64,000 nucleotides of DNA, from contig NZ_JAUTBL010000001.1 in the NCBI RefSeq assembly GCF_030819275.1, positions 806,001-870,000 of the forward strand, read 5' to 3'. How positions within the stretch are numbered: position 1 is the first letter of the stretch; each line of letters begins with the position of its first letter. A program made the translations under genes and the position numbers. Below the pieces are notes generated by a model. The model searched no databases, had not been told where the DNA came from, and worked only from the letters and a program-made list of their open reading frames with translations. Positions 1 to 64,000 of this stretch are shown piece by piece. The stretch is from Agrobacterium larrymoorei (GTDB taxonomy: Bacteria; Pseudomonadota; Alphaproteobacteria; Rhizobiales; Rhizobiaceae).

Positions 1-882
<882 letters not shown>

Positions 883-907
883 GCATCGTCTAGGCACCCA
901 ACGTAAA

Positions 908-942
908 GCCATCCGTCGAGCGCGGATGGCATTTTTTGTTTT
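908..942 (+). terminator. Rho-independent terminator after the TRAP gene
   Basis: An 8-bp stem GCCATCCG/CGGATGGC with a 7-base loop is followed by ATTTTTTGTTTT. It ends the TRAP transcript just before the convergent katG gene. Confidence 0.85.
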
Positions 943-950
943 CAGGCCAA

Positions 951-990
951 ATGAAAAGGGGCGCGACTTTCATCACGCCCCTTCTTTATT
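951..990 (-). terminator. Terminator of katG
   Basis: An 8-bp stem AAGGGGCG/CGCCCCTT (956-963 and 976-983) has T-rich flanks on both strands. It lies 22 bases beyond the katG stop codon and probably works mainly for katG on the minus strand. Confidence 0.7.
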
Positions 991-1005
991 TTCTGGCTTC
1001 AGAAA

Positions 1006-3576
<2,571 letters not shown>

Positions 3577-4362
3577 ATGGGCTTGTTCAAGACAATCGTA
3601 ACGACGGCTGCAACGACTGTTGCGCTGCACGCCGCGCTGATCTCTCCGTCTGCAGCAGGAGAAAACCTCGATCAGATCAAGTCCTCCGGTGTCATCAAGA
3701 TCGGCACCGAGGGTACATACGCGCCCTTTACCTTCCATGATGCCAACGGAAAGCTTGTCGGCTTCGACGTCGAAATCGGTCAGGCTGTGGCCGAAAAGCT
3801 CGGCGTAAAACCGGAATTCATCGAAGGCAAGTGGGATGGCCTGATCGCCGGTCTCGACTCCAAGCGCTACGACGCCGTCATCAACCAGGTCGGTATCACC
3901 GAGGCACGCAAGCAGAAATACGCGTTCTCCGAGCCTTATATTGCGTCGAAAGCCGTGCTGATCGTCAGCGAAAAGAACACCGACATCAAGGGCTTTGCAG
4001 ATCTGAAGGGCAAGAAGTCGGCGCAGTCGCTCACCAGCAATTTCGGCAAGCTTTCGACTGAAGCGGGCGCCGAACTGGTCGGCACCGATGGCTTCGACCA
4101 GTCGATCCAGCTGGTTCTGACAGGCCGCGCCGATGCGACCGTCAATGACAGCCTGTCCTTCCTGGACTTCAAGAAGAAGCAGCCGCAGGCACCGGTCAAG
4201 ATCGTTGCCGAGAAGCCGGACGCCGACTACTCCGGCATCATCGTTCGCAAGGGTGATGATGAACTGGTTGCCGCGATCAACAAGGCGCTTGCAGACATCA
4301 AGGCTGATGGCACGTATAAGAAAATTTCCGACACCTATTTCGGTCAGGACGTTTCCAAGTAA
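3577..4362 (+). CDS. Polar amino acid (cystine-type) ABC transporter, substrate-binding protein
   Basis: A 261-residue periplasmic binding protein of family 3 (SBP_bac_3). The start at 3577 is preferred over an in-frame ATG at 3544 because AAGGAA precedes it and a typical signal peptide follows directly (MGLFKTIVTTAATTVALHAALIS). The mature part opens with the family pattern 'GVIKIGTEGTYAPFTFHD' and has GFDVEIGQAVAEKLG and the conserved segment around KWDGLIAGLDSKRYDAVINQV. The sequence resembles FliY/TcyA-type cystine binding proteins more than glutamine or arginine ones. Permease and ATPase genes follow, separated by two hairpins, one of them terminator-like. The binding protein is therefore probably made in excess over the membrane parts. 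Confidence 0.92.
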   Translation: MGLFKTIVTTAATTVALHAALISPSAAGENLDQIKSSGVIKIGTEGTYAPFTFHDANGKLVGFDVEIGQAVAEKLGVKPEFIEGKWDGLIAGLDSKRYDAVINQVGITEARKQKYAFSEPYIASKAVLIVSEKNTDIKGFADLKGKKSAQSLTSNFGKLSTEAGAELVGTDGFDQSIQLVLTGRADATVNDSLSFLDFKKKQPQAPVKIVAEKPDADYSGIIVRKGDDELVAAINKALADIKADGTYKKISDTYFGQDVSK

Positions 4363-4373
4363 GCTCTTTCTAA

Positions 4374-4398
4374 ATAGCGGATGCGCTGCATCTGCTAT
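4374..4398 (+). other. Stable hairpin downstream of the binding-protein gene
   Basis: ATAGCGGATG and CATCTGCTAT form a 10-bp stem with one G-T pair and a CGCTG loop, without a T run. It could protect the 3' end of the binding-protein mRNA. Confidence 0.6.
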
Positions 4399-4426
4399 AT
4401 CCTTCTCATATAATCATTCGCAGACG

Positions 4427-4460
4427 AAGTCCGGCCACCGCCGGGCTTCCTTTTTGTTTT
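4427..4460 (+). terminator. Partial terminator inside the ABC operon
   Basis: AAGTCCGGC/GCCGGGCTT (one G-T pair) with loop CACC is followed by CCTTTTTGTTTT. It lies between binding-protein and permease genes, 13 bases before the permease start, so read-through would be needed to express permease and ATPase unless they have their own promoter. Confidence 0.75.
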
Positions 4461-4472
4461 GAGGGTTTCTTC

Positions 4473-5153
4473 GTGCCGCACTGGCTGCAATTGATGATGG
4501 ACTCACTTCCCACGCTCCTGTGGGCGGGGGTGAAGTTCACGATACCGCTGACCCTGCTCTCCTTCGTCTTCGGCCTGGCGCTCGGGCTAGCGACGGCGGT
4601 CGCGCGGCTATTTGGGCCAGCTCCGATTGCTCTCCTTGCCCGCTTCTATGTCTGGGTGATCCGAGGAACACCGCTTCTGGTCCAACTCTTCGTCATCTTC
4701 TACGGACTGCCGAGCATCGGTATTCTTCTCGATGCATTTCCCGCGGCACTCATCGGCTTCACGCTGAATGTCGGCGCCTACACGTCCGAGATCATTCGCG
4801 CTGCCATTTCGTCCGTCCCGAAGGGACAGTGGGAAGCCGCCTTCTCGACCGGCATGAGCTGGCGCCAGGCCATGCAGCGCACGATCTTGCCGCAGGCGGG
4901 ACGCGTTGCCGTACCACCCTTGTCGAACACCTTCATCTCGCTGGTGAAAGACACCTCGCTTGCCGCCGCCATAACCGTGCCGGAACTCTTCCAATCGGCC
5001 CAACGCATCGTTGCCACGACCTATGAGCCGTTGATCCTCTACATCGAAGCGGCCCTCATCTACCTTGCCCTGAGCTCTGTTCTATCGACACTACAGGCAC
5101 GACTTGAAGCGCGCTTTGCCCGTTATGGCGGCATGATGGAGAGCAACCGATGA
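4473..5153 (+). CDS. Polar amino acid ABC transporter, permease
   Basis: A 226-residue inner-membrane permease of the HisMQ/GlnP type. It has about five membrane segments and the family's cytoplasmic coupling loop 'EAAFSTGMSWRQAMQRTILPQ', plus the early motif 'VWVIRGTPLLVQLFVIFYGLP'. The GTG start at 4473 has GAGGG upstream; ATG codons at residues 8 and 9 are possible alternatives. The gene overlaps the ATPase gene by 4 bases (ATGA), which indicates translational coupling. Only one permease is present, so the channel is expected to be a homodimer, as in cystine-type systems. Confidence 0.92.
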   Translation: MPHWLQLMMDSLPTLLWAGVKFTIPLTLLSFVFGLALGLATAVARLFGPAPIALLARFYVWVIRGTPLLVQLFVIFYGLPSIGILLDAFPAALIGFTLNVGAYTSEIIRAAISSVPKGQWEAAFSTGMSWRQAMQRTILPQAGRVAVPPLSNTFISLVKDTSLAAAITVPELFQSAQRIVATTYEPLILYIEAALIYLALSSVLSTLQARLEARFARYGGMMESNR

Positions 5154-5908
5154 TCGAACTCACCAACATCGAAAAGCGCTTTGGCGACGCCGTGATCCTG
5201 AAGGACATTACGCTGAGCTTTCCGGAAGGCAGCGTGACGGCTCTCGTCGGGCCTTCGGGCGGCGGCAAAAGCACGCTACTGCGCTGCATCAACCTGCTTG
5301 AACTGCCGAGCGAAGGCACGGTGCGGATCGGCTCGGACAGCGTGTCCTTCCATCATGGTCGTAAGGTCGCATGGCAGGAAATCCAAAAGATCCGCCGCCA
5401 GACGGGCATGGTGTTCCAGAATTTCCAGCTCTTCCCCCACAGGACCGCGATTGAGAACGTCATGGAAGGCCTTCTCGTCGTGCAGAAATGGCCGATTGAA
5501 AAAGCGCGTACGAGAGCGATGGAGCTTTTGACAAAGGTCGGTATGGCGCACAAGGCGGATGCCTGGCCTGCGAATCTCTCAGGCGGCCAACAGCAGCGTG
5601 TCGCGATTGCCCGTGCCCTTGCACCGTCACCCAAGGTTCTGCTCTGCGACGAACCGACCTCGGCGCTCGATCCCGAACTCTCCGCAGAAGTGGTCGACGT
5701 CCTGGGGCAATTGGCGCGGGAAGGCACGACCATGGTCATGGCAACGCATGATCTGCGCCTCGCCTCAAAGATCGCCAGCCTTGTCGTGTTTCTGGAAGCC
5801 GGCAAGGTGGTTGAGACCGGCAGCTCGGACGTGATCTTCCGGGCCCCGCAGCAGGAGCGGACACGGCGTTTCGTCTCCTCCATCAACGCGGCCCAAACCC
5901 TGTCATAG
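5150..5908 (+). CDS. Polar amino acid ABC transporter, ATP-binding protein
   Basis: A 252-residue ABC ATPase that powers the upstream permease. Walker A is GPSGGGKST near residue 36, the signature is LSGGQQQRVAIARAL, Walker B is LLCDEPTSALDP, and the switch histidine is in MATHDLRLA. The Q-loop is in the GMVFQNFQLFPH segment, typical of the amino-acid subfamily. It is the last gene of the operon; no clear terminator follows. Confidence 0.94.
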   Translation: MIELTNIEKRFGDAVILKDITLSFPEGSVTALVGPSGGGKSTLLRCINLLELPSEGTVRIGSDSVSFHHGRKVAWQEIQKIRRQTGMVFQNFQLFPHRTAIENVMEGLLVVQKWPIEKARTRAMELLTKVGMAHKADAWPANLSGGQQQRVAIARALAPSPKVLLCDEPTSALDPELSAEVVDVLGQLAREGTTMVMATHDLRLASKIASLVVFLEAGKVVETGSSDVIFRAPQQERTRRFVSSINAAQTLS

Positions 5909-6254
5909 TCCGTTTCAAGCTGCCGTCTTCGCGCCACACGCTCCAGTAGGCCGTCTGCACATCGGGCGACAGCATCGCCGCAAAAATCAAGGTTCGAAAA
6001 GGAGCATGCGTAAGTTTCAGAGCGGGCGCAGTCGTTCAAAGAGAACGTGCGCGCTCTGGCTTCGCCTGCGGTCGCCGTGGGCGCCCGCATCTCGCGTCAA
6101 ATCTGCGTGACCGCGTTACAAACTTCACATCATTGGTGATACGGATATTGCGTCGCATCATTTTATAAGCCACTAGAAAATCATCATTATTAGAATTGCC
6201 AAAAATAATAACATCCGAATGCGGGGCACCCGCAGAAATCGCTTGATTTTAAAA
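5909..6254. other. Intergenic stretch with a possible gene remnant
   Basis: About 350 bases with no complete gene. On the minus strand a short frame (stop at 5883-5885, first ATG at 5975) reads MLSPDVQTAYWSVWREDG and then GSLKRTMTG. The open frame continues about 15 codons upstream of that ATG to an in-frame stop (LTHAPFRTLIFAA). It looks protein-like but I do not recognise it; it could be the tail of a lost gene or a 30-residue peptide. The last 100 bases are AT-rich and should hold the tetR promoter. Confidence 0.3.
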
Positions 6255-6266
6255 ACGAACGTTCGT
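6255..6266. promoter_or_regulatory. Probable TetR operator
   Basis: The perfect 12-base palindrome ACGAACGTTCGT lies 26 bases upstream of the tetR start codon, in an AT-rich promoter region. TetR repressors of RND pumps typically bind such a site and repress both themselves and the pump operon. Confidence 0.6.
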
Positions 6267-6292
6267 ACTTAAATTTTCTCAAAGGATGTTTC

Positions 6293-6850
6293 ATGGCTAG
6301 AACGCGCAAGATCAAAACCGACGATATTCTCGATGCTGCCGAGCGCGTTGTCATGCGCGATGGCGCGGCAGGGCTCTCCATCGATGCGGTGGCGCAGGAA
6401 GCCGGGGTCAGCAAGTCGCGTGTCGTCTATGATCACAAATCGAAAAGCGCGCTTCTTGAAGCGCTGATTGATCGCCACATGACCGCCGAAGAAAGCCGTA
6501 TCCGCGAGGCCGTCGGTTCCCATGGCAAAGCACCTCATCCAGAGCTTTTTGGCCGGATCAGCCTGGCGGAAGAAGCGCCGGACGATATCGACCGTGCTGT
6601 GTGCCTCGCCATTTCGGCAGCCATGTCCAGCGAGGAAAAGCTTCATGAGCGCATGCGGGCATGGACGAAGGCCGACCTCGAAGCGATGAAGGCTGGCCCT
6701 CGCCCGCGAGCAGCGCTTCTCGCCTATCTTGCCCTGACAGGTCTCTGTTGCATGGAACTGTTCGATTTTCATCGTTGGGAGACCGGCGAAAGGCACGACA
6801 TTCTTGATGGCATCAAAGACATCTACGCTTCATTACCCGATAAAAAATGA
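6293..6850 (+). CDS. TetR-family repressor of the RND efflux operon
   Basis: A 185-residue TetR regulator. Residues about 8-55 form the helix-turn-helix domain (ILDAAERVVMRDGAAGLSIDAVAQEAGVSKS split over helices 1-3, then YDHKSKSALLEALI). The C-terminal ligand-binding half is divergent as usual. AAAGGA precedes ATG. It is the first gene of a co-directional set with the membrane-fusion and RND genes, 37 bases from the next start, so autoregulation would cover the whole operon. In Agrobacterium comparable TetR-controlled pumps are AmeR-AmeABC and IfeR-IfeAB; the absence of an outer-membrane gene is closer to the Ife arrangement, but I cannot assign the name from sequence alone. Confidence 0.88.
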   Translation: MARTRKIKTDDILDAAERVVMRDGAAGLSIDAVAQEAGVSKSRVVYDHKSKSALLEALIDRHMTAEESRIREAVGSHGKAPHPELFGRISLAEEAPDDIDRAVCLAISAAMSSEEKLHERMRAWTKADLEAMKAGPRPRAALLAYLALTGLCCMELFDFHRWETGERHDILDGIKDIYASLPDKK

Positions 6851-6887
6851 CGATCGCTCGATAGCGATGAAGACGAGGACTTTAAAA

Positions 6888-8072
6888 ATGCTGAGCAGAA
6901 GAGCTTTGCCCCGCCTTGCGAGCCTGTTTCTTGGCGGCATCATCATGCTGTCGGGACCATCGCTGCACGCGCAGGAAGGTGGCATGCAGATGCCCCCGCC
7001 TGCCGTCGGTGTTCTTGAATTGAAGACACGTGCCGTTCCCGTCGTCAACGAGCTGCCAGGCCGCGTCGCTGCCACGCGCGTGGCGGAAGTGCGCGCCCGC
7101 GTTTCCGGCATTCTTCTGGAGCGGGTCTTCCAGCAAGGCACGCTGGTGCAGAAGGACGACGTTCTCTACCGCATCGATCCAAAACTCTTCAAGGTGCGGG
7201 TGGAAAGCGCGCAGGCCGCGCTGCAGCGCGCCCAGGCAACGCAGGCCAATGCCCGCCAGCAGCTTGAACGCCAGAAGACGCTGCGCGAACGCAACGTCGC
7301 GACCGGTATCGAATACGACACAGCCGCCGTGAACCTTGCGCAGGCAGACGCCGATGTGGCGCTTCAGCAGGCGGCACTTGATGAAGCCAAGATCAACCTC
7401 GACTACACGGAAGTCCGCGCGCCCATCACCGGCATTATCGGTGCGGCCCTCGTAACCGAAGGCGCACTGGTCACGGCTGATGGAGCGCAAAACCTCGCGC
7501 TGATCCAGCAGATCGACCCCATCTATGCGGACTTCACCCAATCGGCGCAGGACATGCTGGCGCTGAAACGTGCCGTCGAGGAGGGTAAGCTTGCAAGCCC
7601 CGCACCGGATCAGGCAAGCGTGCGTCTCGTCTTCGATGACGGCACGGTCTATGCCGATGCCGGTCGCCTGCTCTTTGCCAGCGCCAGCGTCGATGCCACC
7701 ACCGGTCAGGTGACGCTGCGTGCGGAATTCCCCAATGCCAAACGCAACCTGTTGCCCGGCATGTATGTGCGGGTGCGCATCGAACAGGCCGTGCGTCAGG
7801 ACGCCATCACCATTCCCCAGCGCGCCGTTCTCCGCAACGCCGAGGGCAAGCCGATGGTCTATATCGCCAAGGATGACGGCACCGCCGAAGCCCGACCGAT
7901 CGAACTCGGACAGGCTCTCGATACCGAATGGGTTGTCGAGAAGGGTCTGTCGGCTGGTGAGAAGATCATCGTCGACGGCGCACAGAAAGTTCAGCCCGGC
8001 GGCAAGATCGCTGCGGAACCCTGGCAGCCGCAACAGCCTGCCGATGCAGCCGCGCAAGCGCCGAAGCAATAA
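6888..8072 (+). CDS. RND efflux system, periplasmic adaptor (membrane fusion) protein
   Basis: A 394-residue adaptor of the AcrA/MexA family that links the inner-membrane RND pump to an outer-membrane channel. The start at 6888 is chosen because GAGGA ends 8 bases before it; ATG codons at 6867 and 6804 lack a ribosome site or overlap tetR. A signal peptide ending near SLHAQ leads to a mature protein without an obvious lipobox cysteine. Lipoyl-like motifs (RVAEVRARVSGILLERVF, VRAPITGIIG) flank an alpha-hairpin rich in Ala, Gln and Arg (residues about 100-170). Beta-barrel and membrane-proximal domains follow (LLPGMYVRVRIEQ). The C-terminus is Gln/Ala/Pro-rich. Confidence 0.95.
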   Translation: MLSRRALPRLASLFLGGIIMLSGPSLHAQEGGMQMPPPAVGVLELKTRAVPVVNELPGRVAATRVAEVRARVSGILLERVFQQGTLVQKDDVLYRIDPKLFKVRVESAQAALQRAQATQANARQQLERQKTLRERNVATGIEYDTAAVNLAQADADVALQQAALDEAKINLDYTEVRAPITGIIGAALVTEGALVTADGAQNLALIQQIDPIYADFTQSAQDMLALKRAVEEGKLASPAPDQASVRLVFDDGTVYADAGRLLFASASVDATTGQVTLRAEFPNAKRNLLPGMYVRVRIEQAVRQDAITIPQRAVLRNAEGKPMVYIAKDDGTAEARPIELGQALDTEWVVEKGLSAGEKIIVDGAQKVQPGGKIAAEPWQPQQPADAAAQAPKQ

Positions 8073-8081
8073 GGTCACGTC

Positions 8082-11000
8082 ATGGCACAGCTATTCATAA
8101 GACGGCCGATCCTTGCCTGGGTCTTCGCGCTGTTCATCTCGATTGCCGGCATCATCGCCATCCCCTTCCTGCCGATCGCGCAGTATCCGAAGGTGGCGCC
8201 GCCGCAATTGACGATCTCCACCAGCTATCCGGGCGCCTCGCCGCAGGAAATCTATCAGGGCGTGACCCGCCTCATCGAAGACGAGTTGAACGGCGTCGAA
8301 GGCCTGATGTATTTCGAATCCACCTCGGATACGGCAGGTCAGGTCTCGATCAACGCCACCTTCCAGGCCGGCACCAACATCAACCAGGCGTCGGTGGATG
8401 TGCAAAACGCCATCCGCCGCGTGGAAGCGCGTCTTCCCTCTGCCGTCGCCTCGCAGGGCGTGACCGTCGAAGAAGCCTCCTCCGGCTTCCTGATGTTCAT
8501 TACGCTGACCTCCACCGACGGAACGATGGACGAGGTGGCGCTGGGTGACTATCTCAACCGCAACGTCCTTGGCGAATTACGCCGCATCGAAGGTGTTGGC
8601 CGCGCCCAGCTCTTCTCTGCCCAGCGCGCCATGCGTGTCTGGATCGATGCCGACAAGCTCGTCGGCCTCAATCTGACAGCTGCCGATATCAACAGCGCCA
8701 TTACCTCCCAGAATGCGCAGGTGGCTGCCGGTCAGATCGGTGCAGCGCCCAATCCCGTCTCGCAGGATTTGACTGCCACTGTTCTGGTCAAAGGCCAGCT
8801 CACTGATACAAAAGAGTTCGGCAACATCGTTTTGCGCGCCAATTCAGACGGCAGCTCAGTTCGCCTCAAGGACGTGGCCCGCATCGAACTCGGTGCTGAG
8901 ACCTACAACTTCTCGAGCCGCCTGAACGGCCAGCCGAGTGCTGCCGTCGGTATCCAGCTTTCCTCCACCGGCAACGCGGTCGCCACCTCGAAAGCGGTGA
9001 CGGCAAAGCTTGAGGAATTGTCGCGCTTCTTCCCATCGGGCGTCGCCTACAGCGTTCCCTACGATACGAGCCCCTTCGTCTCCGCCTCGATCGAGAAGGT
9101 GATGCACACGCTGGTGGAAGCCATCATCCTCGTCTTCGTGGTGATGTTCGTCTTCCTGCAGAATTTCCGCTACACGGTCATTCCGACGCTCGTCGTACCG
9201 GTGGCGCTGCTCGGCACCTGCGCCGTCATGTATGCGACAGGCTTCTCCATCAACGTGCTGACGATGTTTGCCATGGTGCTTGCCATCGGCATTCTGGTCG
9301 ACGACGCCATCGTTGTGGTTGAGAACGTCGAGCGCATCATGGCCGAAGAAGGTCTTTCTCCCAAGGCCGCCACGCAAAAGGCAATGCGGCAAATCACCGG
9401 CGCCATCCTCGGCATTACGCTGGTTCTCTCCTGCGTGTTCATTCCGATGGCCTTCTTCCCCGGATCGACAGGCATCATCTACCGCCAGTTCAGCTTGACC
9501 ATGGTGGTGTCGATCCTGTTCTCGGCCTTCCTGGCGCTGTCGTTGACGCCAGCGCTGTGCGCGACTTTCTTGAAGCCGATCCCCAAGGGTCATCATGAGA
9601 AGCGTGGCATCGGGGGCTGGTTCAACCGCAAGTTCGACAGCCTGACAAACGGCTACACCAAAACCGCAACCGGCACCGCCAAGCGAGCAGGCCGGATGAT
9701 GGTGATCTATCTGGCGCTGGTCGCGGGTCTCGGCTACCTCTTCATCAACCTGCCAAGCGCCTTCGTGCCGAATGAAGACCAGGGCTTCCTGATCGTCGAT
9801 ATTCAGGGTCCACCAGAGGCCAGTGCCAACCGCACGCTTGCCTCCATCAAGCAGATAGAGACGATCTTCAAGGCAGATCCTGCCGTGAAGGACATCGTCG
9901 CGATCCAGGGCTTCAGCTTCTCCGGGAACGGCGCTAATGCCGCACTTGCCTTTGTGACGCTGAAGGACTGGAGCGAACGCGGCGCCGGGAATTCCGCGCA
10001 GGATATCGCCAACCGCGCCAATATGAAGCTCTTCGGCCTGAAAGACGCCACGACATTCGCGCTTTCGCCACCGCCCATCGAAGGCTTCGGCACCTCCGGG
10101 GGCTTCTCCTTCCGTCTGCAGGATCGTAACGGCATCGGCCAGGCTGCCCTTTCCGCCGCCGCCGCAGAACTGATGCAGAAGGCGAGCCAAAGCCCGATCC
10201 TGACCGGCATGCGTATCGAAGGTCTGCCGGACGCGGCCCAGGTGCTATTGGTCATCGACCGCGAAAAGGCCAACACCTTTGGTGTGACCTTCGCGGATAT
10301 CAACAACACCATCACCGCCAATCTCGGATCGTCCTATATCAACGACTTCCCGAATGCTGGCCGCATGCAGCGCGTCATCGTGCAGGCGCAGGATCGCGAC
10401 CGTCTTCAGGTGGAGGACCTGCTGAAGCTCAATGTCCGCAACTCCAGCGGCGGCATGGTACCTTTGAGCTCCTTCGCCATTGCGCAGTGGCAGAAGGGGT
10501 CGCCGCAGGTGGTTGGCTATAACGGCTATCCCACGATCCGTATCGCCGGCGCTCCTGCTCCCGGAAACTCCACGGGCGCGGCGATCACCGAGATGGAGCG
10601 TCTCGCATCTGAGCTCCCTGCCGGTATCGGTTATGAATGGACCGGACAGGCGCTTGAGGAAATCAAGTCCGGCTCTCAGGCACCGTTCCTTTTCGGTCTC
10701 AGCATTCTCTTCGTCTTCCTGCTTCTCGCAGGTCTTTACGAAAGCTGGTCCATCCCGCTTGCAGTCATGCTCGTCGTGCCGCTGGGCATCATCGGCTCGG
10801 TGCTGGCCGTCATTGTCCGGGACATGCCGAACGACATCTACTTCAAGGTGGGGTTGATCGCAATTATCGGCCTCTCGGCCAAGAACGCGATCCTGATCGT
10901 CGAATTCGCCAAGGATTATTATGCCGAAGGCAAATCCTTGCTGGATTCGGCGGTGCAAGCCGCACGCGTTCGCTTCCGCCCGATCATCATGACCTCGCTT

Positions 11001-11237
11001 GCCTTTACGCTCGGTGTCGTCCCATTGGCGATTGCAACCGGCCCCAGCGCGGCAAGCCAGAACGCCATCGGTACCGGCGTTCTCGGCGGCATGATCTCGG
11101 CCACCATCCTGGCCGTCTTCTTCGTGCCCGCCTTCTTCGTCTTCGTCCTGACATTGATGCGCACCAAGCGGCCGGTCACGGAGCATGAGGAACACCGGGA
11201 GGCACCGCCACCGGCGTCCGAAGCTCATTCGTCCTGA
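8082..11237 (+). CDS. RND multidrug efflux transporter (HAE1 family)
   Basis: A 1051-residue proton-driven inner-membrane transporter of the AcrB/MexB type, normal in length. The N-terminus FIRRPILAWVFALFI is the family hallmark. Two blocks of six membrane helices enclose large periplasmic loops. The proton-relay aspartate pair is in helix 4 (GILVDDAIVVVENVER), and GLSAKNAILIVEFAKD in helix 10 carries the partner lysine. Substrates are probably hydrophobic or amphiphilic compounds. It starts 9 bases after the adaptor gene. No outer-membrane channel gene follows, so a TolC-type protein encoded elsewhere must complete the pump. Confidence 0.96.
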   Translation: MAQLFIRRPILAWVFALFISIAGIIAIPFLPIAQYPKVAPPQLTISTSYPGASPQEIYQGVTRLIEDELNGVEGLMYFESTSDTAGQVSINATFQAGTNINQASVDVQNAIRRVEARLPSAVASQGVTVEEASSGFLMFITLTSTDGTMDEVALGDYLNRNVLGELRRIEGVGRAQLFSAQRAMRVWIDADKLVGLNLTAADINSAITSQNAQVAAGQIGAAPNPVSQDLTATVLVKGQLTDTKEFGNIVLRANSDGSSVRLKDVARIELGAETYNFSSRLNGQPSAAVGIQLSSTGNAVATSKAVTAKLEELSRFFPSGVAYSVPYDTSPFVSASIEKVMHTLVEAIILVFVVMFVFLQNFRYTVIPTLVVPVALLGTCAVMYATGFSINVLTMFAMVLAIGILVDDAIVVVENVERIMAEEGLSPKAATQKAMRQITGAILGITLVLSCVFIPMAFFPGSTGIIYRQFSLTMVVSILFSAFLALSLTPALCATFLKPIPKGHHEKRGIGGWFNRKFDSLTNGYTKTATGTAKRAGRMMVIYLALVAGLGYLFINLPSAFVPNEDQGFLIVDIQGPPEASANRTLASIKQIETIFKADPAVKDIVAIQGFSFSGNGANAALAFVTLKDWSERGAGNSAQDIANRANMKLFGLKDATTFALSPPPIEGFGTSGGFSFRLQDRNGIGQAALSAAAAELMQKASQSPILTGMRIEGLPDAAQVLLVIDREKANTFGVTFADINNTITANLGSSYINDFPNAGRMQRVIVQAQDRDRLQVEDLLKLNVRNSSGGMVPLSSFAIAQWQKGSPQVVGYNGYPTIRIAGAPAPGNSTGAAITEMERLASELPAGIGYEWTGQALEEIKSGSQAPFLFGLSILFVFLLLAGLYESWSIPLAVMLVVPLGIIGSVLAVIVRDMPNDIYFKVGLIAIIGLSAKNAILIVEFAKDYYAEGKSLLDSAVQAARVRFRPIIMTSLAFTLGVVPLAIATGPSAASQNAIGTGVLGGMISATILAVFFVPAFFVFVLTLMRTKRPVTEHEEHREAPPPASEAHSS

Positions 11238-11252
11238 CGAAGATTGAAACAC

Positions 11253-11289
11253 AAACGCCGCGGATCGAAACATCCGCGGCGTTTTCATT
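11253..11289. terminator. Strong terminator between the RND operon and the ChaC gene
   Basis: A perfect 13-bp stem AAACGCCGCGGAT/ATCCGCGGCGTTT with a 6-base loop, with T-rich sequence on the plus-strand side and A-rich sequence before it, so it can serve both convergent genes. Confidence 0.85.
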
Positions 11290-11316
11290 TGTCCGACCGT
11301 ACAAATCTCGATGGAA

Positions 11317-11850
11317 CTACTTCGCTTCTGCTCCATCCCCGACATGAGCCGCGATCTTTTCCAGAAGTGCATCGCGAATGCCGATGGCCTTCAGATGCTC
11401 TACCGTGTTGAAGACGTAATCGGCGTTGGGGCCGGAGCTGCCCTCCGCGTTACGGATGATCGAGGCGGCATCATCCACCTCCAGACCACCGACATATTGC
11501 GGGTGGCAAGGATCGGCCACATAGGTCAGCGCGTTCAGCCGCCGACCGTCTTCAAGGCTCACCATGATCTGGCGTTCCTTGTAGACATTCGTCACCAGTT
11601 CCCGCTCCCGCAGATAATCGAGCACTGGCTTGCGGCCCGACGCCTTGACCCGGAAAGCAACGCCAAGGCAGGAGCCGCCGCGCTCGAGACCCAGCACCAG
11701 CCCCGGCCTTTCCTCCGTGCCGCGGTAATGGTTGGAGCGGATGCAAAGCGCTCGCCTATAGCCGAATAACCGCGCTCGCTGGCGCTCCTCAAAAGGGAAG
11801 CCAGGGTTCCACATTAGCGAACCGTAGCCAAAGACCCAAAAATCGTCCAT
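11317..11850 (-). CDS. Gamma-glutamylcyclotransferase, ChaC-like
   Basis: A 177-residue protein of the ChaC/GGCT fold. The N-terminal FGYGSLMWNPGF is the diagnostic glycine-rich substrate loop, followed by GYRRALC and a downstream glutamate region expected to supply the catalytic acid. ChaC enzymes split glutathione to 5-oxoproline and Cys-Gly in the cytosol. The ATG at 11850 is used because the longer frame starts with TTG and adds only MACD; neither start has a good ribosome site. The gene is convergent with the efflux operon and stands alone. Confidence 0.88.
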   Translation of the reverse strand: MDDFWVFGYGSLMWNPGFPFEERQRARLFGYRRALCIRSNHYRGTEERPGLVLGLERGGSCLGVAFRVKASGRKPVLDYLRERELVTNVYKERQIMVSLEDGRRLNALTYVADPCHPQYVGGLEVDDAASIIRNAEGSSGPNADYVFNTVEHLKAIGIRDALLEKIAAHVGDGAEAK

Positions 11851-11898
11851 ATCGCACGCCAAATCACTATCATACGCCGCGCAGCATTGGAGATCATC

Positions 11899-12900
11899 AT
11901 GGCAACGTCAAGCCAATCCCGTACAGGCAGAAAATTCCTTTTTCTCGGGCTCGGCATCGTGCTTGTCATCGCCATCTATACGGCGGGCTGGTTTTACGCC
12001 GCCAAGCGACTGGAAGAAACGGTGATCAAGGCCATTGCGCCGGGCGGCACGTCCAGTGTGCAGGGCGAATGCACTGATATGGCGTTTCGCGGCTACCCCT
12101 TCCGCATCGGTCTCTTCTGCTCCAAGGTGAATGTCGAAGACACCAAAACCGGCGTGACGACATCCTTCGGCGCCCTGCGCTCGGCAGCACAGGTTTACGC
12201 TCCCGGTCATATCGTCTGGGAGCTGGATTCTCCGGCTGAGATTCGCACCTCTCATGGGCTGACCGTCTCGGCGCAATGGGCCGATCTTCAGTCCAGCCTT
12301 GTCACCAAGCTTAAAGGTATCGACCGAACGTCGCTCGTCATCGACGGGCTGAAGGCGCAAGCCGTCTCCTCCGTCACCAACCAGACCATCGATTTCGACG
12401 CCGCCAAGACAGAGGTCCATCTGCGTCAGAATGGTGCCGATCTCGACGGCGCGGTAACACTCAACGATGCCGCGACAGTCGTTCAGGGCTGGCCACAGAT
12501 TCTGCCGCGCCTCAACGCCATCGCCGACGTGACGCTGGCGGGTAAGGCCGGCATGATCGACGGCAGCGATACGACAGGGCTTTACGGTGCAAGCGGCGAA
12601 TTGCGCCGGGTGATGCTCGATATTGGCGATGGTCGCATCATGCGCATCAGCGGCCCGTTTGCTTTCGACGATCAGGGCTATCTGTCGGGCAAGTTCAAGC
12701 TGGAGATCGAAAAGCTGGGCGATTGGGCGGATAATGCCAAGCAGGCCTTCCCGCAGCTTCAATCCACCATCGACACCGCCCGCAAGCTTCTCGGTGCGCT
12801 CGCAGGCGGCGGCGACCGCACATCCGTCGATCTCGTGGTCGACCGCGGCCGCGCCACCGTCAGCGGCTTCATACCCCTCGGCAAAATTCCGCCGATCTGA
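11899..12900 (+). CDS. DUF2125 domain protein, membrane-anchored
   Basis: A 333-residue protein of the alphaproteobacterial DUF2125 family, whose function is unknown. One N-terminal membrane helix (residues about 12-34, FLFLGLGIVLVIAIYTAGWFY) anchors a large beta-rich, probably periplasmic part. ATG at 11899 is preferred to the TTG at 11887 because GGAG sits 6 bases upstream. Two cysteines, in GECTDMAFRGYPF and LFCSKV, may form a disulphide. It is divergent from the ChaC gene, with about 50 bases between, and is followed after 81 bases by the multi-pass membrane protein gene. Confidence 0.8.
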   Translation: MATSSQSRTGRKFLFLGLGIVLVIAIYTAGWFYAAKRLEETVIKAIAPGGTSSVQGECTDMAFRGYPFRIGLFCSKVNVEDTKTGVTTSFGALRSAAQVYAPGHIVWELDSPAEIRTSHGLTVSAQWADLQSSLVTKLKGIDRTSLVIDGLKAQAVSSVTNQTIDFDAAKTEVHLRQNGADLDGAVTLNDAATVVQGWPQILPRLNAIADVTLAGKAGMIDGSDTTGLYGASGELRRVMLDIGDGRIMRISGPFAFDDQGYLSGKFKLEIEKLGDWADNAKQAFPQLQSTIDTARKLLGALAGGGDRTSVDLVVDRGRATVSGFIPLGKIPPI

Positions 12901-12981
12901 GGGCGGAGCTGATCGCGACCGGCTACCCGATTGACGGGCGCCGGTGGATGTCCTTCCTGCTTTTGAAACAATGATAGGCAG

Positions 12982-14280
12982 ATGCAGCAATCTCTGGAGT
13001 CCGCAAGCCAATCTCAAGCCAACCCGCTGCGGGACTGCGTGGCTGCGCTGCATCTGACGCTTGTGCTCTTCGCGCGCTTCTGGCCGCAACTCATGGCACT
13101 ATGGTTGATCGGCTTTTCCGGGAGCCTCGCGCTCACCGATCTGGCCGCACTCATTGGCCGGTGGAACGCGCTGGCGGGTCTGTCTCTGCTATCGCTCGTC
13201 GTTCTTTTGAAGTTGGTTATCATCGTCGCGCTGTTTGAGACCGTCCGCCGCGGCCTTCCCGCGCTCCATGCCGCCTCCGCGCAGAACGCAGCGATAGAGC
13301 CGAACGTCCCAAAACAGGCAAACTTCATCACTGCCCTTGCGCTGACGCTCGTTCCCTTCTTCGCCTTCTATGCGGCCTGGGGCTTTCTTGCTGACACGCT
13401 ACGGGATTATGCGCGACTGTCCTTAGACCTTCTGCTTTCCGGCGAAACTGCAAAGCTGCTGGAAGTCACGGGCGGTGCCTGGCTTATCGTCTCCGTTGCC
13501 ATTGCCTGGGCCATCCGACGCTTTGCCAAGTTCATGAGCAAGCGGTCGAAGTCTCCTTTATGGCCGATCGTCATCGTCATCTGCGAAGCGAACTGGGCAT
13601 TCATCGGTATCTTCGTCATTTCCACCTGGCAGGACGAGATCCGCAACTGGTTCACGCATCTGCCGGACATGATCGGCCATCTCTTTGCAGAACTAGACCC
13701 GGTGCCCGGTGCCATCGCGCAGGATCTCCCTGCACCCGCTGAATTTTCCGCCCCCTCCTTGAGCCAGAGATTGCAATCCGTTTTCTTCTATGCGCTCTAT
13801 CCCGTTGTCTGGCTGACGCTTGCCGCGCTGATCTATGGCTACGATATTAATGGCGAATATCCTCTGCCAAGCCGCGGTCTTTCTGCCGCTGTCTCCAAAT
13901 GGCAGGCACTTCCGAAATTTTTGCAGGACTTCGTCTCTCACTTTATCGCGGGAACGTTGAAGCGTTACCGAACCCTGGCAGAAGGCGTGGGGCTCGCGCT
14001 CAGCTCCGGGTTCGCCTTGACCCTCTGCGCCATCCTTTCCTACCGCCTGCTGGACTTCGGTTCGGCGTGGGCGTGGTTTGGGATCTCACGCTGGATCGGC
14101 CCGCAGGACATTGCGCTTTGGCAAGTCATTGTACAGGGCATCTCCTTGCTCTTCGGCACGCCGAGCGACCCCGGCGAGGGACTGCTGGTCTCACCGTTGA
14201 AAATCTGCCTGCTGGCCGCCACACTCGAAATTGGCTTTGCTCGTGGACGCGAATGGCGGGCGCGAGCGCTCGACGCGTGA
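12982..14280 (+). CDS. Unrecognised multi-pass membrane protein
   Basis: A 432-residue protein that I do not recognise. Hydrophobic segments occur near residues 20-75 (two or three helices), 110-130, 150-170, 190-215, 265-285, 325-350 and 365-390, so seven to nine membrane helices are likely. A loop around residues 225-265 is Pro-rich and soluble. No nucleotide-binding or catalytic motif is visible. The gene may be transcribed with the DUF2125 gene upstream. It converges on the three small membrane-protein genes at 14336-16060. Confidence 0.65.
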   Translation: MQQSLESASQSQANPLRDCVAALHLTLVLFARFWPQLMALWLIGFSGSLALTDLAALIGRWNALAGLSLLSLVVLLKLVIIVALFETVRRGLPALHAASAQNAAIEPNVPKQANFITALALTLVPFFAFYAAWGFLADTLRDYARLSLDLLLSGETAKLLEVTGGAWLIVSVAIAWAIRRFAKFMSKRSKSPLWPIVIVICEANWAFIGIFVISTWQDEIRNWFTHLPDMIGHLFAELDPVPGAIAQDLPAPAEFSAPSLSQRLQSVFFYALYPVVWLTLAALIYGYDINGEYPLPSRGLSAAVSKWQALPKFLQDFVSHFIAGTLKRYRTLAEGVGLALSSGFALTLCAILSYRLLDFGSAWAWFGISRWIGPQDIALWQVIVQGISLLFGTPSDPGEGLLVSPLKICLLAATLEIGFARGREWRARALDA

Positions 14281-14320
14281 ACCGGTTTTCCTCCGGTTAT
14301 TGCTACAGCATCGGCCCGAA
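14280..14320. repeat. Intergenic hairpin plus rhizobial repeat motif (copy 1)
   Basis: A hairpin AACCGG/CCGGTT (14280-14298) is followed by the 18-base motif CTACAGCATCGGCCCGAA at 14303-14320. The same 18 bases recur exactly at 29139-29156. Both copies lie just after stop codons, as expected for small rhizobial intergenic repeats. Confidence 0.6.
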
Positions 14321-14335
14321 GGGGAGCACGGCGCT

Positions 14336-14917
14336 CTATTGCGAACCGAGGTGAAGCGGGATGGAAAGTGCGGCGGGGCGCGACGGCGAGAAACTGATCC
14401 GTGCCGAAAGTTGACCTGCGACAGGGGCCGGCACAAGGAATTTCTCCTCGATCAAGGTGTTTTCGCCTTTTGAAAGCGGCGTCAGCGAGGCAACACCGCA
14501 GCCATTGATCGGTGTCGCCTTAGGATCGAGTTCGCGGCTGACATTGTTCGCCAAGGTCACATCCAGCGGCAGCCACCGGCAGCCTTGACCGTCGACCAGA
14601 CTGATCTGGCACTGCGACCAATCTTCACCGATGTCTTTGACTGCCGTTGCGCTGAGCCGAAGAATGAGCAGCCGCCGCTCACCTGGAAGGCGAAGTGGCG
14701 TGTCCTTGCCATCACCCAGCAAACGGGCCGCCTCAACCTGCCATAGCGCACCCGCATACATGCGGTCGCGGGCATTCCCGACGATCTCGATTTCGGTACG
14801 GCGTTGATATTCCTGAACGCTGCGCCAGGCATTCAGGGAGAAGGCCAGCACCACAAGGGCAGGCAGGCTGATAAACGAAATCCACCACAATGTGCGTTCC
14901 CGATCAGCGCCCATCAT
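14336..14917 (-). CDS. Membrane-anchored protein of unknown function (third gene of a trio)
   Basis: A 193-residue protein with one N-terminal membrane helix (TLWWISFISLPALVVLAFSL, residues about 7-27) and a soluble part that should face the periplasm. The start at 14917 is chosen because GGAG lies 8 bases upstream and the ATG overlaps the end of the preceding gene by 14 bases; the longer frame to 15010 would overlap by far more. A pair of cysteines (SQCQISLVDGQGC) and one further cysteine are in the soluble part. I do not recognise the family. Tight overlap with two similar-sized genes points to one complex or pathway. Confidence 0.65.
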   Translation of the reverse strand: MMGADRERTLWWISFISLPALVVLAFSLNAWRSVQEYQRRTEIEIVGNARDRMYAGALWQVEAARLLGDGKDTPLRLPGERRLLILRLSATAVKDIGEDWSQCQISLVDGQGCRWLPLDVTLANNVSRELDPKATPINGCGVASLTPLSKGENTLIEEKFLVPAPVAGQLSARISFSPSRPAALSIPLHLGSQ

Positions 14918-15467
14918 TGCCGATCTCCAATGTCGATTGAGAGATAACCTTGCCTGCGTCGATCGAGATGTCGAGCTGATCGCTGAGTTGCGGGGAATAG
15001 TGTCGGGCAAGGATCAGCGCCATCCGCGAGGTCTCAGCCTCGGGCAATTCGAAAACGAAAATGCCGGACGTCGGCAGACCGGGTTGAATGGTCTTGGTGG
15101 ATAGGGCACCCGGCACGCCGTCAACCCGTGTCGACTGTCTGTAGGAACGACCGGATGCGCCAATGATTGTGGCCGCCTGTATCGGTAATGTCTCTGTCGA
15201 TGCGGCAGCTTCCACCGTGACGACAACCCAGACGCCGGATGTATCGCGCTCTACCTTCCGCCCGAAGCTGTCATAGGAGAGGACCTTGGCTTTGCGAACC
15301 TGTGAGAGCTTGGCGCTGAACGCACGCCCAGAGACCGTTTCGCCCGCATGTCCACGCGTGATGATCGGGCCGGTCAGCATAGCGTAGGATGGCGTCGTTT
15401 CCTTGAGCGCCATCAGGGCGAGGACCGAGAGCATTGCGAGAGCTGAGTAGAAGGCTGTCCGGATCAC
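14904..15467 (-). CDS. Small exported protein of unknown function (second gene of a trio)
   Basis: A 187-residue protein with an N-terminal hydrophobic helix (residues about 4-21), which may be a signal anchor or a cleaved signal. The rest is beta-strand-rich and looks like an immunoglobulin-type or DUF4352-type fold (SGVWVVVTVEAAASTE, GIFVFELPEAE), though this is a visual impression only. It overlaps the upstream gene by 4 bases and the downstream gene by 14. Confidence 0.65.
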   Translation of the reverse strand: MIRTAFYSALAMLSVLALMALKETTPSYAMLTGPIITRGHAGETVSGRAFSAKLSQVRKAKVLSYDSFGRKVERDTSGVWVVVTVEAAASTETLPIQAATIIGASGRSYRQSTRVDGVPGALSTKTIQPGLPTSGIFVFELPEAETSRMALILARHYSPQLSDQLDISIDAGKVISQSTLEIGNDGR

Positions 15468-16060
15468 GGCGCCCCCTCAGTGCTGCCCTGACCAGACAGA
15501 GGCAGAATGACTTTCGCGACGGCGCCCTTCGCAAACCAGCCCGGAGCGGCATAGAGATTGTCCCGCGGACGAAAAACCTCACCCTGTACCGAGACGTCGA
15601 GCGACGAAGGCACCGGGGCATCGTCCTGAAGTTCCCACACAGCCGTCACTGTCTCTGGCATCATCGGCTGCAAGTCGCCGAGCAGATCACGATCCCGGTC
15701 GAGATAGAATGTCGGTCGCGGAGCGTCCTTGATGTTGTCGATCCTGACCACATCGCCGTAGATATTGGAGCTTTCCGCGGACCTGTTTTCGAGGCGCATT
15801 GTGACGGCCACCGCTTGTTTGCCTGGTGTCACTTTCAGCCCGTTCGGCATGAGAGAGATAATGCTGGCAGAAGCCAGCTCTACCTGCCAACGCCCGGCAT
15901 CGACGGACTTTGCAGCCTCCACGACCGGAACAATCTCGCTCTCGCGTCGCTCATACATGGAATAGCCGAGCGACAGACCGGCGGCAGCAAGACCGCCAGC
16001 CCCTGCAATCAGTTTTTTGAGCCGCCCTCTTCGGGACTGTTTTTCAATGTTCGCCACCAT
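15464..16060 (-). CDS. Small membrane-anchored protein of unknown function (first gene of a trio)
   Basis: A 198-residue protein. A basic N-terminus (KQSRRGRLKKL) precedes a single membrane helix (residues about 18-36), followed by a beta-rich soluble domain (AVAVTMRLENRSAESSNIYGD) comparable in type to the next gene's product. The stop overlaps the next start (ATGA). The three genes form a translationally coupled operon. No enzyme motif is visible. Confidence 0.65.
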   Translation of the reverse strand: MVANIEKQSRRGRLKKLIAGAGGLAAAGLSLGYSMYERRESEIVPVVEAAKSVDAGRWQVELASASIISLMPNGLKVTPGKQAVAVTMRLENRSAESSNIYGDVVRIDNIKDAPRPTFYLDRDRDLLGDLQPMMPETVTAVWELQDDAPVPSSLDVSVQGEVFRPRDNLYAAPGWFAKGAVAKVILPLSGQGSTEGAP

Positions 16061-16177
16061 TGCCGATCAGCGATATCCGCCCTTACAATGTCCACTCCAA
16101 AGAATACCGCGGAAGACAGCGGCAACCAATGTTTCCCTTGCAATTCCGGCTCAAGAATGACGGCGAAAATCCCGACC

Positions 16178-17107
16178 CTATTTCTTCTGGTCCAGCGAAT
16201 GGCGGCCGAAGTCCGGCGCATCGACGTCCTGGCCCGCCTGAACGATAGAGCGGCGAATATCGCGGGTGCGAGAAAATAGCTCGAACAGCTTGTCGCCCTC
16301 GCCCCAGCGGATCGCGCGCTGCAGATAGGCCAGGTCTTCCGAAAACCGCGCCAGCATTTCGAGGATCGCATCCTTGTTGTGCAGGCAGATATCGCGCCAC
16401 ATTGTGGGATCGGATGCCGCCAGTCGGGTGAAATCACGAAAGCCCGAGGCGGAGTATTTGATCACTTCCGACTCGGTGACCGTCGAAAGATCGTCCGCGG
16501 TGCCGACGATATTATAGGCGATGATGTGCGGAAGATGCGAGACGATCGCCAGCACCTTGTCGTGATGCTCCGGGTCCATCTCGTCAACGCGCGAACCGAG
16601 CGCCAGCCAGAAACCTTTCAGACGATCGAGCGCGGCAGCATCCGTGCCGGGCAGCGGCGTGAAGATGCACCAGCGATCGCGAAAGAGACCGGCAAAGCCG
16701 GCGTCCGGGCCGGATTTTTCCGTACCCGCCAGCGGGTGTCCGGGGATGAAATGCACATGCTCCGGCATATGCGGCGCCATCTGCGCGATGACGGATGCCT
16801 TTGTGGAGCCGACATCGGTCACGATCGCGCCCGCCTTCAGATGTGGCGCGATCTGCTTTGCCACATCTTCGGATGCGCCGACGGGAACCGAGACGATGAC
16901 GAGGTCGGCCTCCCTCACGGCATCAGCCACCGAGGTAGTGTAGGATGTCCCCAGTTCCAACTCCTCGGCGCGCTTCAGCGTCTCTTCGCTTCGCGTCGAG
17001 ACGACCACCTCGCGTGCGAGGCCGCGTTCTTTGATATCACGAGCAATGGACGAGCCGATCAGGCCGATGCCGATCAGCGCGATGCGTTCGAACAGAATGT
17101 CTGCCAT
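16178..17107 (-). CDS. tyrC: Prephenate/arogenate dehydrogenase (TyrA family)
   Basis: A 309-residue NAD(P)-dependent enzyme of tyrosine synthesis that oxidatively decarboxylates prephenate or arogenate. The N-terminal Rossmann motif is ALIGIGLIGSSIARDI. The catalytic histidine region is PGHPLAGTEKSGPDA, and the second conserved block includes DEMDPEHHDKVLAIVSHLPH. ATG at 17107 shares a TGATG junction with hisC; a GTG three bases earlier is also possible. There is no chorismate mutase or ACT domain, typical of monofunctional cyclohexadienyl dehydrogenases. Coupling with hisC is common in alphaproteobacteria, where the aminotransferase can serve both pathways. Confidence 0.94.
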   Translation of the reverse strand: MADILFERIALIGIGLIGSSIARDIKERGLAREVVVSTRSEETLKRAEELELGTSYTTSVADAVREADLVIVSVPVGASEDVAKQIAPHLKAGAIVTDVGSTKASVIAQMAPHMPEHVHFIPGHPLAGTEKSGPDAGFAGLFRDRWCIFTPLPGTDAAALDRLKGFWLALGSRVDEMDPEHHDKVLAIVSHLPHIIAYNIVGTADDLSTVTESEVIKYSASGFRDFTRLAASDPTMWRDICLHNKDAILEMLARFSEDLAYLQRAIRWGEGDKLFELFSRTRDIRRSIVQAGQDVDAPDFGRHSLDQKK

Positions 17108-18213
17108 CACGCCTGACCCATAAACTCTTTGAGCGCGGCGATGACGCCGAGATTGGCCTCTTCCGAGCCGACCGTCATGCGCAGCGCATTGGCAAAGCCG
17201 TAGCCCCGCACCGCGCGCAGGATATAGCCACGGCGGCTCAAGAACTCGTCAGCATCGGCAGCACGCTTGCCATCCTCATCGGGGAAATGAATGAGAACGA
17301 AGTTGGTGACGGAGGGGGTGACCTTCAGGCCAAGCTCGGTGAAGACCGAAGTCAATCTGTCGAGCCACAGAAGGTTATGCGCTACGGCCTGCTGCATGAA
17401 GGCCTGATCGCGAATGGCCGCAGCGCCTGCGGCAATGGCAGGCGCATTCATGTTGAAGGGGCCACGCACGCGGTTCAGCGCATCGATGATGGCAGCCGGT
17501 GCATACATCCAGCCGACGCGCAGCGCTGCCAGACCGTAGACCTTGGAGAAGGTGCGGGTCATGACCACGTTGCCGTTGCCGGAAACGAGCTCAAGACCCG
17601 CTTCATAATCATTCTTGCGCACATATTCGGCGTAAGCCGCGTCGAGAACCAGAATGACATTCTTCGGCAGCGTCGCCTGGAGACGACGGATTTCCGAAAC
17701 CGGAACATAGGTGCCTGTCGGATTGCCCGGATTGGCGATGAACACCATCTTCGTCCTCGGCGTAACCGCGTCGATGATCGCGTCGACATTGACCGTGCAA
17801 TCCGTTTCCTTGACGGTGACCGGCGTGGCGCCTGCGCCCATGATCTGGATCTTGTAGACGAGAAAGCCGTGTTCGGTGATGATCGCCTCGTCGCCCGCAC
17901 CGAGATAGACGTGGCAGAGCAGGCCGAGCAATTCATCCGAACCATTGCCGCAGATGATATTGGCCGGGTTCAGGCCGTGAACATCGGCAATCGCCTGACG
18001 CAGTGCCACTGCCTGACCGTCCGGGTAGATCTCAAGATTGGACGCCGCCGCCTTGAAGGCTTCGATCGCCTTGGGGCTCGCGCCAAGCGGTGTTTCGTTG
18101 GAGGAGAGCTTATAGACCTTGGCCACACCGTCCACATGCTCCTTGCCCGGAACATAGGCGGCGATATCCAGGATACCCGGACGCGGAACAGGTTGGTTAA
18201 GCTCTGCACTCAT
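17107..18213 (-). CDS. hisC: Histidinol-phosphate aminotransferase
   Basis: A 368-residue class I/II PLP aminotransferase. The PLP lysine is in [17 protein letters not shown] (fold-type I signature SKxxGLxxxRxG). Substrate and cofactor residues are seen in [21 protein letters not shown] and [10 protein letters not shown]. It transfers the amino group to imidazole-acetol phosphate in histidine synthesis and, being coupled to tyrC, probably also handles aromatic keto acids. It is the first gene of the pair; the upstream methyltransferase is 54 bases away on the same strand. Confidence 0.95.
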
Positions 18214-18267
18214 TTCATCGACCTTCGGAAAAGCGCCGGGAAATCCGGCCTGACAATGCCGAAGGCA

Positions 18268-19071
18268 TTAGACTGGAAGCAGCCCTTTGTCGAGTATCAG
18301 AGCGTCTTTTGCTGTTCCCGTGTTTTGCGTCAATCTCGTCCGGGTGCTGGGCACACCCTGCGGCGCCAGCACCGGCACGAAAACGCGACGGGACGCACGC
18401 TGCGTCACCGGCAGCCCCTGATAGAGACGCTTTTGCGCCTCAACGATGATGACGCCAGAAAAGACCGGCCAGATTCTCCGCCCCATCGTCTCAATGTAAC
18501 GACGGAACTTCAAAACAGACCGGACCTTGGATGGCGGGAAGAACAGCGCTTCGGAAGAGGCCCCGGGCGTGAAATTCGTTTCGCGCAGAAGTGCCGTCAA
18601 CTGGCTGCGGGAATAGGGCCGGCCAGAGCCGAAAGGCGTGTGCTCCATGCGCGCCCAGACGCCGCGCCGGTTCGGCACCACGATGACGAGACGCCCGCCG
18701 GGCGCCAGCACCCGCCAGAGTTCCTTCAGCGCCTCACGCGGATTTTCGACGAATTCCAGCGAGTGGATCATCAACACGCGATCAATCGAGGAATCGGGCA
18801 ACGGCAACTCCTCATCAAAGACCAGCGCCGTGGAGGAGAGCTCGCCTGCTGGCCAGTTCACCGCGCCCTGCCCTGCGGGCATGAAGGCAAAGGTGCGCTC
18901 CGTATCGTGGCGAAACCGATCGAGAAACGGCACGGCATAGCCGAGACCGACAAGACGCTCATCCGGCATCGATGGCCAAAGCGTCGACAGCGCCATGGTG
19001 ATCGCCTGTTCGGCGGAACGGCCAAGAGGGGAATGATAAAATTCGCGCAGATCGACGATATCGGTGTTCAT
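18268..19071 (-). CDS. SAM-dependent methyltransferase
   Basis: A 267-residue class I methyltransferase of the Methyltransf_11 type. The SAM-binding region is partly visible: a short glycine motif (LVGLGYAVPFL, residues about 41-51), an acidic residue in motif II (ALVFDEELPLPDSSID) and the post-I strand DRVLMIHSLEFVENPREAL, then LWRVLAPGGRLVIVVPN. The substrate is unknown. The gene is divergent from gloB with about 100 bases between them; this methyltransferase/gloB pairing is common in Rhizobiales. Confidence 0.82.
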   Translation of the reverse strand: MNTDIVDLREFYHSPLGRSAEQAITMALSTLWPSMPDERLVGLGYAVPFLDRFRHDTERTFAFMPAGQGAVNWPAGELSSTALVFDEELPLPDSSIDRVLMIHSLEFVENPREALKELWRVLAPGGRLVIVVPNRRGVWARMEHTPFGSGRPYSRSQLTALLRETNFTPGASSEALFFPPSKVRSVLKFRRYIETMGRRIWPVFSGVIIVEAQKRLYQGLPVTQRASRRVFVPVLAPQGVPSTRTRLTQNTGTAKDALILDKGLLPV

Positions 19072-19173
19072 GGCTGGAATGTAGCGGCTCGCGAAAGGAC
19101 TTCAAGCTTGGACTTCAAGCGCGCGTCGCCTAAATAGGAGAGACAGGTTTAAATGCGCGAGAGGGAGCGAACC

Positions 19174-19944
19174 ATGAAGCCGCTGGATATCGAAGTCTTT
19201 CCATGCCGAAGCGACAATTTCGGCGTGCTGCTGCATGACAGCGAAAGCGGTACGACAATCTCCATCGATGCGCCGGAAGAAGCGCCGATCCTCGCAGCCC
19301 TCAACCGCCGCGGCTGGCAGTTGACCCACATCTTCACCACCCACCACCATCAGGATCATGTGGAAGCCAATCTCGCACTAAAGGAGCGTTTCCACTGCGA
19401 AATCCGTGGACCCCATGATGAGGCGGTCGCCATTCCCGGTCTCGACAAGACCGCCGCCGATGGCGACGAATTCGAGATTGCCGGTCGCCGTGTACAGGTC
19501 ATTGCAACGCCCGGGCATACGGCGGGACATATCTGCTATTATCTTCCCGAAGACGGCTTGCTGTTTGCCGCAGACACGCTGTTTGCCATGGGCTGCGGTC
19601 GCCTGTTCGAGCGCCCAGCGGCCGATATGTGGCGCTCTTTCCAGAAGCTGATGGCACTGCCGGACGAGACGCAAGTCTATTTCGGCCATGAGTATACGCT
19701 CTCCAACGCCCGCTTCGCCGTCACCGTCGATCCACAGAATGAGGCATTGAAGCGCCGCCTGAGTGACGTCGAGGCGCTACGCAATGAGAACCGCTTCACC
19801 ATTCCCACGACGATCGCGCTCGAGAAGCAAACCAATCCCTATATGCGCGTGGCGGACACCGGCATCCGCGCCCATCTTGGCCTTGAGGGCGCGACAGATG
19901 AGGACGTGTTTGCTGAGATCAGAGCGCGCAAGGATAATTTCTGA
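19174..19944 (+). CDS. gloB: Hydroxyacylglutathione hydrolase (glyoxalase II)
   Basis: A 256-residue metallo-beta-lactamase-fold enzyme that hydrolyses S-lactoylglutathione to lactate and glutathione in methylglyoxal detoxification. The metal-binding HxHxDH motif reads THHHQDH; further ligands are in [21 protein letters not shown] and FGHEYT, and the C-terminal glyoxalase II domain is complete. ATG 19174 is preceded by AGGGAG at 6 bases; an upstream in-frame ATG at 19153 has none. The stop overlaps the next start by one base. Confidence 0.95.
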
Positions 19945-20376
19945 TGGCAGCAGAACAGTCTGCGGCCGCCATCATTGCCGCCCTCAATCTGGAGCCGCAT
20001 CCCGAAGGCGGCTTCTATCGCCAGACCTTTCGCGATGCGAATGGCGAAGAGCGCGGCCACTCGACGGCGATCTACTACCTGCTCGAAAAGGGCCAGCGCT
20101 CGCACTGGCACAAGGTGATCGACGCCGTCGAAGTCTGGCATTACTACGCTGGGGCGCCGCTATCGCTCCATATGTCCGAGGACGGCAAGAGTGTCACAAC
20201 TGTGCGCCTCGGCCCAGCGATCCTGGATGGTGAGCAGCCGCAGGCAATCGTCCCATCCAATTGCTGGCAGTCGGCGGAAAGTCTTGGCGACTTCACGCTG
20301 GTCGGCTGTACCGTTGCCCCGAGGCTTCGTTTTCGACAGTTTCGTCATGGCCGAACCCGGCTGGGAGCCGGGTTAA
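19944..20376 (+). pseudogene. DUF985 cupin gene with a single-base frameshift
   Basis: The frame from 19944 encodes a DUF985-type cupin (LEPHPEGGFYRQTFRD, STAIYYLLEKGQRSHWH, DAVEVWHYYAG). After the conserved TLVGCTVAP it leaves the family pattern and reads through to 20426. In the next frame the expected ending, GFVFDSFVMAEPGWEPG, follows at once and stops at 20376. One extra base between about 20316 and 20322 explains this; the repaired protein would have 143 residues, normal for the family. The cause may be a sequencing error or a real mutation. Function is unknown; the fold suggests a metal-dependent sugar or small-molecule enzyme. It starts directly at the gloB stop codon, so it is co-transcribed. 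Confidence 0.85.
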
Positions 20377-20400
20377 AGAGCCACTTCTGCTGGAACGCGA

Positions 20401-21174
20401 TCAGCCGCCATATTTCGTGGCAGTGATGTAGACCTGGCCGACCCTTGTCGGGATGCGCGCATAGACCGGTGCGTAGACATCCATGGTGCTTGCCTTGGCG
20501 AACCACACTTCCATGGAGATCGACTTCAGATATTCGATATCCTTGCGACCCTTGCGGAAGCCGGATTTCGGCACATAACGCATGTTGCAGACAACCGCGT
20601 CGCCTGAAAAGCCGTTGGTTTTGAAGGGTTTCGTTCCGCTGGAACTCAACACCAGATCGAGACGCGACTCGCCGTCATAGATCGGCAGGCGGCTCGGGCA
20701 GATGCGGCCACCGACCGGAAAGATCAGGCCGGAGATCGGGTCGAGCACGGAGCGGAGATCGCGATCCTTCACATCCACCCAATTGTCCGGCCGGGATTCC
20801 GGCGCCGGGTTGATGGTGGTCGAGGTGACGTTGCCGTTGCGATACTGCACGTCATAGGTGCGGGTCCGCTTGCCGTCCTTGTAGACCAGCGAATATTCAT
20901 TCGCCTGCATGCGATTGCCGCGCTTGGCGCCAGACACTGTCGTCTTGCCGGAAATGTCCTTCAGCACGCTGGCGATGCCTGCCGAACTGAAAGAGCCGGA
21001 AATTGAATAGGTCGAGCCATTCATCTTTGTCGAGAAGTTGGCGCGTGCGATCGGCAAAACCCCAAGCGCGATGGAATATTCGCTGTCATGGCGCGATTCG
21101 GCAGCGAAGGAAGGCGTGAGACCGCAAAGTACCAGGGCTGTAGCGGCAAAAAGTCTTTGTGCATTGACGATCAT
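20401..21174 (-). CDS. DUF3108 domain protein, exported
   Basis: A 257-residue protein with a signal peptide ([19 protein letters not shown], then PSFAAES) and a DUF3108 domain, a beta-rich family of unknown function in the periplasm or outer membrane of Proteobacteria. Typical segments are YSIALGVLPIARANFS at the mature N-terminus and LDLVLSSSGTKPF in the middle. The start at 21174 has GAGGTG upstream; an in-frame start at 21312 would place an unlikely extension before the signal peptide. It is divergent from rpmB. Confidence 0.82.
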   Translation of the reverse strand: MIVNAQRLFAATALVLCGLTPSFAAESRHDSEYSIALGVLPIARANFSTKMNGSTYSISGSFSSAGIASVLKDISGKTTVSGAKRGNRMQANEYSLVYKDGKRTRTYDVQYRNGNVTSTTINPAPESRPDNWVDVKDRDLRSVLDPISGLIFPVGGRICPSRLPIYDGESRLDLVLSSSGTKPFKTNGFSGDAVVCNMRYVPKSGFRKGRKDIEYLKSISMEVWFAKASTMDVYAPVYARIPTRVGQVYITATKYGG

Positions 21175-21426
21175 GGAGATATCACCTCGACGGGCACCGA
21201 AAGCCGCGTGTTTCCGGCGATCATATACGCCCACTTGTGGCAATAAAAAAGCGGAAGCCACAGCAAAACCGGTGAAATCGCGTACAAAAGGGCGCGAGCG
21301 GCTTGACTGCACGGACGGCTCTGACTATAGAACCGCAACTTTCCAATCATCGGCTGTTGGATTGCAAACCGGATTTTGCCGGAGAGCAGACTGATAGCCA
21401 TACAGTGACAACGAATAGGTGTACCC
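21175..21426. other. Divergent intergenic region DUF3108 / rpmB
   Basis: About 250 bases, AT-richer than the flanks, with no gene that I can support. It must hold promoters for both directions. No ribosomal-protein leader structure was recognised. Confidence 0.4.
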
Positions 21427-21717
21427 ATGTCCCGTGTATGCGAATTGACCGGCAAGGGCGTCCAGACGGGCAACAACGTCAGCCACGCCAACAACAGAAC
21501 CAAGCGCCGGTTCCTCCCGAACCTTTGCCAGGTGACTCTGATTTCCGATTCTCTCGGCCAGCGTTTCCGTCTGCGCGTTTCCGCAGCGGCCCTGCGCTCC
21601 GTTGAACATCGTGGCGGCCTCGATGCCTTCCTTCTGAAGTCTGACGAAAACGATCTCTCGATGCGCGCCCGCCTGCTGCGTCGCCAGATCGCAAAGAAGA
21701 CCGCTGAAGCCGCTTAA
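21427..21717 (+). CDS. rpmB: 50S ribosomal protein L28
   Basis: A 96-residue L28 protein, normal for alphaproteobacteria. It opens with [23 protein letters not shown] and continues with [13 protein letters not shown], both typical of L28. It is a single gene ended by a strong terminator. Confidence 0.97.
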
Positions 21718-21743
21718 TCGCAGCTCAAACGTCTATCCTTTTC

Positions 21744-21786
21744 AAAAGGCTTGAATGGCTCTGCCGCTCAAGCCTTTTGTCTATTT
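21744..21786 (+). terminator. Terminator of rpmB
   Basis: An 11-bp perfect stem AAAAGGCTTGA/TCAAGCCTTTT (21744-21754 and 21768-21778) is followed by TGTCTATTTT. Confidence 0.85.
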
Positions 21787-21883
21787 TGGGGTTGGCTTTA
21801 CGCCTCGGCAATCAGCGTTCCCCTCTTCACGCAAGGCTGCATGACCGTCTGAGACGACTGCCGCCTGCATATGTTTTCTCCAA

Positions 21884-21914
21884 CTGGTGGCATCACCCAG
21901 GATAAAAAAATGCC
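21884..21914 (+). ncRNA. Candidate preQ1-I-type riboswitch at the yhhQ start
   Basis: CTGG (21884-21887) can pair with CCAG (21897-21900) as P1. GGCA (21889-21892) inside the loop can pair with TGCC (21911-21914), which lies past the A-rich tail GATAAAAAAA, as pseudoknot P2. This order of P1, P2 and A-rich loop is that of class I preQ1 riboswitches. The Shine-Dalgarno AGGA overlaps the 3' side of P1 and the start codon lies at P2, so ligand binding would block translation. P1 is only 4 bp, and a simple hairpin (GGTG/CACC) competes, so this remains a candidate. Confidence 0.45.
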
Positions 21915-22545
21915 TTACCTGCGCCAAACGCTTATCTACGTGCTGCTGATGACCCTCGTGGTCGTCGCATCGAATATTCTCGTTCAATATCCGCTATCCG
22001 GTACTTTGCTCGGGATCAATCTCGGCGATCTGCTGACCTGGGGTGCCTTCACCTATCCTGTCGCCTTTCTCGTGACGGATCTAACCAACCGGCAGTTCGG
22101 CCCCTCCATTGCACGTCGCGTCGTGCTGGCGGGCTTCATCGTCGGCGTCACGCTGTCCTTCTGGACCTCGTTGCCACGCATCGCAATTGCTTCCGGGACC
22201 GCTTATCTCGTTGGCCAGCTGCTGGATATTTCGGTGTTCAATCGCCTGCGTCGCCAAAGCTGGTGGCGCGCACCGCTGGCTGGCTCCATGTTCGGCTCGG
22301 TGCTTGATACAGTCCTGTTTTTCTCGATCGCCTTTGCCGCAAGCTTCGCCTTCATTGGCCCGAACGATGCCTTTGCCATCGAGAATGCTCCGGTCCTTGG
22401 TATCCTCTCGCTCGAGGCTCCACGTTGGATCTCTTGGGCGCTCGGCGACCTGTCCGTCAAGGTTCTGGTGGGTCTCGTTCTCCTGCTGCCTTACGGCGCT
22501 CTGATGAACACGCTGAAGCCCATGCCGCCGGCACGCTCCGTCTAA
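21910..22545 (+). CDS. yhhQ: Queuosine precursor transporter, YhhQ/VUT family
   Basis: A 211-residue inner-membrane protein with about six helices. Family features are VVASNILVQYPL in helix 1, GAFTYPVAFLVTDLTNRQFG and SMFGSVLDTVLFFSIAF. YhhQ proteins import queuosine precursors (preQ0/preQ1) for tRNA modification. The ATG at 21910 has AGGA 7 bases upstream; an in-frame ATG at 21871 would extend the protein through the structured RNA region and is disfavoured. A terminator follows. Confidence 0.9.
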   Translation: MPYLRQTLIYVLLMTLVVVASNILVQYPLSGTLLGINLGDLLTWGAFTYPVAFLVTDLTNRQFGPSIARRVVLAGFIVGVTLSFWTSLPRIAIASGTAYLVGQLLDISVFNRLRRQSWWRAPLAGSMFGSVLDTVLFFSIAFAASFAFIGPNDAFAIENAPVLGILSLEAPRWISWALGDLSVKVLVGLVLLLPYGALMNTLKPMPPARSV

Positions 22546-22588
22546 GCCAGCTTGGCTCGATAACGTCCGAGAGTCCGAAATGAAAATG

Positions 22589-22623
22589 AAGCAGCGGAGC
22601 TTGATCGCCTCCGCTGCTTTTTG
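22589..22623 (+). terminator. Terminator of yhhQ
   Basis: An 11-bp stem AAGCAGCGGAG/CTCCGCTGCTT with a 9-base loop, followed by a T run. Confidence 0.85.
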
Positions 22624-22644
22624 TCGTGCGCAGGCAGCAGCGCC

Positions 22645-22755
22645 AGCTAAAGCATGGCGCACAAAAGTGTGCCGCGGTTTTGCGATAACGACACGCGATA
22701 ACAAAGACCTAAAGCGTATGAGCGAATCTGAAAGATCGCGACACGCTTTTAGGCC
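22645..22755. repeat. Probable rhizobial intergenic repeat element
   Basis: A 110-base non-coding element with nested imperfect inverted repeats: CCTAAAGCGT (22708-22717) against ACGCTTTTAGG (about 22743-22753), and GCGAATCT against AGATCGC inside. From memory, very similar AAAGACCTAAAGCG...GAATCTGAAAGATCG elements are scattered in Agrobacterium and Rhizobium genomes. No second copy is present in this window. Confidence 0.45.
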
Positions 22756-23232
22756 CTAAAACTTCAGACGTTCACGGAAGAACACAAATGCGACGATGAG
22801 GCCTGTGGAAGCACCGACCAGCACGTCGAGAAAGCGCGCTAGGCCTGCGACTTGCGGTCCCATCAACAGCACGAGCATGGCAGATGCTCCTGCCTGGATG
22901 GGCACGACCGGCGGCATTCCGAACGAAACGGCAACCATCATGGCGATGAAAGTGGCAGATGCCATTCTGAGCTCTGCAAGCTCCGGCGGAATGACGAGCG
23001 CAAACTCGCCCACCACAATGCCGACAGTCACGCCGACGATCAGACCCATTCCTTGTCGGATCTGACTTGGTATGCCCGGCGCCAGACAGATCAGTGCGGC
23101 GATCGCAGCAAAGACAGGCTGCTGATGACCGAGCAGATGTCGGGCGGCCCAGAACGCAAAAGCGGCAGCCAAGGCTGCCGCAAGTGCACGGGTGAAAGCT
23201 GATTGAAGACGCTCGGCGATCTGCCTGAGCAT
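22756..23232 (-). CDS. FUSC-like / aromatic acid exporter-type membrane protein
   Basis: A 158-residue membrane protein with about six short hydrophobic segments. It begins with an amphipathic stretch (LRQIAERLQSAFTRALAAALAAAFAFWAARHLLGH) followed by QQPVFAAIAALICLAPG, the pattern of the N-terminal membrane module of FUSC/ArAE exporters. The large soluble half of those exporters is missing, as in the stand-alone FUSC_2-type proteins. It starts 3 bases after the aspS stop codon and is clearly in its operon. Confidence 0.75.
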   Translation of the reverse strand: MLRQIAERLQSAFTRALAAALAAAFAFWAARHLLGHQQPVFAAIAALICLAPGIPSQIRQGMGLIVGVTVGIVVGEFALVIPPELAELRMASATFIAMMVAVSFGMPPVVPIQAGASAMLVLLMGPQVAGLARFLDVLVGASTGLIVAFVFFRERLKF

Positions 23233-23235
23233 CGA

Positions 23236-25023
23236 TCAATCCTTCTTGGATGGAACGACGCGCAGACCCAGTTCGCGAAGCTGTGTCGGCGTTGCTGGCG
23301 ACGGCGCGTTCATCAGAAGATCCTGTGCCTGCTGGTTCATCGGGAACAGCGTGATTTCGCGCAGGTTCTTCGCACCGACAAGCAGCATGACCACACGGTC
23401 GATACCGAAAGCGCAACCGCCATGTGGAGGAGCGCCGTACTGGAAGGCGCGGTAGAGGCCACCGAAACGCTCTTCCACGTCGCTCTGCGAGAGACCGACC
23501 ATTTCGAACGCCTTGACCATCAGTTCCGGCGACTGGTTACGGATGGAGCCCGAAGCAATCTCGAAGCCGTTGCAGACGGCATCATACTGGTAGGCCTTGA
23601 TCGACAGCGGGTCCTGGTTCTCCAGCGCTTCCATACCGCCCTGCGGCATGGAGAAGGGGTTGTGGGCAAAGTCGATCTTCTTGTCTTCTTCATTGTATTC
23701 GAAGAAGGGGAAATCGACGATCCAGCAAAGCTCGAAACGATCGCGATCGACGAGGTTCAATTCCTCGCCAGCGCGGGTGCGGGCCTCACCTGCAAACTTG
23801 TAGAACTTGGCGGGATCGCCAGCCACGAAGAAGCAGGCATCACCGGCTTCCAGGCCAAGCTGCGTACGCAGCGCCTCGGTGCGCTCCTCACCGATGTTCT
23901 TGGCGAGCGGACCGGAGCCTGCGATCTTGCCGTCTTCTTCTTTCCAGAAGATGTAGCCGAGGCCCGGCTGGCCCTGGCCCTGCGCCCAGGCATTCATGCG
24001 GTCGCAGAAGGCGCGGCTACCGCCGGTCTTGGCCGGAATGGCCCAGACTTCGACCTTCGGGTTCGACGCGATCATGTTGGCGAAGACCTTGAAGCCGGAA
24101 CCGGCGAAATGCTCGGTCACAGCCTGCATGACGATCGGGTTGCGCAGATCCGGCTTGTCGGAACCATATTTGCGGATCGCTTCGTCGTAGGGAATGCGCG
24201 GCCATTCTTTCGTGACCGGCTTGCCTTCGGCAAACTGCTCCAGAACCGATGTCATCATCGGCTCCATGGTTGACCAGACGTCTTCCTGCGTCACGAAGCT
24301 CATTTCCACGTCGAGCTGGTAGAATTCGCCCGGCAGGCGGTCAGCGCGCGGATCTTCATCGCGGAAGCACGGCGCGATCTGGAAATAGCGGTCGAAACCG
24401 GCAACCATCAGAAGCTGCTTGTACTGCTGCGGCGCTTGCGGCAGGGCGAAGAACTTGCCCTCATGAATACGGCTCGGCACGAGGAAGTCGCGCGCGCCTT
24501 CCGGCGAAGAGGCCGTCAGGATCGGCGTCGTATATTCGGCAAAGCCAGCCTCTGCCATGCCGTTGCGCATGGCGGAGATGATCTGCGTGCGCTTGACGAT
24601 GTTCTTGTGCAGTGTCTCGCGGCGAAGATCGAGGAAGCGATACTTCAGGCGAACGTCTTCCGGATAGTCCGGCTCGCCGAAGACCGGCAACGGCAATTCC
24701 TTGGCAACGCCCAGCACTTCGATCTCTTGTGCGTAGAGTTCGATTTCGCCCGTCGCCATGGCCTTGTTGACGGTCTCTTCCGAACGCGCCTTGACCTTGC
24801 CGTCGATGCGGATCACCCACTCGCCGCGCACCGTTTCAGCCGCCTTGAAAGCCGGGCTGTCCGGGTCGGCAACCACCTGGGTAATGCCATAATGATCGCG
24901 AAGGTCGATGAAGAGAACGCCGCCATGGTCTCGAACGCGATGCACCCAACCGGAAAGACGAACGGTCTCGCCGACATGAGACTTGCGAAGAGCGGCACAG
25001 GTGTGGCTGCGGTAGCGATGCAT
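23236..25023 (-). CDS. aspS: Aspartyl-tRNA synthetase
   Basis: A 595-residue bacterial class IIb synthetase. Order: OB-fold anticodon domain (residues about 1-105, [26 protein letters not shown]), class II core with motif 2 around [24 protein letters not shown], the GAD insertion (residues about 290-420), and motif 3 [15 protein letters not shown]. The start [14 protein letters not shown] at 25023 matches the family N-terminus; the frame extends upstream to 25239 without homology. Whether it charges tRNA-Asn as well depends on GatCAB elsewhere. Confidence 0.96.
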
Positions 25024-25308
25024 GATGGTATCCTGAAGAAGCGTGTCATGGCCTCTGGGGCCGACTTTCGAAATTTGGCGGAAAAGCGCATGGCTGAACC
25101 GATTTGTCAAGGAAAAGCGCCACCCGCGAGGCTTTCCTGCCCGTGGAAGATGTCCTGCGAACCGCCAAAGAGAGCCGGATAAGGACAAAATACAGGAGAA
25201 GATCGCCGATTGGCAGGGCAAAGCGTGAAGTAAAGCCACCTCTCATATTGACATGCGGCCCCCAAAGGGAAAGTAAGACGGAGTGTTTTCCAGGACTGGC
25301 CGAACGTA
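25024..25308. other. Divergent intergenic region aspS / rnd
   Basis: About 285 bases with no supported gene. It should hold the two promoters. No T-box or other leader element was recognised. Confidence 0.4.
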
Positions 25309-26475
25309 ATGATTGAAACGACAGCAGCACTCGCCGAAGCTTGCAAGGAGCTGGCGAAATCGGAATTCGTCACCATCGACACTGAGTTTCTCCGCGAAAC
25401 GACCTTCTGGCCGCAGCTCTGTCTCGTCCAGATGGCGAGCCCCACGCTTGAAGTGCTGGTGGACCCGATGGCAAAGGGTATCGATCTGACGCCGCTCTTC
25501 GAACTGATGGCCGACTCGAATGTCGTGAAGGTCTTCCATGCTGCCCGTCAGGATATCGAGATCATCTATCATCTGGGCGGTCTTATCCCGCATCCGATCT
25601 TCGATACGCAGGTCGCGGCCATGGTCTGCGGCTTCGGCGATTCGATTTCCTACGATCAGCTGGTGCAGAAGACCAAGAACGTCCAGATCGACAAGTCGTC
25701 CCGCTTTACCGATTGGAGCCGCCGTCCACTCTCGGAAAAGCAGCTGGATTATGCCTTGGCAGACGTGACCCATCTGCGCGATGTCTATCTGGCGCTGAAG
25801 GCGCAGCTTGAGCGTGAAGGCCGTTCGTCCTGGCTCAAGGAAGAAATGGATATCCTTGAAGCGCGCGAGACCTATGACATGCATCCCGACGATGCGTGGC
25901 TGCGGCTGAAGTCGCGTCTCCGCAAGCCGACCGAGCTTGCCATCCTGAAATTTGTCGCCGCCTGGAGAGAACGTGAGGCGCGCTCGCGCAACGTTCCGCG
26001 TTCGCGCGTGCTCAAAGACGACGCAATCTTTGAGATCGCCCAGCAGCAACCGAAGGACGCTGAAGCCCTGTCGCGCCTGCGCACCGTTCCAAAGGGCTGG
26101 GAGCGCTCCACTTCCGGCACCGCGATCATCGAAACGGTCAATGCAGCGCTCGCCCTTCCCAAGGCGGACATGCCGCAGGCGCCGCGCCACAGCCACTCGC
26201 CGGAAGGATCTGGTGCCGCCGTCGAGCTGTTGAAGGTGCTTTTAAAGCTGACAGCGGATAAGCACGGCGTGGCCGCCAAGGTTATCGCCAATAGCGACGA
26301 TCTCGACAAGATCGCCTCTGAAGGCGAAAAGGCCGAGGTTCAAGCCCTCTCCGGCTGGCGGCGTGAACTCTTCGGTGAGCCCGCCCTCAAGCTCATCCGC
26401 GGAGAAGTCGCCCTTCGCTTTGCTGGCAAGAAGGTCGAGGCCGTCGAGATGCCGAAAGATCAGGCCACAGCATAA
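25309..26475 (+). CDS. rnd: Ribonuclease D
   Basis: A 388-residue 3'-5' exoribonuclease that trims tRNA 3' ends. The DEDD-type sites are visible: VTIDTEFLRE (first Asp and Glu), VFHAARQDIEII (second Asp) and LDYALADVTHLRDVY (Tyr and third Asp). An HRDC domain follows at residues about 205-290. The protein is close to the E. coli length. Confidence 0.95.
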   Translation: MIETTAALAEACKELAKSEFVTIDTEFLRETTFWPQLCLVQMASPTLEVLVDPMAKGIDLTPLFELMADSNVVKVFHAARQDIEIIYHLGGLIPHPIFDTQVAAMVCGFGDSISYDQLVQKTKNVQIDKSSRFTDWSRRPLSEKQLDYALADVTHLRDVYLALKAQLEREGRSSWLKEEMDILEARETYDMHPDDAWLRLKSRLRKPTELAILKFVAAWREREARSRNVPRSRVLKDDAIFEIAQQQPKDAEALSRLRTVPKGWERSTSGTAIIETVNAALALPKADMPQAPRHSHSPEGSGAAVELLKVLLKLTADKHGVAAKVIANSDDLDKIASEGEKAEVQALSGWRRELFGEPALKLIRGEVALRFAGKKVEAVEMPKDQATA

Positions 26476-26647
26476 GTCATCGGTGAAAAGTAGGCCTCGT
26501 GCAAAACTGCCACAACCGCGCCTCTTCCTGAGAGATTGCTTAAACATCCCTTTTGACGGGACATGATCCGCATTATTATCCCGCATCGGGAAGAATCGAC
26601 CTGCTCACTTGGGAGGAAGTGGCACCCCACCCCTCATTTAAGGGCAG

Positions 26648-27673
26648 ATGATGAGAAAAATTCTGGCGATGCTGGACTATGTCGTGCTGTTTCTGGCGGT
26701 TGCCGGAAGCGGCGTGGTCTATGCATTCCTCGAATATGGCGGTGGCGCCTTCATCGGGGCAACCTACGCCCTGTTTGCCTGCGCGCCGATTCTTGCCTTC
26801 GAGCGTGGCCATATTCTGCCCGGCCTGTCCAAGAAGATCAGCATGCTGCCAACGCCCGCCTATATTGTTGTCGGCATGGTGGTTTACGTCATCCTCGTCT
26901 TTTGCGGCTTCGGTCTGGGCGGCACCATTCTCTGGGCTACCGGAGTCCTTCCCACCAGCTGGGCGCGCGCGGTGCATGCGGAAATGCAAACGATGGTGTT
27001 TACGCTGGGTGTGTGCGCCATCATCGTCTTCATCATGCGTGTGCGCGAGCTTCTGGGGCGCGATATCTTCATCGATCTTATCCTGGGACGCTATCGCAGG
27101 CCGGTTAGCGAAGAGCGCGTTTTTCTCTTTATCGATCTGGTCGGTTCCACATCCTTTGCCGAAACCCACGGCGATCTCAAAGCCCAGGAATTCCTCGGAG
27201 AGCTTTTTTCCGCCTATGCAGCTCCCGTCAGAAAACACGGCGGTATCATCGACGACTATATCGGCGATGCGGCGATCATCACCTGGCCCTATCATCTCGC
27301 AATCCGGCGCGCCGCCTGCATCAACTGCGTCTTCGACATCCTGTCGCAAATCGAAAGCACGCGCGCGACCTGGATTGCAAATTTCGGCACCGTGCCAAAA
27401 CTCCGCTTCGCCATTCACGGCGGGCCGGTGATTACGGCGGAAATCGGCGTGGACCACCACAAGATCACGTACTTTGGCGACACCGTGAACACGACCGCGC
27501 GGCTGGAATCACTTAGCAAGATGCTTGGCCACCCGATCCTGATCTCGTCTGACCTCGCTCACCAGCTTCTGCTGCCCAAGGGCATCAAGAGCCAGTATCT
27601 CGGCGAACATGCCGTCAAGGGTCGCGGACAGACACTCGGTGTGTGCGCACTCAGCCGCCAGCCGGCATTGTAA
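26648..27673 (+). CDS. Membrane-bound class III adenylate/guanylate cyclase-like protein
   Basis: A 341-residue protein with four membrane helices (residues about 9-30, 35-51, 70-98 and 113-131) and a class III cyclase domain (about 152-335). The metal-binding aspartates are D163 (FLFIDLVGSTSF) and D207 (DYIGDAAIITW), and transition-state residues are in FGDTVNTTARLE. The lysine that usually precedes YIGD and reads adenine is an aspartate here (residue 203), so base specificity or activity is uncertain. Rhizobia carry many such cyclases. It stands alone, 172 bases after rnd. Confidence 0.88.
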   Translation: MMRKILAMLDYVVLFLAVAGSGVVYAFLEYGGGAFIGATYALFACAPILAFERGHILPGLSKKISMLPTPAYIVVGMVVYVILVFCGFGLGGTILWATGVLPTSWARAVHAEMQTMVFTLGVCAIIVFIMRVRELLGRDIFIDLILGRYRRPVSEERVFLFIDLVGSTSFAETHGDLKAQEFLGELFSAYAAPVRKHGGIIDDYIGDAAIITWPYHLAIRRAACINCVFDILSQIESTRATWIANFGTVPKLRFAIHGGPVITAEIGVDHHKITYFGDTVNTTARLESLSKMLGHPILISSDLAHQLLLPKGIKSQYLGEHAVKGRGQTLGVCALSRQPAL

Positions 27674-27773
27674 AAAGAAAGCCGTCATCAAAGCTTCAAC
27701 ACGCCTTAGTGCGCCTGTCACAAACGCTGCCTATCGGTCCATTGCGTTCTCATGCAACCGATAGGTATGTTTT

Positions 27774-29135
27774 ATGAAAAAGATCCTCCTTTCCTCCGTA
27801 GTTTTTCTGACGCTCGGCAACCTCCAGACGTTCGCCGCAGAGAAGGAGTTCCCGGCAAAACTCGTCTCTCAGGCTATTCTGCCCGCCAACAGCATCATCC
27901 CCGCACCAGGGGATGCACCGGACTTTTTGAAAACCGCGGGCAAGTTCACCACGGCAGACCGCAAGCGTGCCGAAGGCATCGGCACGGTGCCCGGCAAGGA
28001 TGGCGTTCGTCCGACCGGCCTCTCCATGCCGTTCGATGGTCAGGCGATGCAGGGCTTTTCCGGCATCAAGGCCATGGAAGACGGCACCTTCTGGAGCCTG
28101 TCCGACAATGGCTTCGGCACGAAGCTGAATTCCAGCGACGCCATGTTGATGCTGCACCATCTGACGTTCGACTGGGACGCCGGCAAGGTCAACGCGCTTG
28201 AAACCGTCTTCCTGTCCGATCCCGACAAGAAGGCCCCTTTCCCGATCGTCATGGAAGGCTCGGACAAGCGTTACCTCACCGGCGCAGACTTCGATGTGGA
28301 ATCCATCCAGCCGGTCTCAGATGGTTTTTGGGTCGGCGAAGAATTCGGTCCCTACATTCTGAAGTTCACCCGCGACGGCAAGCTGACGGATGTGATTGCC
28401 ACCAAAGCAGGCGACATCGAGGTCAAGTCTCCCGACAACCCAACGCTCACGCTTCCCGGAAACCCGACCCAGAAACTGCCCGCCTTCAATCTGAAGCGCT
28501 CCGGTGGCTTTGAGGGCATGGCGCTCTCCAAGGATGGCACGAAGCTCTACGGACTACTGGAAGGCCCGCTTTACAATGCCGACGGTCAGGTCGAAAAGAC
28601 GGAAGACGGGGCAACGGGCCTGCGCATCATCGAACTCGATGTAGCCTCCAAGGCATGGACCGGTCGCACATGGCTCTATCCTCTGGCCGAAGGCGGCGAG
28701 GCGATCGGCGACTTCAACATGCTGGATGACAGCACTGCGCTGGTGATCGAACGCGACAATGGCGCCGGTACGGCCGACAAGGTCTGTGCCGACCCGAAGA
28801 AGCCGGAAGCCAACTGCTTTGCAACGCCTGCCAAGGTGAAGCGCATCTACAAGATCGAGTTCAACGACGCAAATGTCGGCAAGGCTGCCCGCAAGATCGG
28901 CTATATCGACCTGATGAAAATCGCCGATCCCGACAAGAAGGCCCGCCAGGGCTCTGAAAACGGCATCTACACCATGCCGTTCGTCACGATCGAAAACGTC
29001 GACCGCGTCGACGCCAGCCACATCATTGTCGGCAACGACAATAACTTGCCTTTCTCGGCCGGTCGTGCGCTGGACAAGGCAGACGACAACGAGTTTGTCA
29101 TCCTCGACGTGAAAGACCTGCTCGACGCAAAGTGA
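27774..29135 (+). CDS. Exported esterase-like phytase-family protein
   Basis: A 453-residue protein with a signal peptide (MKKILLSSVVFLTLGNLQTFA). The mature part carries the 'esterase-like activity of phytase' domain, a beta-propeller-like family: GFSGIKAMEDGTFWSLSDNG, FDVESIQPVSDGFWVGEEFGPYIL, GGFEGMALSKDGTKLYGLLEG and ERDNGAGTADKV. It is expected in the periplasm or outside the cell and may release phosphate from organic phosphates; the ppk and ppx genes that follow on the other strand fit a phosphate theme but do not prove it. Confidence 0.88.
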   Translation: MKKILLSSVVFLTLGNLQTFAAEKEFPAKLVSQAILPANSIIPAPGDAPDFLKTAGKFTTADRKRAEGIGTVPGKDGVRPTGLSMPFDGQAMQGFSGIKAMEDGTFWSLSDNGFGTKLNSSDAMLMLHHLTFDWDAGKVNALETVFLSDPDKKAPFPIVMEGSDKRYLTGADFDVESIQPVSDGFWVGEEFGPYILKFTRDGKLTDVIATKAGDIEVKSPDNPTLTLPGNPTQKLPAFNLKRSGGFEGMALSKDGTKLYGLLEGPLYNADGQVEKTEDGATGLRIIELDVASKAWTGRTWLYPLAEGGEAIGDFNMLDDSTALVIERDNGAGTADKVCADPKKPEANCFATPAKVKRIYKIEFNDANVGKAARKIGYIDLMKIADPDKKARQGSENGIYTMPFVTIENVDRVDASHIIVGNDNNLPFSAGRALDKADDNEFVILDVKDLLDAK

Positions 29136-29138
29136 GCC

Positions 29139-29195
29139 CTACAGCATCGGCCCGAAAATCGGACCCGCTTTTCGGAAAGCACGATGCGTAGACTT
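29139..29195. repeat. Rhizobial intergenic repeat (copy 2)
   Basis: CTACAGCATCGGCCCGAA, identical to 14303-14320, continues as a palindrome with AAATCGGACCCGCTTTTCGG and then AAAGCACGATGCGTAG. The two ends, CAGCATCGG and CACGATGCG, are partly inverted. It lies directly after the stop codon of the phytase-like gene. Confidence 0.6.
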
Positions 29196-29272
29196 AAAGG
29201 AGATAGAGCGTCGCCATTTCGGCGGCGCCCCCCCTTCAGCGACCCTTACGATCGGTAATGAGTGTTCGCGGG

Positions 29273-30796
29273 TTATTCGAAAACGAATGCCAGCCGCTTG
29301 CCCGTCAGCTTCGCCAATTGCTGCAAGCGTCCATCCAGACGCTCGCCAGCGAAATCGCAATAGTCATGCGGCACGACGAATTCCAAATCGAGATCGGGGT
29401 TGTCGGACTTGCGGAACCGGAGATGATCCACCACGCCCGGCATGGAGGCTGAGAAGAGGTAGACGACGCGCAGCAATCCACCCAGCAGCTTGGCAAGTTC
29501 AAGCAGGCGGGGGCCAGCCATCTCGGCAAGCGACTGCGTCGTGCCGTTATCGTTCAGGCCTTCGAAGCGATAATAATTGGCGAGCGCGATAAAGGCGCGG
29601 CCCGGATGGGTAATGGACACGAAGGACGAGTGAGCAATGACGTTCAGCGCCTGGAGCCCGCGATAATCCGGGTGGGCGCGCCAGCTGATATCCGCCAGAA
29701 GACAGGCAGCCTGCCGGTATCGGCCCTCTTCTTCCGTTTCATCAATGCCGAAGACCGGGACGGTTCTGCCGGTCCAATCCGCCAACTCACGCGCATGTTC
29801 GGGAGAACGAGCACGAAGAACCGCCAGTTCGTCGGCGGCCACCAGCAGCGGATCTGCGGTTTTGTCTGTCTCGGACAGCAGCGAGTAGAGATAACCTTCA
29901 CGCACGCCCTGTGCTGAAAAAGCAATCTTTGCTGGCTTCATGACTTCGAGCACTTCGCGCATGGCAATGGCGCCGAAGGGCAGAAGCGAGCGGCGGTTCT
30001 TGGAAACGGCCTGCCAGGCGGGATCCTTGCTGTCCTTGGAGGCGATGACCTCGTTCAGGAAGTTCAGCATCTCTTGGAGAGGAAGTTCATAGCCCTGCAT
30101 CATATGCAGAGGATAATGGGTAATTTCCATGTGGAGCTTGGCGATGTTGCGCCATGTGCCGCCGACGGCGTAGAAGGTCCGGCCTTCCCCCGCCGCCAAA
30201 AGTGCTGCGCTTTTCTTGACCTGCTTCTTGGCAAAAGCCGTCGCCTTTTCAAGAGAGCCACCCGCCTGTTCGGAGAGCCTCAAGCCGCCGAGCGGAAGCG
30301 TGATCCCCTTGCCGCAGGCGTTGCCCTTGATGTCGATCAGTTCGAGAGACCCGCCGCCCAGATCGCCCGCGATGCCGTCGGGATCGTGAAAGCCGCTGAT
30401 GACACCATAAGCCGAGTAAAGCGCCTCGCGCTCGCCCGAGAGAACCTCGATTTCGCAACCAAGAATCGCCTCGGCATCGCGAATGAAATCCGGTCCGTTT
30501 TCCGCTTCTCGCGCAGCCGCGGTGGCCAACACATGCACCTGGGTGGCCTGTGCCTGATCGGAGAGGGCGCGGAAACGACGAAGCGTCATCAGCGCACGGC
30601 GAACGCCTTCCTCATCCATCCGTCCGGTCAAGGCCAGGCCTTTGCCCAGACCGCACAGAACCTTTTCGTTGAACAGCACCACGGGCGCGCGCGAAAGACC
30701 TTCATAAACGACAAGGCGAACTGAGTTCGAACCGATGTCGATGACGGAAACGGGGGCATGGCCGACGAGCCGCCCCTGTGCTTCTGATCGTGTCAT
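29273..30796 (-). CDS. ppx: Exopolyphosphatase
   Basis: A 507-residue member of the Ppx/GppA family, which removes terminal phosphates from polyphosphate. The ASKHA nucleotide-fold motifs are [45 protein letters not shown] and [17 protein letters not shown]-terminal HD-like region follows ([14 protein letters not shown]). It overlaps ppk by 4 bases, downstream of it, so synthesis and breakdown of polyphosphate are co-expressed. Confidence 0.94.
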
Positions 30797-32997
30797 TCAG
30801 CCTGTTTCTTGCGGGACGAAATCAACCCGGCAATCAGTTTTGGCGCACTGGACTTCAAAGCTTCACCACGTCCGGACAGGCTGGGATTGGTCATGAAATA
30901 GTGCTGCGCGTTGAACGGTTCCTCGCCCTTGCGCACCTCGATACGCCTGGACGTTCCGTCGGGAAGTATCTCGTAGCTTTGCTGGTTGTCAATGAGATTG
31001 CCGAGCATGATCTGCGAAAGAACCTGCTCATGCACAGTCGGATTGACGAGCGGCACGAGGGTCTCGACGCGTCGATCGAGGTTTCGCGGCATCATGTCGG
31101 CAGAGCCGATATAGACCAGCGCCTTATCCGATGGGAGGCCGTGACCATTGCCGAAACAAAAGATGCGGCTATGCTCCAGAAAGCGGCCGACGATGGATTT
31201 GACGCGGATATTGTCCGACAGGCCCGGCACCTGCGGGCGAAGGCAGCAGATGCCGCGCACCACCAGATCGATCTCCACGCCTGCGGCACTGGCGCGATAG
31301 AGCGCGTCGATGATTTCCGGATCGACCAGAGAATTCATCTTCATCCAGATGGCAGCGGGCGCGCCATTCTTGGCATGCTCGATTTCATCATTGATGTGCT
31401 TGAGGATACGCGGACGCAACGTATAGGGGGAGACCGCCAGCTTCATGCCTTCTTCCGGCTCGCCATAGCCGGTGATGAAGTTGAAGATATTCGCCATGTC
31501 ATGGGCGATCTTCGGATTGCAGGTGAAGAAGGACAGGTCGGTATAGATCTTGGCGGTCACCGGATGGTAGTTGCCGGTGCCGAGATGGCAGTAGGTCCGC
31601 AGCTTTCCGTCTTCACGACGCACGACCATCGACATCTTCGCGTGGGTCTTGAGTTCGATGAAGCCGAACACGACCTGCACGCCAGCACGCTCCAGATCGC
31701 GCGCCCAGCGGATGTTGGCTTCTTCATCGAAGCGAGCCTTGAGCTCAACCAGTGCCGTCACCGACTTTCCAAGTTCGGCGGCATCGATCAGCGCGCGAAC
31801 GATCGGGCTGTCATTGGAGGTGCGGTAAAGCGTCTGCTTGATCGCCAAAACGTCCGGATCGCGTGCGGCCTGCAACAGGAACTGCACAACGACATCGAAG
31901 CTTTCGTAAGGGTGGTGAACCACCATGTCCTTTTCGCGAATGGCGGCGAGGCAATCGCCCATATGTTCGCGAACACGCTCCGGGAAGCGGGCATTGTAGG
32001 CTTCGAATTTGAGGTCTTCTCTCGGCGCCTTGGCGAGTTCCGAGATGGTATTGAGCGCCAGAAGACCGGGCAGAACCGCCACACGATTTTCCGGCACATC
32101 CAGTTCGTGGACCACGAACTGACGCAAGGAATGCGGCATTTCGCTGTCGGTTTCGATGCGGATCACGGAGCCACGACGACGGCGTTTCAGGGCGCTTTCA
32201 AAGTAGCGCACCAGATCTTCCGCCTCTTCTTCCAGCTCGATATCGCTGTCGCGGATGATACGGAAGGTGCCGAAGCCCCTGACGGTATATCCGGGGTAGA
32301 GCCTGTGGATGAAGAGACCGACCGTATCTTCCAGGGTGATGTAACGGATGGCGGTCTTATCGTCGGGTAGACGGATGAAGCGGTCTAGCGCGGTCGGAAG
32401 GCGCAGCAGCGCCGTCATCGGCTCACGGCCATTGACGCTGTCCAACTGCAGGCCCATCGAGAAGCCGAGATTGGGAATGAAGGGGAACGGATGCGCCGGA
32501 TCGATGGAGAGCGGCGTCAGAACAGGAAAAATCCGTTCCTCGAACTCGTTCTCGAGCCAGGTGCGGTCTTCGTCCGTAAGCGCGCCCGGACGGACGATGT
32601 AGATATCTTCCTTGGCCAAATACTGCTGCAGCACGGCAAGCGACGCCTGTTGCTCCATCTGGAGGTTGTCGATTTCCTTCAGAATGTCTTCAAGCTGCTC
32701 GGCGGGCGTTTTGCCATCCGGGGTCTTCATCGTCACCGACTGGCGTACCTGACCTTCGAGACCGGCAACGCGCACCATGAAGAATTCATCGAGGTTGGCG
32801 GCGGAAATGGAAAGGAATCGCAGTCTTTCCAGAAGCGGATGCGCGGGGTTCAGCGTCTCTTCGAGAACGCGGCGGTTGAATTGGAGCCAGGAGAATTCGC
32901 GGTTCACAAATCGAGTAGGGCTATCCCAGAGATTTTCAACCTCCGCTGCCTGTGCCGATTGACCGCCCTCCAATTCTTCCTGCACAACCGAATCCAT
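30793..32997 (-). CDS. ppk: Polyphosphate kinase 1
   Basis: A 734-residue PPK1 that builds polyphosphate from ATP. It shows the N-terminal domain start ([18 protein letters not shown]), the ATP-binding middle region and the phospholipase-D-like C-terminal domains. The catalytic histidine that becomes phosphorylated is in [15 protein letters not shown], followed by [16 protein letters not shown]. It is the first gene of the ppk-ppx operon and lies 63 bases past the hdaA stop codon on the same strand. Confidence 0.96.
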
Positions 32998-33060
32998 AAA
33001 TCACCCGCCCCTTTTCAGTTTCCATGGCCGTATAACAGTTTGACGACGGAACTATGACAG

Positions 33061-33774
33061 TCAATCGTCCTGCGAAGCGGCACCCAGTTCATTCAGAACC
33101 TCCGCCGCCAGCGACCGGCTGATGCGCGTGCCGCGCGAAAGCGCCAGACGATCCAGCCTTTCCACGATGATCTGCGCCGTGTCGAGCGAACGTTCCATTC
33201 TTGCCACGATATAGCTGACGAGTTTGTCATCCATGTAAAGCTGACGGTCGGCAAAGAGCTTCATCAGCACCTGCGCCAACAGGTTCTCGTCCGGCTCGCC
33301 GATCTCCACCACGGTGGCCGCCTTCAACCGCGAGCGTAAGTCCGGTAGCGATACGGGCCAAGTGGCCGGCCATTGCCGCGTGGTGATCAGAAGCGACGTG
33401 CCGTTCTCCCGCACGCTGTTGATCACGTGGAAAAGCTCGGTGTCGTCGAAACCGACGCGATCGGCATCCTCAAATAGCACGGGTCCCTTTTCGGCGGCGC
33501 GGGCGGCATCCGATCCTTTCTGAGGATTGATCTGGACGGCACTGCTGGTGTTCTTCCAGATCGCAGCGAGATGCGACTTGCCGGATCCGGGAGGGCCAGC
33601 GAGGATGACGACCGGCGAGGGCCATTTCGGCCATTCGTCGACAATGCTGACCGCCGCATCCAGAGGAGCGGCCACCAGCAAATCGTCACGGCCCGTTGCG
33701 CTGTTATGAGAGAATGCAAGCGGCAACTGTTCGGCTTTGGGCCGGAAGGGGCCGGGCTTATCACTTTCCGTCAT
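33061..33774 (-). CDS. hdaA: DnaA-related regulator HdaA
   Basis: A 237-residue protein with a DnaA-like AAA+ domain but no DNA-binding domain IV, as in Hda/HdaA, which stimulates ATP hydrolysis by DnaA after replication starts. A Walker A motif is present (ILAGPPGSGKSHLAAIW), followed by VLFEDADRVGFDDTELFHVIN as Walker B. ATG at 33774 shares TGATG with the end of the upstream permease gene; a TTG one codon earlier is possible. The permease-hdaA-ppk order is common in Rhizobiales. Confidence 0.9.
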   Translation of the reverse strand: MTESDKPGPFRPKAEQLPLAFSHNSATGRDDLLVAAPLDAAVSIVDEWPKWPSPVVILAGPPGSGKSHLAAIWKNTSSAVQINPQKGSDAARAAEKGPVLFEDADRVGFDDTELFHVINSVRENGTSLLITTRQWPATWPVSLPDLRSRLKAATVVEIGEPDENLLAQVLMKLFADRQLYMDDKLVSYIVARMERSLDTAQIIVERLDRLALSRGTRISRSLAAEVLNELGAASQDD

Positions 33775-34928
33775 CAATCAGCTCGGGAGTCGATCTGCGT
33801 GTCGATCTTCTGCGATGGCACGATATCAGGTTGCCAAGGCAGGTTGGCGGCGCGACCATGATAGAGATCGCTTTCCAGATAGCGCGACAGGGCGAAGCGA
33901 ACGAGAACGCCGACAGCTGCCGCAGCTGGCACGGCAACCAACAGGCCGACGAAGCCGAACAGCGCGCCAAACGCAAAGAGCGCAAACATCAGCCACACCG
34001 GATGCAGGCCAACGCTGCTACCGACCAACTTCGGTTGAAGGATATTGCCCTCGATGAACTGGCCGGAGAAGAACACAGCCAGCGTCAGGATCACATAAAT
34101 ATAATCCGGCCAGAACTGGACGAGTGCCACGCCGACAGCGAGAACCAGCCCCACCATGGAGCCGATATAGGGAATGAAACTGATGGCACCGGCAAACATG
34201 CCAATCAGCAGGCCGAAATTGAGGCCGACAAGCGAAAGGCCGACGGCATAATAAACGCCGAGAATGATGCAGAGTGACCCCTGCCCGCGAATGAAGCCGG
34301 CAATCGTTGAATCCATCTCGCGGGCAATCTGGCGCACGGTGGCAACGTGATCGCGCGGCACCCAGCTGTCGACCTTGTCGATCATCCGGTCCCAGTCCAA
34401 GAGCAGGTAGAAGGCGACGACTGGTGTGACCACCAGAAGCGAAATGACATCCACCAGAGACTTGCCGGAATTCCAGATCTGCGTCAGCAACGTGCCGATA
34501 AAGCCCGCACCCTCCGTCAACAGCTTGGAGAAATTCTCCTTAACCGTGGCGATCTGCGCGCTGACCCAGGCGGGCAAGAGATTGGTATCTGCGCCTGCGA
34601 TCAATTGCTGAAGCGACGAGATATATTGCGGAATGCGGCTGATGAATTCAGACGCCTGCGCAGCAATCAACGGAATGATGATGATCAGCGACAGCGCAAA
34701 GAGTAGCACGAAGGAAATCAGGATGAACACGCTGGCCATCATGCGGCTCAGACCGCGACGCTCCAGCCAATCGGCAACCGGGTCGAGAAAATAGGCCAGC
34801 GCCATGCCCGCCACGAAGGGCAGCAGAATGGAACTGAAGACCATCAGGAAGACGACGAAAACGACAAGCGCACCCAGCCAGAAGAATATCTGGCGTCTTA
34901 GATTGATGCCTCTGATCTGTGGCTGCAT
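33774..34928 (-). CDS. AI-2E/PerM family transporter
   Basis: A 384-residue inner-membrane protein with seven to eight helices of the AI-2E transporter family. Family features are MALAYFLDPVADWLERRGLSR near the N-terminus and GSMVGLVLAVGVALVQF with FIEGNILQPKLVG in the C-terminal half. Substrates vary in this family (autoinducer, sodium/proton exchange) and cannot be named here. Start ATG 34928 has AAGGAA upstream; the frame reaches 35027 without family similarity. It is coupled to hdaA. Confidence 0.88.
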   Translation of the reverse strand: MQPQIRGINLRRQIFFWLGALVVFVVFLMVFSSILLPFVAGMALAYFLDPVADWLERRGLSRMMASVFILISFVLLFALSLIIIIPLIAAQASEFISRIPQYISSLQQLIAGADTNLLPAWVSAQIATVKENFSKLLTEGAGFIGTLLTQIWNSGKSLVDVISLLVVTPVVAFYLLLDWDRMIDKVDSWVPRDHVATVRQIAREMDSTIAGFIRGQGSLCIILGVYYAVGLSLVGLNFGLLIGMFAGAISFIPYIGSMVGLVLAVGVALVQFWPDYIYVILTLAVFFSGQFIEGNILQPKLVGSSVGLHPVWLMFALFAFGALFGFVGLLVAVPAAAAVGVLVRFALSRYLESDLYHGRAANLPWQPDIVPSQKIDTQIDSRAD

Positions 34929-35162
34929 CTCATTTTCCTTCGTGGCACGTGACGCCTCATAACGCACTGCAACGAGATAGGATGCCCCGATAGGAGAGGT
35001 CAAGGGTGACGACAGGTGGTCAGACACCTCAACAGCGCATTGCTCAACGCGTCAATGAGGGCAAAAAGGCACGAAAAACGTGGGCTGCAACGCTCTTACC
35101 CTTGCATCGACAACCGTCTCATGCGAATGGCGAGCCCAAGAAAACCAGCGGAGACGAGAGCC

Positions 35163-36236
35163 ATGAGCCAGTCGGGCAAGAACGGTCTTACCTACAGCGA
35201 TGCAGGCGTGGATATCGATGCCGGAAACCTGATGGTCGAGAAGATCAAGCCTGCCGTCCGCTCCACCCGTCGTCCCGGTGCGGATGGTGAAATCGGTGGC
35301 TTCGGCGGACTGTTCGACCTGAAGGCCGCAGGCTTCACCGATCCGGTTCTGGTTGCCGCCAATGATGGCGTCGGCACCAAGCTGAAGATCGCGATCGACG
35401 CGAATTTTCATGACACGGTGGGTATCGACCTCGTTGCCATGTGCGTCAACGATCTGGTCGTTCAGGGCGCAGAGCCTCTTTTCTTCCTGGACTATTTTGC
35501 CACCGGCAAGCTCGATCCGGATCAGGGTGCAGCCATCGTCAACGGCATTGCGGCCGGTTGCCTGGAATCCGGTTGCGCGCTGATCGGCGGCGAGACGGCT
35601 GAAATGCCGGGCATGTATTCCGATGGTGACTATGATCTCGCGGGCTTTGCCGTCGGCGCTGCCGAACGAGGCCAGCTTCTGCCTGCTGGCGACATCGCCG
35701 AAGGCGACGTGATCCTTGGTCTTTCTTCCTCCGGCGTTCACTCCAACGGCTTCTCGCTGGTGCGCAAGATCGTGTCGCTCTCCGGCCTCGACTGGGATGC
35801 GCCAGCGCCGTTCGCCGAAGGCAAGAAGCTTGGCGAAGCCCTGCTGACCCCCACCCGTATCTATGTGAAGCCGCTTTTGAAGGCGATCCGCGAGACCGGC
35901 GCACTGAAGGCACTGGCCCACATCACCGGCGGCGGTTTTCCGGAAAACATTCCGCGCGTGCTGCCGAAGCATCTGGCTGCGGAAATCGATCTCGAATCCA
36001 TTGAGGTGCCTGCAGTATTCTCCTGGCTTGCAAAGACCGGCGGCGTGGCGGCAAACGAGATGCTCCGCACCTTCAACTGCGGCGTCGGCATGATCGTCGT
36101 CGTTTCCGCCGAGAACGCCAAAGTCGTCACAGACGCCTTGACCGCCGAGGGCGAAACCGTCTTTCCGCTGGGACGCATGGTTGCCCGTGAAGAGGGCGCG
36201 CATGGCACGATCTATAAGGGCACGCTCGAACTATGA
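35163..36236 (+). CDS. purM: Phosphoribosylformylglycinamidine cyclo-ligase (AIR synthetase)
   Basis: A 357-residue enzyme of purine synthesis making aminoimidazole ribotide. The start at 35163 ([19 protein letters not shown]) matches the family and has GGAGACGAGAG upstream; the frame extends to 35016 without support. Signature segments are [44 protein letters not shown] and [15 protein letters not shown]. The stop overlaps purN by 4 bases. About 230 bases of non-coding sequence precede it, shared with the divergent permease gene. Confidence 0.97.
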
Positions 36237-36892
36237 GCCTCAGCGCTCCCCGCAAGCGCGTCGTCGTCTTCATTTCCGGCAGCGGCTCCAACATGGTGGC
36301 GCTGGCCGAAGCCTGCCGTGACCCGGATTTTCCCGCAGAGATCGCTTGCGTCATCTCCGACAAGCCGACGGCGGGCGGGCTTGCCAAGGCGCAGGGTTTC
36401 GGCATTCCAACGCTGGTTTTCGAACGCAAGAATTACGCCAGCAAGAGCGAGCATGAAGGTGCGATCCTGGCAGCGCTTGGTGAACTTGCGCCTGATATCA
36501 TCTGCCTTGCCGGCTATATGCGCCTGATCTCTGGTGAATTCATCGCGCCTTACGAAGGCCGGATCATCAATATCCATCCATCGCTTCTGCCGCTCTTCCC
36601 CGGCCTCCATACCCATCAGCGCGCCATCGACAGCGGCATGAAGATCACCGGCTGCACCGTGCATTTCGTTACCGAAGGCATGGATGAAGGCCCGATCATC
36701 GGCCAGGCGGCCGTGCCTGTTATCGCAGGCGATACGGCCGAAGGGCTCGCCGCACGTGTTCTTACCGTTGAACACAAACTCTACCCATTATCGCTGAAGC
36801 TGCTTGCCGAAGGTAAAGTGCGGGTGGAGAGTGGCAAAGTGGTACGAAATGGCAACCAAACGTCCACCAGCGAGACGCTGCTCTCTGCTTGA
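36233..36892 (+). CDS. purN: Phosphoribosylglycinamide formyltransferase
   Basis: A 219-residue 10-formyl-tetrahydrofolate-dependent GAR transformylase. The N-terminal [13 protein letters not shown] binds the nucleotide. Catalytic residues are in [18 protein letters not shown] (Asn and His) and [13 protein letters not shown] (Asp). It is translationally coupled to purM. Confidence 0.96.
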
Positions 36893-36898
36893 GATTAG

Positions 36899-36919
36899 CT
36901 TGGTCAAGCCTTGACCAAG
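36899..36919. promoter_or_regulatory. Operator of the vapBC pair
   Basis: A perfect 10-base inverted repeat, CTTGGTCAAG and CTTGACCAAG, with a 1-base spacer, 35 bases before the antitoxin start. VapB-VapC complexes autoregulate through such sites. Confidence 0.7.
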
Positions 36920-36954
36920 TCGCTTTTGCTCCGATATTTTTTAAATAGTGGAGC

Positions 36955-37203
36955 ATGAGGACGATGACACTGACCGTAAAAGTGGGTGAAGCAAAGACAC
37001 ATCTTTCAGAGCTTCTTGCAAAGGTGGAAGCGGGTGAAGACGTGATTATTGCACGGGGCAACGACGCGGTGGCCCGTCTCGTCAGGGCAAACGACGTTCA
37101 GGCTCGTAAGCAACTGATAGAAACATTGCGCTCTGAGCGTGCCGCACGCGTTCACGTCACTGCGGATGAGATTCGGGATTGGAAGACTGAAGGCCGACTT
37201 TAA
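36955..37203 (+). CDS. vapB: Antitoxin, Phd/YefM type (VapB partner of a PIN toxin)
   Basis: An 82-residue protein with the Phd/YefM pattern VKVGEAKTHLSELLAKVEAGEDVIIARGNDAVARLV, which forms the DNA-binding dimer, and a charged C-terminal tail (ADEIRDWKTEGRL) that should block the toxin. ATG at 36964 is an alternative start. It ends immediately before vapC. It should neutralise the toxin and repress the operon through the inverted repeat upstream. Confidence 0.88.
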   Translation: MRTMTLTVKVGEAKTHLSELLAKVEAGEDVIIARGNDAVARLVRANDVQARKQLIETLRSERAARVHVTADEIRDWKTEGRL

Positions 37204-37602
37204 ATGCCCTTTGTCGTTGACGCCTCGGTGGTCGCTGCCTGGTTTCTACCTGACGAAACCAATGAAGTAGCGGATAAGGCCCTTTCCAGGCTCGAGCATG
37301 ACGATGCTTTCGCTCCCGATCTTCTCGCCCATGAGCTTTACAACATTCTCATCACGGCGGAGCAACGAAAGCGTATCGATCAGGAAAATGTTCTCTCCAT
37401 CTTGCTACGGTTTCAAAGCCTTCCGCTGACCCTTGTATCGGGCGGCGATTCGGTCTCCGTCATAAAGCTTGCGCAACGCCATACGCTCTCCGCATATGAT
37501 GCGGCCTATCTCGCGCTTGCCACAGGACGAAACATGCCGCTGGCCACAGCCGATAGGAAGCTCTCCGCAGCAGCCCTTGCGGAAAACGCGTCCTTCGTCT
37601 GA
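37204..37602 (+). CDS. vapC: Toxin, PIN-domain ribonuclease VapC
   Basis: A 132-residue PIN-domain protein. The acidic metal-binding residues are in FVVDASVVAAWFLPDE (Asp5), LAHELYNIL (Glu), LSAYDAAYLALA (Asp) and LATADRKLSAAA (Asp). VapC toxins cut tRNA or rRNA to stop growth when the antitoxin is degraded. The start codon follows the antitoxin stop with no gap. Confidence 0.92.
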   Translation: MPFVVDASVVAAWFLPDETNEVADKALSRLEHDDAFAPDLLAHELYNILITAEQRKRIDQENVLSILLRFQSLPLTLVSGGDSVSVIKLAQRHTLSAYDAAYLALATGRNMPLATADRKLSAAALAENASFV

Positions 37603-37608
37603 CAGTCG

Positions 37609-38223
37609 TTACAAACTCGCTCTATTGAGCATCGCCCATTGCAGCATGATGATCGTCTTGGAATCGGTGATCTCGCCGGATGCGATCATGTCATAGGCGG
37701 CGTCGAGGGGGACGGTCATGACTTCGATGTCCTCCCCCTCGTTTTCAAGCCCCCCGCCCTCTCCCGCCTTCACATCGAGATCGACACGGGCGTAGAAGAG
37801 GCTGACCTTCTCGGTCAATGTGCCGGGGCTGGCATAGGTATCAAAGAGATAACGCGGCGCGCTGACGGCATAGCCGGTTTCTTCCATGGATTCACGGCGA
37901 ATGGCCTCGTCCGGCTGATCGCCATCGGTCAGACCGGCGGGGATTTCCAGCATGAAGCTCGGGTCGCCATTCACATAGGCGCCGGGGCGGAACTGGCGAA
38001 CCAGCACCACATCCTCCCGCTTCGGATCGAAAAGCAGGATCGCGGCGGCCACGCCGTGATCATGCACCTCGCGATGGATGCGGAACGTGCGCCCGTCACG
38101 AGCCTGCTGTTCGAAAATCATCGTCTGCAAATGGATGAAGTTCTTCCAAACCGTCTGCTTTTCGATGAGCTTGACGCGCGCCTCGTCATCGACCTGCGAT
38201 ACTGGACCAGCAGTGGATCGCAT
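37609..38223 (-). CDS. Nudix hydrolase, probable ADP-ribose pyrophosphatase
   Basis: A 204-residue Nudix protein. The Nudix box ends with the typical RESMEETGY, preceded by EIPAGLTDGDQPDEA. The upstream strand VVLVRQFRPGAYVNGDPSFMLEIPAG is that of ADP-ribose/NudF-type enzymes. ATG 38223 has GGGAG at 7 bases; ATG 38226 and TTG 38229 are in the same frame. It follows the molybdopterin oxidoreductase gene on the same strand with a 13-base gap, so the two are likely co-transcribed. Confidence 0.85.
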   Translation of the reverse strand: MRSTAGPVSQVDDEARVKLIEKQTVWKNFIHLQTMIFEQQARDGRTFRIHREVHDHGVAAAILLFDPKREDVVLVRQFRPGAYVNGDPSFMLEIPAGLTDGDQPDEAIRRESMEETGYAVSAPRYLFDTYASPGTLTEKVSLFYARVDLDVKAGEGGGLENEGEDIEVMTVPLDAAYDMIASGEITDSKTIIMLQWAMLNRASL

Positions 38224-38236
38224 CATCAAACTCCCA

Positions 38237-40369
38237 TCAGGCTTTCTTCAGCCACACCTTGTTATCGTGGAACGCCGCTCCGCCATAGGGCGCAACAGCA
38301 TCGGCGCCCGTCAAGACATTGATACCCTCGCCGTCGAGATGCGCCTTGTTGGGCCAGAGCCCTTCGGCAATCAGCACGCCGGGGCGAGCGCCCTCGACGA
38401 TCTTAGCATGGATCCGCACATCGCCGCGCGCATTGCCGATCTGAACCACATCCCCTTCTGCGATGTCGAGGCGCACGGCATCGATGGGGGAAATCATCAG
38501 CTCTGGACGGCCTTCCTTTTGCACCGAGGTCTTGGTTTCCGCGAAGGTGGAATTCAGGAAGTTGCGAGCGGGAGACGTGGCAAGCCGGAAAGGATGCTCG
38601 GCGTCGACCGTTTCGATCACATCAACCTGATCCGGAAATTTCGGAAACGCGTCGGCCGGCCCCATGACGCCGACATTTTTCGGCGGCTTGTTCGGCGATG
38701 GGCCGTTCTGCCAATCGGGGCTGAAACGGAACTTGCCATCGCCGTATCCGAAACCTTTGAGATAATGCGCGACCTCGAATTCAGGCTGCGCATCGATCCA
38801 CTTTTCTTCAGCCAGATTGTCGAAGCTGCCCCAGCCACTCGCTTGAAGAATCGTCTCGACATGCTTGCGCTCGCTGAGGCCGAAGCCCGGCATATGATCG
38901 ATACCAAGGCGCTTGGCGAGTTCTTCAATGACGAAGAGATTTGTGCGCACAGTCTCCGGTGGTTCGACCAGCTTGGGCCCAAGGAGAATATGGTTCTGCC
39001 CGCCCGCGCGATAGAGATCGTCATGCTCAAGGAACATCGTGGCCGGTAGAACGATATCGGCAATCTCTGCCGTCTCCGTCATGAACTGCTCATGCACGGC
39101 GACGAACAGATCCTCGCGCTGAAAGCCCTGCTTCACCAGTCTCTGTTCCGGACAGACATTGGCCGGATTGGTGTTCTGGATCAACATGGCCGTCACCGGA
39201 CCGCCGCCGCGCAGCGCCTCGGCATCGCCAGTCAGGATGCGACCAACCTGCGACTGATCGAGCTGGCGCACATTCGGATCGGCATAGGCCGTTCCCATGA
39301 GCTCCGCCTTGTTCAGCCGGAAGATATCGCCGTTATTGTGAAACGCGCCGCCACCCTCATATTGCCAGGATCCGAGTACGGTGGCGATGGAAAGCGCGGC
39401 ATGCATGGCAACCGCACCATTGCGCTGGCGGGCAAAGCCATAGCCGAGGCGAAAGAAGCTTTTCTTCGTCGTTCCGATGAGCCTCGCGAAAGCCTCGATC
39501 TCTTCCACAGAAAGACCGGTGATCTCGGCAGCCCATTGCGGTGTCTTCGACGCAAGATGCGCCTCGAGCCCCGCCGGATCGTCGGTGAACTTCGCCATAT
39601 AGGCGCGGTCGGCATAGCCATCCCGGAAAGCGATATGCATCACGGCACAGGCAAGAGCCGCGTCCGTGCCCGGCCGCACGACCAGCTTCATATCAGCCTG
39701 CTTCATCGTCGGATTGTCGTAGATATCGACAACGACGATCTTCGCGCCGCGTTCCTTGCGCGCCTTGACCGCGTGGGTCATGACGTTGACCTGGGTGGCG
39801 ACGGCATTGGTGCCCCAGATGACGACGACATCGGCCTTTGCCATCTCGCGCGGGTCCGGTCCGCGCAGCGCGCCGGTGCCCATCACATAGCCGGTCCAGG
39901 CCATGTTGGTGCAGATGGAGCCGAAGAAACCGGAATATTTCTTGGCGTGGCGCAGCCGCTCGATGCTGTCGCGCTGCACCTGCCCCATCGTACCGGCATA
40001 GAAATAGGGCCAAACGGCTTCGGCACCATGCGCAGCTTCCGCCTCGATGAAGGCATTGGCGATTTCGTCCAGCGCGTCGTCCCAGCCGATCTCTTGCCAC
40101 TCGCCAGCGCCTTTAGCGCCCTTGCGACGCTTCGGCGTCAGCAACCGGCCCGGATGATAGATCCGTTCCGAGTAGCGCGCGACCTTGGCGCAGATCACAC
40201 CCGCCGTGTAGGTATTAGAGTTGGCGCCACGCACACGGCCAATGCGGCCATCGGCGTTGATATCGACCTCCAGCGCGCAGGCGCTCGGACAGTCATGGGG
40301 ACATACGGTATGGCCGACGCGAGTGGCTTCGGTCACGGCTTTGGCGGAAATCGGGGTCGCAACGTTCAT
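38237..40369 (-). CDS. Molybdopterin-dependent oxidoreductase (formate dehydrogenase/DMSO reductase superfamily)
   Basis: A 710-residue enzyme with a bis-MGD molybdenum cofactor. The N-terminal 4Fe-4S motif is CPHDCPSAC followed by GVICAKV. Next come MopB core segments (WGTNAVATQVNVM, VRPGTDAALACAVMH) and the C-terminal molydopterin-dinucleotide binding domain (PARNFLNSTF, VQIGNARGDV). There is no twin-arginine signal, so it acts in the cytoplasm. No electron-transfer subunit lies next to it. The substrate is unknown; similar rhizobial proteins are annotated as formate dehydrogenase-like or biotin sulfoxide reductase-like. The start at 40369 follows the natural N-terminus; ATGs up to 40444 are in frame. 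Confidence 0.88.
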   Translation of the reverse strand: MNVATPISAKAVTEATRVGHTVCPHDCPSACALEVDINADGRIGRVRGANSNTYTAGVICAKVARYSERIYHPGRLLTPKRRKGAKGAGEWQEIGWDDALDEIANAFIEAEAAHGAEAVWPYFYAGTMGQVQRDSIERLRHAKKYSGFFGSICTNMAWTGYVMGTGALRGPDPREMAKADVVVIWGTNAVATQVNVMTHAVKARKERGAKIVVVDIYDNPTMKQADMKLVVRPGTDAALACAVMHIAFRDGYADRAYMAKFTDDPAGLEAHLASKTPQWAAEITGLSVEEIEAFARLIGTTKKSFFRLGYGFARQRNGAVAMHAALSIATVLGSWQYEGGGAFHNNGDIFRLNKAELMGTAYADPNVRQLDQSQVGRILTGDAEALRGGGPVTAMLIQNTNPANVCPEQRLVKQGFQREDLFVAVHEQFMTETAEIADIVLPATMFLEHDDLYRAGGQNHILLGPKLVEPPETVRTNLFVIEELAKRLGIDHMPGFGLSERKHVETILQASGWGSFDNLAEEKWIDAQPEFEVAHYLKGFGYGDGKFRFSPDWQNGPSPNKPPKNVGVMGPADAFPKFPDQVDVIETVDAEHPFRLATSPARNFLNSTFAETKTSVQKEGRPELMISPIDAVRLDIAEGDVVQIGNARGDVRIHAKIVEGARPGVLIAEGLWPNKAHLDGEGINVLTGADAVAPYGGAAFHDNKVWLKKA

Positions 40370-40452
40370 AGATTTTCTATATTGCATCTGCGAGATCGCC
40401 AAAAGGGCGAAGTGACGCGCATCAAGATAATTCATAAAAGGCATCGCCCCCG

Positions 40453-41301
40453 ATGAACTACCGGCACATCTACCACGCAGGCAATTTTGCCGACGTTCTG
40501 AAACACGCGGTTCTGGCGCGGCTCGTTCGCTACCTGCAGAACAAGGACAAGGCGTTTCGCGTGCTGGATACGCATGCCGGCATCGGCCTCTACGATCTCT
40601 CGTCCGAAGAGGCGCAGAAGACGGGCGAATGGCAAACGGGCATCGGCAAGCTTCTGGAAGCCGATCTTCCAGCAGAGGTCGCCGAACTCATGGAGCCTTA
40701 TCTCTCTGCCGTACGGGAATTAAACCCGGAAGGCGGGCTCAAATACTATCCAGGCTCCCCGAAGCTTGCACGGATGCTGTTTCGCCCGCAGGACCGTCTT
40801 TCGGCGATGGAACTCCACCCGGACGATTTTCGCGCGCTCTCACGCCTCTTCGAAGGCGACTATCAGGCGCGCATCACCGAACTTGATGGTTGGCTATCAC
40901 TTGGAGCGCATCTGCCGCCCAAGGAAAAGCGCGGCCTCGTGCTGGTCGATCCGCCTTTCGAGAAGGAAAACGAATATGAGCGCCTGGCGGATGGTCTGCA
41001 CAAAGCCTACCGTCGCTTCGCCACCGGCACCTATTGCCTCTGGTATCCGCTGAAGAAGAACGCGCCGATCAAGGACTTTCACGAGCGCCTGCAATCCTAT
41101 GATATCCCGAAAATGCTCTGCACCGAGCTATCGGTCAGAAGCGACCGGCTGGACGGCTTGAGCGGATCCGGCCTCATCATCGTCAACCCGCCCTACACAC
41201 TGAAGGATGAACTGCACACGATGCTGCCCGTGCTGAAGTCGATCATGGCGCAGGATCGATACGCGTCGCATCGCGCCTTCTGGCTGCGCGGCGAGGAGTA
41301 A
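40453..41301 (+). CDS. rlmJ: 23S rRNA (adenine2030-N6)-methyltransferase RlmJ
   Basis: A 282-residue SAM methyltransferase. The RlmJ start is clear: MNYRHIYHAGNFADVLKHAVL. The SAM region includes RVLDTHAGIGLYDL, and the catalytic N6-adenine motif IV is DPPF in GLVLVDPPFEKENEYE. It methylates the large-subunit RNA before assembly. It is divergent from the molybdo-enzyme gene. Confidence 0.95.
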   Translation: MNYRHIYHAGNFADVLKHAVLARLVRYLQNKDKAFRVLDTHAGIGLYDLSSEEAQKTGEWQTGIGKLLEADLPAEVAELMEPYLSAVRELNPEGGLKYYPGSPKLARMLFRPQDRLSAMELHPDDFRALSRLFEGDYQARITELDGWLSLGAHLPPKEKRGLVLVDPPFEKENEYERLADGLHKAYRRFATGTYCLWYPLKKNAPIKDFHERLQSYDIPKMLCTELSVRSDRLDGLSGSGLIIVNPPYTLKDELHTMLPVLKSIMAQDRYASHRAFWLRGEE

Positions 41302-41307
41302 ACAATC

Positions 41308-42264
41308 CTACTTCTGCTGTAGCCGCCTCTCTTCCCGCTCGGCGGCTGCAAGCTGCGAGCGTTCAAAAAACAGGATGATGAACAGGCCGATGACGAACGG
41401 GATGATCAGGTAGAACAGGCGGAAGACGAGAAGTGCGGCGATGACGTCTGCGGGGTTCATGTCCGGCAGGCCCATGACGAAGACGAGCTCGAGCACGCCG
41501 AGCCCTCCCGGCGCATGCGAAATCAGTGCGGCGGAAAAGGAAATCAGGAAAATCCCCAGGATCACCATGAAGCCTGGATTGCCCAGCTCGGGCAGGGCGA
41601 AATAGATGATACCGGCCGCGCCGATCAATTCGATCGGCCCGATGACCAGCTGCTGCACAACCAGTTTCGGGACCGGATAGAATAGCGTGAAGGAGCCGAT
41701 CTTGAGCGGCCTGAGCTTCATTAGGCTGCCGAGAATATAAAGTGCGACGATGGCAAGCAGCAGGATGCCGGTGGTGCGCGAGGCTTCTACCGGCAGAACA
41801 TCAACGAAACGCTCCGTGATATCCGGCTCATAAACCAGGATAAAGCCGATCAGCATGATCGTACCGATCACGAAGGTGAAGGAGCAGAGGGCAACGAGAA
41901 CGCCGACTTCTGCAGCACTCAATCCCTTCGACGTATAGGCGCGGTAGCGGACGACGGCACCGGAAAATACCGATGCACCGACATTGTGAGACAGGGCATA
42001 GGTGGTGAACGATGTCAGCGCGATAAAAAGCCAGCCGACCTTGCGTTTCAGATGCTGCAAGGCAATGCGGTCATAGCCGGCGAGAGCGGCATAGGCGACC
42101 AGCGTGCAAAGTCCTGACATCAACCAGTGATGCGTACTGATGGCGCTAAGGCTGCCCCAGACATCATCGAGCGAGAGATGGCGCAATTCCTTGTAGAGCA
42201 GCCACACCGAAAAGCAGATCGTCGCAATCCCAATCACGGGCCAAAGATACTTTTTCATTTTCAT
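41308..42264 (-). CDS. UPF0104/LPG synthase-type multi-pass membrane protein
   Basis: A 318-residue membrane protein with about eight helices, related to the flippase-like membrane part of lysylphosphatidylglycerol synthase (AglD/MprF N-terminal family). Typical features are TTYALSHNVGASVFSGAVVRYRAY, the conserved 'AEVGVLVALCSF' region and ISHAPGGLGVLELVFV. There is no C-terminal synthase domain, so the substrate is unknown. It is convergent with rlmJ, with 6 bases between. Confidence 0.85.
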   Translation of the reverse strand: MKMKKYLWPVIGIATICFSVWLLYKELRHLSLDDVWGSLSAISTHHWLMSGLCTLVAYAALAGYDRIALQHLKRKVGWLFIALTSFTTYALSHNVGASVFSGAVVRYRAYTSKGLSAAEVGVLVALCSFTFVIGTIMLIGFILVYEPDITERFVDVLPVEASRTTGILLLAIVALYILGSLMKLRPLKIGSFTLFYPVPKLVVQQLVIGPIELIGAAGIIYFALPELGNPGFMVILGIFLISFSAALISHAPGGLGVLELVFVMGLPDMNPADVIAALLVFRLFYLIIPFVIGLFIILFFERSQLAAAEREERRLQQK

Positions 42265-42469
42265 GCGGACATGCCCAGACTCGAACCTCCCTCCGACAAG
42301 ACTGCCATGCCGGATTCGACAAGCTTATTCGTTATACCAACTCCGGTTCAACACGAAGGATGCTGAAGAAATGAATTTTCGGCGGTCTGTTTGCCATAGG
42401 CGGAAGATGGTATAAAACCCGAAGCCTGTTCAACAAATCGTCATCCCTGCCAGAAAGACAGCGCCTTCG
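42265..42469. other. Intergenic region before the RNase T2 gene
   Basis: About 205 bases, with no gene supported. It holds divergent promoters. Nothing distinctive was seen. Confidence 0.35.
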
Positions 42470-43198
42470 ATGAAACAGTATTTCGGTTTTATCGCACTCG
42501 GCGCACTGTCACTGGCAGCGGCTGGATGGCTGTTTCTGGGCCAACCCCAACCGGCATCCGGGCCTGTGACCCAGCGAACTGAAACTCCTTCGTCGCGTAG
42601 CTCACGCGGCGCCGCAGAAACCTCGGAAACCGGTTTCGATTTCTACGTCCTGTCGCTCTCCTGGTCTCCCGCATTCTGTGCCAGTGATGCCGGGCGCAAC
42701 AGCCGGCAGCAATGCGGCTCGGATCGGAAGTTCGGATTCGTGGTTCATGGTCTCTGGCCTCAGAACGACCAAAGCTATCCGGAATTCTGCGGCGCGGACA
42801 AAAACGAGCGCGTGCCTGACAACCTCGGACGAAGCATGTTCGACATCATGCCGTCCATGGGGCTGATCGGCCACCAGTGGCGCAAGCATGGCAGTTGCAG
42901 CGGCCTGACCCAGAAACAATATTTCGACAAAACACGTGATGCCTACGACCGCATCAAGATACCTGCCGACCTCTCAATCGGCGATCAGAGCAAAAGGCTT
43001 TCCGCCGACGCTATCGAGTCCGCTTTTGTGGATGCTAATCCTGGCATGACAAAGAGTGGCATCGCTATCAGCTGCGAAGGTCCGCGACTGGAGGAGGTGC
43101 GGATCTGCCTGTCCAAGACCTTGTCCTTCCGCGATTGCCCTGAGGTCAATCGCCAGGGTTGCCGGTCGAATGCCGCAGAGATCATTCCCATCCGATAG
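42470..43198 (+). CDS. Ribonuclease T2 family protein, exported
   Basis: A 242-residue secreted or periplasmic endoribonuclease of the T2 family. An N-terminal hydrophobic helix (residues 5-24) is a signal or anchor; a Ser/Arg-rich linker follows. The two active-site boxes are present: FVVHGLWPQND (His93) and GHQWRKHGSCSG (Lys139, His140). The glutamate that usually sits three residues before the lysine is Gln136 here. Eight or more cysteines suggest several disulphides. It would degrade external RNA for nutrients. Confidence 0.88.
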   Translation: MKQYFGFIALGALSLAAAGWLFLGQPQPASGPVTQRTETPSSRSSRGAAETSETGFDFYVLSLSWSPAFCASDAGRNSRQQCGSDRKFGFVVHGLWPQNDQSYPEFCGADKNERVPDNLGRSMFDIMPSMGLIGHQWRKHGSCSGLTQKQYFDKTRDAYDRIKIPADLSIGDQSKRLSADAIESAFVDANPGMTKSGIAISCEGPRLEEVRICLSKTLSFRDCPEVNRQGCRSNAAEIIPIR

Positions 43199-43215
43199 TG
43201 AAACAGGAAAAACCA

Positions 43216-43809
43216 ATGGAACTGCTTTACGCTCCCGCCTCCCCCTATTCCGCCAAGGTGCGCATGGCAGCGCGCTATCTGGATATCGGCATCACCGATG
43301 TCCGCGTCGACACCAATGCCGAAACCGCCACGCTGATCGACAACAATCCGCTGGGCAAGATCCCCGTGCTGCTGCATGACGGTGGCTCGGTCTACGACAG
43401 TGTCGCGATCATGCATTATCTCGATCGCGTGTCTGGCGGAAAGCTCTACCCGAAGAAGCATGCCAAGCGCACCGAAGCCGAAATCCTCGAAGCACTTTGC
43501 GATGGTGTGATGGATTGCCTGCTGGCGATCGTCTACGAAAAGCGCTTCCGGCCGGAAGAAAAGGTTCACCAGGAGTGGATCGACAAGCAATGGCGCAAGG
43601 TGGTGAAGGCGCTCGATTACCTGAACGACAATCTCCCGAAGACCGGAAAGAAGCTGCATGGCGGCCACTTTGCGCTAGCCGCGATGATTGGTTATCTCGA
43701 TTTGCGGTTTAGCGGACAGTGGGCGGATGGTCGCAAACGGCTCTCTGATTGGCCGGAAAAGTTCGGCAAGAAGTTCAAGCCGTATACGGAGCTGAAATCT
43801 GCCGCCTGA
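43216..43809 (+). CDS. Glutathione S-transferase family protein
   Basis: A 197-residue GST. The thioredoxin-like N-terminal domain has the active-site serine region YAPASPYSAKVRMAARYL and the cis-proline segment NPLGKIPVLLHDGG, followed by VYDSVAIMHYLD. The C-terminal helical domain is intact. ATG 43216 has AGGAAA upstream. Substrate unknown. Confidence 0.9.
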   Translation: MELLYAPASPYSAKVRMAARYLDIGITDVRVDTNAETATLIDNNPLGKIPVLLHDGGSVYDSVAIMHYLDRVSGGKLYPKKHAKRTEAEILEALCDGVMDCLLAIVYEKRFRPEEKVHQEWIDKQWRKVVKALDYLNDNLPKTGKKLHGGHFALAAMIGYLDLRFSGQWADGRKRLSDWPEKFGKKFKPYTELKSAA

Positions 43810-43837
43810 TCGCGGATTTCTCTTGCTGCAGAAACAG

Positions 43838-43863
43838 AAAAGCCGGGGCGAACCCCGGCTTTT
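43838..43863. terminator. Bidirectional terminator between GST and omp genes
   Basis: A perfect 11-bp stem AAAAGCCGGGG/CCCCGGCTTTT with a CGAA tetraloop. T runs lie on both strands, so it can stop both convergent genes. Confidence 0.9.
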
Positions 43864-43882
43864 CCGCATAATATCTGGCGAA

Positions 43883-44533
43883 TTAGAACTTGACGCCGAT
43901 ACCAGCCTTGACGCTGTGGTCGTCGAAGCCGCGCGAGACGTTGCCACCGTTGATGGCGAAGTCCTTGTCCTGATAATCGGTGTAACGATACTCAAGACGT
44001 GCCGTGATGTTGTCTGTGACGAGAGCTTCGACACCGGCGCCAACCGTGTAGCCGAGAGCCGTCTTGTCGTCCTTGCTGCCGGTTGCGGTGTCACGAAGTT
44101 CGTTGTTCGAAACTGCAAGACCACCCGTACCGTAGATCAGGAAGGGGTTCATGTCGTAACCAACACGAGCGCGCAGCGAGCCGTTCAGCTTCTGCTTGCC
44201 CTGAAGGTTGCCGCCAGCGGAGCCCTTTTCATCGCCATAAGCGAGGTCGGCTTCACCACCGTAAACGATCTGGCCGTTCTGCCAGTTGTAACCGCCATAG
44301 AGGCCGCCGCCGAAGCCGTCAGCGTCGCGACCGTTGGTGCTGCCGCTGAAACGACCCCAGTCGTAGTTCACGGTACCACCGAGATACGCGCCGGACCAAT
44401 CCTTGATCGGTGCGGGCTGCTCAACTGCGACCGGCGCCTGCGGAACTTCATTGACCGCGTCGGCTGCCTGTGCTGCCGAGAAAGCTGCCGCGGCCATGGT
44501 AGAAGCCAAAAGTGTTGCAACGATAGTACGCAT
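43883..44533 (-). CDS. Outer-membrane beta-barrel protein, Omp25/Omp31-like
   Basis: A 216-residue outer-membrane protein. The signal peptide is MRTIVATLLASTMAAAAFSAAQAAD, and ATG 44533 has AAGGAG just upstream. The barrel is of the eight-strand type with alternating residues: WSGAYLGGTVNYDWG, GGLYGGYNWQNGQIVYGGEADL and a final strand VKAGIGVKF ending in Phe. Such proteins are abundant structural components of rhizobial outer membranes. Confidence 0.92.
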   Translation of the reverse strand: MRTIVATLLASTMAAAAFSAAQAADAVNEVPQAPVAVEQPAPIKDWSGAYLGGTVNYDWGRFSGSTNGRDADGFGGGLYGGYNWQNGQIVYGGEADLAYGDEKGSAGGNLQGKQKLNGSLRARVGYDMNPFLIYGTGGLAVSNNELRDTATGSKDDKTALGYTVGAGVEALVTDNITARLEYRYTDYQDKDFAINGGNVSRGFDDHSVKAGIGVKF

Positions 44534-44903
44534 GCCATTCTCCTTTTCAAACCCGCGGGGGCACTCAAACACTCGGTCCCAAACGCGGTATAAAACAGTT
44601 AGTTCCCTGCCCGTCTGGAAATGCAAAATGATGGGGGAATGAGGAAATCACAGAGCCAAAATGTGAATTGATTGAGGCACAGCCGTGACAGAAATTGGAC
44701 GTTGCCAAAAGGACACAGAAATCCATTAAGGATAACGCATCGTTAATTTAAGCAAAGCGCGTTTTTACTTGTGTTTACATCAAATTAAGCTGGCAAAGCT
44801 TGCGCCGGATAAATCTGTATAACGCCATTCGGATGTGGGCAAACCTCATCATTTCGATCTATATCTGGAAGTAAATGTGGAATAAGCAGAGCACGGGTCC
44901 GCT
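44534..44903. other. Non-coding region between omp and the SDR gene
   Basis: 370 bases, AT-rich from 44700 to 44880, with no supported gene. It must hold the omp promoter on the minus strand and the SDR-uvrC promoter on the plus strand. TTAA motifs at 44727, 44743, 44748 and 44786 do not have CtrA spacing. No known RNA family was recognised. Confidence 0.4.
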
Positions 44904-45671
44904 TTGACAGAGACTATACCGAAGACCGTCTTGATAACGGGCGCAGCGCGCCGCATTGGCAGAGCCATTGCCGATTATCTTGCTTGCGAGGGATTTGCGG
45001 TAGCGATCCACGCACGTTCCTCTTTGGCCGAAGGCGAGGAACTCGCTAACACTTTACGGCAGAAAGGTGGCAAGGCGGTCGTCCTTCAGGCAGACCTAAT
45101 GGACATATCCTCCACAGCCGAATTGATGGAAAAGGCGACAAAAGCACTGGGACCTGTGGGGGTTCTCGTCAACAATGCCTCTGTTTTTCACAAGGATGAA
45201 GCCGAAACCTTCGATGCCGAGACCTTCGATGCGCATTTTGCCGTGCATGTACGCGCGCCGTCCATTCTTTCAGCCGCATTTGCAAGGCAACTGCCACAAG
45301 AGCATTCCGGTCTGATCGTCAACATCATCGATCAACGCGTGTTGGCGCTCAATCCGCGCTTCTATTCCTACACATTGTCCAAGGCAGCGCTTTGGGCCGC
45401 AACACAAACTTTGGCGCAAAGCTTCGCGCCGCGCATCCGGGTCAATGCCATCGGCCCCGGCCCGACGTTTAAAAACGAGAGACAGAGCCCCGAGGACTTT
45501 CAGGCGCAGGTCGACGCCCTTATATTGAAGAGAGGTCCGAAGCCCGATGAGTTCGGGCGGACGATTCGCTTTCTTTACGATACCCCCTCGATGACCGGCC
45601 AGATGATCGCACTCGACGGGGGCCAGCATCTTGGCTGGGAAACCCCGGACGTGGCGGAGATTAATGAATGA
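44904..45671 (+). CDS. Short-chain dehydrogenase, pteridine-reductase-like
   Basis: A 255-residue SDR. The cofactor motif is [19 protein letters not shown]; the ARR pattern is typical of FolM/pteridine-reductase-type NADPH enzymes. Downstream are [32 protein letters not shown] (Tyr-x3-Lys) and [13 protein letters not shown] residues. It starts with TTG; no better ATG exists near the N-terminus. The stop overlaps uvrC by 4 bases. It could reduce dihydropterins, but the substrate is inferred only from the motif. Confidence 0.85.
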
Positions 45672-47710
45672 ACGGAAAGAAGCTGCCGGATGGCGGTGTT
45701 CTCTTCGATGAAACCGACGACGACGAAGACGATGTTGCACTCTCCACCGCCGATGTTGCCGTGGAGCGGGACAGCGCAGGCATCGACTGGAACGCCGGAT
45801 GGAAGAACGAGTCCGGCTTGAAGGGCATGGATCTGATTGGCGAGTTCGTCAAACACCTGCCTAACAATCCCGGCGTCTATCGCATGTTCAACGAGGCTGG
45901 CGACGTTCTTTATGTCGGCAAGGCGCGCTCGCTGAAGAAGCGTGTCAGCAATTATGCCCAGGGCCGCGTGCATTCAAACCGCATTGGCCAAATGGTGCGG
46001 CTGACGACGCATATGGAGTTCGTCACCACCCGCACGGAAACCGAAGCGCTGCTGCTGGAAGCCAACCTCATCAAGCGCTTCCGCCCACGCTTCAACGTGC
46101 TGCTGCGCGACGACAAGTCGTTTCCCTATATTCTGATCACGGCCGACAATCGTGCGCCGGCGATCTTCAAGCATCGCGGTGCCAGAGCGCGCAAGGGCGC
46201 CTATTTCGGTCCCTTCGCTTCTGCCGGTGCGGTGGGTCGAACCATCAATTCGCTGCAGCGCGCCTTCCTGATCCGTACCTGTACCGACAGCGTGTTCGAG
46301 AGCCGTACGCGACCTTGCCTGCTTTATCAAATCAAGCGCTGTTCCGGCCCCTGCACCCATGAGGTCAGCGACGATGCTTACGCAGAGCTGGTGCAGGAAG
46401 CGAAAGACTTCCTCTCCGGCAAAAGCCAGAGCGTAAAATCGACGATCGCCCGGCAGATGAACGAGGCCTCGGAAGATCTCGATTTCGAGCGCGCCGCGAT
46501 CTATCGCGACCGTCTGGCCGCGCTGTCGCACGTACAGAGCCATCAGGGCATCAACCCTGCCGGGATCGATGAGGCGGACGTTTTTGCCATCCACCACGAA
46601 GGTGGCGTGTCGTGCATTCAAGTGTTCTTCTTCCGCACCGGGCAGAACTGGGGCAACCGCGCCTATTTCCCCAAGGCCGATCCATCCCTCCCGGGCTCGG
46701 AAATTCTCAACGCCTTCCTGGCGCAGTTCTACGATGACAAGCCGGTGCCGAGGCAGATTCTTTTGTCTGAAACTGTGGACGAGCAGGAATTGCTGGCTGC
46801 AGCCTTTAGCGAAAAGGCCGGTCACAAGGTCGTCCTTTCGGTGCCGCAGCGCGGCGAAAAGAAGGACATTGTCGATCATGTGCTGGGCAATGCCCGCGAA
46901 GCCCACGGCCGCAAGCTCGCCGAAACCTCGTCTCAAGCGCGTCTGCTGAAAGGTTTCGCCGAGACCTTCGGTATGCCCTACATCCCGCGCCGTATCGAGA
47001 TCTACGATAACTCCCATATCATGGGCACCAATGCGGTGGGCGGCATGGTGGTGGCAGGGCCGGATGGCTTCGTCAAAAACCAGTACCGCAAGTTCAACAT
47101 CAAATCGACGGACATCACCCCCGGCGACGACTTCGGTATGATGCGCGAGGTGATGACGCGTCGCTTTTCTCGCCTGTTGAAAGAAGAAGGCAGGCCTGAC
47201 CGCAGCCAGCCGGTGTCACCGGAAGATGCGGCAGATATGCCGTTTCCGGCTTGGCCAGACGTGATCCTGATCGACGGCGGTCAAGGCCAGATGACGGCGG
47301 TACGTGCCATTCTCGATGAACTCGGCATTCGTGATTGCGTCACCGCGATTGGCGTTGCCAAGGGTGTGGACCGAGATGCCGGTCGCGAGCGCTTCTTCAC
47401 CGATACCCGCAGCGACTTTTCGCTGCCACCGCGCGATCCCGTTCTTTACTTCGTCCAGCGCCTGCGCGACGAGGCGCACCGCTTTGCCATCGGTTCTCAC
47501 CGGGCGCGACGTAAGAAAGAGATGATCAAGAATCCTCTCGATGAGGTGAGCGGCATCGGACCGGGGAGAAAGCGCGCGCTTCTTCAGCATTTCGGCACGG
47601 CGAAAGCCGTGTCGCGTGCGGCGCTCAGCGATCTGATGGCTGTGGGCGGCATTTCAGAAACTGTCGCAAAACAGATATACAATCACTTCCATGAGAGCGG
47701 CCGCGAGTGA
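45668..47710 (+). CDS. uvrC: Excinuclease ABC subunit C
   Basis: A 680-residue UvrC that makes both cuts during nucleotide excision repair. Order: an acidic N-terminal extension (residues 1-50, including [10 protein letters not shown]), GIY-YIG nuclease ([19 protein letters not shown]), UvrB-binding UVR motif (near [19 protein letters not shown]), RNase H-like domain ([19 protein letters not shown] and [11 protein letters not shown]) and the C-terminal HhH pair. No LexA box was found in front of the SDR-uvrC operon. Confidence 0.96.
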
Positions 47711-47812
47711 CGCGGCGGCTTTTACCGCCGCCCGCTAAAAAAACACAAAGAGGTGTTGACGCTTCCACCTCAGAGCGTCATCAACGCTTTGATATTGATA
47801 GACAGGTTTTCC

Positions 47813-48400
47813 ATGGCTTCGCGCACCTACAACATCCCGAACCTTCTGACCTATGGCCGCATTCTGGCCGTACCGGTCATCGTCTTGTGCTTCTTCGTGG
47901 AAGGAAAACTTGAGAGTTCGGATTTTGCCCGGTGGACCGCGCTGTGGCTGTTCATCGTCGCCTCGATCACCGATTTCCTCGATGGCTATCTGGCGCGCAT
48001 CTGGAACCAGACATCCAATATCGGCCGCATGCTCGACCCGATTGCCGATAAGCTCTTGATCGCCTCGATCCTGCTGCTGCTGGCGGCTGACGGCACCATA
48101 GCGGGCTGGTCGCTCTGGGCCGCGATCACCATTCTCTGCCGTGAAATCCTGGTCTCTGGCCTGCGCGAATATCTCGCGGCCTTGAAGGTGTCCGTACCCG
48201 TGACCCGCATCGCCAAGTGGAAAACCACGATCCAGATGGTGGCTATCGCTTTCCTTCTGGCCGGACCCGCTGGCGATACGATCCTGCCTTACACGACCGA
48301 AATCGGCATCGGCCTTCTGTGGATCGCGGCAGCGCTGACGATCTATACCGGCTATGACTACTTCAAGGCTGGCCTGCGCCACATCGTGGATGAAGAGTGA
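47813..48400 (+). CDS. pgsA: CDP-diacylglycerol-glycerol-3-phosphate 3-phosphatidyltransferase
   Basis: A 195-residue membrane enzyme of phosphatidylglycerol synthesis. The CDP-alcohol phosphotransferase motif D-G-x2-A-R-x8-G-x3-D-x3-D spans DFLDGYLARIW to GRMLDPIADK. Start ATG 47813 (MASRTYNIPNLLTYGRI) has ACAGG upstream; the frame extends to 47753 without homology. The stop overlaps the moaD start. Confidence 0.95.
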   Translation: MASRTYNIPNLLTYGRILAVPVIVLCFFVEGKLESSDFARWTALWLFIVASITDFLDGYLARIWNQTSNIGRMLDPIADKLLIASILLLLAADGTIAGWSLWAAITILCREILVSGLREYLAALKVSVPVTRIAKWKTTIQMVAIAFLLAGPAGDTILPYTTEIGIGLLWIAAALTIYTGYDYFKAGLRHIVDEE

Positions 48401-48654
48401 TGACCCATATCGTTTACTTCGCCTGGGTGCGCGAAAAGATCGGCAAGGCGGAAGAGGATCTCGACATCCCCGCTGATGTGAAGACGGCGCGTGAGCTGAT
48501 CCTTTATCTGAAAGGCCTTGGCGAAGAATACGAAGCGGCATTCGAATATCCGAATGTCATTCGCGTTGCGGTCAATCAGGAGCATATCGAGCACCACGAA
48601 AGCATTGTCGGTGCGCGGGAGATCGGTATCTTCCCGCCCATGACCGGCGGCTGA
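48400..48654 (+). CDS. moaD: Molybdopterin synthase small subunit
   Basis: An 84-residue ubiquitin-like protein ending in the required Gly-Gly (FPPMTGG), which carries sulphur as thiocarboxylate for molybdopterin synthesis. ATG 48400 overlaps the pgsA stop. moaE follows after 3 bases; the two form the synthase. The window also encodes a molybdenum enzyme (38237-40369). Confidence 0.94.
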   Translation: MTHIVYFAWVREKIGKAEEDLDIPADVKTARELILYLKGLGEEYEAAFEYPNVIRVAVNQEHIEHHESIVGAREIGIFPPMTGG

Positions 48655-48657
48655 CCG

Positions 48658-49119
48658 ATGGGTGTCACCCCGACCATTCGCGTGCAGACGGACGATTTTG
48701 ACGCCGCGGTGGAAGCCAAGCTTTTGACGCGAGATGACGCAGGGATTGGCGCCGTCGTGACCTTCACCGGCCTCTGCCGCGACGAAGGTGGTGCGCTTTC
48801 TGCGCTGGAGCTTGAGCATTATCCCGGCATGGCGGAAGCGGAGATGACGCGGATCGCCAAGCTTGCCATCGAGCGTTTCGAGCTTCGTGGCCTGACGGCC
48901 ATCCACCGCTACGGCAAGATCGCCACCGGCGACAACATCGTCCTCGTCATCGCCGCCTCATCTCACCGCCAGGCCGCCTTTGACGGCGCCAATTTCGTCA
49001 TGGATTACCTGAAGACCGCGGCCCCTTTCTGGAAAAAGGAGCACGGAACGGATGGCACGGCAGGCGGATGGGTATCGGCCAAAGATGCCGATGAGAGCGC
49101 CAAGGATAAATGGCGCTAA
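48658..49119 (+). CDS. moaE: Molybdopterin synthase large subunit
   Basis: A 153-residue MoaE that uses MoaD sulphur to convert precursor Z to molybdopterin. Conserved segments are GAVVTFTGLCRDEGG, LELEHYPGMAEAEM, AIHRYGKIATGDNIVLV and the lysine-containing PFWKKEHGTDG near the C-terminus. Confidence 0.95.
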   Translation: MGVTPTIRVQTDDFDAAVEAKLLTRDDAGIGAVVTFTGLCRDEGGALSALELEHYPGMAEAEMTRIAKLAIERFELRGLTAIHRYGKIATGDNIVLVIAASSHRQAAFDGANFVMDYLKTAAPFWKKEHGTDGTAGGWVSAKDADESAKDKWR

Positions 49120-49193
49120 GAGATCCCTCGTTTCCTTGTCATCGTCTCGTAACCGTTTCGCCTGGGACATCCGCGCCCGGCAGCGCGGCCGCC

Positions 49194-51470
49194 CTACTTT
49201 ACTGTCCTCAGCAACCGTAACGCGTTCATGGTCACAAGCACCGTGGCGCCTGTGTCTGCCAGGATTGCGGGCCAGAGACCCGTGACACCGATAATGGTGG
49301 TGACGAGAAAGACAGCCTTCAGGCCCAGCGAGATGGCAATGTTCTGGTAGATATTGCGCATCGTTCGTTTGGACAGATCGATCATCCGGGCGATATCGCC
49401 GACGCGTCCATGCAGGATGGCCGCTTCCGCCGTTTCGAGCGCCACATCCGTTCCACCGCCCATGGCGATCCCCACATCGGCAGCAGCGAGAGCGGGCGCG
49501 TCATTGATGCCATCCCCAACCTTGCCGACGAAGAAACCCTGTTGTTTCAGTTCGCCGACGATGCGCTGCTTGTCTTCCGGCAGAAGGTCTGCGCGCACCT
49601 CGATGGCGAGCGTCTTGCCGATGGCGCTTGCCGTGCGGGCATTATCGCCCGTCAACATCACGATCCTCACGCCCTTATCCTTCAGCGCTTTCAGTCCTTC
49701 GGCTGCATCCGCACGCGGCTCATCGCGCATGGCGATGGCACCGGCAAGCTTACCGTCCACCACGAGAACCGACACCGTCTTGCCTTCATCATTGAGCGCA
49801 CCGAGGGCGGACTGATCCGCAGCCGGGATATCGACCATGGCGAGAGCAGCTTTCGCCGAACCGAGAAAGACCGACTGCCCACCGACCGTAGCGGAAACGC
49901 CTTTGCCGCCGAGTGCCTTGGCATCGCTTGCGGCAGGCGCGACGATTCGGTCTTCCGATGCCTTCTCCAAAATCGCAAGCGCAAGCGGATGGCTGGAACC
50001 GGTTTCAAGCGCGGCTGCCAGACGCAGCACTTCCGGCGCCGTCGAACCAAAGGAGACGATATCCGTCACCTTCGGCTTGCCCTCGGTCAGCGTGCCGGTC
50101 TTGTCCAGCGCCACCGCCGTCAGCCGGCCAAGGCCTTCCAGCACCGCGCCGCCTTTCAACAACAGGCCTCTGCGCGCACCCGCCGAAAGCGAGGCAGCAA
50201 TGGCTGCAGGGGTGGAGATGACCAGCGCGCATGGGCAGCCGATCAGCAGAATGGCAAGGCCCTTGTAGATCCACTCGTCCCAATTCGCCCCCCAGAGAAG
50301 CGGCGGCACGAGCGCCACAAGTGCTGCGACGGCCACCACGCCCGGCGTGTAATATTTCGAGAAGCGATCGATGAAGCGTTCGGTCGGCGCTTTGCTTTCC
50401 TGCGCTTCCTCCACCAGTTTCACGACACGGGCAATCGTATTGTCGGCAGCGGCCGCCGTGACACGCACCCGCAATGCGGCATCGCCATTCACCGTTCCAG
50501 CAAACACGCTGTCGCCGGCATTCTTCTGGACAGGCACGCTTTCGCCCGTCACCGGCGCCTCGTTGATGGCGCTTTCGCCCGAAACGATAACACCATCTGC
50601 CGATACACGGTCGCCTGGACGAACCAAGATAATGGCACCGATCTCGAGGCTCTCCGCTGGCACTTCCCTAGTTTTGCCCGCTTCTTCCAAAAGTGCAGTT
50701 TTCGGGACGAGGGCAGAGAGCGATTTGATGCTGTCACGCGCTTTACCGGCGGCCACGCCTTCCAGCAATTCGCCCACCAAAAACAGGAAGACGACCGCTG
50801 CGGCTTCTTCCGTGGCTCTGATTGCCAGCGCACCAATCGCCGCGATGGTCATCAGCATTTCGATGGAAAAGGGAGTACCCGCCAGCGCCGCCATGATGGC
50901 GCGGCGCGCGATCGGCACCAAACCGACCAGCATGGCGATGGCAAAAACATAAAGCTGGACGGACGGCACGAGGTGACCGATCGAATAGGCAACCACCAAA
51001 GCTGCGCCAGCCAACAACGTCGCACGGCCCTTCTTGCTTTTCCACCATGGACCGCCGCTCGGTCCATGGTCATGGCCATGCAATCCTTCGACAGCGACAG
51101 CACCGTCGCCATGATCGTGATCGCCATGCGTATGATTGTCGTGGTCGTGGTGAGAATGCCTATGGCCTTCTCCGTCTGCGTGATCATGCAAATGACCGCC
51201 ACAGCACGTCCCACCGTGGTTTGCCGATGTCGGGTTGTCGGCCTGACGCCCCGCCAATCGCTCAACCGAGTAGCCAAGGCCACGAACCTTTTTACCGATG
51301 GCGTCAAGATCGCTTGTCTGATCGTGACGGATGCTCATGGTTCCGGCAGTCACAGAGACAGAGACGTCCTCCACGCCCGGCATGCGCCGAACGGCAGTGT
51401 CGATCTTACTGGCGCAGGATGCGCAATCCATGCCGCCAACCCGAAATCTGGTCTGTAAATCCGTGCTCAT
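49194..51470 (-). CDS. Heavy-metal P1B-type ATPase (Zn/Cd/Pb exporter)
   Basis: A 758-residue exporter. An N-terminal heavy-metal domain has GGMDCASCASKID. A histidine-rich linker (residues about 92-135) follows, then eight membrane helices with the CPC motif (LLIGCPCALVIS), the phosphorylation site DKTGTLTEGKP and the hinge GDGINDAPALAAADVG. The CPC plus His-rich linker pattern fits ZntA/CadA-type zinc, cadmium and lead export. SD GAGGA precedes ATG 51470. A MerR-type promoter lies 27 bases further upstream, but no merR gene is adjacent. Confidence 0.94.
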   Translation of the reverse strand: MSTDLQTRFRVGGMDCASCASKIDTAVRRMPGVEDVSVSVTAGTMSIRHDQTSDLDAIGKKVRGLGYSVERLAGRQADNPTSANHGGTCCGGHLHDHADGEGHRHSHHDHDNHTHGDHDHGDGAVAVEGLHGHDHGPSGGPWWKSKKGRATLLAGAALVVAYSIGHLVPSVQLYVFAIAMLVGLVPIARRAIMAALAGTPFSIEMLMTIAAIGALAIRATEEAAAVVFLFLVGELLEGVAAGKARDSIKSLSALVPKTALLEEAGKTREVPAESLEIGAIILVRPGDRVSADGVIVSGESAINEAPVTGESVPVQKNAGDSVFAGTVNGDAALRVRVTAAAADNTIARVVKLVEEAQESKAPTERFIDRFSKYYTPGVVAVAALVALVPPLLWGANWDEWIYKGLAILLIGCPCALVISTPAAIAASLSAGARRGLLLKGGAVLEGLGRLTAVALDKTGTLTEGKPKVTDIVSFGSTAPEVLRLAAALETGSSHPLALAILEKASEDRIVAPAASDAKALGGKGVSATVGGQSVFLGSAKAALAMVDIPAADQSALGALNDEGKTVSVLVVDGKLAGAIAMRDEPRADAAEGLKALKDKGVRIVMLTGDNARTASAIGKTLAIEVRADLLPEDKQRIVGELKQQGFFVGKVGDGINDAPALAAADVGIAMGGGTDVALETAEAAILHGRVGDIARMIDLSKRTMRNIYQNIAISLGLKAVFLVTTIIGVTGLWPAILADTGATVLVTMNALRLLRTVK

Positions 51471-51496
51471 CTGACAGTCCTCTTGATACTGCAGAG

Positions 51497-51527
51497 GTTC
51501 TACGACCTCTAGTAACTAGAGCTACAA
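51497..51527 (-). promoter_or_regulatory. MerR-type promoter/operator of the metal ATPase gene
   Basis: On the minus strand a -35 TTGTAG and a -10 TAGAAC are separated by 19 bases. Between them lies the perfect dyad CTCTAG-TTA-CTAGAG. The long spacer with an internal dyad is the hallmark of promoters activated by MerR-family metal sensors (ZntR/CadR/CueR type). Confidence 0.75.
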
Positions 51528-51674
51528 GGGCAAAAACGACGTATGGGTTGGAATTATTCGGACGCAGGAACGGAAGCGTTTTGATCCGGCCTTTCGCTTC
51601 GGGCATTTTTCGCATAATTGCCCATTGTCAGATTATCGGCATGCCCTCCCCCGCCGATATGCCGAGAGAGAGCG

Positions 51675-52559
51675 ATGCCCAGCCAATCCACCGGACTTCT
51701 CTACGCCCTTGGGGCGTTTTCCATATTTGCCGTACAGGATGGCATTTCCAAACATCTCGGCCAGTACTACCCGCCCGTCTTCATCGTGATGCTGCGCTAC
51801 TGGGCCTTTGCCGTCTTTGCGATTGTCCTCGCCGCACGCTCTCACGACGGGCTGAAGGCAACGATGCGCTCCAAGCGGCTCTTGCTGCAGATCAGCCGCG
51901 GCGTGCTGCTTGCGGCTCAGATTGTTCTCTCAATTTTCTCGTTCAGGCTGGTGGGTCTCGCCCACACACATTCCATCTTCGCCTGCATCCCATTGATCGT
52001 CGCAGCACTCTCCGTTCCAATGCTTGGGGAGAAGGTCGGCTGGCGCAGATGGTGCGCCATCCTCGTCGGCTTCATCGGCGTGCTGATCATCATCAACCCA
52101 GGTGAAACGGGCTTCGATCTGACATTCCTGTTGACCTTTGTCGCAGCCTTCATGCTGGCGCTCTATGGCGTGATGACAAGGCTGGCCAGCCGCACCGATA
52201 CCGCCATGACCAGCTTCTTTTATACCGGTGTTGCCGGTGCAGCCGCGCTGACACTGATCGGCCCGTTCTACTGGGTCAACATGGTGCCACATGACTGGCT
52301 GTGGATGCTGGCGCTCTGCATCACCGGCATGAGCGGCCATTACCTGTTGATCCGCGCTTTCGAGCTGGCGGATGCGGCCTCTGTCCAGCCCTTTTCCTAC
52401 TATCAGCTGGTGCTGGTCTCCATCGTCGGCGTCACGATCTATGGTGAAGTGCTCACCGCCCATATGGTGATTGGCGCGGCTATCGTCATCGCAGCAGGTC
52501 TCTTCACCATCTGGCGCGAGCAACTCACCGCCAGAAGACGCCGACTTCAAGGATTATGA
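51675..52559 (+). CDS. DMT-superfamily transporter (EamA family)
   Basis: A 294-residue inner-membrane protein with ten predicted helices in two EamA repeats: the first begins LLYALGAFSIFAVQDGISKHLG, the second near FLLTFVAAFMLALYGVMTRLA. It resembles exporters of amino acids or other metabolites in the RhaT/YdcZ-type group; the substrate is unknown. ATG 51675 is the first start with full homology. Its 3' end overlaps the convergent arcB gene by 6 bases. Confidence 0.9.
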   Translation: MPSQSTGLLYALGAFSIFAVQDGISKHLGQYYPPVFIVMLRYWAFAVFAIVLAARSHDGLKATMRSKRLLLQISRGVLLAAQIVLSIFSFRLVGLAHTHSIFACIPLIVAALSVPMLGEKVGWRRWCAILVGFIGVLIIINPGETGFDLTFLLTFVAAFMLALYGVMTRLASRTDTAMTSFFYTGVAGAAALTLIGPFYWVNMVPHDWLWMLALCITGMSGHYLLIRAFELADAASVQPFSYYQLVLVSIVGVTIYGEVLTAHMVIGAAIVIAAGLFTIWREQLTARRRRLQGL

Positions 52560-53642
52560 CAGCGCGATCCGACTCTCAGTGTCGGCAGCAGACATCGCCG
52601 CCTCGCATCGAAGCAGCATGCCATAAAGATCGCGTGGCTCATCCGGATCGGCAAGAAGATCGAGTTCTTCGAACAGGCCGGTCTCCATCAGCTTGGAGCG
52701 CACGTAGCGCAGCGCCGAAAAATCCTCGATGGCGAAGCCCACACTGTCGAACAGCGTGATCTGCCGCTCGCTCTTGCGACCCACCGTCTTGCCGGCCATG
52801 ACCTGCCACAACTCGATGACCGGATGGTCTGCATCCAACTGCTGGATCTCCCCTTCGATCCGCGTCTGCGGCGGGTATTCGACGAAAATATCCGAGCGCA
52901 GCAGGATGTCGCGATGCAGTTCGGTCTTGCCGGGGCAATCACCGCCGACGGCGTTGATGTGAACGCCGGGGCCGACCATGTTGTCGGTCAGGATCGTGGC
53001 ATATTGCTTGTCTGCGGTGACGGTGGTGATGATATCGGCACCCTCGACCGCCTGTTCAGCGCTGTCGCAGATGGTGATGGAAAAGCCGAGCCCGCGTAAG
53101 TTTGCCTCGCATTTGCGGCTAGCCAGCGGATCGATATCGTAAAGCCGCAACTGATCGACACCGAGGATCGCCTTGAATGCCCGCGCCTGGAACTCGCTCT
53201 GCGCCCCGTTGCCGATGATTGCCATGGAACGTGCATCGGCCCTCGCCACATGCTTCGCGGCAACGGCAGAGGTGGCAGCGGTCCTGAGCGCCGTCAGGAT
53301 CGTCATTTCGGACAGCAGCATCGGATAGCCGTTGCCGACATCGGACAGAACGCCGAAAGCCGTCACCGTCTGCCGGCCATCGCGGGTGTTCTTCGGATGC
53401 CCGTTGACATATTTGAAGCCGTAAAGCGTGCCGTCACTTGTCGGCATCAACTCTATCACCCCTTCCTGCGAATGGGAGGCGACGCGCGGTGTCTTGTCGA
53501 AGCTCTCCCAGCGCAGAAAATCCTCTTCGATCACGTCCGCAAGTTCACGCAAGAATGTGTCGATGCCAACCTTCAGCACCAGCTTCATCATATGATCGAC
53601 GCTGACGAAGGGAACGACGTTCAGTTTTGCAATCGCTGTCAT
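52554..53642 (-). CDS. arcB: Ornithine cyclodeaminase
   Basis: A 362-residue NAD-dependent enzyme that turns ornithine into proline and ammonia. Landmarks: VSVDHMMKLVLKVG at the N-terminus, GVIELMPTSDGTLYGFKYVNGHP, the Rossmann segment SMAIIGNGAQSEFQARAF and NAVGGDCPGKTEL, where the catalytic aspartate resides. It follows arginase by 12 bases, so the two convert arginine to proline, as in the Agrobacterium arcAB pathway. Confidence 0.94.
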   Translation of the reverse strand: MTAIAKLNVVPFVSVDHMMKLVLKVGIDTFLRELADVIEEDFLRWESFDKTPRVASHSQEGVIELMPTSDGTLYGFKYVNGHPKNTRDGRQTVTAFGVLSDVGNGYPMLLSEMTILTALRTAATSAVAAKHVARADARSMAIIGNGAQSEFQARAFKAILGVDQLRLYDIDPLASRKCEANLRGLGFSITICDSAEQAVEGADIITTVTADKQYATILTDNMVGPGVHINAVGGDCPGKTELHRDILLRSDIFVEYPPQTRIEGEIQQLDADHPVIELWQVMAGKTVGRKSERQITLFDSVGFAIEDFSALRYVRSKLMETGLFEELDLLADPDEPRDLYGMLLRCEAAMSAADTESRIALS

Positions 53643-53654
53643 GATCTTTCCTCC

Positions 53655-54575
53655 TCAGCCTGCGCGCGTTGGGCGGTCGAGAACGCGCTTGCCCATCAGG
53701 CTTGCAGTCAGATCCACCATCAGCGTCGCAGTGCGTCCACGTTCATCGAGGAACGGGTTCAGCTCCACCAGATCGAGGCTACTGACGAGACCGCTGTCAT
53801 GCAGCATCTCCATCACCAGATGCGCCTCACGGAAGGTGGCGCCGCCTGGCACGGTGGTACCGACAGCCGGTGCAATCGACGGATCGAGAAAATCGACATC
53901 GAAGCTGACATGCAGCAGCCCGTTGGCCGCCTCCACCCTTGCCAGGAACTCCCGCAACAGGACGGCCACGCCATGCTCATCGATCATGCGCATATCATGC
54001 ACGGTGATACCGGAACCGCTAAGCGCCGCACGCTCCGCCGGATCGACGCTGCGAATACCGATCATGCAGACATTGTTCGGATCGACAGGATGCGCAAGCG
54101 GCGGGAAGTAACCCGCAAAGCCACTTCTCCCCGTGTAATAGGCGACCGGCGTTCCATGCAAATTGCCGCTCTTCGTCGTCTCAAGCGTGTGAAAATCCGT
54201 GTGGGCATCCAGCCAAAGCACGAAAAGCGATCGTCCCTGCTCGGCAGCCCGGCGCGACAGCCCGGCAACGGTGCCCGCGGACAGCGCGTGGTCCCCGCCA
54301 AGGAAGATCGGCATGGCATCCGCGCTTTCGAGATAGGCTGTCTCGATCAAGGTCTCGGTCCAGGCGACCGTTTCGGGAAGGTGATGCACCGCCGCGTTCG
54401 GATGCTGGAGATCGCGAAAAGGCGCGGGCGACACATTGCCGAGATCGCTGACATGATGCCCCAACTCTTCAAGCGCCCCCTTCAGCCCTGCGACCCTGAG
54501 AGCGCTGGGCCCCATCTCGCATCCGAGCTGCCCTGCCCCGATCTGCAACGGAACACCGATCAACTTGCAGTCCAT
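53655..54575 (-). CDS. arcA: Arginase
   Basis: A 306-residue manganese enzyme of the ureohydrolase family that splits arginine into ornithine and urea. Metal ligands are visible in FLGGDHALS (His), LWLDAHTDFHT (Asp, His, Asp) and SFDVDFLDPSIAP (Asp, Asp). ATG 54575 has GGAG at 8 bases; the frame extends to 54617 without support. It is the first gene of the arcAB operon, divergent from an Lrp-type regulator. Confidence 0.95.
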   Translation of the reverse strand: MDCKLIGVPLQIGAGQLGCEMGPSALRVAGLKGALEELGHHVSDLGNVSPAPFRDLQHPNAAVHHLPETVAWTETLIETAYLESADAMPIFLGGDHALSAGTVAGLSRRAAEQGRSLFVLWLDAHTDFHTLETTKSGNLHGTPVAYYTGRSGFAGYFPPLAHPVDPNNVCMIGIRSVDPAERAALSGSGITVHDMRMIDEHGVAVLLREFLARVEAANGLLHVSFDVDFLDPSIAPAVGTTVPGGATFREAHLVMEMLHDSGLVSSLDLVELNPFLDERGRTATLMVDLTASLMGKRVLDRPTRAG

Positions 54576-54704
54576 CACGTCATCTCCAGTTCCCGATTTT
54601 TGATCATGACACCACATTCAGATGGCAGATTGAATGGTAAGGATTGGCAAATTTTCCCATCAAGCTTATCATTCTGATCAATAGCCCTACCAATTTGGTT
54701 TTCG

Positions 54705-55142
54705 ATGGATCATCTTGACGAAAAGCTCATCACCCTTCTGCGCCACAATGGCCGAAGAAGCATATCGGACCTTGCGATCGAAACCGGCGCCTCCCGCGCC
54801 ACGATACGATCGCGCATGGAGAAGCTGGAGCAAAACGGCACGATCATCGGCTACACCGTCATCCTGCGCGCCGACGCGGTCGAGAACGCAATACGCGGCA
54901 TCATGATGATCGAGATCGAAGGCCACGTCACCGACCGCGTCATCCGCGCCCTCGGCGGCATTTCGGAGGTCTCCGAAATCCACTCGACCAACGGCCGCTG
55001 GGACCTGATCGTCGAACTGAGCGCCGCAACGCTGACCGAATTCGACGCGGTACTGCGCCGCATCCGCCTCGTCCCCGGCATCACCGGCAGCGAAACCAGC
55101 CTGATCCTCTCGACACAGAGATCCACCAAAGCAAGGCTTTGA
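54705..55142 (+). CDS. Lrp/AsnC-family regulator, probable regulator of arcAB
   Basis: A 145-residue regulator. The winged helix-turn-helix (residues 1-60) reads LITLLRHNGRRSISDLAIETGASRATIRSRMEKLEQ, and the ligand-binding AsnC/RAM domain follows (GIMMIEIEGHVTDRVIRAL, GRWDLIVELSAATLTEFD). It is divergent from arcA with 129 bases between; such a regulator usually activates the neighbouring operon in response to arginine or ornithine. The exact effector is inferred from position only. Confidence 0.9.
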   Translation: MDHLDEKLITLLRHNGRRSISDLAIETGASRATIRSRMEKLEQNGTIIGYTVILRADAVENAIRGIMMIEIEGHVTDRVIRALGGISEVSEIHSTNGRWDLIVELSAATLTEFDAVLRRIRLVPGITGSETSLILSTQRSTKARL

Positions 55143-55184
55143 CCTGAACCGACAAACAAGCTTTGGAAAAAATGCATTTTTCGG

Positions 55185-55212
55185 CTTGCATAGCCAACCA
55201 AATCATCTATAT
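55185..55212 (+). promoter_or_regulatory. Probable promoter of tRNA-Gln
   Basis: CTTGCA (55185-55190) and CTATAT (55207-55212) match the rhizobial sigma-70 pattern CTTGAC/CTATAT with a 16-base spacer, 39 bases before the tRNA. Confidence 0.5.
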
Positions 55213-55251
55213 GACGACCCACCAAACGAAACCGCCCGGCGCTTCTCGGAT

Positions 55252-55325
55252 TGGGGAATAGTTCAATGGTAGAACAGCGGACTCTGACTCCGTCGATCTT
55301 GGTTCGAATCCAGGTTCCCCAGCCA
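55252..55325 (+). tRNA. tRNA-Gln (anticodon CTG)
   Basis: A complete 74-base cloverleaf: acceptor stem TGGGGAA/TTCCCCA, D-loop with AATGGT, anticodon loop CTCTGAC (CTG), T-loop GGTTCGAATCC, discriminator G and encoded CCA. Confidence 0.97.
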
Positions 55326-55516
55326 ATTCTCCCTAAATGCCCTTAATTCCTGATTTTCCAGTCGTGCCGGATATCGTTTTGGCATCATTGGCGACCTGAT
55401 GCCTAGGCGAAATCGCCCTGAGATTGCCTCCAGGGCATCATAAATTTGAGGTGCATAAGTCAGCCGTAGGCCGTTTGCACCCCAGCTTTTATGTTTGAGT
55501 GATTTTGCCCATAGGT
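55326..55516. other. Stretch between tRNA-Gln and the IS remnant
   Basis: 190 bases with no recognisable gene. GATGCC (55397-55402) and GGGCATC (about 55433-55439) can form a stem with a long loop. No copy of the tRNA 3' end was found elsewhere in the window, so no attachment-site pair can be shown. Confidence 0.35.
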
Positions 55517-55862
55517 TCATTGAGTCTGACTGCAGTTCGAGGTGATGGCTGGAGGAGATGTCGCGCGGGGGATTGGGAACAGGTTGGCAATCGAATTGTG
55601 AATGGAGACGAAGCGCTTCCAATGGCGTCGTGGCTTGAAGCGCTTCATAATCCGTTCTCACCATCGGAGTGGCTGGAGGGAATTCTCCGCCCGCTTGTTC
55701 AAGCCTTTATGCGAGCGGTTATCGATACCAAGCATGGATCTCTGCTTTCGCAGCGACGTTGCCCCAGAACCTCCAACACGAAATCGTCCCCATCGACGGA
55801 GCGCCAGAGCCATTGCTTTGCAGCGGATCGAACCAATGGCCTCGTCACAGGCGTCCTTCAAC
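55517..55862 (-). pseudogene. Decayed IS6-family transposase
   Basis: Pieces of an IS6/IS240-type DDE transposase are spread over two frames. One reads KDACDEAIGSIRC, which corresponds to the first catalytic Asp region. The next frame reads KQWLWRSVDGDDFVLEVLGQ. After a gap that removes the second Asp region, the first frame continues HKGLNKRAENSLQPLRW, then a TGA stop, then ERIMKRFKPRRHWKRFVSI and HNSIANLF. The N-terminus is missing. The element is inactive and marks past insertion at the edge of the accessory block. Confidence 0.8.
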
Positions 55863-55906
55863 ATCCATGGGCGAAGCTCGCTGGCGATTAAGCGCAACCT
55901 TTAATA

Positions 55907-56701
55907 TTATAAGGAACTTCCCTTTTTTTGCACATGCGCCAATTCCTCTCTATCAAGCATCACACTCAAGGTGAAAGTCGTCAAAGCAATCGCTGCCCCT
56001 GGCCAGAACATAAGTCGAGGATGATCGAAGATAAAGGCGCGGTATTCAAAGAGCATGGAACCCCAATCGGGCTTCGATGGATCCGATCCGAGGCCGATGA
56101 AAGCCAGCGAAGCATATGAGACGATGGCTAGACCAGCTTGATTTCCCGCATAGGTCACCATCAAAGGCAACGTGTTGGGCAGCACGTGTCGTGTCATCAT
56201 TCTAGCGGGTGACACACCAAGACTATGCGCCGCGATGATAAATGGCTGCCCTAAGACGCGTTTTGTCAAAGAATGCGCGAGGAGAGAATGGGGCCCAATC
56301 GCGGCAAGCCCGAGCGCAAGCCCCGCACTCAAGGGGGAGAGGCCGAAAAGCGCTGCGGCAACCAGCGCGATGATCAGCGTCGGCACCAGCACGAAAAACT
56401 CGCAACTACGCAAGATCAAGGCTTCTACCCAGCCACCCAGCACGGCAGCAGACGTGCCCAGAAAACTGCCCACGACAAAGCCTATCGAGCAGACGGCGAA
56501 GATCACACAACCGGTTCTCCACCCACCGACCAGAACGCGGGAAAGCAGATCACGCCCCAGTTGATCTGTTCCTAGAAAATGCTGGCTACTACCAGACGCG
56601 TAGCGGTCCAGAAGACTGACCGCGTTCGGATCATGCGGTTGCCATATGCCACCGGCGATCAGAAACGCAAAAACCAGGAGCAGCAATCCGTAGCGGATCA
56701 T
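55907..56701 (-). CDS. Peptide/nickel-type ABC transporter permease (NikC/DppC-like)
   Basis: A 264-residue inner-membrane permease. It begins MIRYGLLLLVFAFLIAGG and has FLGTDQLGRDLLSRVLVGG, the hallmark of DppC/NikC subunits, and the coupling loop 'AAHSLGVSPARMMTRHVLPN'. Five membrane helices are likely. The start overlaps the previous permease stop (ATGA). It is the last gene of the operon; the usual DppDF/NikDE ATPase genes do not follow, and the decayed transposase begins 45 bases further on. Confidence 0.9.
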   Translation of the reverse strand: MIRYGLLLLVFAFLIAGGIWQPHDPNAVSLLDRYASGSSQHFLGTDQLGRDLLSRVLVGGWRTGCVIFAVCSIGFVVGSFLGTSAAVLGGWVEALILRSCEFFVLVPTLIIALVAAALFGLSPLSAGLALGLAAIGPHSLLAHSLTKRVLGQPFIIAAHSLGVSPARMMTRHVLPNTLPLMVTYAGNQAGLAIVSYASLAFIGLGSDPSKPDWGSMLFEYRAFIFDHPRLMFWPGAAIALTTFTLSVMLDREELAHVQKKGSSL

Positions 56702-57615
56702 AAACGAGTTCTCGGATCGAGATGATACATGACAAGCTGGGCTGCTGCGTTCAACAATAGCATCCACAGCGCGATGACCATCACATAAGCCTGCAGGACC
56801 ATCTGGTCCCGAGCCGCTATGCTCTGAACCAGAAACTGGCTGATCCCCGGAAGGCCGAACAAGATCTCCATCGTGGCGGTCGATCCTACCACCCACCCAG
56901 CTTCAGAACGGACGGCTGCGAGCAGCGCGTACAGTGCGCTCTGGCGGCCATGACGCCACAACGCGGCACCTTGGGAAAGCCCCTTCGCCAACGCTGTGAC
57001 GAAGTGGGGCGACCGTGTAGTCGCTATAAGGTCGTGGCGGTAGACGCGTGCCAGCGTGGCAACCGAATGAAGTGCTATGAGCAGCACCGGCAGGATCAGT
57101 GAGGTTGCATCGTTGGAAAACGGTTTTATCCACTTCAGCTGCACTCCCAGCACCCATAGCAAAATCAATCCTGACCAGAAACCCGGCACTGCCTGTACGA
57201 AAACGGATAGAGCGCGACTAAATTTGTCTACGGCTCCCCCGGGGGACGCAGCGGCAAAGAAGCCAAGCGGGATGGCAAGGATCACTGCCAGTAAAAGGCC
57301 GGACAGGCCCATGAAGAGCGATAATGGCAGACGCTCAGCAAATTCTCGCAATACCGGCTCTCCGGTGCGAAAGGACCGGCCCCAGTCTCCTGTGAGGAAA
57401 TTGGACAGCCAATGGAGGTAACGGAACGGAATAGGTTGATCCAGCCCCCATTCGGCGCGCAGAGCAGCATATGTGGCTTCTGTTGCCGGAAGATTCCAAA
57501 GATGTATGGCAATGGAGACGGGATCAGATGGCATCATGGCGATAACCGTGAAGGCGGCGAATGAAATCGCCACCAGCCCGATGACCGATCTGATAAGGGG
57601 CCAAGTCAAATTCAC
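56698..57615 (-). CDS. Peptide/nickel-type ABC transporter permease (NikB/DppB-like)
   Basis: A 305-residue permease. It has the N-terminal pattern FAAFTVIAMMPSDPVSIA, the segment LRAEWGLDQPIPFRYLHWLSNFLTGDWG (split over two conserved blocks) and the coupling loop with ALAKGLSQGAALWRHG. The start is GTG at 57615, overlapping the binding-protein stop as GTGA; the frame extends to 57669 inside the binding-protein gene. It pairs with the next permease to form the channel. Confidence 0.9.
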   Translation of the reverse strand: MNLTWPLIRSVIGLVAISFAAFTVIAMMPSDPVSIAIHLWNLPATEATYAALRAEWGLDQPIPFRYLHWLSNFLTGDWGRSFRTGEPVLREFAERLPLSLFMGLSGLLLAVILAIPLGFFAAASPGGAVDKFSRALSVFVQAVPGFWSGLILLWVLGVQLKWIKPFSNDATSLILPVLLIALHSVATLARVYRHDLIATTRSPHFVTALAKGLSQGAALWRHGRQSALYALLAAVRSEAGWVVGSTATMEILFGLPGISQFLVQSIAARDQMVLQAYVMVIALWMLLLNAAAQLVMYHLDPRTRL

Positions 57616-59117
57616 TCGCTCTTCGCTTCGCCTATATCTGCTCGCAAGACGTGGTAATCCGATCCCCACGGTTCATATCCTTGGAGCCGTTTCGAGAGTC
57701 CAACATGCCATATCGGTGACACGAGAAACGAGACAGGCACATCCTCAAACAATTTTTGCTGCGCTTGAAGCGCAATGCTGGCGCGCGTCTCCGGGTTGCT
57801 CTCCGACGCGAAGCGATCGACGATGGCGTCAAACTCCGGCGATGCGTATTTGGCATAATTCAGCGAAGCGCCACTGCGCAGCATCGAATTCATGAAGAAA
57901 GCCGGATCGCCGCTTGGCGCCGTGTGTTGCGCCCAAAGTGCGATATCGAAGTCACCAGCGGCGGCGACCTGCTGGATGTTTTCGACCACCTGTGTGTCGA
58001 GTTCAACACCCACTCTGGCGAGTTCGGCCTTCACGACGGGAAGCATCGTAACGAGATCGGGACGTTGCGGATAGGTGATCGCCAGCAGGCGCAGCGGCTG
58101 TCCATCCTTTTCAAGGACACCGGTGGCGCCCTTTTTCCATCCCGCTTCCTCAAACAGCCTGGCCGCATGGTTCAAGTCTGTCACTCGGGCATCTTTGCCA
58201 GCAAACGAGAAGTATGGGGCATAAGCGCCCGTCGCTGGCTCTCCGCCGTTGATGGCCGCCGCCAATTCACGTCGGTCAAACGTCAGATCAAGCGCCTGAC
58301 GTATCCTGACATCTCTCAACAGTGGGCGGGTTGTGTTGAGAAATGCCAGATATTGATATCCAACTGGAAAGGACTTGATAGTCAGATCGGGATTGTTTTT
58401 CAGGCGGCTGACGACCTCTGATGGCAGTCCGAAAGCAAGATCCAACTCTCCCGCTTCCAGCGCCAACGTCATACTCTGCGCGTCCCCGAACTTTCGGAAC
58501 TCAACCTGCGAACGCTTGTCTGAACCGGGAAAATAGGTGTTCGGCTCGAGTGTAATGGAAGCGTCACTTTTGAAGGCAGCGATTTTGTAGGGGCCGGTGA
58601 ACGTTGCCTCACCATTCGCCGAGAGTGTGTAAGCAACCATCGGCCACTCCGCAAACAGAGCAGGGATGTAGGGTATCGGTTTTTCTGTTTTCACCTTGAG
58701 CGTTAAGTCGTTGACCGCTTCGAAGCTTAGCTTCCCACCAGTGGCAAGGGCGGCTTTGTTTTTCGCAAACGTGTTCTCAAAACCAGTTGCCAGAGCCTTT
58801 GCCGTGACGGCAGATCCGTCAGAAAACATGCGGCCTGGCCTAAGCTCTATCGTCCACGTAACATCGTCGTCGCGCTTGGCACTTTCAGCCAGCTCCGGAA
58901 CCAGTTTGCCGTCGCGGTCGACGGTAAACAGATTTTCGCCAACACCATGACTCGTCAATGCCCAACCGTTCGAACCTTTGGCCGGATCAGTGCCACTGGT
59001 GATGTAGGTCGCACCAACATGGACTGCGTCCGCAGCGACGGCAGTTGAAGCCGCTGCCATTATGCCAACGGCAGCGAGCCCAGCAAAAGCAACGCAGGAC
59101 GTGAATCTGGATAACAT
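57612..59117 (-). CDS. ABC transporter substrate-binding protein, family 5 (peptide/nickel/cobalt type)
   Basis: A 501-residue exported binding protein (SBP_bac_5). The signal peptide runs MLSRFTSCVAFAGLAAVG to about TAVAAD. The fold's segments are LVPELAESAKRDDDVTWTIELRPGRMFSDGS, RQALDLTFDRRELAAAINGG and YPQRPDLVTMLPVVKAEL, each typical of NikA/DppA-like proteins. SD GAGGAG precedes ATG 59117. Its position behind a cobalamin riboswitch suggests cobalt, a cobalt complex or a corrinoid precursor as ligand; a S. meliloti cobalt ABC system (CbtJKL) is, as I recall, also under B12 control, but equivalence is not shown. Confidence 0.88.
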   Translation of the reverse strand: MLSRFTSCVAFAGLAAVGIMAAASTAVAADAVHVGATYITSGTDPAKGSNGWALTSHGVGENLFTVDRDGKLVPELAESAKRDDDVTWTIELRPGRMFSDGSAVTAKALATGFENTFAKNKAALATGGKLSFEAVNDLTLKVKTEKPIPYIPALFAEWPMVAYTLSANGEATFTGPYKIAAFKSDASITLEPNTYFPGSDKRSQVEFRKFGDAQSMTLALEAGELDLAFGLPSEVVSRLKNNPDLTIKSFPVGYQYLAFLNTTRPLLRDVRIRQALDLTFDRRELAAAINGGEPATGAYAPYFSFAGKDARVTDLNHAARLFEEAGWKKGATGVLEKDGQPLRLLAITYPQRPDLVTMLPVVKAELARVGVELDTQVVENIQQVAAAGDFDIALWAQHTAPSGDPAFFMNSMLRSGASLNYAKYASPEFDAIVDRFASESNPETRASIALQAQQKLFEDVPVSFLVSPIWHVGLSKRLQGYEPWGSDYHVLRADIGEAKSE

Positions 59118-59118
59118 C

Positions 59119-59916
59119 TTATCTCCTCGGATCAATTTGGGGATTTCTCAGGCGCTGCTTGTGGCCTGTGGGGTGATACGCATAAGTCTCGACCACACGG
59201 CCGCCGAGTAAGTGGCAGGATATGATGTCATCCACGGACTGCTCGGTCACTCCGCCGTAATAGGTACCCTCTGGAAACACCTGTAATACCGGTGCCAGAC
59301 TGCAGGGCCCGAGGCACGTCGACTTCGCCGTCATAGTGCCTTCGCCGACAATGCGCAGTTTCTGACGTTCCTGCTGATTGCGTAGATGGTTCCAGATCGT
59401 ATCGGCACCTGCGCTGTTGCACGTTGCACCAGAGCAAACGAGAACACGGTACCGCTGCTGCGGCACGATCGTTCCCTCGAGAGCAACAGCTTTTCCTTCG
59501 GCACTCTCAACGATTTTCGGCTCCCTCAGAAGATCAGCAACCAGCGGTAACATGAAGGGAGAGGAGGCGATGTCTTGAGTGATCGATACCCCAGGCCATG
59601 GCTGTTCCGCGGAGCCTCGCCAGCGCTTTATCGATTTGTCTAACCATCGGAAAAAGCTGGGTTCCATCGGCAAAATCAACGGAAGGATGATGATGTGGTC
59701 AAGGTTTCGGGCCACCAGGGCAACCAACCCTTCGAACAATGAGGGCGTACCTTGTTCGGTAAATGCAAAACTGACGACGTCCTCGGGGCATAACTCGCCC
59801 AGTTGCGCTGCCAGTCGCTGCATTTCCCTATGGGGCGCGGCCGCAAAGGCGGATTTTGCAATCAGGAGAATTCCCCGCCTTGCTGGTCGATCTGGATGAT
59901 GTTGTTCGCTGCGCAC
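59119..59916 (-). CDS. CbiX-like domain fused to a thioredoxin-like [2Fe-2S] ferredoxin domain
   Basis: About 265 residues from a GTG at 59916; the frame is open to a GTG at 60009 and the true start is uncertain. Residues about 15-140 resemble the CbiX/SirB chelatase fold (GILLIAKSAFAAAPHREMQRLAAQL, VALVARNLDHIIILPLILP). The C-terminal part has four cysteines in the (2Fe-2S) ferredoxin-like arrangement VCSGATCNSAGAD ... STCLGPCSLAPVLQVFP, then GTYYGGVTEQSVDDII. The histidine expected in the first strand (GHGS) is replaced by AKSA, and the second metal-binding histidine is not seen. Chelatase activity is therefore doubtful. It is the first gene behind the cobalamin riboswitch. Confidence 0.75.
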   Translation of the reverse strand: MRSEQHHPDRPARRGILLIAKSAFAAAPHREMQRLAAQLGELCPEDVVSFAFTEQGTPSLFEGLVALVARNLDHIIILPLILPMEPSFFRWLDKSIKRWRGSAEQPWPGVSITQDIASSPFMLPLVADLLREPKIVESAEGKAVALEGTIVPQQRYRVLVCSGATCNSAGADTIWNHLRNQQERQKLRIVGEGTMTAKSTCLGPCSLAPVLQVFPEGTYYGGVTEQSVDDIISCHLLGGRVVETYAYHPTGHKQRLRNPQIDPRR

Positions 59917-60024
59917 TGCCTGAATCTCAATTGGAGGAGACAGCAAAAATGATGGCGCATCTGACCACACCGTCAGCACGCGATCATTCCTGTGGCACAC
60001 CCCGACCACGGAATTGTATATCGT

Positions 60025-60182
60025 CAGGCAGGTCTCCTGGCTCGCGGGTCAATGCCGTTTTCCGTCTTCCCGGCAATTCTGCCAGTGACATATCGGACAA
60101 ACGGCTCGCCGCTTACAGTTGCGGGACAGCTCCGGTTTTGCACCGAATTCCCTCTTAGCTTCCACCGAGGTGAAAGAACCAT
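60025..60182 (-). promoter_or_regulatory. Cobalamin riboswitch
   Basis: Read on the minus strand, the conserved blocks occur in order: the peripheral segment with GAAGCTAAGAGGGAA, CGGTG and AAACCGG, the B12-box-like GCTGTCCCGCAACTGTAAGC, GCCGTTTGTC, GTCACTGG, GGGAAGACGG, and the closing GACCCGCGAGCCAGGAGACCTGCC. This is a full AdoCbl-type aptamer. It precedes the CbiX-ferredoxin and ABC genes, which should be off when cobalamin is plentiful. Confidence 0.95.
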
Positions 60183-60723
60183 GACCGGCCAAATCTACAT
60201 GGCGCGCCATTCCTGTCAACGGCGCAACACCATCGCAAAAGCGTGGCGGACCAACTTGCAATGAAAAAGGATTTCCATTGATCATTTGCAGACCGGCGCG
60301 CGACGCTGAAGCTCAAATGTCTGTACGAACGTCCCTTAGAGTGAATTTACCGCGCCCGCTCGACACGATGATCTTGGGCGGGACAGCACTGGAGTTTCTT
60401 CGTCAAATTCTGGCATTCGAGGAGTGCACCGAGGTGGGTTTCTTCATTTTAAGTCACAAGAATTCTCATTCAGCCGATGTGTAATGTTATACCATTTATG
60501 ATAAAGTCATTGCGACGGCAAGCTCGAAGTTCGCCACGTTGGAAAAAGGAATCGACGCCAGGTGTGGATGGAGCCGGTTTCGACTATTGACGCTTCCGCA
60601 TACCGTCATGGGCTTTCAAGACTGCCCATGAGCCGGTAAGCGCCAGCACCACTAAGCCCAACGTCCGTCGACAGGCTCCATTCCTTTTCCATCAACGAGG
60701 CGGGGTTGCCGCTGTGACATCAG
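60183..60723. other. Region between the riboswitch and the TonB receptor gene
   Basis: 540 bases that should hold the promoter of the riboswitch operon. A short plus-strand frame (60278-60484, 68 residues) has no recognised family and runs against all neighbours. The sequence from 60480 to 60499, TGTAATGTTATACCATTTAT, resembles the rhizobial Zur-box type palindrome in its first 12 bases. No terminator for the TonB gene was clear. Confidence 0.4.
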
Positions 60724-63549
60724 TCAGAATTTTGCGGTCAGGTTGAGCCGGAACGTTCGACCCGGTGAAGGCATCAGTCCGAGCGTCAGCGTATCCATGT
60801 AGTAGGTGTCCGCAACATTATCGATGGCGGCGTCGATCTTAAGGTTGTCGTTGACCTTATAGCTCGCGAAAAGGTCAACCACAGTGTAAGGTTTCCACTC
60901 CACATGGGTCAGGCTTCCACCTGTGGAGTTTGATACCCCCAAAGCGGTCGTGGGACGGTTGCCGATGTAATTCAACCTGCCGCCGAAGGTAAGAGTCTCG
61001 TCCAGAGCGCGCATGCCAAGAGTGAGCGAGAGGCTGTCTTTCGGCGGAAGCTGGTTGATGACATAACTATTGGCAACGCCGCCGCTTGAGCAAAGGGCTG
61101 TGTACGACGTCCCAGAAACCTGTCCGGGACGAGAGCAGAACTCTGTTCGTAGGTAACGGGTGTAGGACAGGTCGCCAAAAAAGTCGCCCGCGTCGTAGGA
61201 TGCTGCCAGCTCAACACCCTCCAACTTGGCATAATCGATATTGACGATGTAGGCTCTCCCTTGATTGAGAGATCTGGTGAGATAGTTGTCCACCCGATTA
61301 TGGAAATAGCTGGCCTTCAGTTTGAGTTCGTCTCCTGCGGTGAAGATGCTATCGCTCATCACATTAGATCCAAACTCCCATGTCCGAGCGTGCTCAGGCC
61401 GCAGGGGATTGGCTTGGCCCGGTGGAAAATCGCCGCCGTAGAACGAAAATCCTCGTGTGGTCTCGAAAAGGCTGGGCATACGCAGAGCTTCGGCATACTT
61501 CGAGTAGAACTGGATACCGTCCCAGGGTTCCACCATAACGCTGCCCATGGGAGCAAAGCCGCTATCTTCATAGGATTGATAGACGCCGGAGTTCGAGGTG
61601 GTCACGGCGGGAAGATTGGTCGAGCCGGGATGGGCTCGACGATATGCGGCCCGTTCAGCCGAGGAATTGAAGCTCAGCACCTGGCCATTGTAGCTCAATG
61701 GATAGGTGGTCGTTTCCCATGGGCGAGTGTCTCTCGATTTGAATTCTGAATATCTGAGAGAACCGTTCAACGTCAGCCATTGCGTCGGCTTCCATTCACC
61801 GGAGGTGAAGATGCTTGCTTCACTCCGGTTTCCCTCTCGCGCATTCGGTAGATTTGCTCCTTCGCCTGGCTCGATAAGCTCGTGCGTGAAGGAGCCTCCG
61901 TAGTTGAACGACAGGTCGCCCCAAGCGGTGTCGAAACGTGACGTATTCTCCGCATTGATGCCCCAGCGCCGGTTCGCAGCACCATAGTAGTTGTCAAAAG
62001 TGGGATCAGCCGGCGTGCCGACAGCGGGCCAATACCATTGCATAGGCGTTGTGAGATCGGCGTTCGTCATCCATGCAGACAGTTTGACGTTCACGAGATC
62101 TGAATCCTCAGGATTCCAGCCATATTTGGCTGTATACGTATCCATCTCTACCTGGCTCAACGTGGCTTGATAGGCCCCATAATCTCCTGAATATACGATC
62201 TGGGACGGCATGATCTCTCCATATCGGCTTTCATAATGAATGTAGCCGAGATCGATCTTCTGATCGTAGGGTAACCGAACGGTGGTTTTTAAGAGGGTCG
62301 AGGTATTGCTCTGCGACGTGTTGAGAACCTCTTCCCCCGCACGGAACCGGTTCAGGCCGGAGAACCCGACCCCAGTCCAACCGGACCGGGGGAGACTGCA
62401 AGTCAACTGTTCTGTGACCCTGCCACAATCAGGAAACAGAACTGGACTGGGCACATCGCCCTTCGTGCCGGCGTGGTAATTACCGTTCTGGCGACGGGCA
62501 AAGCCAGCGACGATATCGAGGTTTTCAGATCGATATGCAGCGGCAACACTGCCGTTGCCGCCGGTTGGCTCCAAAAACCCAGGCCTGTCCATACCGTCTG
62601 ATCCCCCAAACGAGCCGGGCAACGATGCGCTTGGATAAGCCTGCTGGCCGTATAACCCGCCTGTCGTGTAGAGTGGCGGAATGGATGAGCTGTTGGAGTT
62701 GAATCCCCCCTTGAAGCGTACACCGAAGCTTTTATCGGGAAGGAGAATGTCGTCGGGCGTGATCGTATTCATTCGAACGACGCCACCGATCACACCTGCT
62801 CCATCCGCGCTGCTGTTCGGACCCTTCTCCACCATGACACTGCCAATGAAGTCCGGATCTATGAAAGAGCGCCCCGCGACGCCTGCATATCCCCGATAGA
62901 CGGTGGTTTCCTGTTGCGCACCGTCCACGACCACTGGGACGCGCCCCTGCCCTTGCATACCGCGTATGTTTACGTCCAGCGCAGCACCATTGCGGTTATC
63001 GCCATTGAGCACACCTGGTGTTCCGGAAAGCATGTCGCCCACAGAGGTGCCGCGAAACCGTTCGATCTTCTCCCCAGAAATATAGGTGCTGGATCCGGCT
63101 GTCCGATAAGGATCGTCCGCCAGGGTTCTGGATCCTTTGATCACGATGGGGCGAAGAACTGTCGCACCCTCGGCGGACGAGGCACCACTGTCGACGTGAG
63201 CGCTAATGATGACGGTACGAGGATCCAGGAAACGGTAGGTCAGGTTCGATCCTGCAAGGATTTCGGCAAGCGCCCTCTCAGCAGTGAGAGTGGAGTGTAT
63301 CCCGAGGGTCCGATGATCGCGCACCGCTGCCGCATCGACAGAGATTTGAAGCCCAGATTGCTGGCCAAACAGGGTCAGGGCGCTCGCCAGTGGCTGTGGA
63401 GCAATCGCAAACGCCTTCCGCGCGTCAGCCATCTCCTGCGCCCTGGCGTGCCCGGTCATCGCCACAAGAGCACCATTGAGCGCGGTTGCCATCAGCAACG
63501 CCGTTGTCCAGATCGCGCGAATTGTCCTGTTGTTTCTCTTCTCAGCCAT
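60724..63549 (-). CDS. TonB-dependent receptor with N-terminal STN signalling domain
   Basis: A 941-residue outer-membrane receptor. Signal peptide to about residue 38 (GHARAQ), STN domain at about 45-105 (FAIAPQPLASALTLFGQQSGLQISVD), plug domain with IRGMQGQGRVPVVVDGAQQ and GSVMVEKGPNSS, and a 22-strand barrel ending in NLTAKF. The STN domain passes substrate binding to a FecR anti-sigma factor, and a FecR gene lies just upstream. The barrel has haem-receptor-like boxes (YAEALRMPSLFE and NPLRPEHARTWEFG) but no histidine between them. Start ATG 63549; the longer frame to 63630 lacks a signal peptide at its N-terminus. Confidence 0.93.
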   Translation of the reverse strand: MAEKRNNRTIRAIWTTALLMATALNGALVAMTGHARAQEMADARKAFAIAPQPLASALTLFGQQSGLQISVDAAAVRDHRTLGIHSTLTAERALAEILAGSNLTYRFLDPRTVIISAHVDSGASSAEGATVLRPIVIKGSRTLADDPYRTAGSSTYISGEKIERFRGTSVGDMLSGTPGVLNGDNRNGAALDVNIRGMQGQGRVPVVVDGAQQETTVYRGYAGVAGRSFIDPDFIGSVMVEKGPNSSADGAGVIGGVVRMNTITPDDILLPDKSFGVRFKGGFNSNSSSIPPLYTTGGLYGQQAYPSASLPGSFGGSDGMDRPGFLEPTGGNGSVAAAYRSENLDIVAGFARRQNGNYHAGTKGDVPSPVLFPDCGRVTEQLTCSLPRSGWTGVGFSGLNRFRAGEEVLNTSQSNTSTLLKTTVRLPYDQKIDLGYIHYESRYGEIMPSQIVYSGDYGAYQATLSQVEMDTYTAKYGWNPEDSDLVNVKLSAWMTNADLTTPMQWYWPAVGTPADPTFDNYYGAANRRWGINAENTSRFDTAWGDLSFNYGGSFTHELIEPGEGANLPNAREGNRSEASIFTSGEWKPTQWLTLNGSLRYSEFKSRDTRPWETTTYPLSYNGQVLSFNSSAERAAYRRAHPGSTNLPAVTTSNSGVYQSYEDSGFAPMGSVMVEPWDGIQFYSKYAEALRMPSLFETTRGFSFYGGDFPPGQANPLRPEHARTWEFGSNVMSDSIFTAGDELKLKASYFHNRVDNYLTRSLNQGRAYIVNIDYAKLEGVELAASYDAGDFFGDLSYTRYLRTEFCSRPGQVSGTSYTALCSSGGVANSYVINQLPPKDSLSLTLGMRALDETLTFGGRLNYIGNRPTTALGVSNSTGGSLTHVEWKPYTVVDLFASYKVNDNLKIDAAIDNVADTYYMDTLTLGLMPSPGRTFRLNLTAKF

Positions 63550-63703
63550 TTTTTGAACGCCCCTAATGCACTTCCGAGGGAAAGCGGACGGCAGCGCCGT
63601 CGACCTCCTGAACAAGAAACGGATGGGCATTCGGAATTTTCAGGAAAAAATGCAGTGCGGGGAAAACAACCAGGTGGAAGAGCTTGAATTCGGGCGCAAA
63701 CTC
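63550..63703. other. Spacer between fecR and the TonB receptor gene
   Basis: 154 bases with no gene. In Fec-type loci the sigma factor (FecI) acts on a promoter in this position; no sigma consensus could be picked out by eye. Confidence 0.35.
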
Positions 63704-64000
63704 CTATCGAGCGGAGACGACGGCGAGCCACGATCCCGCGGTATAGATGTTCGCTCCCTGCGACTGCGCCACGGCGCGAAGCGCCGTGATGGGGTCGGCA
63801 AGATCGTAGACCCCGGTCACTCGCTTGTCGCGTAGGCCAGGTGCCGCGACGATGATACGGCCACGGTAATACCGGTTCAGCGCATCGATAACATCACCGA
63901 CAGCAACGTCCTCGACCATCAGCGTGCCGTTGCGCCATCCGCCGACCGCAGAAGTCGAGGTCGTGCCGCGCTCGATCGTACCTTTCCAGTCGACGCGCTG
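63704..64000 (-). CDS. FecR-family anti-sigma regulator (5' part outside window)
   Basis: The frame is open to the window edge (98 residues visible). The C-terminal FecR pattern is clear: GGWRNGTLMVEDVAVGDVIDALNRYYRGRI split around the conserved W and L-x-x-V motifs, VTGVYDLADPITALRAVAQ and the final strand WLAVV. FecR spans the inner membrane and links the STN domain of the receptor to an ECF sigma factor. The fecI gene would be further to the right, outside the window. Confidence 0.88.
   Translation of the reverse strand, partial: QRVDWKGTIERGTTSTSAVGGWRNGTLMVEDVAVGDVIDALNRYYRGRIIVAAPGLRDKRVTGVYDLADPITALRAVAQSQGANIYTAGSWLAVVSAR

Follow-up and report, generated by a model that had tools for sequence, protein, structure and literature searches.

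A predicted B12-repressed operon in Agrobacterium larrymoorei pairs a family 5 importer with a CbiX-like/[2Fe-2S] fusion protein

Two units at the locus

The window, the whole stretch of 64,000 nucleotides of Agrobacterium larrymoorei DNA that was analysed, covers two units at this locus: a cobalamin riboswitch followed by four packed genes (60199 to 55907, minus strand) and, upstream of these, a TonB receptor gene with FecR and sigma factor genes, a unit that runs past the end of the window (Table 1). Within the first unit, the start of the NikB-like gene overlaps the stop of the binding-protein gene, and the start of the NikC-like gene overlaps the stop of the NikB-like gene. An IS6 remnant sits between the NikC-like gene and tRNA-Gln; it shows 76-80% identity in the 15 matches listed, 9 of which carry the annotation IS6 family transposase. 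An earlier note on this DNA had named these parts, and profile, RNA and blastn matches bear it out for the tRNA-Gln, the IS6 remnant, the two permeases, the family 5 binding protein, the fusion, the riboswitch and the STN receptor; it put all genes on the minus strand, which is right for the protein-coding ones and wrong for tRNA-Gln.

Table 1. Coordinates of the features in the window and the matches that identify them
Feature	Position	Strand	Evidence
tRNA-Gln (CTG), neighbour outside the system	55252..55325	+	ARAGORN; RF00005 67.7 bits
IS6-family transposase remnant, broken, outside the system	55431..55846 (about)		two-piece blastn match
NikC-like permease, 264 aa, final gene of the operon	55907..56701	-	PF00528 73.9 bits
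NikB-like permease, 305 aa	56698..57615	-	PF00528 91 bits
Periplasmic family 5 solute-binding protein, NikA/Opp type, 501 aa	57612..59117	-	PF00496 222.7 bits
CbiX-like/thioredoxin-like [2Fe-2S] ferredoxin fusion, 265 aa from GTG 59916	59119..59916	-	PF01257 44.4 bits, PF01903 23.6 bits, both above cut-off
Leader hairpin with a terminal U-run (ATCATTTTTG), probably an intrinsic terminator, between the aptamer and the start codon	59940..60000 (approximate limits)	-	covariation
Cobalamin riboswitch aptamer (RF00174), leader of the four-gene operon	60010..60199	-	cmscan 133.7 bits, gathering 31.5
STN-type TonB-dependent receptor, HasR/FecA class	60724..63630	-	STN 36.6, Plug 65.5, barrel 131.1 bits
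FecR, C-terminal part only in the 64-kb window, 375 aa in full	63704..64000	-	NF007296 32.7 bits, below cut-off 385

The riboswitch aligns over the whole aptamer model (positions 1-189 of 189). It lies 3' of the receptor gene, whose stop is at 60724, which makes it the leader of the operon that begins with the fusion gene; in the 20 kb around the receptor, FecR and sigma factor genes, Rfam found no second riboswitch. Rfam also matched RF00174 in all 11 relatives scanned, out of 26 that carry the same type of operon (see below). The leader hairpin, compared in the window and 14 of these 26 relatives, comprises 15 pairs with 90.1% of cells paired. There are 24 cells with changes on both sides, a value as high as which was reached in 0 of 500 shuffles, and 6 pairs with changes on both sides, a number that 62 of 500 shuffles reach. 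A simple terminator scan returned one site, no more than chance, and a promoter-like site (60219-60192) coincides in part with the beginning of the aptamer (1 found against 0.5 expected). The riboswitch and the four genes form a single operon, for which repression by B12 is predicted from the riboswitch and the covarying U-run hairpin; the control by B12 that had been proposed for the fusion and importer genes is supported by the riboswitch being their leader. With adenosylcobalamin scarce, the leader would be open and all four genes would be made; with adenosylcobalamin bound, the U-run hairpin would terminate the transcript, a mechanism suggested by the conservation of the hairpin.

The second unit extends beyond the window. 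The full FecR gene (L007 9704-10831) matches PF04773 at 85.6 bits against a cut-off of 24, which confirms the identification made from its C-terminus inside the window, and it is preceded by a sigma-70-type, FecI-like gene (L007 10835-11407; Sigma70_r2 45.7 and r4_2 40.1 bits). The receptor carries an STN domain (PF07660, 36.6 bits against 28.4) and, together with the adjacent FecR and sigma factor genes, qualifies as a FecA-type transducing receptor. It scores above the cut-off of the heme/hemoglobin subfamily TIGR01785 (358.4 against 316.85), and its closest solved structure is HasR (E 2e-57). Despite this score we reject a heme receptor, because the two heme-ligand histidines of HasR, which we take to be 189 and 603, align with Y and F when the alignment is read by eye. 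A B12 receptor is likewise rejected, as the BtuB model TIGR01779 is far from matched (52 bits against 599.7). The receptor thus has STN, plug and barrel in common with HasR and FecA, along with the FecR and sigma factor genes, and differs from HasR in lacking the heme histidines.

The receptor adjoins the operon on the same strand, as would suit a single system in which the STN receptor, FecR and FecI bring the cargo across the outer membrane and on to the window's importer. At one other fusion locus (L048), a FecI-FecR-TonB receptor set (receptor identity 29%) does lie divergently beside a fusion operon, though one of the BtuFCD type. We nevertheless consider a single system very unlikely. 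The receptor is outside the riboswitch unit, and among the 26 loci with the same operon, TonB matches to four receptor queries came from one (L049), a partial match of 167 aa at 32% about 5 kb upstream; the flanks searched reached up to 10 kb on each side, with less than 1 kb upstream at L028. Similar receptors occur at 12 places found in the genus, and in 5 of the 5 examined they sit with FecI- and FecR-like genes of their own. The earlier note had staked its reading on receptor and ABC parts not being always apart in relatives; the neighbourhoods go largely against it, though not entirely, given L048. In our reading the sigma factor, FecR and TonB receptor genes make up a unit of their own, of the iron or chelate type. 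Of the proposed route for cobalt from the outer membrane to the cytoplasm, repressed by B12, the B12-controlled importer is supported and the inclusion of this receptor is not.

The fusion protein and its genomic contexts

The longest form of the fusion reading frame begins at 60009. Comparison with P0011 and P0042 led us to choose the GTG at 59916, which falls after the leader hairpin and is the most likely start; other records put the start further upstream. In the records examined the protein carries only names of the kind '(2Fe-2S) ferredoxin domain-containing protein' and 'NAD(P)H-dependent oxidoreductase subunit E'. In an alignment of 29 members (the window's protein and 28 from the listed 120 of 276 proteins), the ferredoxin domain is present in 29 of 29 (PF01257; 44.4 bits in the window against a cut-off of 24.8), while the CbiX family PF01903 is matched in 27 of 29, just above the cut-off of 22 for the window's protein. 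Foldseek places the N-terminal half close to 3lyh (TM 0.77 by target length) and to CfbA (TM up to 0.79). The cluster cysteines C192, C197, C232 and C236 are kept in all 73 fusions that we collected.

The CbiX-like half shares the fold of the class II chelatases CbiX, SirB and CfbA and departs from them in the catalytic columns, which we set by alignment to 3lyh. At the first (position 52) the residues are K in 40, R in 30 and G in 1 of 71 fusions, and the second (position 118) is never H in 73; a histidine does occur two residues past the second column (position 120) in 15 of 73 fusions, and 28 of 71 have one at residue 60. The catalytic histidines of A. fulgidus CbiXS are given as His10 and His74 (PMC7689651). 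As the catalytic histidines are gone, the fusion is unlikely to work as an ordinary chelatase, and we reject a chelatase role for the CbiX half. The description of the protein as a CbiX-[2Fe-2S] fusion thus stands for both domains, which exceed their cut-offs, with the qualification that the CbiX half is without the two chelatase histidines. The C-terminal half resembles the thioredoxin-like [2Fe-2S] ferredoxins of the NuoE/HydB type (Aquifex 1m2a) in its four cluster cysteines; unlike these, the fusion adds a CbiX-like domain and often stands behind B12 riboswitches. In the titles and abstract openings of the literature searched we found no description of such a fusion, and 'cobaltophore' as a search term gave nothing.

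The 73 named fusion loci were found by two peptide patterns, which miss distant relatives, and a locus with the ferredoxin half only (L094) was dropped; loci were counted by tblastn and grouped by eye. Conserved co-occurrence, put forward in the earlier note as a check, is indeed found: the fusion, the binding protein and both permeases come together, with a B12 box just upstream, at 26 of the 73 loci in many genera, with importer-gene identities of 55-81%. The annotation of plasmids from Shinella, Paracoccus and Neorhizobium shows the same order with no ATPase gene directly after. In other lineages the fusion stands behind B12 boxes with other importer types, among them BtuFCD-type genes, sometimes with siderophore-type TonB receptors that share the riboswitch with the BtuFCD-type genes and the fusion. 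At the two such loci scored (L080 and L083) the receptors reach 240.6 and 232.9 with the siderophore model, above its cut-off of 223.5, and with the BtuB model they stay well short of the cut-off (110 and 69 against 599.7). A route from TonB to the cytosol, as once proposed for the window, is not supported there and does fit these lineages. A search for the BtuF-type binding protein in the class found it in 1 of 385 genomes, apparently L066 again, as the gene order is the same, and so not an independent case.

The fusion also follows NrdA-NrdB in 5 of the 73 loci, and 24 fall in none of the four groups. Among these 24 are short contigs (L054, L062) and loci whose ABC genes lie on the opposite strand or kilobases away (L033, L034, L036, L055, L056, L061, L070, L088, L089). 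Judging by the ungrouped and the NrdA-NrdB loci, transport is not the only setting of the fusion. A same-strand B12 box within 7 kb upstream is absent in 19 of the 73.

Importer genes and the supply of ATPases

The binding protein has its best NCBIfam match in Opp5A_nikA (264.7 against a cut-off of 600) and reaches no NCBIfam cut-off; its closest solved structure is 3t66, and its nearest solved relatives bind nickel and oligopeptides. The permeases behave similarly (Opp2B, 235.9 against 350, for the NikB-like; Opp2C, 175.2 against 300, for the NikC-like). The importer thus has SBP_bac_5, NikB-like and NikC-like proteins in common with the NikABCDE/Opp importers of nickel and metal chelates; unlike NikABCDE, it is without NikD and NikE and stays below the NikA, NikB and NikC cut-offs (TIGR02294 134 against 393, TIGR02789 196 against 447, TIGR02790 159 against 358). 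A B12 riboswitch has been predicted before NikABCDE in two Firmicutes, C. tetani and D. hafniense (PMC2667541).

Within the window, the operon contains no ATPase gene, a gap on which the earlier note did not comment. With an IS6 remnant right after NikC, such a gap might suggest that the ATPase genes were lost and that the remaining proteins are dead or otherwise employed. The relatives make a decaying importer highly improbable in our view. In no case among the 26 does an ATPase gene follow NikC directly; within 4 kb past NikC, 22 gave no match, 3 gave one on the opposite strand and 1 gave one in a complete second system that follows. Since the gap is found in these relatives as well, damage by IS6 does not explain it in the window, and we reject a strain-specific loss through this element. 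Moreover, the coupling-loop residues are kept in 26 of 26 (K, G, W and H in NikB; G, H and P in NikC). An operon without ATPase in many genera, with its coupling loops kept, indicates that the lack is old and that the genes stayed under selection.

The NikB/NikC-like pair would instead be powered by ATPases encoded elsewhere, probably those of one of the many other Opp/Dpp systems. Opp-type ATPases are found elsewhere in 18 of 18 same-type genomes tested, and also in the window's genome, mostly beside permeases (L155, L161, L164 and L167 are less clear). No best match for a shared donor stands out in the window's genome, and we reject a single donor ATPase, as the complete Opp systems near the operons (upstream at L035 and L170, downstream at L093) are not orthologous to one another. 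ATPase matches of another kind lie on the same strand 3-5 kb upstream at L041 and L043. Conserved family 5 importers without an ATPase of their own offer a clean test case for ATPase sharing outside the sugar importers.

Candidate cargo and role of the fusion

On balance we lean towards the view that the operon imports cobalt, or a small complex of it, under repression by B12, with ATPases acting in trans and the fusion serving for redox or relay. In the periplasm the ligand would be caught by the family 5 binding protein; the NikB/NikC-like pair would then carry it across the inner membrane, and the CbiX-like/[2Fe-2S] protein would receive it in the cytosol. There the fusion may either reduce a Co(III)-type complex to free cobalt or relay Co(II) to insertion by CobN/CobW. 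On this view the fusion, which the records examined name only in general terms, acquires a role that experiments can probe. Cobalt is a plausible cargo by analogy, because an ABC cobalt importer behind a B12 riboswitch is known, CbtJKL of Sinorhizobium meliloti (PMC7689651). The window's operon is like CbtJKL in its riboswitch control, its binding protein with ABC permease, its rhizobial setting and its proposed cobalt cargo. It differs in its family 5/NikBC parts, with a PF00496 binding protein in place of the BtuF-type PF01497, in having no ATPase, and in its added fusion gene. We take CbtJ to be BtuF-like, of another binding-protein and permease family than the window's, and to come with its own ATPase.

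TonB-dependent import of cobalt, partly under B12 control, is an idea already in print: it has been proposed for a Novosphingobium receptor behind a B12 riboswitch with NiCoT and CobW (PMC7689651) and for IcuABC of Methylobacterium (PMC3621897). Both proposals resemble the fusion loci with siderophore-type TonB/BtuFCD sets. As far as these accounts are available to us, they make no mention of the fusion or of family 5 importers, and the window's receptor lies outside the B12 unit. The fusion might be the shared cytosolic part of a whole family of B12-repressed importers of cobalt chelates ('cobaltophores'), combined with ATPase-borrowing family 5, complete Opp-type or siderophore-type TonB/BtuFCD importers, and might reduce or dismantle the complex as FhuF does; we hold this broader view to be doubtful. 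If true, a dedicated redox or relay protein would free cobalt from imported complexes, a step that is known for iron siderophores and of which, for cobalt and such a protein, we found no description in the literature searched. The parallel with the FhuF siderophore-iron reductases is a [2Fe-2S] protein placed behind an ABC chelate importer; the families are unrelated and the parallel is a single case. In one B12-riboswitch plasmid operon (L171, Ponticoccus), a FhuF-like [2Fe-2S] protein with weak matches (PF06276 26.6 against 25.2, PF11575 27.2 against 20.5, TIGR03951 27.1 against 63.85) follows the ATPase gene, in the place held by the fusion in L080-L085. In L050, the closest relative of L171, the fusion stands before the importer genes, not after them.

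The control by a B12 riboswitch would also suit salvage of corrinoids, in which cobinamide, further corrinoids or degradation products enter through the importer and the fusion reduces them or removes their upper ligand, and in other lineages the fusion does accompany BtuFCD-type genes and TonB receptors. We regard salvage as unlikely: the window's importer belongs with the family 5/Nik systems rather than with BtuFCD, the TonB receptors at L080 and L083 fit the siderophore model, not BtuB, and a CobN match is present in 47 of 50 fusion-bearing genomes tested. The last point hardly discriminates, as the figure for the order is 128 of 150 and related chelatases may count as matches.

B12 starvation could also call for import of nickel, another metal chelate or a peptide to serve enzymes that work without B12, for example class Ib ribonucleotide reductase or MetE. 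The nickel and oligopeptide binders closest to the binding protein are in line with this, as are the fusions found after NrdA-NrdB and the Shinella operon, which adjoins nrdHIE and metE with a B12 box before each. Such an import seems to us improbable, since it would leave the CbiX-like half unexplained; the importer's replacement by BtuFCD-type sets, some with siderophore-type receptors, points to a chelate. Cobalt remains our preferred cargo, and the operon would not be alone in carrying it: CbtA is present in 23 of 25 same-type genomes tested and in the window's own, so that the operon is not the sole candidate cobalt importer there. The window's genome also encodes two BtuFCD-type sets elsewhere (L138, L157).

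The riboswitch operon and its distribution

The four genes from the CbiX-like/[2Fe-2S] fusion to the NikC-like permease, together with the cobalamin riboswitch ahead of them, are a real, conserved operon, predicted to be controlled by that B12 riboswitch. The window (G000:C1:806001-870000) lies in a genome of 4.88 Mb in two contigs, and its fusion protein shares 97% identity with one of Agrobacterium sp. SORGH_AS 787, on which basis we assign the genus as Agrobacterium. A single base separates the fusion stop from the start of the family 5 binding protein (SBP), while the SBP/NikB and NikB/NikC pairs each overlap by four bases. The earlier note had put all genes on the minus strand, which holds for the protein genes of the locus but not for tRNA-Gln.

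Features of the locus in minus-strand reading order
Feature	Position	Strand
Sigma-70-type (FecI-like) gene, FecR	mostly beyond window edge	minus
STN TonB receptor	63630-60724	minus
Cobalamin riboswitch	60199-60010	minus
Fusion, family 5 binding protein, NikB-like, NikC-like permease	consecutive	minus
IS6 remnant	after NikC-like permease gene	
tRNA-Gln	beyond IS6 remnant	opposite to protein genes

The longest fusion reading frame begins at 60009, directly at the aptamer end. Database records of related fusions disagree on the start: P0006 and P0020 begin at the equivalent of 60009, P0001 further upstream, and P0011 and P0042 at a GTG equivalent to 59916, downstream of a leader hairpin; because the last two begin there, we place the start at GTG 59916. 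This hairpin, 3' of the aptamer, is common to the window and 14 of 26 type-i relatives (defined below), and with its T-rich 3' arm end it looks, as a sequence, like an intrinsic terminator; we infer that B12 is its trigger. Pairing is kept in 90.1% of 223 alignment cells vs 80.3% in shuffles, both-side changes number 24 against a shuffle mean of 10.0 (0/500 shuffles as high), and every slid version scores below the unshifted alignment. The count of pairs with both-side changes, six, was matched by 62/500 shuffles, and a simple terminator scan gave no more than chance.

Named genomes were scanned with a 29-sequence alignment of the fusion, and the resulting 74 loci, 73 of them with a full fusion, were typed by tblastn and then grouped by eye. 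The proposal that fusion and binding protein are conserved together elsewhere was borne out: 26 of the 73 carry SBP-NikB-NikC as in the window (type i). A different SBP-NikB-NikC set with ATPases is found in 5 (type ii), BtuF/C/D-type genes in 13 (type iii, including L091, which has no BtuF-like match), and the fusion lies downstream of NrdA-NrdB in 5; 24 fall in none of these four groups. In the genus, 8/37 genomes have the fusion. A same-strand B12 box, a sequence pattern of the riboswitch, is found no more than 7 kb upstream in 54/73 loci and no more than 400 bases upstream in 39/73, with 8 pattern matches in reversed sequence vs 73 in the real loci. The box is directly upstream in all 26 type-i loci, and Rfam confirmed the riboswitch in 11/11 of those scanned; of eight type-iii loci scanned, six have it (L048, L067, L075, L080, L081, L085), and L050 and L066 gave no Rfam riboswitch. 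The type-ii binding proteins (L029, L045, L046, L051, L053) share 76-90% identity over five genera, suggesting that they were transferred recently; L029 has a NikC-ATPase fusion.

The fusion protein and its partners in other lineages

PF01257 matches 29/29 members of the fusion alignment and PF01903 27/29. The predicted model (mean pLDDT 75.6, pTM 0.59) resembles thioredoxin-like ferredoxins and CfbA/CbiX, each alignment covering about half of the model length or less. Cysteines 192, 197, 232 and 236 are kept in 73/73 fusions, and little or no variation is seen at E85, G87, P89, P114 and E116. The first chelatase histidine position holds K in 40, R in 30 and G in 1 (n=71), and the position aligned with the second holds H in 0/73, with an H two residues beyond in 15/73. 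Since these aligned positions lack H, a normal chelatase role is improbable for the protein, even though it has a CbiX-like fold. L060, L064, L071 and L092 each have one more small ferredoxin-like gene, at 26-39% to the fusion and convergent to the fusion gene.

The type-iii importer is BtuFCD-like, with FecCD permease and ABC ATPase assigned by Pfam in L050. A TonB receptor gene stands ahead of the importer and behind a B12 box in L075, L080, L081, L083 and L085, and the two receptors scored (L080, L083) pass a siderophore-receptor model at 240.6 and 232.9 vs 223.5. In the B12-riboswitch operon of Ponticoccus plasmid p-SCP4, whose binding protein is 68% identical to that of L050, an FhuF-like [2Fe-2S] protein follows the ATPase gene, the place taken by the fusion in L080-L085; in L050, unlike these, the fusion precedes the binding protein. 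This single plasmid case is suggestive of a redox step. Luciferase-like monooxygenases (PF00296) occur with BtuFCD-type systems in L048 (13812-14801), L075 (9015-10031), L080 (10780-11748) and the Ponticoccus locus L171 (12814-13872), the first three called by Pfam, and could be chelator-cutting enzymes.

The fusion follows NrdA and NrdB behind a B12 box in L058, L063, L068, L073 and L079 (Pfam support for NrdA in L068, NrdB in L063), where nothing obvious ties it to transport. Directly upstream of the riboswitch lie CobW-family GTPase genes in L022 (8558-9763, by Pfam) and L029 (8200-9402, by similarity), and in L172 (5520-6758) a gene annotated as metallochaperone AztD, without a Pfam match.

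ATPase and substrate of the importer

No ABC ATPase match was found in the 4 kb after NikC in 22/26 type-i loci. In L022, L024 and L031 a match does fall in this stretch, but on the strand opposite to the operon; L093 has a further complete system after NikC, which brings a binding protein of its own. On the upstream side, the 7 kb examined contain a same-strand complete Opp system in L035 and same-strand ATPases of other types in L041 and L043. Three plasmids as publicly annotated fit the lack of a downstream ATPase: an unrelated gene stands directly after the second permease. Coupling-loop residues are kept in both NikB and NikC of type-i loci, and Opp-type ATPases occur elsewhere in 18/18 type-i genomes tested (14 to 92 matches per genome). 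A search by comparison for a specific donor ATPase of the type-i operon found none. ATPase sharing is already known for sugar importers (PMC7658222; see also PMC4519317).

We infer cobalt as the putative substrate on three grounds: the RNA switch, a resemblance to Nik/Cbt, and the CbiX-like half of the fusion. The operon most likely serves uptake of cobalt or a cobalt chelate and would be powered by borrowed ATPases, with the fusion, an uncharacterised protein, acting in a redox or relay role. The window's genome has CbtA and CbtB behind a different riboswitch, and a CobN gene. Across the genomes of 50/73 fusion loci searched for both, CbtA is present in 23/25 type-i, 3/5 type-ii and 4/13 type-iii genomes, and CobN matches in 47/50, vs 128/150 in the order. 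Two BtuFCD-type sets are also present in the window's genome, in L138 (about 6567-9443, behind a B12 riboswitch; binding protein 362 bits against the EitA model, cut-off 640) and L157 (about 14285-17117). L157 further holds, behind a B12 riboswitch at about 9802-13919, weakly similar NrdB-like (21%) and NrdA-like (30%) genes, with two small genes that are probably nrdI and nrdH.

The neighbouring receptor and other genes

The earlier note had joined the TonB receptor and the importer in one system. Four receptor queries gave TonB matches in 12/74 loci searched and in 1/26 type-i loci, and of receptor relatives at 12 other places, the five examined (one in the same genome) all have their own FecI- and FecR-like genes, which speaks against that union; the receptor, about 520 bases from the riboswitch, is a neighbour and should not be counted as a member of the operon. 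By sequence it is HasR-like (E 2e-57), with Y and F at the two HasR heme-histidine positions, and similar receptors (E 1e-100 or better) occur in 11/39 genus genomes, the window's own counted.

Elsewhere in the window, at 52554-55142, an arginase gene and a divergent Lrp/AsnC regulator lie beside a gene that we take to be ornithine-cyclodeaminase-like, likely an arginine catabolism set.
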